Shown piece after piece: positions 1-22,895 of a stretch of DNA of 22,895 bases. A program made the translations under genes and the position numbers. Each line of letters starts with the position of its first letter. Positions within the stretch are counted from its first letter, which is position 1. The notes beneath the pieces were generated by a model. The model saw only the letters and a program-made list of their open reading frames with translations. It searched no databases and was not told the DNA's origin. Source of the DNA: a virus; IMG/VR virus record IMGVR_UViG_3300022934_000204, positions 1 through 22,895 of that record. One strand, given 5' to 3'.

Positions 1-641
1 AAATTCAAGATGGTGTTCAAATAGAAAATGTTGACCTTGGTGTTTTTGGTGCTTCTCTTGAAGCTGGAATAAAAGCTGGTACTAGTCCAATTGAAGCTGC
101 AATTAGTGCAGCTGGTGATACGTTTAATTCAATGGCAGATTTCTTTAGAGGTAACTTATCTCAAGACGCAGCTAGAGCTGCAGCATCTAGATTAGCTGGT
201 GTTGCAGGAGATACAAATGCTTCTGCAGTAAGATCAGCATTACAAACAACACCTGCTCCAAACACTAGAGCAATTTTTAAATCAGTTAATATTAGAGAAT
301 TTTCTTTTACTTTTAATATGCTACCTAAAACAAGACAGGAAGCTCAAGAAATAGAAAATATTATTAAGTTTTTTAGATCAGAGCTTTATCCCGAAACTAT
401 TGATGTTGGTAATATTCCAGTAGCGTATAAGTTCCCAAATAAATTTGCTATTTCAATTCAGTATGGTGGGAAAGAAGTAGCAACTAAAATTCTAAATTCT
501 TATTTAAGAAATTTTCAAAGTAACTATAACCCCAGTGCTATGTCCTTTTATGAAGGTGGTTATTTCCAAGAGACTCAAATAACTATGAGCTTTGTTGAAG
601 CTAGAACTCTTGATAAGAAAGATATTGAGGGAGGTTATTAA
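1..641 (+). CDS. 48: Baseplate tail-tube cap protein, gp48-like (5' end outside window)
   Basis: The reading frame is open from the left edge (first full codon at base 3), so this is the C-terminal part, about 212 residues, of a longer protein; T4 gp48 is about 360 residues. The ATG at 132 is internal, because in-frame sequence before it (reading IQDGVQIENVDLG and onward) looks like normal coding. The region around FTFNMLPKTRQEAQEIENIIKFFR, followed by a beta-rich segment ending in ETQITMSFVEARTL, resembles the tube-like domain of T4 tail cap proteins gp48 and gp54, which share a fold with the tube protein. In T4 this protein caps the hub and starts tube polymerisation. The stop TAA overlaps the ATG of the gp53 homologue by one base (TAATG). 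A gp54-like identity is the main alternative. The family call rests on recalled motif resemblance. Confidence 0.68.
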   Translation, partial: IQDGVQIENVDLGVFGASLEAGIKAGTSPIEAAISAAGDTFNSMADFFRGNLSQDAARAAASRLAGVAGDTNASAVRSALQTTPAPNTRAIFKSVNIREFSFTFNMLPKTRQEAQEIENIIKFFRSELYPETIDVGNIPVAYKFPNKFAISIQYGGKEVATKILNSYLRNFQSNYNPSAMSFYEGGYFQETQITMSFVEARTLDKKDIEGGY

Positions 642-1363
642 TGTCTATTTTCTTTTCAAATTTTCCTCAAGTTTTGTATAATTTTGGAAATGAGGTAGAT
701 CAAAATGCATTTCAAAATATAAGTGCGTATGTGGATGTAATTGATCAAGCAAAAAATAACTCTACGCTTTATACAAAGCACACCATTCTTGATGGCGATA
801 GGCCAGATGTTTTATCACAAAAACTATATGGTCAGCCATATTATCATTGGACCTTTTATTTAATGAATGATAAGTTAAGAAGACAAGGTTGGCCATTGTC
901 GTATAGTGAAGTAGTTAATAAAGCAAAAGCAGATTATCCGAATAAGACACTTGTAACTCGAGATTTATTTTTTGAAAAGTTTAAAGTAGGTGATACTGTC
1001 ACTGGTATAGATTCAGCAGCTAAAGCTACAGTATTAAGAAGAAATTTAGATCTTGGTCAAATAGTAGTTAAACCAACTAATAGTTATACGTTTAATGATG
1101 GAGAGCTAATATCTGATGGAACAAATCAAATAACATTAACAAGTGTTTCTGAGGAATATAACTCAGCACATCACTATGAAGATGGTGATAAAAATGTAGT
1201 TGATATAGATCCAGAAGTAGGGCCTGGCTCTTTACTTACTGAAATTACTCATTTAAATCGTTATGAAGCAGCAAATGATGATTTAAAAGAGATTATAATC
1301 ATTAAGCCTTCTAACATTACAGAAATTACAAGAATATATGATCAGGCAATGTTAGGTGCATAA
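641..1363 (+). CDS. 53: Baseplate wedge subunit gp53
   Basis: A 240-residue protein, somewhat longer than T4 gp53 (196 residues). Residues about 45-80 carry the family signature: a LysM-like stretch with DGDRPDVLSQKLYGQPYYHW and then TFYLMND. In T4, gp53 is one of the last wedge proteins to add; it binds the gp6-gp7-gp25 core and links neighbouring wedges around the hub. The middle of this protein (about residues 110-170, KVGDTVTG to ISDGTNQITLTSV) is a beta-rich segment that looks like an insertion and may account for the extra length. The start ATG overlaps the preceding stop by one base, and the stop TAA at 1361-1363 overlaps the next ATG in the same way, so translation is probably coupled across three genes. 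Confidence 0.85.
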   Translation: MSIFFSNFPQVLYNFGNEVDQNAFQNISAYVDVIDQAKNNSTLYTKHTILDGDRPDVLSQKLYGQPYYHWTFYLMNDKLRRQGWPLSYSEVVNKAKADYPNKTLVTRDLFFEKFKVGDTVTGIDSAAKATVLRRNLDLGQIVVKPTNSYTFNDGELISDGTNQITLTSVSEEYNSAHHYEDGDKNVVDIDPEVGPGSLLTEITHLNRYEAANDDLKEIIIIKPSNITEITRIYDQAMLGA

Positions 1364-2685
1364 TGGTAGAGAACACAACACCTTTTGACTTTCAAATAGT
1401 AAAGGTTGTAATTTCTGCAGAGAGATTACGCTTTGTTGTAGACATTGCTAGAGTCATTAGTGAAATAAACATTTACGAACATGTAGATAAACCTTTTTTA
1501 ACTGGTAACATAGTATTTAATGACAATGATAATTTATATAATGAAATTAATTGGCTTGGCACAGAAAAGATTGAGATTACTATTAAAACTGACGAAGGAA
1601 GTAAAGATACTATAACTCGTAAGTTTAGAGTTTTAAAAATTAATCAGGCTATAAAATCAAACGATCAAAATGAAACGTTTATGATTGATATTGTTGAAGA
1701 GCATGCTTACTTATCATCATTAAAGAAAGTACAAAAATCTTATGAAGGCTATCATGTAGAAATTATAGAAAAAATTCTAAAAGATAATTTAAATCTTGAA
1801 TTGATGTATGATAAAAATAAACCTTTTACAGGGTTTAAAAAGAAAAGAGTCATTGTTCCAAATATGACACCGTTTGAAGCTGCGAATTGGGTAAAAGACG
1901 GTGCACCAGATGCATTTGGTTCTCCTTATTATTTGTACGCAACAATTGCTGATGAAAAAATTAGATATATTGATTTAGAAACAATACTAAATTTAAATCC
2001 AATGAATCCTAATACGCCTTACATTTTTTCTCAAGCGTATGGTGGTAAAAGTTCTGATTTTAATTTAATAGATCAAGGTTATATTATTCAAACATATAAG
2101 ACTGCTAATACTGAAAATATGCTTAATCTTGTAAAAAAAGGATACGTTGGAGCAAATTGGAACTTTTTTGATTTATATAAAGGTGACCAATATGAAATAC
2201 GTCATGATATAAGTGAAACTTTTGCAGAAATGGTAAGTAGACGTGTTTTTCCGCCGCAACAAAATGATCCGGTTTATGACGAAGACGCAAATTTACATAG
2301 CAATATTTCTAGAGAAATGAATCAAATTGCTACAAGTCGAATTTATACAGATTGGGAAACATATGGAAGTTATCATGAAGAAGAAAGTGATGATTTGCAT
2401 AAAAATAAAGTTGTTCAAAAATCATTAAGAAACTTTATGCTAAAATCTCCAATTCATATAAACGTGCCAGGTCGAAATTTTTTGAGAAAAGATCAAAACA
2501 TGACAATTGGGAATATTATTAATTTAAGATTTCATACAAATGATGATCAAGATCAAGAAATGATAGACCATAAAAGAACTGGTGAATATATGATTTATGC
2601 AGCAAGGCATGTATTTACGGCAAATAGATATACAGTTAATTTAACTTGTGCAAAAATGGCTCAAGAGCAAGGTGTTGAGCAATGA
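1363..2685 (+). CDS. Baseplate central hub protein, gp27-like
   Basis: A 440-residue protein between gp53 and the gp5 homologue. The N-terminal half (from FDFQIVKVVISAERLRFVVDI through YEHVDKPFLTGNIVFNDN and WLGTEKIEITI) reads as repeated beta strands of the tube-like fold seen in T4 gp27 and other contractile-tail hub proteins. The C-terminal part (LKSPIHINVPGRNFLRKDQ, INLRFHTND, GEYMIYAARHVFTANRYTVNLTCAK) again has hub-like strands. T4 gp27 has 391 residues and forms a trimeric ring that carries the gp5 spike, which fits the position directly before the gp5 gene. The start overlaps the gp53 stop by one base and the end overlaps the next gene by four bases (ATGA). The role is inferred from strand pattern, size and synteny; overall sequence similarity to T4 gp27 is not obvious by eye. 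Confidence 0.6.
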   Translation: MVENTTPFDFQIVKVVISAERLRFVVDIARVISEINIYEHVDKPFLTGNIVFNDNDNLYNEINWLGTEKIEITIKTDEGSKDTITRKFRVLKINQAIKSNDQNETFMIDIVEEHAYLSSLKKVQKSYEGYHVEIIEKILKDNLNLELMYDKNKPFTGFKKKRVIVPNMTPFEAANWVKDGAPDAFGSPYYLYATIADEKIRYIDLETILNLNPMNPNTPYIFSQAYGGKSSDFNLIDQGYIIQTYKTANTENMLNLVKKGYVGANWNFFDLYKGDQYEIRHDISETFAEMVSRRVFPPQQNDPVYDEDANLHSNISREMNQIATSRIYTDWETYGSYHEEESDDLHKNKVVQKSLRNFMLKSPIHINVPGRNFLRKDQNMTIGNIINLRFHTNDDQDQEMIDHKRTGEYMIYAARHVFTANRYTVNLTCAKMAQEQGVEQ

Positions 2686-3608
2686 TGAAATCTATTCATA
2701 AAGAACATTACGGTGAAGACTTTTATTGGTTTATAGGTAAAGTAGTAAATGATTTAGATCCTGAATTTTTAGGAAGAGTTCAGGTTAGAGTTTATGGGAT
2801 TCACTCACAAAGTCAAGATGATTTGCCTAATGCACATTTACCTTGGGCTCAATGTTTAATTCCTAGCACTGAAGGTGGAATTTCTGGGATTGGAAAACAC
2901 GCAAAGATTTTACCAGGAGCTTTAGTTTTTGGATTTTTTATGGATGGTAGGTCATGTCAAATCCCATTTATTCTTGGTTCTATACACCACACTGAAACAC
3001 ACATAGGCGGTTCTAATAATGCGACTGAAGCAAACCCAGATGTATTTGATCCAAGAGGAAGAGATCAAATTCCTGGTGTAACACCGTCAGCTGGAAGTGG
3101 CCAAACTTCTTCTGCACCAGGTAATTCTAATAGAATTGATACAGCATTACCGGGAGGAACACCTGCTGAAAAGATTTTTAATTTCTTTACAAGAAATGGA
3201 CTAACCCCAGCACAGGCTTCAGGGTTTATTGGTAACTTTTATGCTGAGTCAAGTTTAAATCCTGCAGCAAGAAATCCAAATGATAAAGGAAAAGTTTCTG
3301 AAGGTTTAGCTCAGTGGAGAGGATCAAGAAGAGACGATCTTATAGCGTATTCACAACAAAATGGATTGGATTATAAAACTTTAGATGCGCAATTAAATTT
3401 TGTGATGCATGAGTTAAGAACAACTGAAACAAAAGCTTCAGGCGAAATTAAAAAAGCAACAACACCAAAAGAAGCAGCAATAGCTGTTTCAAGATATTAT
3501 GAAAGACCAGAATTTGAAATTGTAAACGGCCAATATACATCTCCATCTCTTAATGTAAGAACAGACACCGCAATAGATGCATATAATAGATTTGCAAGAG
3601 GAAGTTAA
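2682..3608 (+). CDS. 5: gp5-like hub OB-fold protein with tail lysozyme domain, lacking the needle
   Basis: A 308-residue protein with two clear parts. Residues about 10-110 (FYWFIGKVVNDLDPEFLGRV, VRVYGIHS, LPWAQCLIPSTEGG, LPGALVFGFFMDG) form the OB-fold domain of gp5/VgrG-type spike proteins. A Gly/Ser/Asn-rich linker (about 111-155) follows. Residues about 158-305 (TPAEKIFNFFTRNGLTPAQASGFIGNF, then AESSLNP, then GLAQW) resemble the phage tail lysozyme family Phage_lysozyme2; Glu189 in AESSLNP is the likely catalytic acid, as in goose-type lysozymes. T4 gp5 instead has a T4L-type lysozyme and then a C-terminal triple beta-helix. Here the polypeptide stops after the lysozyme, so the needle must come from another gene, probably 5121-7142. 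The first of two adjacent ATG codons (2682, 2685) is taken as start. Expected role: local peptidoglycan digestion during tail penetration. Confidence 0.82.
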   Translation: MMKSIHKEHYGEDFYWFIGKVVNDLDPEFLGRVQVRVYGIHSQSQDDLPNAHLPWAQCLIPSTEGGISGIGKHAKILPGALVFGFFMDGRSCQIPFILGSIHHTETHIGGSNNATEANPDVFDPRGRDQIPGVTPSAGSGQTSSAPGNSNRIDTALPGGTPAEKIFNFFTRNGLTPAQASGFIGNFYAESSLNPAARNPNDKGKVSEGLAQWRGSRRDDLIAYSQQNGLDYKTLDAQLNFVMHELRTTETKASGEIKKATTPKEAAIAVSRYYERPEFEIVNGQYTSPSLNVRTDTAIDAYNRFARGS

Positions 3609-3610
3609 TA

Positions 3611-5110
3611 ATGATTAAAGTATCTATAAACATTCCAACTTTACAAGTTAATGATATATTATCTAATATTCCTATTGTATCAGATATTGTAACTTTACAA
3701 TCTCAAATTGATGGAATAGCTGGAGAAATAAATTCTGTTAAACAAGCAATTCTTGGAAATTCTTTAGGTGAAGTTATTAGTGGTTTAGAATCATTAACAC
3801 AAAACATTGATCAGTTTACAACTGGTCTTGAAAGAATTCCTGGAATGGCTACTGTCACACCAAGTGTACCGGGTTTTGAAAATATTTTAACTAAAACTGT
3901 TTCATCACAAACCGACTTAAATAAAATAACTGGAAATGGTGTTCAAAACGGTTCTTTATTTGAAATAGTAATATCTACAGCACCAAGATCTGTAAAAAGT
4001 GGCATGTATCAAAAGTTAGGAAAAACACCAGATTATAGTGTCGTTGATCCTATAATACCTTCTGAATTTAAGTCTAATTCTTCTAAAGCGTTTGATGCAG
4101 TTGAACAAGCTAATGCTGCAATAACAAATATTGTAAATGAAGTCAATAGCGCTGTTAGTAATTTACAAATTAATGTAAATACTGCAGTTGGCAGTGTTAG
4201 TGTTAATCCTTTGGATTCTGTATCTCTTAAAGTAGATAATTATATAGAAAGACAAATAAGAGAAGTTACAAATAATGATATTCCTGAAGATATAGTTTAT
4301 TCTGCTACAAGAAGTATTAGTATTGATAAGGATCCGACTTCAGCAATAAACAAAATAGAACCATATAAAAAAGTAACTTCTCCAGAACTAGAAGAAGCTA
4401 TTTCTAGTTTGCCAATTAGCCCATCAAGTCAAATTGAATCGTATTCACCGGCAACAAAAGATTTTGGTCAAAGTTCTGAAAAAATTAAAACAGTGAGGTC
4501 AGCGCCATCTTCATGGAAAGGCGCATCTACAGATTTAAGAACATATAAGTTTGAGGCTGTTAGTTCAGTTGAAGAATTAATTTCTGAGTTTAGAACTATT
4601 ACTAGACCAATTACAGAATTTGTTGCACACTGGACTGCAAACTATAATGATCAAGGCCATGTAGGTGCAAAACAAATGCATGAAGTTGCAGTAGCAAGAG
4701 GATTTTCTGGTTGCTCTTATCATTATGTTGTCAAAAAAGATGGGACAATTGAAAGAGGCAGACCTGTAAATATAGAAGGTGCACACAGTTTAAATGGTCA
4801 CAATAAATATAGTATTGCTATATCATTTGTAGCAGGATATAACTGTAATGCTGGCACACCGCATCCTGAAAGATATGTTAGTGCGCAATCAATAACTCCG
4901 GCTCAAATGGCAGCGTTTGATAAATTTTGCGGAGCTTTTTATTCTGTTTGGCCAGGTGGTCAGGCATATGGGCATAACGATACAGACCCAAGAAGAAAAG
5001 TTGATCCTGGATTTGATGTACCAGAATATGTTAAAACCAAATTTGGAAAATTCAATGTTCTTGCTGCAGCGCAAGGTCCTTTGACTCCTGGACAATTAGC
5101 ATTAGTATAG
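3611..5110 (+). CDS. Baseplate-associated protein with C-terminal N-acetylmuramoyl-L-alanine amidase domain
   Basis: A 499-residue protein. Residues about 335-480 match the zinc amidase family Amidase_2 (AmpD/T7 lysozyme/PGRP). His340 (FVAHWT) is the first zinc ligand, HYVVKKDGTIERGRP (371 onward) is the usual core strand, and His455 (YGHNDTDP) with Asp465 (KVDPG) are the other two ligands; Asp in place of Cys is the AmpD-type arrangement. These enzymes cut the amide bond between MurNAc and L-Ala. Residues 1-110 contain amphipathic helices, and about 155-230 look helical or coiled; these parts I do not recognise and they may bind the hub. No signal peptide or membrane segment is visible, so action as part of the particle is more likely than free export. 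Start ATG follows AGAGGAAG about 8 bases upstream. It lies between the gp5-like gene and the needle-like gene. Confidence 0.8.
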   Translation: MIKVSINIPTLQVNDILSNIPIVSDIVTLQSQIDGIAGEINSVKQAILGNSLGEVISGLESLTQNIDQFTTGLERIPGMATVTPSVPGFENILTKTVSSQTDLNKITGNGVQNGSLFEIVISTAPRSVKSGMYQKLGKTPDYSVVDPIIPSEFKSNSSKAFDAVEQANAAITNIVNEVNSAVSNLQINVNTAVGSVSVNPLDSVSLKVDNYIERQIREVTNNDIPEDIVYSATRSISIDKDPTSAINKIEPYKKVTSPELEEAISSLPISPSSQIESYSPATKDFGQSSEKIKTVRSAPSSWKGASTDLRTYKFEAVSSVEELISEFRTITRPITEFVAHWTANYNDQGHVGAKQMHEVAVARGFSGCSYHYVVKKDGTIERGRPVNIEGAHSLNGHNKYSIAISFVAGYNCNAGTPHPERYVSAQSITPAQMAAFDKFCGAFYSVWPGGQAYGHNDTDPRRKVDPGFDVPEYVKTKFGKFNVLAAAQGPLTPGQLALV

Positions 5111-5120
5111 GAAATTAAAT

Positions 5121-7142
5121 ATGGCTGATAACGAAGACTTAACACTTGAAGATCAAATCGCTCTCTATGGCCAAGGTAGAGTAAATTCTACAGGTCGTGC
5201 AGATGGTGTGTCAGTAGATCCTACTCAGCAATATCCTATTTATGATAATGAGCCTTCTTATAATAAATCAGCCCGTGGTGTTGATATTAATAATCTTGAT
5301 ATTAAGTTAAGTAAGCCAGAAATACCAAATAGTATTCAACAAGATATTTCTTCACAATACCCAAAAGTTAAAATTGACCAAACTCCAAGTGGGCATATTT
5401 TTGAATTAAATGATACACCAGGTGGTGATAGAATTTTACTTAAGCATAATACTGGTTCTGGTTATGATATTCGTCCAGATGGTACAATTGTAACAAGTTC
5501 TAAATCCGATCAAGTTCAAATTGTTGGAGAAGAATTTCATTTAGTTGTTGGCGGTGATGGTAAATTAACATTTTATGGCAATTTAGATTTAAAAGTTACT
5601 GGCGATATGAATATGGATGTTGGTGGTAACTTTATAATGAAAGTAAGAGGATCAGTTATTGCAGATGTTTTTGGATCAGTAACTAAAAAAATAGTTGGAA
5701 ATGTTCGAGAAACAATAAAAGGAATATATCAGGCTTATCGTCTTGGAAGATCTATTAATATTACTTTAGGTGGTTTTAGTAATTACGTTAAAGGCAATTT
5801 TAAGCAATTAGTGCATGGAGAAGCTGCGTATAATCATAAAGATAATGTTAATTTTACTGGTGAAACAGATTTAGATATATCTTCCAATAATATGAATTTA
5901 GCTGCAAGAGACATTTCAGTTTTTGGTGATACTGGTACAATTGGTGGAGAAAATATTATAATGTACAATTATAATATGCATACTAAGAAAACTGTTTGGA
6001 CCGAAACAATGGATTTCACAGCCATTTATGGCACAACAGTACATGCCGATTTAAGAGGCACTGCTACTGCTGCAAAGAGAGCAGGTGTTGCTGGTGGTTT
6101 AGGCGGAGGTGGTGTTCCAGGCTTAACTAATAACACTACGGCCAGAGATACAAAAGCAACAGCATTACCAACAGGTGCTTTGTTAAATGACTATTTAGAT
6201 AATTCGAGTAGAGGAACTAGAAAAGTTAGTATTGACGAAGATGGTGGTATTGCTCGTTCTATTGATTTTTCTGAAGATTATGGTAATGTAGTAGATAGAG
6301 AACTTGATCCTAGAGAAACAAAAGCTAAATTAAAAAATCCAGCTAATTTTGAAAATGATAAGTTTGTTTCAGAACAAATTGCAGCTGGCAACTTATCTCC
6401 GGATTATGCAAATTCTTCTCCAGGTCCTGTAGCTAGAGTTGCAGGGCAAAGTCAAACTGTAAATGTTGGCCAAACGTTAATTGGAAGTAGAACACAATAT
6501 TCTGATGCAAAATATAAGCAGTCTTCAGGATCTACAAAAAGAAAAATTAATACATTTGTTGCTGATAGGAATTATGATCCAAATAAATTAACTGAAATTA
6601 CTGCAGCTACAAAATTAAGTAAAGGTATGCCTATTTCAAGATTTCTTGGTGGATATGGTGATGCATCAAATTTAAATCACATAACAAGTTTAAGTGAAAA
6701 ACAACAAATTGCTCGAAATTTGTTACCTCATACTTTAATTGTTAATACCTTTAATTTACTTGATTCTTTTAATGGATATAATCTTGTTATAGCTGAAGGA
6801 CTATATAAACAATATGATGGAGAAACAATCACACCAGAAAGCGTCTTAGATTATCGGAAAGTTGGTAGAGCTATAGTTTATGAAGTTTATAAAACTTCTA
6901 CAGGACAGCCATCACCAGAAAAGCTTTTTGAATTTGCAGAGTTTTTAAAAGATTCTTTCCAATATCAAGAATTATCACTTAGGTATGATAGTTTTGATCC
7001 AAGAAAAGCAAACAAAGAATCGCAACTTGTTGTAATTACTCCTGAAGTTCCTGCTGATTATAGTGTAAAGTATGATATGAAACTTTCTACATATTACAAC
7101 GAATCTAAACAGAGTGATGAAGCACTCGTAGAATTTATATAA
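5121..7142 (+). CDS. Probable tail spike/needle protein with beta-helical region (gp5 C-terminal-like)
   Basis: A 673-residue protein. Residues about 95-300 contain short repeating beta strands with regular turns (HIFELNDTPGGDRILLKHNTG, GTIVTSSKSDQVQIVG, KLTFYGNLDLKVTGDMNMDVGG, NITLGGFSNYVKGN, DLDISSNNMNLAARDI), the pattern of the triple-stranded beta-helix at the C-terminus of T4 gp5 and of VgrG proteins. A Gly-rich break follows (about 322-335), then a mainly polar region, then a folded-looking domain at about 475-660 (SRFLGGYGDAS, LLPHTLIVNTFN, GRAIVYEVYKT, FEFAEFLKDSFQYQELSLRYD, QLVVITPEVP) that I cannot assign. The Q/K/D-rich N-terminus (1-90) lacks a signal peptide. The start follows AGGA at 5109-5112. 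I infer it supplies the membrane-puncturing needle missing from the gp5-like protein at 2682-3608. The stop codon overlaps a late promoter box. Confidence 0.68.
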   Translation: MADNEDLTLEDQIALYGQGRVNSTGRADGVSVDPTQQYPIYDNEPSYNKSARGVDINNLDIKLSKPEIPNSIQQDISSQYPKVKIDQTPSGHIFELNDTPGGDRILLKHNTGSGYDIRPDGTIVTSSKSDQVQIVGEEFHLVVGGDGKLTFYGNLDLKVTGDMNMDVGGNFIMKVRGSVIADVFGSVTKKIVGNVRETIKGIYQAYRLGRSINITLGGFSNYVKGNFKQLVHGEAAYNHKDNVNFTGETDLDISSNNMNLAARDISVFGDTGTIGGENIIMYNYNMHTKKTVWTETMDFTAIYGTTVHADLRGTATAAKRAGVAGGLGGGGVPGLTNNTTARDTKATALPTGALLNDYLDNSSRGTRKVSIDEDGGIARSIDFSEDYGNVVDRELDPRETKAKLKNPANFENDKFVSEQIAAGNLSPDYANSSPGPVARVAGQSQTVNVGQTLIGSRTQYSDAKYKQSSGSTKRKINTFVADRNYDPNKLTEITAATKLSKGMPISRFLGGYGDASNLNHITSLSEKQQIARNLLPHTLIVNTFNLLDSFNGYNLVIAEGLYKQYDGETITPESVLDYRKVGRAIVYEVYKTSTGQPSPEKLFEFAEFLKDSFQYQELSLRYDSFDPRKANKESQLVVITPEVPADYSVKYDMKLSTYYNESKQSDEALVEFI

Positions 7143-7145
7143 ATA
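7138..7145 (+). promoter_or_regulatory. T4-type late promoter upstream of gp25
   Basis: The exact octamer TATAAATA, the -10 element recognised by the T4-family late sigma factor gp55, which needs no -35 box. It overlaps the stop codon of the needle-like gene (TAA at 7140-7142) and sits about 19 bases before the gp25 start, leaving a leader of roughly a dozen bases. It marks the start of the wedge transcription unit. Confidence 0.78.
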
Positions 7146-7163
7146 AAGTAAAAAGAGTTTCAG

Positions 7164-7607
7164 ATGGTAACAAAATCTTTTTCGACAGAAGATGGAAATT
7201 TAAGTAGTTCGAGCATAGTTTCGGCTCGAACTATTTATTTTAAAGATATTGATTTGTCTATGGAACTTAAGACATCAGGCGATGTCTATAAAAAAACTCA
7301 TGCTTCGGCTGTTAAGCAATCTGTGAAAAATATTATTATGACTAATTTTTATGAAAAACCATTTGACCCATTTTTTGGGGCTAATATATCTGGTTTATTA
7401 TTTGAATTAGCTAATGACTTAACAGGTGAAGAAATAAAAAATAATGTAATAAGTGCTATTGAATATTATGAGCCAAGAGCTGAAATTTTAGATTTGCAAG
7501 TAAATGCAAAACCTGATAATAATTCAATTTCAGTTCGTTTAGAATTTAAAGTAATAAATGGTGAAGAAATTATAGTACTGCAAACATCTCTATCAAGGTT
7601 AAGATAA
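7164..7607 (+). CDS. 25: Baseplate wedge subunit gp25
   Basis: A 147-residue protein, slightly longer than T4 gp25 (132 residues). The family core is clear: FKDIDLSMEL near residue 26, then VKNIIMTNFYEKPFDPFFGANISGLLFEL (about 54-82) and the conserved EPR motif at 103-105 (AIEYYEPRAEILDL). gp25 is the sheath-initiating wedge protein; its lysozyme-like fold carries no known enzyme activity and forms the inner baseplate ring with gp6 and gp7. The gene follows a late promoter, and a ten-base-pair inverted repeat lies within its first 25 codons (7205-7233). It ends one base before the gp6 start codon, so the two are probably co-translated. Order gp25-gp6-gp7-like matches the conserved core of contractile injection systems. 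Confidence 0.93.
   Translation: MVTKSFSTEDGNLSSSSIVSARTIYFKDIDLSMELKTSGDVYKKTHASAVKQSVKNIIMTNFYEKPFDPFFGANISGLLFELANDLTGEEIKNNVISAIEYYEPRAEILDLQVNAKPDNNSISVRLEFKVINGEEIIVLQTSLSRLR
7205..7233 (+). repeat. Ten-base-pair inverted repeat with T-rich tail inside gp25 start region
   Basis: Arms TAGTTCGAGC (7205-7214) and GCTCGAACTA (7224-7233) are perfectly complementary around a nine-base loop. TTTATTTT follows directly at 7234-7241, so the RNA looks like an intrinsic terminator or attenuator. It lies inside codons 14-24 of gp25, about 60 bases downstream of the late promoter box. The structure is seen directly; its function is inference. Confidence 0.6.
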
Positions 7608-9452
7608 ATGGCCACAAATATCACATCCACAGCTCTTGATTTTCAAAATATAAAAGAAAAGCTAAAAACATATTTAGCTGACAAAGATGAATTTTCTGAT
7701 TATGATTTTGAAGGTGCAGGTTTATCAAATATTTTAGATGTATTAGCATATAATACACACTTTAATGGATTAACTGCTAATTTTGCATTGAATGAAGCAT
7801 TTTTAAATACCGCACAGTTAAGAAGTTCAGTAGTTGGCCACGCTGAAGTTTTGGGATTAACTGTTAGATCAAAAACTTCTTCTCAAGTTTCACTTAAAGT
7901 TTCTTTAGATTTATCATCAGCTGTCACTAAGCCTGATTCCATTGATTTGCCAGCATATACTTCATATACAACTAGTGTAGATGGTACATCATATACATTT
8001 TATACAATTCAAAAATATACAGCTACAGATGACGGAACTGGAGTATATGTTTTTGTAAATGATGATGGTGAAGAATCAATTCTTGCGTATGAAGGTGAAA
8101 TTGTAACAAAAACATTTTATGTTGGTGAAACAGATGATTATCAAGTTTATGTTATTCCAGATGTAAATATGGATACTGCAACCGCAGTTGTAGATGTATA
8201 TGATTCAACAACTTCATCATCTTATACTACATATACAGAATTATCACAAGCTATTACTGTTAATTCAAATTCAACATATTACACAATTAGAGAAGCTCCT
8301 AATGGTTTCTTTGATTTGCAGTTTGGAGATGGAGTTACTTTTGGTAAAGCACCAACAGTTGGAAGCAAAATTGTAGTAAAATATTTAAGAGCAAGTGGTG
8401 GTGGTGCGAATGGAAGTTCTTCATTTTCTGCATCATCTGATATTACAGTAGACTCAATTGATTATACACAGACAGTAGTTACTTTATCTAAATCAACTGC
8501 TGGAGCAGAAAAACAATCTATTGAATCTGTAAGACAAAACGCTCCAATAGCTTTTGCAGCACAACAAAGATTAGTAACACCTTTAGACTATGAAGGTTTG
8601 ATTCAATCTAAATTTACAAGTGTTAGATCAGTGAAAGCTTGGGGTGGTGAAGATAATATACCTTTAGATTATGGTAAAATGTTTATTAGTTTACAGTTTG
8701 ACGATGATGTTACAGCTGCATCTCAAACAACAGTAAAAGCCAATATTCAAACACAATTGACTGATAACTTATCAATTGGATCAATCACGCCAGAATTTGT
8801 AGATCCTGAAAATGTTTATTTAGAACCAACAGTAATATTTGAATATGATCCTGATCTAACCGGTTTAACAGCAGGTAATATGGAAAGCAGAGTTAAAACA
8901 AAAGTAATTAACTATGTAAATACAAACATGAATACTTTTGGTAAAGTATTTAGAAGATCTATTTTACTTGCTGATATTGATGAAATGGATAATGCAATAC
9001 TTTCTTCAAAAATGGATTTAAAAGTACAATTAAGGTTAACTCCAACGTTTGGATCTACCGCTTATGCATATGATTTAAAATTCCCAGTTCCAATTGCTTT
9101 ACCAGATGATGTGAATTACGTAATAAAATCTGAAAACTTTGTTCATTCAAATGGGACTGTTGCTTTTATTAGAAATAAATTAAAAACTTCTAATTTACAA
9201 CTTATAAATGCTACAACTGGATCAGTAATTGCTGATAATATTGGATCATATAAAAACACTAATGGAGTTGTTTCTATTAGTTCTTTATCACCATTATCTG
9301 TTTCAAGTGGAAATACTTATATTAAGTTTTCAGTTACACCTGCAAATCAGTCGGTTATAAGACCTCTTAGAAATTATATAATTAAAATAGATCCACAGAA
9401 AACTGTTGCTGCAGCTTTAAAAGATGATCAGAATACGAAAGTCTCATTATAA
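7608..9452 (+). CDS. 6: Baseplate wedge subunit gp6 (baseplate J-like)
   Basis: A 614-residue protein, close to T4 gp6 (660 residues). The N-terminus has the characteristic LDFQNIKEKLKTYLADKDEF, then LSNILDVLAYNTHFNGLTAN and LNTAQLRSSVVGHAEVLGL (about residues 10-85). Around residues 304-335 it has VRQNAPIAFAAQQRLVTPLDYEGL, the signature of the baseplate J/gp47 family, and a C-terminal half of alternating strands and helices (VKTKVINYVNTNMNTFGKVF). gp6 dimers form the iris-like ring that holds the six wedges together around the hub and drive the change from the extended to the contracted state. The start is immediately after the gp25 stop. The stop TAA overlaps the next ATG by one base. Nothing is missing compared with the family. 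Confidence 0.93.
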   Translation: MATNITSTALDFQNIKEKLKTYLADKDEFSDYDFEGAGLSNILDVLAYNTHFNGLTANFALNEAFLNTAQLRSSVVGHAEVLGLTVRSKTSSQVSLKVSLDLSSAVTKPDSIDLPAYTSYTTSVDGTSYTFYTIQKYTATDDGTGVYVFVNDDGEESILAYEGEIVTKTFYVGETDDYQVYVIPDVNMDTATAVVDVYDSTTSSSYTTYTELSQAITVNSNSTYYTIREAPNGFFDLQFGDGVTFGKAPTVGSKIVVKYLRASGGGANGSSSFSASSDITVDSIDYTQTVVTLSKSTAGAEKQSIESVRQNAPIAFAAQQRLVTPLDYEGLIQSKFTSVRSVKAWGGEDNIPLDYGKMFISLQFDDDVTAASQTTVKANIQTQLTDNLSIGSITPEFVDPENVYLEPTVIFEYDPDLTGLTAGNMESRVKTKVINYVNTNMNTFGKVFRRSILLADIDEMDNAILSSKMDLKVQLRLTPTFGSTAYAYDLKFPVPIALPDDVNYVIKSENFVHSNGTVAFIRNKLKTSNLQLINATTGSVIADNIGSYKNTNGVVSISSLSPLSVSSGNTYIKFSVTPANQSVIRPLRNYIIKIDPQKTVAAALKDDQNTKVSL

Positions 9453-10417
9453 TGAAAACTTTAACGGATTTAAATAGATTACCTATTTCTATGCAAAAAA
9501 GCATGGTAAAAGAAATTTTACCAGCTTATTTTGTTCAGGATTATCCTAATTTAATTACGTTTTTAGATGCATATTATGATTTTTTAGATAGTGGTGATAA
9601 TTTTGGCGATTTAATTCAAGATTTATACACAATTAGAGATGTTGAAGCAAGTACTTTATCACAATTAGACTTATTATTTAAAGAAGTTGCTTTAGGCATT
9701 TCAAATACACAATTTACGACACCTAGAGAAGTTTTACGTAATTTTGCTAAATTTTTTAGGTCAAAAGGTACAAAATATTCCGCTGAGGGATTTTTTAGAG
9801 CTTTTTTCGGTGAAGATGTAACAATTTCAAATCCTAAAGACAATTTGTTTATTGTTGGTGAGTCAGAAATTGGGATGGACTCACTAAAATACTTACAAGA
9901 TGGTGCATTATACCAATTTTTATCAGTTTTAGTAAAAGTTCCTCTTTCAATCGCAACTTGGGGAAATTTATACAAGAAATTTGTTCATCCAGGAGGTTTT
10001 TATCTTGGTGCTGAAGTTTTAATTGAAACATCTCAGTCAACAAGTTTACTTGGACCAACAATAATATTAGATTCTGACTTATATTCTGATTCTGGCGAAA
10101 TAACAGTTGTAAGTGAAGGTAATCTTATTGATGATTTAATTACAGCTCAGGATCTTTCACTAATTCAAACTATGGGTAGAACTGAATATATTAATTCAGG
10201 TGCTTATGTTTGGACTTTACCATCTGGTTTACTTGAAACTGATAGTAGTTACACAGATAGAAATGCAGATTCAGATCAAACAGTTTATACTGTAAGACTT
10301 GAACCTAATATGCAAATTAGAGATAAACAAACCTTGACAGTTTCACAATTAGATTCTGATTATACATCAATTTATGATTTGATGCAAAATACATACGAAT
10401 ATTACCCTGCATCTTAA
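9452..10417 (+). CDS. 7: Short gp7/gpI-like baseplate wedge protein
   Basis: A 321-residue protein in the place of T4 gene 7, between gp6 and gp8. Residues about 20-125 read like the P2 gpI (tail protein I) core that also lies inside T4 gp7: LITFLDAYYDFLDSGDNFGDLIQDLYTIRDVE, LSQLDLLFKEV, then PREVLRNFAKFFRSKGTKYSAEGFFRAFFG, where the KGT segment is typical. Residues about 170-195 (NLYKKFVHPGGFYLGAEVLIE) follow, and a Ser/Asp-rich tail (about 200-321) carries three Asp-Ser-Asp tripeptides. T4 gp7 has 1032 residues, so this would be a minimal version lacking the large peripheral domains. In the wedge it should form a heterotrimer with two gp6 chains. Identification rests on synteny plus the gpI-like pattern. 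Confidence 0.68.
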   Translation: MKTLTDLNRLPISMQKSMVKEILPAYFVQDYPNLITFLDAYYDFLDSGDNFGDLIQDLYTIRDVEASTLSQLDLLFKEVALGISNTQFTTPREVLRNFAKFFRSKGTKYSAEGFFRAFFGEDVTISNPKDNLFIVGESEIGMDSLKYLQDGALYQFLSVLVKVPLSIATWGNLYKKFVHPGGFYLGAEVLIETSQSTSLLGPTIILDSDLYSDSGEITVVSEGNLIDDLITAQDLSLIQTMGRTEYINSGAYVWTLPSGLLETDSSYTDRNADSDQTVYTVRLEPNMQIRDKQTLTVSQLDSDYTSIYDLMQNTYEYYPAS

Positions 10418-10425
10418 TATAAATA
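10418..10425 (+). promoter_or_regulatory. T4-type late promoter upstream of gp8
   Basis: The exact octamer TATAAATA just after the stop codon of the gp7-like gene and 23 bases before the gp8 ATG. A ribosome binding site AGGA (10437-10440) lies between the two with eight bases of spacing to the start. It should drive late transcription of gp8 and the giant virion protein. Confidence 0.78.
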
Positions 10426-10448
10426 CTAAAAAATATAGGACATAAAGC

Positions 10449-11813
10449 ATGACGGCAGTTATTACCGATAGATTTAGACATAGTATTGTTGGTGACATTA
10501 TAGATGGCATTAACGATTCAAGCAGTACATACTACATCGGTCTGGGTAGATCCGAGTATTGGGATAGTTCTGATACTGCTCCAACACCAACAAATGATTT
10601 GGCTGAAGTTAGAGAATTCCGCCAAAGTTTACAAGCAATTAAAAAAATTACCGCTACTTCTTATGTTGTACCAAGAGTAAATTGGATTACTGGTACTACT
10701 TATGCACAATATGATGACACAACAGCTGGTTATCCATCACCGTCCTATTATGTGATGACCGAAAACTTTGGTGTTTATATTTGCTTAAGAACAGGTAGAA
10801 ATGCAGCAGGAGAAACCGTTGCATCAACCGTTGAGCCTTCAGGTTCAAATAATCATCCATTTGAAACTGCTGATGGATATGTTTGGAAGTTTTTATATAC
10901 AATTTCTGCTTTAGAAGCAAACTATTTCTTATCTGCTAATTATATGCCTGTAAGTAAAATTGTAGGGTCTTTAGATTCAGACGCAACAGGTATTCAACTT
11001 AAGCATAAAGAAATTCAAGACACTGCAAAATCAGGAATGATTACATCCATCTTAGTTACTAATGGTGGTTCTGGATATACATCCCCACCTGACATAGTAA
11101 TTAGTGGAAATGGTGATACAATTGTAACTGGATCAATTACTTCAACTATTGATTCTTCAGTGGATAGTGGATCAGTTACTAGAATCGAGTTTGCTAATGA
11201 TTCATCTACTTTAATTTATCCAACAAATTATGATTATGCGAGTGTCACACTTACCGGCGGAGGTGGTTCTGGTGCAACAGCTAGAGCTATTATTTCCGAT
11301 GAAGATGGAATTGGATTTGACGCTAGAAAAGATCTAAAATCATCAGCACTTATGTTACATACTAAAGTGAGTGGAAGTGAAGAAGACTTTATTGTTGTTC
11401 AAGATTTTAGACAAGTTGGTTTAATTAGAGATCCTAAAAAATATGGATCTGATTCAGACTTTATCGATAATACTGGTAATGCTTTACGTTCTTTAACATT
11501 ATCATCAACTACAACTGCATTTAGTGTAGATAAAACAATTGTTGGTGCTACTTCAGGAACAAAAGCATATATTGATGAAGTAGATTCTGATACAATTTAT
11601 TATCATCAATCAGCAGCTACTGGATATGGTTCATTTAATAGCGGTGAAACAATAACAGAATCAGATGGACCTGGAGAAGGTATAATTGGAACTATCACAG
11701 ATTCATCTGAGTTTGATCCATTCTCTGGAGACGTCTTATACATAGATAACAGATCTGCTATCGAAAGAATGTCTAATCAAATCGAAGACATTAAAATCAT
11801 TTTACAACTGTAA
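10449..11813 (+). CDS. 8: Baseplate wedge subunit gp8
   Basis: A 454-residue protein with strong gp8 signatures: TDRFRHSIVGDIIDGIND and STYYIGLGRSEYW at the N-terminus, EVREFRQSLQAIKKITATSY with VVPRVNW (about 57-80), YVMTENFGVYICLRTGRNAAG (about 101-121), and ADGYVWKFLYTIS (about 140-153). The C-terminus (GDVLYIDNRSAIERMSNQIEDIKIILQL) is also typical. T4 gp8 has 334 residues; the extra length lies mainly at about residues 198-285, where NGGSGYTSPPDIVISG and LTGGGGSGATARAII form a beta-rich segment common in phage tail proteins, which looks like an insertion. gp8 forms a dimer in each wedge and braces gp7 and gp10 in T4. Start ATG has AGGA upstream and a late promoter. Three Asp-Ser-Asp tripeptides occur. 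Confidence 0.92.
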   Translation: MTAVITDRFRHSIVGDIIDGINDSSSTYYIGLGRSEYWDSSDTAPTPTNDLAEVREFRQSLQAIKKITATSYVVPRVNWITGTTYAQYDDTTAGYPSPSYYVMTENFGVYICLRTGRNAAGETVASTVEPSGSNNHPFETADGYVWKFLYTISALEANYFLSANYMPVSKIVGSLDSDATGIQLKHKEIQDTAKSGMITSILVTNGGSGYTSPPDIVISGNGDTIVTGSITSTIDSSVDSGSVTRIEFANDSSTLIYPTNYDYASVTLTGGGGSGATARAIISDEDGIGFDARKDLKSSALMLHTKVSGSEEDFIVVQDFRQVGLIRDPKKYGSDSDFIDNTGNALRSLTLSSTTTAFSVDKTIVGATSGTKAYIDEVDSDTIYYHQSAATGYGSFNSGETITESDGPGEGIIGTITDSSEFDPFSGDVLYIDNRSAIERMSNQIEDIKIILQL

Positions 11814-11824
11814 GAGCATAAAAC

Positions 11825-14800
11825 ATGACTATAACCTTCACAGAAAATATTCTTAATACAAGATATAGAGATGACTATTTAGATAGTGATAACTATTATA
11901 GAATTCTCTTTAATAAAGGAAGAGCTTTGCAAGCGAGAGAACTTACTCAAATGCAAACTATTCTTCAAAATCAAATTGAAAGATTTGGTAGAAATATTTT
12001 TAAAGAAGGTGCATCAGTTGTTCCTGGTGGTGCAACTTTAGATGATACAGTAGAATTTGTTAAATTAAACACAACTACAAACGCTTTCCCTACAGATGGC
12101 TCTGAAATTAATGAAACGTTTACTGGTCAAAATTCTGGAGTTAAAGTTCGAGTTCTTTCATCAGAAGCGGCATCAGGCTCAGATCCTGCAACTCTATTTG
12201 TGACATATACAAATACATTAAGTGGAACTACTGGATCAACACCTATTCGTTTAAGCGCTGGTGAAGATATTGTTGGAGATAACACTGGTACTACTTTAAC
12301 GGTTCAAACAACAAATACTGGTTCAAATCCTGCTGTTGGTAAAGGTGTTAAGTTTTCGATTAGTGAAGGTTCATTTTTTGTAAATGGATTTTTTGTATAT
12401 GCTCAATCGCAATCTTTAATTATCTCAAAATATACACCGGATGTAACAATTGAAGTTGGATTTAAAATAGTTCAAGAAATTGTAACTTCTGATGATGATA
12501 GTGGTTTATATGACAATTCAGGTTCTGTTCCAAATACGACAGCTCCTGGCGCGGATCGTTATAGAATTAGGTTAGTTTTAACAACAAGAGACGATATAGA
12601 TTCAGATGAAACTTTTGTTTATTTAGCTAAACTAGTAAATTCAGAAGTAAGAGATGTAGTAACTGGATTTAATCAATATAATAAAATTAATGATCTATTA
12701 GCTCTTAGAACAAAAGAAGAATCAGGTAATTATATTGTTAAACCTTTCAAAATTTCTTTTGATTCTGATGGAGATGACAATACTAAACTTGATTTAAATG
12801 TAAGTGATGGTACTGCTTATGTAAATGGTTATAGAGCAGCTAAAGCGATCCCATCAACAATCTCAATGAATAGAGCTAGAGATACACAATTATTAGAAAA
12901 TGAAGTTGTAGCAGCTAATTATGGAAATTATATTATTGTTGAAAATCTTTTAGCATTACCAAATATTCATCAATTTGGCACAGTAAATTTAAGAGATAAT
13001 GCCACCTATTTTCAAGGTTCTAATATTGGTACTGCAAGAATTAGAGCAATTGATGCTGCAGGAAATAATACTTATAGATTATATCTATTTAATATTTCTA
13101 TGAATAGTGGTTATAATTTTAGAGATGTTAGGTCTATTGGAACATCTGCAGAAGATAATTCTTCTTTAGTTTTAGAAAATGGTATAGCTGTTTTAAAGGA
13201 TGCTAACAATGAAAGTTTAATATTTCCTCTTCCAGAACAAAGACCATCTAATATTGAAGATATTTCTTTACAAGTACAAAGGCGCTTTCTTGTAACAGCA
13301 GACTCAGCTGGAGCTGCATCTTTAAACTTATCAGCAACTGGAGAAACGTTTTCCAATACAACAGATTGGCTTGTTTCTGTTGACTCAAGTGGAGAAATTA
13401 TTTCTCCAACTATTTCAGGTTCTGGTGCAACATCTGCATCAATTACATCTGCTCCAACTGGATCACTACTTGAAATTATTGCATACGTAAATAAATCAGC
13501 AGGACAAATTAGATCTAAAACTGATACTGAAACTACAGACATTGCTTCTATAGAATCTGATGGTTCTGGTGTTAAATACGTAGATCTTGGATTAGTTGAT
13601 GTATATGACTATAGCTACATTCGTGATGATTCAGCTAATGGTAAAGATATTTCACATAAATTTACACTTGATGGTGGTCAAAGAGATGCATATTATGGAT
13701 TAGGCAGATTAGTTCTTAAAGGTGGTCAAACTCAAAATAATAGTGTTGCTTACAAAATTAAACACTTTACACATGGTGCTACAGGTGACTTTTTTGGAAT
13801 CAATTCATATTCAGGATTTAATTATGCTAGAATTCCTAGTCATACTTTAAAAGATGGTACTATAATTGATCTTAGAAATTATTTAGATTTTAGACCAACT
13901 GTAAACTCTAGTAATACTTTTACAGGTGGAACTGCAAGAATTAATGAACTACCTAAAAACACAGATTTAATTAATGCAGATGTAACTTATTATCTACCAA
14001 GATATGACAGATTAATCTTGGATGAAAATGGCAATGTAAGTGTCTTAGAAGGTGTTTCTTCTTTAGATCCTAAGTTTAAAGAAATTCCTGAAAATTCTAT
14101 TGAGCTTTACAGATTTAGAATGAATCCATATACTCTTAATGATTCAGATATGGATGTGCAATACGTTGAAACAAAAGGCTACACGATGAAAGATATTAAT
14201 AATATCGAAAAGCGTGTTGATAGATTGGAAGAAACAACTGCACTTACACTATTAGAGCTTGACACTAGTATTTTAGAAGTTTTGGATTCTTCAGGCAACA
14301 ATAGAACAAAATCTGGCTTTTTGGCTGATAATTTTGTAGATCACTTCCATTCATTGGTTGGTAATCCTGAGTATAGAGCTTCTATTAATCCTCAAAAAGG
14401 AACATTAAACACAGCCTTTGTTGAAAAAAATGTTGGACTAGTTTATGATTCAGACGAATCTACAAACACTATCATTAAAGGCGATAACATTTATATTAAA
14501 TATGATGAAGAAGAGTGGATTGTTCAAGATAAAGTATCTCGTACTGAAAACGTTAACCCATATGCAGCATTCCAATTTAATGGTCAATTAATCATTTCTC
14601 CAGCATCAGATGAGTGGAGAGATGTTACTATTGGCACTAGAGTTATTGATGGTGGAAGTCGTATCCCTACTAATCAAGAACTTTTAGCGCAATCTATTGA
14701 ATGGAATTGGAATGGTGTTGATAGAGAAACAGGCGAAGCAGTTTCAAGAGTAGTTTCTAATAGAACTATTAGAACATTAGTTGATGATCGTGTACTTGAT

Positions 14801-16789
14801 ATTGCAATTGCACCATTCATAAGATCTAGAAGAGTATTCTTTAAAGCTGCAGGACTCAGACCGAATACAAAAATTATTCCATACTTTGATCAGGTAGATG
14901 TATCAACATGGTGTAGAGCAACTACATTCCAAAATGTAAATGCTGGTCGTACTGAATTCGGAAATACTCAAAATAACGCTACGACTCACCCTGATGGTTC
15001 TTCAGAGCTATTTACTGATGCTGGTGGTGAAGTTGAAGGTTCATTCTTTATTCCAAACACTTCGTCAATACAATTTAGAACTGGTGCTAGAGAATTTACA
15101 CTTTTAGATATTACAGCGTATGATCCAGATAATTCTAGTTCTGTAGCTACAGCAATCTATACTGCTGAAGGAGTATTAGAAACTAGACAACAAACTATTA
15201 TTTCTACAAGATTGCCGCCGCCCCCTGCGCCTCCTCCTCGTCCAAGAAGACCAAGAAGAATTGATCCAATTGCTCAATCTTTTTATGTCAGTGAAGAATA
15301 TGGCGCATTTATCACAAAAGTACGGCTATTCTTTAAAACTAAATCAGATGATATGCCAGTTTGGGTACAAATTCGTCCTATGGTAAATGGCCATCCTTCT
15401 GATACTGAAATCATCCCAGGATCTGTAAAAATCTTGCAACCTGCTAATGTTGCAATTTCTGATGATGCAACATCTCCAACAGATTTCGAGTTTGATGAGC
15501 CTCTTTATCTTGCACCTAATACAGAATATTGTGTAGTAGTTATGGCTGACACTACTGATTATAATGTATATATTGCAAAAATGGGAGAATTTATTTTAAA
15601 CACTACAACTGCTAGAGTTACTAAACAGCCTACATTAGGTTCTTTCTTTAAATCGCAGAATGCAATGACATGGGATCCTGCACAAGATGAAGACTTAATG
15701 TTTACATTGTATAGAGCTGATTTTGATACTGCTACAGATGGAGTTGCATATTTAAGAAATGACACTCTTCCAAATAGACTACTAAATAGTAATCCTATTT
15801 CTACAACATTGGGTGATTCTGATGTTTATGTAGCACATAAAGATCATGGTTTCTCAGTAGGAGATGAAGTAACTATTCAAGGTGTAAGTGAAGCTGTTGG
15901 TGGAATTCCTGCAATTTCACTAAATGGTGTTCACACAATTACAGAAGTTGATGGGTTTGGATATAAACATACACACACTTCTGCTGCAACATCAACAAAT
16001 AGTGGTGGTGGATCCGCAGTATTAGCTAATGAAAACGCAATGTTTGATGTCTTATATCCATACATTCAAACAATTGCTCCAGATAAAACGGGTCTACTAT
16101 TTAATGGTAAGTTCCATTCAGGTAAATCTTTTGCTGGAACTGAAACACCATATTTAGAAGATGCTACACAAACAGCATTAAATAATCGTGGAGCTAATTA
16201 TTTCTCTAATCCAAAAGTTGTAGCTAACTCTGATAAAGAAGGTGACTTAGGAACAGAGACTGCTAAGATGTATGTTACAATGACTACAGAAAACTCTTAC
16301 GTTTCACCAGTTCTTGACTTACAACGTGCATCTCTTTCTATGATTAATCATAGAATAGACAAACAAGCTGCAGCTGCAGCAACAGGGTTTAATGTTCCAA
16401 TTGATTACGTTGCGGAAACTGATCCTCAAGAAGGATCACATATGTCTAAACATATTACAAAACCTATCACACTTGTTAATGATGCAGTTGGCCTAAAAAT
16501 ATTAATTAGTGCTAATAGACCTTCTGTTTCTGACTTTGATGTTTACTATAAAACACTTGGTGAAAATGATGTTATTTCAGATGTAAATTGGGTTTTAGCA
16601 TCGAAAGAAGCTAATGTTCCAAGTGATGAAAATAGAGAAGTTTATAGAGATTATAGATATCTTGTTGGTGGTGATGGTGGTTCTTTAGATCCATTTACAA
16701 TTTTCCAAATTAAAATTGTATTTAAATCAACTAATAGTTCTAAAGTTCCAACGATTAAAGATTTGCGGGTTATTGCACTTGGCGTATAA
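11825..16789 (+). CDS. Giant virion structural protein with DUF4815-like N-terminus
   Basis: A 1654-residue protein, the largest in the window. Its N-terminus (LNTRYRDDYLDSDNYYRILFNKGRALQARELTQMQTILQNQ) matches the start of the DUF4815 family of large phage tail proteins that I recall from T4-like cyanophages. The chain is long and beta-rich; a helical stretch lies near residues 785-815 (DINNIEKRVDRLEETTALTLLELD). At residues 1131-1145 there is a Pro/Arg-rich hinge, PPPPAPPPRPRRPRR. Next comes RIDPIAQSFYVSEEYGAFITKVRLFFKTK (about 1145-1173), which resembles a carbohydrate-binding-like beta-sandwich start seen in other phage tail proteins. A second beta-rich region ends in TIKDLRVIALGV. Position after gp8, and the lack of gp9-gp12 homologues nearby, suggest it replaces T4 gp10-type wedge periphery or links fibres to the baseplate. 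Six Asp-Ser-Asp tripeptides occur. Exact role unproven. Confidence 0.75.
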   Translation: MTITFTENILNTRYRDDYLDSDNYYRILFNKGRALQARELTQMQTILQNQIERFGRNIFKEGASVVPGGATLDDTVEFVKLNTTTNAFPTDGSEINETFTGQNSGVKVRVLSSEAASGSDPATLFVTYTNTLSGTTGSTPIRLSAGEDIVGDNTGTTLTVQTTNTGSNPAVGKGVKFSISEGSFFVNGFFVYAQSQSLIISKYTPDVTIEVGFKIVQEIVTSDDDSGLYDNSGSVPNTTAPGADRYRIRLVLTTRDDIDSDETFVYLAKLVNSEVRDVVTGFNQYNKINDLLALRTKEESGNYIVKPFKISFDSDGDDNTKLDLNVSDGTAYVNGYRAAKAIPSTISMNRARDTQLLENEVVAANYGNYIIVENLLALPNIHQFGTVNLRDNATYFQGSNIGTARIRAIDAAGNNTYRLYLFNISMNSGYNFRDVRSIGTSAEDNSSLVLENGIAVLKDANNESLIFPLPEQRPSNIEDISLQVQRRFLVTADSAGAASLNLSATGETFSNTTDWLVSVDSSGEIISPTISGSGATSASITSAPTGSLLEIIAYVNKSAGQIRSKTDTETTDIASIESDGSGVKYVDLGLVDVYDYSYIRDDSANGKDISHKFTLDGGQRDAYYGLGRLVLKGGQTQNNSVAYKIKHFTHGATGDFFGINSYSGFNYARIPSHTLKDGTIIDLRNYLDFRPTVNSSNTFTGGTARINELPKNTDLINADVTYYLPRYDRLILDENGNVSVLEGVSSLDPKFKEIPENSIELYRFRMNPYTLNDSDMDVQYVETKGYTMKDINNIEKRVDRLEETTALTLLELDTSILEVLDSSGNNRTKSGFLADNFVDHFHSLVGNPEYRASINPQKGTLNTAFVEKNVGLVYDSDESTNTIIKGDNIYIKYDEEEWIVQDKVSRTENVNPYAAFQFNGQLIISPASDEWRDVTIGTRVIDGGSRIPTNQELLAQSIEWNWNGVDRETGEAVSRVVSNRTIRTLVDDRVLDIAIAPFIRSRRVFFKAAGLRPNTKIIPYFDQVDVSTWCRATTFQNVNAGRTEFGNTQNNATTHPDGSSELFTDAGGEVEGSFFIPNTSSIQFRTGAREFTLLDITAYDPDNSSSVATAIYTAEGVLETRQQTIISTRLPPPPAPPPRPRRPRRIDPIAQSFYVSEEYGAFITKVRLFFKTKSDDMPVWVQIRPMVNGHPSDTEIIPGSVKILQPANVAISDDATSPTDFEFDEPLYLAPNTEYCVVVMADTTDYNVYIAKMGEFILNTTTARVTKQPTLGSFFKSQNAMTWDPAQDEDLMFTLYRADFDTATDGVAYLRNDTLPNRLLNSNPISTTLGDSDVYVAHKDHGFSVGDEVTIQGVSEAVGGIPAISLNGVHTITEVDGFGYKHTHTSAATSTNSGGGSAVLANENAMFDVLYPYIQTIAPDKTGLLFNGKFHSGKSFAGTETPYLEDATQTALNNRGANYFSNPKVVANSDKEGDLGTETAKMYVTMTTENSYVSPVLDLQRASLSMINHRIDKQAAAAATGFNVPIDYVAETDPQEGSHMSKHITKPITLVNDAVGLKILISANRPSVSDFDVYYKTLGENDVISDVNWVLASKEANVPSDENREVYRDYRYLVGGDGGSLDPFTIFQIKIVFKSTNSSKVPTIKDLRVIALGV

Positions 16790-17009
16790 TGATAGTAGAT
16801 ATGTTAAAATTGAAGGACATACAGACCTAGTTAAAGATAAAGTAACTGGGGCTGTATTGAATGTAAGTAAAGATGTAAATAAAGCTAGAAAAGCAAAAAA
16901 TATAAGACAAGAAAAAGAACGTGAATTTGAAAACTTAAAAAATGATGTAAAAGAAATGAAAGATATGCTTGAAAAAGTCATAAGCGCTATGAGTAAAACC
17001 AATGGCTAG
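16779..17009 (+). CDS. Small charged coiled-coil protein, conserved-type hypothetical
   Basis: The recognisable protein begins near NDSRYVKIEGHTDLVKDKVTGAV and continues with a Lys/Glu-rich helix (KARKAKNIRQEKEREFENL to MKDMLEKVIS), so it is a short globular head plus coiled coil. I recall similar small proteins beside tail genes of marine T4-like phages, with no known function. The start is uncertain. The only in-frame ATG is at 16716, which would add 21 residues read from within the giant protein gene. A TTG at 16779 gives LAYNDSRYVKIEG as the start of the chain and is preferred here because the overlap is only 11 bases. The ATG at 16789, in the TAATG context used throughout this genome, is in another frame and stops after 13 codons. 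The last codons overlap the next gene start (17002) by eight bases. Confidence 0.6.
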   Translation: MAYNDSRYVKIEGHTDLVKDKVTGAVLNVSKDVNKARKAKNIRQEKEREFENLKNDVKEMKDMLEKVISAMSKTNG

Positions 17010-17274
17010 AAAAGTAAGAGTAGATTTAAGTGATCATTTCGAAGCTTGGAGAGAAAAAACAAATTTACTCTCCAAGAATATTGGTGATTTTGATAGATTA
17101 TTACCTCACATTGCGGATTCAGATATAGTTGATGCGGTGAATGACACATTTCTAAGAAGACAAAACTGGCCAAGAGATGATAGTTTAAGCTTAATTAATT
17201 CTGCAGGAACAACTCTTAAAACGATTTGGCTATATGATAGTGATGGTGGTGCACCAGGTGTAGATTATAGTTGA
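17002..17274 (+). CDS. Small tail-associated protein with WREKTN motif, copy A
   Basis: A 90-residue protein beginning MARKVRVDLSDHFEAWREKTNLLSKNIGDFDRL and continuing with ADSDIVDAVND. The pattern VDLSD..(x)..WREKTN.LS...GD.D.L...DSDIV.A.N is shared with the protein at 17308-17553, so the two are tandem paralogues. Similar segments occur, as I recall, at the N-termini of tail fibre proteins in marine phages, where they would attach the fibre to the baseplate. Here the module stands alone, without a fibre shaft or tip. The C-terminal part (LSLINSAGTTLKTIWLYDSDGG) is a short beta-rich tail also matched in the second copy. The start overlaps the end of the preceding gene by eight bases. Function as adaptor or minor virion protein is inference. 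Confidence 0.72.
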   Translation: MARKVRVDLSDHFEAWREKTNLLSKNIGDFDRLLPHIADSDIVDAVNDTFLRRQNWPRDDSLSLINSAGTTLKTIWLYDSDGGAPGVDYS

Positions 17275-17275
17275 T

Positions 17276-17283
17276 TATAAATA
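17276..17283 (+). promoter_or_regulatory. T4-type late promoter between the tandem paralogues
   Basis: Exact TATAAATA octamer starting one base after the stop codon of copy A and 24 bases before the start of copy B. No strong Shine-Dalgarno sequence is visible in the leader (only AACGGTG), so the second copy may depend on its own promoter for expression. Confidence 0.72.
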
Positions 17284-17307
17284 AGATAAAAGTAACGGTG
17301 TACGAAT

Positions 17308-17553
17308 ATGGCAAAAGTTTACGTAGATTTAAGTGATACTATTGATCAATGGAGAGAGAAAACTAATGTTTTGTCTTGGGATGTTGGTGATTTAGATAAT
17401 TTAACAGTGCCAGCTGATCACGATTCAGATATTGTTGAAGCTATTAATTATGTTTATAATTTCTCTCCTATAAGAGATGAAAGATTAATTATTCGAAACG
17501 CTAGTGGTACAATAGTTAAAGATTTACATGGTTTCACAGATTCGGGTGGTTAA
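17308..17553 (+). CDS. Small tail-associated protein with WREKTN motif, copy B
   Basis: An 81-residue paralogue of the preceding protein: MAKVYVDLSDTIDQWREKTNVLSWDVGDLDNL, then HDSDIVEAINYVYNF, and a C-terminal LIIRNASGTIVKDLHGF that aligns with LSLINSAGTTLKTIWLY in copy A. By eye, identity is highest in the WREKTN region and the DSDIV.A.N segment. The gene has its own late promoter (17276-17283), unlike copy A. A different production level or timing for the two copies is therefore likely. It ends six bases before the 305-residue structural gene. The role is unknown; a fibre-attachment or wedge-decoration part is the most reasonable guess. Confidence 0.75.
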   Translation: MAKVYVDLSDTIDQWREKTNVLSWDVGDLDNLTVPADHDSDIVEAINYVYNFSPIRDERLIIRNASGTIVKDLHGFTDSGG

Positions 17554-17559
17554 TTTTTC

Positions 17560-18477
17560 ATGGCAGTACGTAGACCACTCAAGCTAAATGGTTCTGATTT
17601 AAAAGAAATGAGTGATTCTGACATCGATGATGTTCAGAACAGAATGATATATCTTTATGGTCAAAACCCTTCTGTTACATTAGTAGTTGTATCAACTGAC
17701 GGTAATTTAGGACCTATTGTTGATACAAGATTGGAAGCTGGAGATCCTAACTTATCGGGAGGAGGAGTTGATCCAGTATCAATAAAATCTATATCATATT
17801 CTCGTGTTCATCAATTGGTAGATAGCGGTGCATCGTATTGGCCCGATTCAGATAATATTTCGTATCCTACTTTTTTAGATAGTGATAATAATATTAAAGC
17901 AATGACCCCAACAGATTTTTATGATACGTTTACAAAACCTTCTATTGATAAACTTGTGCAATCTACATACACTAATGAAGAGCAGGCTGGAACTTATTTT
18001 GTTTCTACAAGTAGAAATGTTCCAAATTCAACATTAATATCTTTACTTCCAATATTCACTGATACTATTGCAGATGCTGAAGAGTTTATGGCTGGATCAA
18101 TGCCAGAACTTAGAGATCAGCCTTTGACAGTAAATAACTATTATTTACATATGGTAGATCCAAAGCCAAAAACATCTCCTAATGGTGTAAAAATTGATGA
18201 TACTAATAATTTACAAGAATATCCAGATTCTGATTTTAATGCAATGATGCAAAGAGCAATTAGATATACTGCAGCGCATTTAACAGATAACTTAGTAAGA
18301 TATGATTGGGATTCAGGAAATCCAAGAACAACAGCAATTATTGATACAATACTAGATTCAGATAATGCGGTATTAAGAGGTGGAAATAATGATACATATG
18401 ATTATGTTAGTCAGCTAGTTCCAGCAGGTGATGCTAGTGTGCGTAATACATATAATTTAAGGATTAGAAAAACATAG
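17560..18477 (+). CDS. Virion structural protein of marine T4-like phage type (MAVRRPL family)
   Basis: A 305-residue protein starting MAVRRPLKLNGSDLKEMSDSD, then MIYLYGQNPSVTLVVVSTDGNLG and VDTRLEAGDPN (about residues 28-65). I recall this N-terminal pattern from virion proteins of cyanophages and other marine T4-like phages, usually annotated as hypothetical or structural. The middle (about 85-200) has SYSRVHQLVDSGASYWPDSDN and a long helical or mixed region; the C-terminal part includes NAMMQRAIRYTAAHLTDNLVRYDWDSGNPRTTAI and ends NTYNLRIRKT. Five Asp-Ser-Asp tripeptides occur, the highest density in the window. No enzyme motif, signal peptide or membrane segment is visible. Position after the small WREKTN proteins suggests it belongs to the same outer-baseplate or fibre-connection assembly. 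Confidence 0.72.
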   Translation: MAVRRPLKLNGSDLKEMSDSDIDDVQNRMIYLYGQNPSVTLVVVSTDGNLGPIVDTRLEAGDPNLSGGGVDPVSIKSISYSRVHQLVDSGASYWPDSDNISYPTFLDSDNNIKAMTPTDFYDTFTKPSIDKLVQSTYTNEEQAGTYFVSTSRNVPNSTLISLLPIFTDTIADAEEFMAGSMPELRDQPLTVNNYYLHMVDPKPKTSPNGVKIDDTNNLQEYPDSDFNAMMQRAIRYTAAHLTDNLVRYDWDSGNPRTTAIIDTILDSDNAVLRGGNNDTYDYVSQLVPAGDASVRNTYNLRIRKT

Positions 18478-18488
18478 AGAAGTGACAT

Positions 18489-18956
18489 ATGGCGATATTT
18501 AGTAATAAGATTGTGACCGCCAAATTTTTAGATAATTCAAATACAATAATTGAAATAATCTATAAAGAAGGTGAAGAAAATATAGCTTTCGCAATGGAAG
18601 TTGATTTCTCAAATCCAGATTTTCAAGATTTACTCGAAGAAATTGATCTTGAAGAATTAGAAAAATCTACAATAAATCAACGGAAAAAAATACAAGAAGC
18701 AAAAGAAGCTTCTATTGAAGCGCGTGTTCAAGAAAGAATTAAAGAAACTCAAAGATCTGCTACACCTATGACTATGGATAACATAGTAAATGAATTATTT
18801 GAAAAAAGAAATGACATGGGATTTTTATTTCAATTTAAAGTTGCTTTATTTGCAAAAGAAAGCGTTAAAAATTGGAATGATGAAGAAGCAAAGAAAAATA
18901 TTAGAAAAAGTAAAGACTTATTTGAAATATTAAACATTATGAAAGATATTAATTAA
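18489..18956 (+). CDS. Hypothetical protein with charged coiled coil
   Basis: A 155-residue protein that I do not recognise. Residues 1-45 are beta-like (VTAKFLDNSNTIIEIIYKEG, NIAFAMEVD). About 47-92 form a highly charged helix, probably coiled coil (DLLEEIDLEELEKSTINQRKK, EAKEASIEARVQERIKETQ). The rest is helical (MDNIVNELFEKRNDMGFLFQFKVALFAKESVKNW). There is no signal peptide or membrane segment. It sits at the boundary between structural genes and the modification-enzyme cassette, eleven bases after the structural gene and overlapping the first glycosyltransferase-like gene by one base (TAATG). Translation is therefore coupled to the cassette. A chaperone or assembly role could fit its composition, but there is no direct support. 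Confidence 0.6.
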   Translation: MAIFSNKIVTAKFLDNSNTIIEIIYKEGEENIAFAMEVDFSNPDFQDLLEEIDLEELEKSTINQRKKIQEAKEASIEARVQERIKETQRSATPMTMDNIVNELFEKRNDMGFLFQFKVALFAKESVKNWNDEEAKKNIRKSKDLFEILNIMKDIN

Positions 18957-19705
18957 TGTCTAAAAATAAAATCGTTTATTTAAAATGGGGTGATAGATAC
19001 ACACAAGAACATGTAGATAGACTATATGATCAAGTAAATAAAAACTGCTCAATTGATTTTGATTTTATAACTATGGATGTAAGTGTAGGCCAGGCTTATG
19101 ATGAAATGCAAGCTCTTCAAAACAAATATTTTAGAGGAAATCAAGATCCCGAATCTTCAATAACTGTTAATGAAACGCAAGTATTTGAAAGAGAAGATGC
19201 TGGAGGAATAGCACATTTTCGTAAATATATAATGTTTATGAGAGATCACGAGTTTAAAGATTGCACTTTTTTATATCTTGATTTAGACACTATAATTAAA
19301 AATGATTTATCATATTTTTTTGATTTAAAGTTACCTAAACCTATGATTATGAGATCTTGGCAATTTAATGAAGATTTAAAATGGAAAAGATTATATAAGT
19401 TAAGAAGTTGTCCGTATTTTAATAGTTCAGTTTTACTTTGGAGAACTGGTCAAAATAGAAGAATATTTAATGAATTAATACATCCTGAAAAAATAGAATC
19501 TAATTTTTTTCATTATGGAATCAACGACAATTGGCTATTTCATAGATTTGGACCAAATGCGTATGATGAAAATCATAGAAATTGGTTTAATTTTTTTGAT
19601 AAACATATAGCAGTCTCAGATGAAAAATATATAAATGAAAATACAATTATACATACATTAGCTGGTATGACTATGAGTGAAAAAAATAAAATATGTTTAA
19701 GTTAG
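18956..19705 (+). CDS. Glycosyltransferase-like protein, paralogue 1
   Basis: A 249-residue protein with GT-A-type features. The N-terminal strand IVYLKWGDRYTQEHVDRLYDQV opens a nucleotide-sugar-binding fold, GGIAHFRKYIM lies at 83-93, and the acidic DxD motif is LYLDLDTIIKNDL (Asp109 and Asp111), the usual site for the metal and sugar-nucleotide diphosphate. FNSSVLLW (155-162) and NDNWLFHRFG (190-199) follow, where family 8-like transferases place acceptor and metal contacts. It is paralogous to the proteins at 21548-22243 and 22236-22895. No membrane segment is visible, so it should act in the host cytoplasm. The donor and acceptor cannot be read from the sequence. The start overlaps the preceding stop by one base and the end overlaps the next gene by 13 bases. 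The assignment to a transferase fold is good; activity is inferred. Confidence 0.72.
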   Translation: MSKNKIVYLKWGDRYTQEHVDRLYDQVNKNCSIDFDFITMDVSVGQAYDEMQALQNKYFRGNQDPESSITVNETQVFEREDAGGIAHFRKYIMFMRDHEFKDCTFLYLDLDTIIKNDLSYFFDLKLPKPMIMRSWQFNEDLKWKRLYKLRSCPYFNSSVLLWRTGQNRRIFNELIHPEKIESNFFHYGINDNWLFHRFGPNAYDENHRNWFNFFDKHIAVSDEKYINENTIIHTLAGMTMSEKNKICLS

Positions 19706-20310
19706 AAGATTCTTTAGTTTCAAGTTTAAGTTTAATTGATAATGAATATCCTCATAGAAAAAAAGATTTCTATAACTCTCTTTTGTATAAAAATATAAAA
19801 ATTTATAATTGGTTAGCAAATGAATATGTAAAAATTTATAAAAATAATACACCCGCTACAACAAACATTTTTGCAAATGGATTTGCAATATATGATAATC
19901 ATTATATAGAAAAAATGAATTTAGATAATATAATCTATTATGATTATGATCCAGAAGTAATTCCAATAAATTGGCAATGTTTAAAGCATATAAGATCTCA
20001 AAAATTGATTAATCAAATATGTTTAGATGTTATTTTAGATTTTGATTATTTTAGAAAAGATGACGTAGATGTTATTATAAATTTTTCGTGTGAAAAAATG
20101 ATAGATCAAAAAGTTGTAGTTAATATGATTTATCAAAATAAAAATCCAGTTTTTTGTTTTTTAGCAAGTGGAACGCATAAAAGAGGAAATATTAACATTC
20201 ATAGTTGTTTAGAAAGTTTTGAAAAATCTACAGGATTAAGTAATATTAAATACTCAGGTGAAGCACATTTTATTGATGAAAAAAAATATTTAGTTATTGG
20301 AGAAAAGTAA
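19693..20310 (+). CDS. Methyltransferase-like protein (Rossmann-type, remote)
   Basis: A 205-residue protein of very A/T-rich coding sequence. Its order of motifs suggests a diverged class I methyltransferase fold: TTNIFANGFAIYDNHY near 56-71 in the place of the glycine-rich loop, IIYYDYDPEVI (80-90) as the second strand with an acidic end, then VDVIINFSCEKM (125-136), which resembles the VINTSCEHM segment I recall in phage proteins annotated as SAM-dependent methyltransferases, and PVFCFLASG (152-160). The canonical GxGxG loop is not present, so catalytic activity and SAM binding are uncertain. It overlaps the preceding gene by 13 bases and the PP-loop gene by one base (TAATG), so it is part of the same translational unit. 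Confidence 0.5.
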   Translation: MFKLEDSLVSSLSLIDNEYPHRKKDFYNSLLYKNIKIYNWLANEYVKIYKNNTPATTNIFANGFAIYDNHYIEKMNLDNIIYYDYDPEVIPINWQCLKHIRSQKLINQICLDVILDFDYFRKDDVDVIINFSCEKMIDQKVVVNMIYQNKNPVFCFLASGTHKRGNINIHSCLESFEKSTGLSNIKYSGEAHFIDEKKYLVIGEK

Positions 20311-20990
20311 TGGAATTTAGATGTGGGCCAAAGTGGGATGAAAGAATTGTACATTTAGAACCAAAGAAAAAAATTGGTGTTTTAATGTCGTCTGGAGCTG
20401 ATAGTACCACTCTTTTTAAATTATTATGGGATAACTTTAAAGATACTCAAATTAGAATATTTAATGTTCAAACAAGTGATGATCCAAGAAAACCTCTTAT
20501 TGAAGAAATTTTAGAAAAATTTAATATAGATTTAGAACTAGAAATTGTTGGAAAAACGCGTTGGAACTGGCCAATGTCAGCTCACTATCCTAGACTATGT
20601 AAAGCTTTTCAAGAAATTAGAGATACCACAGACTGTGAAGAATTGTATTGTGGAAACATATTGCCTCCTCATCCGCAATGGTTTAAACGTTGGGATCCTA
20701 ATCAAAAAGGAATAGCAAAAAGGCCTTGGCTAACTAATGATGATTTTTTAAAAAATCCTTTTGAACATTTAGAAAAATATCATGTAATTGATCTGGGTAG
20801 AAGAAACGGTTTTTCAGACATATATAATACTACTATATCTTGCAATACCCATGCAACTATTCCGTGTGGTGATTGTATGGGTTGTTTAGAAATAGAATGG
20901 GCATATAAGCAATTAGATGAAGAAAAAGGTACAACCTTAGATGAAATGACAGATCATGCAATGATGAATTATGGAAATATAGGATGGTAA
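20310..20990 (+). CDS. QueC-like PP-loop ATPase with four-cysteine metal site
   Basis: A 226-residue protein, near the size of E. coli QueC (231 residues). SSGADSTTL (27-35) after IGVLM is the PP-loop of N-type ATP pyrophosphatases (compare SGGQDS in QueC). Near the C-terminus Cys178, Cys186, Cys189 and Cys192 (SCNTHATIPCGDCMGC) form a zinc-site pattern as in QueC. QueC converts 7-carboxy-7-deazaguanine to preQ0 with ATP and ammonia, and phage relatives make 7-deazaguanines for DNA. The middle region (GKTRWNWPMSAHYPRLCKAF, GNILPPHPQWFKRWDP) is unlike standard QueC, and no queD, queE, folE or DNA transglycosylase gene is in the window. It may therefore activate a different acid or amide in the pathway formed with its neighbours. 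Start ATG overlaps the previous stop by one base. Confidence 0.7.
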   Translation: MEFRCGPKWDERIVHLEPKKKIGVLMSSGADSTTLFKLLWDNFKDTQIRIFNVQTSDDPRKPLIEEILEKFNIDLELEIVGKTRWNWPMSAHYPRLCKAFQEIRDTTDCEELYCGNILPPHPQWFKRWDPNQKGIAKRPWLTNDDFLKNPFEHLEKYHVIDLGRRNGFSDIYNTTISCNTHATIPCGDCMGCLEIEWAYKQLDEEKGTTLDEMTDHAMMNYGNIGW

Positions 20991-21548
20991 ATGAGTGATA
21001 CTTTAAGAAAAAAATATGATGATGCCTCTGAATGGTATGAACAAAAATATATTGATGGCGGTTGGAAAAATAATCCATATATGAAAGATGAGTATGATGC
21101 TCATAAGTTTTGGCTAAAAAATGGAGAAGTTGGTAAAATTGTTTCGCTTGGCATCGGATCAGGACAAGATATCGATATTCTTGGAAAACCAGATCCTAAA
21201 ACATTTGTTGGATATGATATTTCTGAAGGAATGTTAAATAATGCTAGAAAAAAATTTCCTGAATATAAATTTAAAAATGCAGATTGTAAGGTTTACATTG
21301 ATGAAAAGTGTGATATATTAGTAAGTTTATTTGGAGTTCCAAATTATATTGGTTTATCAAAGTTGCTCGATCACTATCAAAAGATGAATGCTAAACATGC
21401 CTTTTTTGTTTTTTATGATGAAAATTATGACGATGGTTTTGGAGAGTATTATCACAAATACACTAAACAAGAGTTAGAAAAAGTTTTAAAAGCTTTTGAT
21501 CCAATAGTTGAAAAACTAAATGAAAACTATTATATTGTGAAGTGGTAA
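20991..21548 (+). CDS. Class I SAM-dependent methyltransferase
   Basis: A 185-residue protein with the main motifs of the family. KIVSLGIGSGQDIDIL (49-64) holds the glycine-rich SAM loop. FVGYDISEGMLNNARKKFP (72-90) supplies the acidic residue for the ribose, in an order close to Methyltransf_11/25 proteins. NADCKVY and CDILVSLFGVPNYI (97-120) are the later motifs. HAFFVFYDE and a C-terminal strand pair (EKLNENYYIVKW) complete a compact fold. The N-terminal YDDASEWYEQKY segment is common in small-molecule or sugar methyltransferases, and there is no DNA-recognition domain or DPPY-type motif, so DNA base methylation is unlikely. The start is adjacent to the PP-loop stop, and the stop TAA overlaps the next ATG. 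The substrate is unknown. Confidence 0.8.
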   Translation: MSDTLRKKYDDASEWYEQKYIDGGWKNNPYMKDEYDAHKFWLKNGEVGKIVSLGIGSGQDIDILGKPDPKTFVGYDISEGMLNNARKKFPEYKFKNADCKVYIDEKCDILVSLFGVPNYIGLSKLLDHYQKMNAKHAFFVFYDENYDDGFGEYYHKYTKQELEKVLKAFDPIVEKLNENYYIVKW

Positions 21549-22243
21549 TGCTGCAAATAATAGTTCATATTTGGGGCGATATGTATGGAGAAGAATACAT
21601 TGATAAGCTCAAAGAAAACATAGGTAGATATACTACTATAGATTGGAATCTTAAAGTTTTAAGAGATTATGAAACTGGTTGGGGTGAGTTTAGTAAAAAA
21701 TGGTATAGAGGTGAAGGAAACCCTAGCGTTGTTCAAGGTGAAGGTTGGATGAATGGATACCATCATTATAATTTAGGTGGGCTTCCACTTTATCGTAAAA
21801 TTTATCCTTGGGTTTCTGATGATCATGCATCTGAAAATGATGTTTGCATGTATTTAGATATAGACATGGTCATAAATGGCGATTTAAAATATTTTACTGA
21901 ATTAAATTTAAATAAGCCTTGGGTACAATATGATTATGATATGCCAGATCATAAATTAATTGAAGATTATAAAAATCAAAATATAACTCCTATTAATACG
22001 TCTGTTACAGTTTGGAAAAAAGGACAATTAAAGCCTATAGTTGATTTAATTAATAAAGATCCTGATAGAGTATTTTTTACATATAGAAGAGTAGATGCCT
22101 ATGTTTGGTATCAATTTGGTGTTAATGGTTTTTTTAATTTTTTACCAGTAACAGCAGTAGATTGGCACTGTAATGGTAAAAATCCAATAATTTCAAATTT
22201 AGCAGGTGAGCCAATAGAATTAAAGGATAAAGTAATTGTATAG
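21548..22243 (+). CDS. Glycosyltransferase-like protein, paralogue 2
   Basis: A 231-residue protein when started at ATG 21548. This start sits in the TAATG overlap used across the window and is preferred to the GTG at 21542. It shares the architecture of paralogue 1: a first strand with IIVHIWGDMYGEEYIDKL, GGLPLYRKIYPW (77-88), the DxD motif in CMYLDIDMVINGDLKYF (Asp104 and Asp106), INTSVTVW (149-156), and WYQFGVNG (187-194). It is shorter between the first strand and the GGLPLYRK segment, but contains RGEGNPSVVQGEGWMNGYHHY, which may be a specific acceptor loop. No membrane segment or signal peptide is seen. The gene overlaps paralogue 3, whose TTG start lies inside its last codons. Confidence 0.72.
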   Translation: MLQIIVHIWGDMYGEEYIDKLKENIGRYTTIDWNLKVLRDYETGWGEFSKKWYRGEGNPSVVQGEGWMNGYHHYNLGGLPLYRKIYPWVSDDHASENDVCMYLDIDMVINGDLKYFTELNLNKPWVQYDYDMPDHKLIEDYKNQNITPINTSVTVWKKGQLKPIVDLINKDPDRVFFTYRRVDAYVWYQFGVNGFFNFLPVTAVDWHCNGKNPIISNLAGEPIELKDKVIV

Positions 22244-22895
22244 AGTTATTTGTGCTAAGTGGGGAAAATTATATAGTGATAATGATGTAAATGCTTTATA
22301 CTCAAAAGTTTCAAAAAACTGTTCAGTAGATTTTGAGTTTGAGTGTTTTACAGATTTTCCAGATGAATTAGAGTCTTATAAGAAAAAACATTATAGAGCT
22401 TCTTTAGAACCAGACTATAGATTTGACGCAGTTCAAAATGGTTACCACCGTGATGATTTTGGAGGAATTCCTCATTATAGAAAAATCACACTATTTAATT
22501 TAGACACAAAATTTGATCCTAGTGATACTATTCTTTATTTAGATTTAGACACTAATATTGAAGGCGATCTGGCATATTTTTTTGAAAGCTTAAGTGATGA
22601 AAAACCTTATCTTGTTTGGAACTATTGGTGGGAAACAAAACCTGAAGAATGGTTAAGACAATTTCATATTACAAGATGTCCATTATATAATAGTTCAGTT
22701 ATGAGATGGAAACCAGGTCAGCAAAAACCTATATATGATTTTTTGTATGAGCATAAAGATAGATGTTTTTATACATACCCATCAATGGACACGTTTATGT
22801 TTCATCAATTTGGACCTTATAGTAGCAATAATAGAGATCAGCATTACGCGTATTTTCCAGAAGGAATAGTTACATCTGAAAGAGTTTTAAGTAAT
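22236..22895 (+). CDS. Glycosyltransferase-like protein, paralogue 3 (cut by window end)
   Basis: An open frame of 220 codons that runs off the right edge. A TAA at 22233-22235 closes the frame upstream, and the first usable start is TTG 22236, with AAGGA at 22223-22227 eight bases before it. This reads MYRVICAKWGKLYSDNDVNALYSKVSKNCS-type sequence, nearly the same opening as paralogue 1 (KWGDRYTQEHVDRLYDQVNKNCS). GGIPHYRKITLF (76-87), the DxD motif in YLDLDTNIEGDLAYFF (Asp103 and Asp105) and YNSSVMRW then FHQFG follow. It is more like paralogue 1 than paralogue 2. The third copy suggests a series of related transfers or a set of acceptor variants. Because no ATG starts this frame, automatic ATG-only calling would miss it. 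Confidence 0.75.
   Translation, partial: MYRVICAKWGKLYSDNDVNALYSKVSKNCSVDFEFECFTDFPDELESYKKKHYRASLEPDYRFDAVQNGYHRDDFGGIPHYRKITLFNLDTKFDPSDTILYLDLDTNIEGDLAYFFESLSDEKPYLVWNYWWETKPEEWLRQFHITRCPLYNSSVMRWKPGQQKPIYDFLYEHKDRCFYTYPSMDTFMFHQFGPYSSNNRDQHYAYFPEGIVTSERVLSN

Follow-up and report, generated by a model that had tools for sequence, protein, structure and literature searches.

In a marine phage, we identified a two-gene module, encoding a QueC-fold PP-loop protein (PPL) and a methyltransferase-type protein (MT), within a modular glycosyltransferase array. Marine T4-like phages carry many glycosyltransferases without an assigned purpose. Our favored reading, which we hold at even confidence, is that this array forms the glycosyltransferase part of the host recognition cluster (HRC) in a marine T4-like relative of the pelagimyophages and that its product is a late-made glycan, which most likely decorates tail proteins of the virion and would be capped by amidation and methylation. 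The window, meaning the whole stretch of DNA analyzed, is 22,895 nt long and covers positions 1 to 22,895 of IMGVR_UViG_3300022934_000204.

Gene layout, composition, and promoter placement

The cassette consists of six plus-strand open reading frames (ORFs) in the order GT1, X1, PPL, MT, GT2, and GT3, located 3' of the baseplate/VrlC region (Table 1). Both coordinates and junctions bear out the original prediction of six consecutive genes that overlap by 1 to 13 bases or touch, the junctions from S155 through GT3 being, in order, 1, 13, 1, 0, 1 or 7, and 8 bases. GT2 starts at an ATG whose first base is also the final base of the MT stop codon, with an alternative GTG at 21542, and the TTG start of GT3 aligns with the methionine of the L007 GT3. 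Because relatives in other contigs are conserved at the protein level (59 to 93% identity for five ORFs and 36 to 62% for X1), with dS of 0.75 to 2.2 versus dN of 0.04 to 0.60, we consider the cassette ORFs to be real genes. The cassette had also been described as visibly more A/T-rich than the genes before it. This held overall (28.1% GC versus 32.4% before the cassette), but the low GC is mainly due to GT1 (26.2%) and X1 (21.6%), with PPL at 32.2%, and third-position GC in the cassette genes (10 to 18%) is no different from that in VrlC (12.6%) or S305 (14.8%), leaving a recent A/T-rich foreign island unsupported.

Table 1. Positions of the cassette genes and upstream features in the window
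Feature	Coordinates	Strand	Basis or remark
VrlC-type baseplate protein	11825..16789	+	tblastn match with the HTVC008M and Mosig VrlC; phrog_358; context anchor of the HRC
TATAAATA late-promoter-type element	17276..17283	+	last copy found upstream of the cassette
S305, conserved structural-type protein	17560..18477	+	upstream of the cassette; second copy by tail-fibre genes in relatives
S155, conserved small protein	18489..18956	+	1-base overlap with GT1
GT1, GT8-like glycosyltransferase	18956..19705	+	profile match, GT8 structure match, D109/D111
X1, predicted class I SAM-dependent methyltransferase-fold protein	19693..20310	+	AlphaFold and Foldseek
PPL, QueC-fold ATP pyrophosphatase without canonical QueC substrate residues	20310..20990	+	Pfam QueC, Foldseek, conserved motifs
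MT, predicted class I methyltransferase that always accompanies PPL	20991..21548	+	Pfam Methyltransf_11
GT2, GT8-like paralogue	21548..22243	+	28-31% identical to GT1/GT3, D-x-D common to them
GT3, GT8-like paralogue	22236..22895	+	TTG start; 3' end missing at contig end; 64-72% identity with relatives' GT3

In 240 kb of sequence from this phage group, TATAAATA occurs in 37 plus-strand versus 3 minus-strand copies, and 19 of the 37 plus-strand copies precede a start codon by 15 to 35 nt, against an expectation of 2.4%. Around the array, it is placed only ahead of the unit and ahead of the tail fibre. Since a T4-type late promoter at 17276 precedes the cassette and the next one in relatives precedes the tail fibre, the cassette is probably transcribed late, and the array would be read from this promoter jointly with baseplate genes. 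A scan for sigma-70-type promoters inside the cassette gave no more matches than chance.

Enzyme families encoded in the array

As originally predicted, GT1, GT2, and GT3 are paralogues, with 28 to 34% mutual identity and an invariant D-x-D (D109/D111 in GT1). GT1 alone matched Pfam Glyco_transf_8 weakly (E = 0.0021). Within the GT family, 8 of 20 members matched PF01501 (best, 1.2e-6), with GT8 scores mostly under the gathering cut-off and single window proteins below it, and the family profile matched the GT8 structure 5gvv in the PDB (E = 1e-4). The GT8 profile and the D-x-D metal site together indicate that GT1 to GT3 are GT8-like glycosyltransferases.

Two methyltransferase-type proteins had been proposed, and both were recovered, MT by Pfam and X1 by AlphaFold and Foldseek. 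MT matched Methyltransf_11 (E = 4.8e-5, above cut-off) and has an invariant glycine-rich motif I, SLGxGSGQD, which by profile and motif identifies it as a class I SAM methyltransferase. The AlphaFold model of X1 (pLDDT 86.9, pTM 0.86) matched class I methyltransferases, and also nicotianamine synthase, in Foldseek (best E = 1.6e-6, probability 1.00), and X1 is predicted to have a class I (Rossmann) methyltransferase fold. Motif I of the X proteins is degenerate (SGFGFYS-like) and variable between members.

The assignment of PPL (226 aa) as a QueC-like PP-loop enzyme was confirmed by a Pfam QueC match (E = 7e-6, above cut-off) and by its top Foldseek match, Bacillus subtilis QueC 3bl5 (E = 2e-5). 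Identity to solved proteins among the structural matches is at most 18%, and the model is of moderate confidence (pLDDT 73, falling below 50 over residues 119 to 140). Invariant features of PPL are SSGxDS, which corresponds to the QueC ATP loop SGGxDS with a G-to-S change at position 2; K156 in PF(x)4K; and the four zinc-site cysteines, C178-x7-C186-xx-C189-xx-C192, whose x7 spacing recurs in aligned Bacteroidota QueCs. Further invariant segments of PPL are RW-x-WPM, HYPRLC, and KRxW, which are candidates for lining its substrate pocket. Like the D-x-D and MT motif I, the active-site motifs of PPL appear intact, contrary to the refuting condition set beforehand, under which most of the proteins would lack intact active sites.

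PPL resembles canonical QueC in its fold, SxGxDS loop, C(x)7CxxCxxC, and conserved P...K lysine but differs in the residues that are essential in QueC, Y35, R99 (VPxRN), Y131 (YPDC), and Y189 (PMC13329287). In an alignment with 15 QueCs, N52 of PPL replaces Y35, the VPxRN and YPDC segments are missing, and an invariant N179 replaces Y189. We also found no FolE, QueD, or TGT/DpdA, with no match to PF01242, PF01702, or PF01227, in related viral contigs, in fragments of up to 121 kb. These results bear on a reading in which PPL acts as a QueC and supplies phage DNA or tRNA with a modified base of the 7-deazaguanine (preQ0) type, and methylation and glycosylation of that base would follow. The fold and the above-cut-off Pfam match suit such an enzyme, and QueC-dependent DNA modification is known in phages (PMC6884629). 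However, because PPL is without the four essential residues and no FolE, QueD, or TGT/DpdA gene was found in the related viral contigs, modification of this kind is unlikely, and GT8-like enzymes placed among baseplate genes argue against it further. We regard it as the least probable of the readings weighed here, and phage DNA and tRNA, both proposed originally as possible targets, are disfavored.

The QueC fold has been repurposed away from preQ0 in the defense-system proteins Cap9 and QatC, and PPL might analogously modify virion or host proteins N-terminally by attaching a nucleobase or a different carboxylate (deazaguanylation). Cap9 was among the Foldseek matches (9nto_B, E = 1.3e-3) and has in common with PPL the QueC fold, PF(x)4K, and cysteines spaced as C(x)7CxxCxxC (PMC13329287), but its YxDC and RN motifs are absent from PPL. 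QatC is ~400 aa with C(x)19CGxCxxRR and Qat neighbors, whereas the shorter PPL has another cysteine spacing and GT/MT neighbors. No CD-NTase, Qat, or Cap10/TGT partner was recognized in the array, and within GT arrays PPL invariably has a methyltransferase partner, making this reading very improbable. PADLOC gave only a generic QueC match for PPL and a weak mad2 match for MT, and a defense-gene reading of the pair was set aside.

In the N-acetyl sugar amidotransferase (NASAT) family (WbpG/WbuX/LpNASAT), a PP-loop and a zinc tetracysteine serve in glycan synthesis, the role we propose for PPL. PP-loop amidotransferases of the WbpG type act on sugars of the O-antigen, which they modify (PMC10607449). 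NASATs differ in being 300 to 400 aa with CXXCXn[GN]XCXXC and SGGXDS, whereas the four cysteines of PPL are all C-terminal, and PPL had no NCBIfam match to the family.

Modularity of the array in related phages

PPL is encoded in 12 other viral contigs, with MT as the next gene in all 11 that extend past PPL, and a scan for MT led to the set of 11 contigs that the PPL scans had given. Co-occurrence of the genes in related phages, a check set beforehand, was seen. Cellular homologues of PPL were found in one contig only, from a Lewinella MAG with phage-like gene content. Among 50,697 phage records, the window had no near DNA match, PPL, GT3, and X2 had no tblastn match, and MT had only weak matches.

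The operon of relatives runs past the point at which the window ends, with X2, an X1 paralogue directly 3' of GT3, and two more GT-like genes, followed by tail-fibre genes. GT1-X1 is cleanly absent from L009 and L010, and PPL-MT is cleanly absent from L083 to L085 and L087 to L088, in each case from an otherwise colinear array. Since these absences are nested on the VrlC tree, they are best read as losses. The PPL-MT pair also occurs in a second context, away from baseplate genes in L007, L012, and L014, where it is accompanied by a PhyH dioxygenase gene and another gene and where we found no late promoter upstream of it, indicating that late virion-linked expression is not universal. Because GT1-X1 and PPL-MT can each be missing from colinear arrays, and PPL-MT also accompanies a dioxygenase, we reject the single six-gene pathway that had been proposed.

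Originally, no standard pathway was known to combine these parts in this order next to baseplate genes, but the setting has a precedent: the available text of PMC7029224 describes an HRC with several GT8 enzymes at the same location in pelagimyophages, whose host is SAR11. As in that account, the array follows VrlC in a marine T4-like genome, encodes several GT8-type enzymes, varies in content, and has tail fibres near; the HRC lies between VrlC and gp14, and here VrlC is directly upstream and, in relatives, tail-fibre-type genes are downstream, with the sequences ending before gp14. The QueC-like/methyltransferase pair and the GT-X pairs are not described in that text. In these features the modular array resembles the known pelagimyophage HRC, with PPL-MT as the unusual addition. 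VrlC is only ~30 to 33% identical to that of HTVC008M and Mosig, and the window phage therefore belongs to another lineage.

Proposed glycan modification and its acceptor

In our favored model of tail decoration, GT1 to GT3 and the two further GT-like enzymes of relatives would use nucleotide sugars of the host to assemble a short glycan, which X1 and X2, encoded directly after GT1 and GT3, would probably O-methylate. PPL-MT would be an optional decoration module. PPL may use ATP to adenylate a carboxyl (or comparable C=O) on a sugar precursor or glycan and then exchange the adenylated group for an amine, yielding an amide or amidine, and MT would methylate the amidated unit. Amidation of a glycan rather than preQ0 formation is supported by PPL keeping the fold and ATP and zinc sites of QueC yet having lost its canonical residues. 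The most likely acceptor is a tail or baseplate protein of the virion, S305 being a possible candidate; a glycan on the host surface is the chief alternative.

In that alternative, the cassette would alter the host LPS O-chain during infection, blocking co-infecting phages or the sticking of progeny to debris, with PPL-MT changing a glycan sugar. In the available text of PMC7029224, the authors favor host O-chain modification for the pelagimyophage GT8 genes; the O-antigen activity of WbpG-type enzymes and the cellular QueC-like proteins described below fit it as well, as do modular variation, which suits an arms race, and L012, where the pair has no strict link to structural genes. However, placement behind a late promoter inside a structural unit would be late for superinfection exclusion, and no flippase or polymerase was recognized in the array. 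We consider host-glycan modification possible but less likely than tail decoration.

Divergent QueC-like proteins of Bacteroidota with the motif SGWDSTFRLL (P0007 and relatives) have the QueC C-terminal zinc region and are encoded mostly within polysaccharide gene clusters, next to GT1/GT4/GT9 and TupA ATP-grasp genes; we found no published study of them. Only their C-terminal 46 residues, the zinc region, align with PPL in hhalign, making them a candidate parallel, and kinship of PPL to this family was set aside. By analogy, these proteins and the WbpG-type amidotransferases support a glycan role for PPL. Somewhat more doubtful than the host-glycan reading is the fuller proposal that PPL-MT is an undescribed module of a methyltransferase and a QueC-fold enzyme turned to amidating glycan carboxyls, producing a switchable capped glycan on tail proteins, and that the separate bacterial lineage does something similar in polysaccharide loci. 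If a QueC-fold enzyme does act on glycans, a superfamily associated with nucleobases and with the tagging of defense proteins would gain another branch of chemistry, paralleled in bacterial polysaccharide loci. Colinear arrays exist with and without each submodule, and the product of each part should therefore be readable by comparing virions or host glycans.

Among the relatives, the INS248 gene product of L003 had looked by eye like a sulfotransferase, which searches of Pfam, PHROGs, and the PDB did not support. Radical SAM genes are present in G004 and G008, distant from the GT array.

Cassette composition and gene order in relatives

The first 17 kb of the window, a 22.9-kb linear virus record, encode T4-type baseplate proteins and one protein of VrlC type. 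Our analysis identifies the cassette that follows as a modular glycan-decoration array of known kind, carrying an unusual, strictly paired QueC-fold/methyltransferase add-on. All six cassette ORFs lay where originally predicted (junctions of 0-13 bases), have relatives, and are under purifying selection (dN 0.04-0.60, dS 0.75-2.2 against the related contigs L002 and L003), with the PP-loop gene most constrained in the L002 comparison. The proposed A/T richness held for GT1 and X1 but not for the PP-loop gene, and third-position GC was the same as in the structural genes.

Confirming the prediction of three glycosyltransferase paralogues, GT1, GT2, and GT3 are mutually paralogous with an invariant D-x-D in alignment, 8 of the 20 proteins in the family hit Pfam GT8, and a profile of the whole family matches a GT8 crystal structure. 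The two predicted methyltransferase-type proteins were likewise supported: X, for which sequence searches of the libraries gave nothing significant, is modeled with a class I methyltransferase fold (pLDDT 86.9), and the fourth gene (MT) is a class I methyltransferase.

Two scans of IMG/VR found the PP-loop protein in twelve contigs (L002-L013), and an independent MT scan returned eleven of these viral contigs, all except L013, which terminates within the PP-loop gene. A GT3 scan returned sixteen contigs, five of which (L083-L085 and L087-L088, forming two groups of near-copies) carry GT1-X1-GT2-GT3-X2 plus another two genes; neither PP-loop nor MT interrupts this series. L009 and L010 carry PP-loop-MT-GT2-GT3-X2 without GT1-X1; in L007, L012, and L014, the genes behind PP-loop-MT are, in order, one for a PhyH-type dioxygenase (matched by Pfam in L007, E 3e-11), one further gene, GT3, and X. 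Because GT1-X1 or PP-loop-MT is missing in some relatives while the pair is kept together, the array is modular and PP-loop-MT a linked pair. Both PP-loop-less lineages nest within carriers on the VrlC tree, so one joint loss of PP-loop-MT would be the simplest reading; the GT2 and GT3 trees leave the root unsettled.

Past X2, relatives carry two genes that resemble additional glycosyltransferases: one of 219 aa, on the basis of a glycosyltransferase PHROG match (E 6e-4), and one of 296 aa, by eye from a DID motif. The PP-loop-MT group of L012 lies near a DNA polymerase gene. L014, an additional 8.9-kb PP-loop contig with phage-like content (radical SAM, GT, X, a 569-aa GT8-like protein, PP-loop, MT, PhyH, another gene, GT3, X), was binned into a Lewinella genome and is probably a contaminant of that MAG. 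The gap upstream of the PP-loop gene in L005 suggests a promoter of its own in that lineage. Searches did not support a sulfotransferase resemblance, seen by eye, for the 248-aa gene of L003 and L011.

Late-promoter-type elements

TATAAATA, the core of T4-type late promoters, shows a strong strand and position bias across the group: 240 kb contain 37 plus-strand and 3 minus-strand copies, and for 19 of the 37 a start codon follows at a distance of 15-35 nt (expected, 2.4%), homologous sites across related contigs being not fully independent. Since the window's final copy is at 17276 and the next in relatives is immediately upstream of the tail-fibre-type gene following the array, the cassette is probably cotranscribed with the late baseplate genes. 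Such probable late expression of the glycan-decoration array speaks for an acceptor on the virion rather than for an early block on rivals, but does not prove it.

Coordinates of features in the window, related contigs (L003, L005, L009, L011, and L083), a 121-kb relative (G008), and Bacteroidota loci (L053 and L064-L068)
Feature	Position	Observation
TATAAATA late-promoter-type elements	window 7138, 10418, 17276; L003 15011; L005 15034; L009 14895; L083 10973	18-31 nt before structural genes
Tandem small paralogues	window 17002-17274, 17308-17553	44% identical, flanking the 17276 element; single copy in some relatives
gp5-like hub/lysozyme region	window 2682-3608, 3611-5110, 5121-7142	apparently split over three ORFs: hub plus endolysin/tape-measure-type domain in one, C-terminal amidase in the next, hub similarity returning in the third
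Additional 248-aa gene	L003 9258-10004	between X1 and PP-loop; also in L011
146-base gap	L005 9855-10000	upstream of PP-loop gene; perfect TATAAT, short inverted repeat
Thymidylate-synthase-type gene	G008:C1:105070-105696	one internal TAA; adjoins radical SAM genes at 106-108 kb
SGWDSTFRLL protein	L053 6711-7439	as at L064-L068, mostly inside polysaccharide gene clusters

The PP-loop protein and QueC

As predicted, the PP-loop enzyme is QueC-like: Pfam assigns it to QueC (E 7e-6), and the structure nearest to its moderate-confidence model is Bacillus subtilis QueC (E 2e-5), with Cap9 lower in the list. We tested the QueC signature taken from PMC13329287 by alignment to 15 Bacteroidota QueCs. 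Like canonical QueC, the protein retains the ATP loop and four cysteines, along with the PF(x)4K lysine, whereas the Y35, R99, Y131, and Y189 positions are altered or missing. Searches of related viral contigs, which are fragments of up to 121 kb, turned up neither FolE nor QueD nor TGT/DpdA. The protein is thus built on a QueC scaffold, yet with these changed residues, and with no such partners in those fragments, we do not class it as QueC. Motif tests for QatC, Cap9, and WbpG-type amidotransferases were also negative. Together, the PP-loop protein and MT may perform amidation plus methylation.

Parallels in phages and Bacteroidota

The window's setting matches the variable host recognition cluster of pelagimyophages. 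PMC7029224 places this cluster between VrlC and gp14, counts radical-SAM cassettes and several GT8 enzymes among its contents, and proposes that it modifies the host O-chain. Within the open-access literature covered, the passages of PMC7029224 consulted make no mention of a PP-loop/MT module. The genes beside VrlC in Mosig EXVC030M include aminotransferase, radical-SAM-type, carbamoyltransferase, and methyltransferase genes.

Among 198 Bacteroidota genomes, 6 encode members of a separate divergent QueC-like family, SGWDSTFRLL, which is a parallel to the phage protein rather than evidence of homology. At the loci scanned, the neighbors often include TupA-type ATP-grasp genes and glycosyltransferases from several families; one of the six (L064) has no obvious glycan cluster. 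Since these genes often adjoin glycan genes, a glycan role for QueC-like enzymes is plausible by analogy. At L065, the SGWDSTFRLL genes form a tandem pair.
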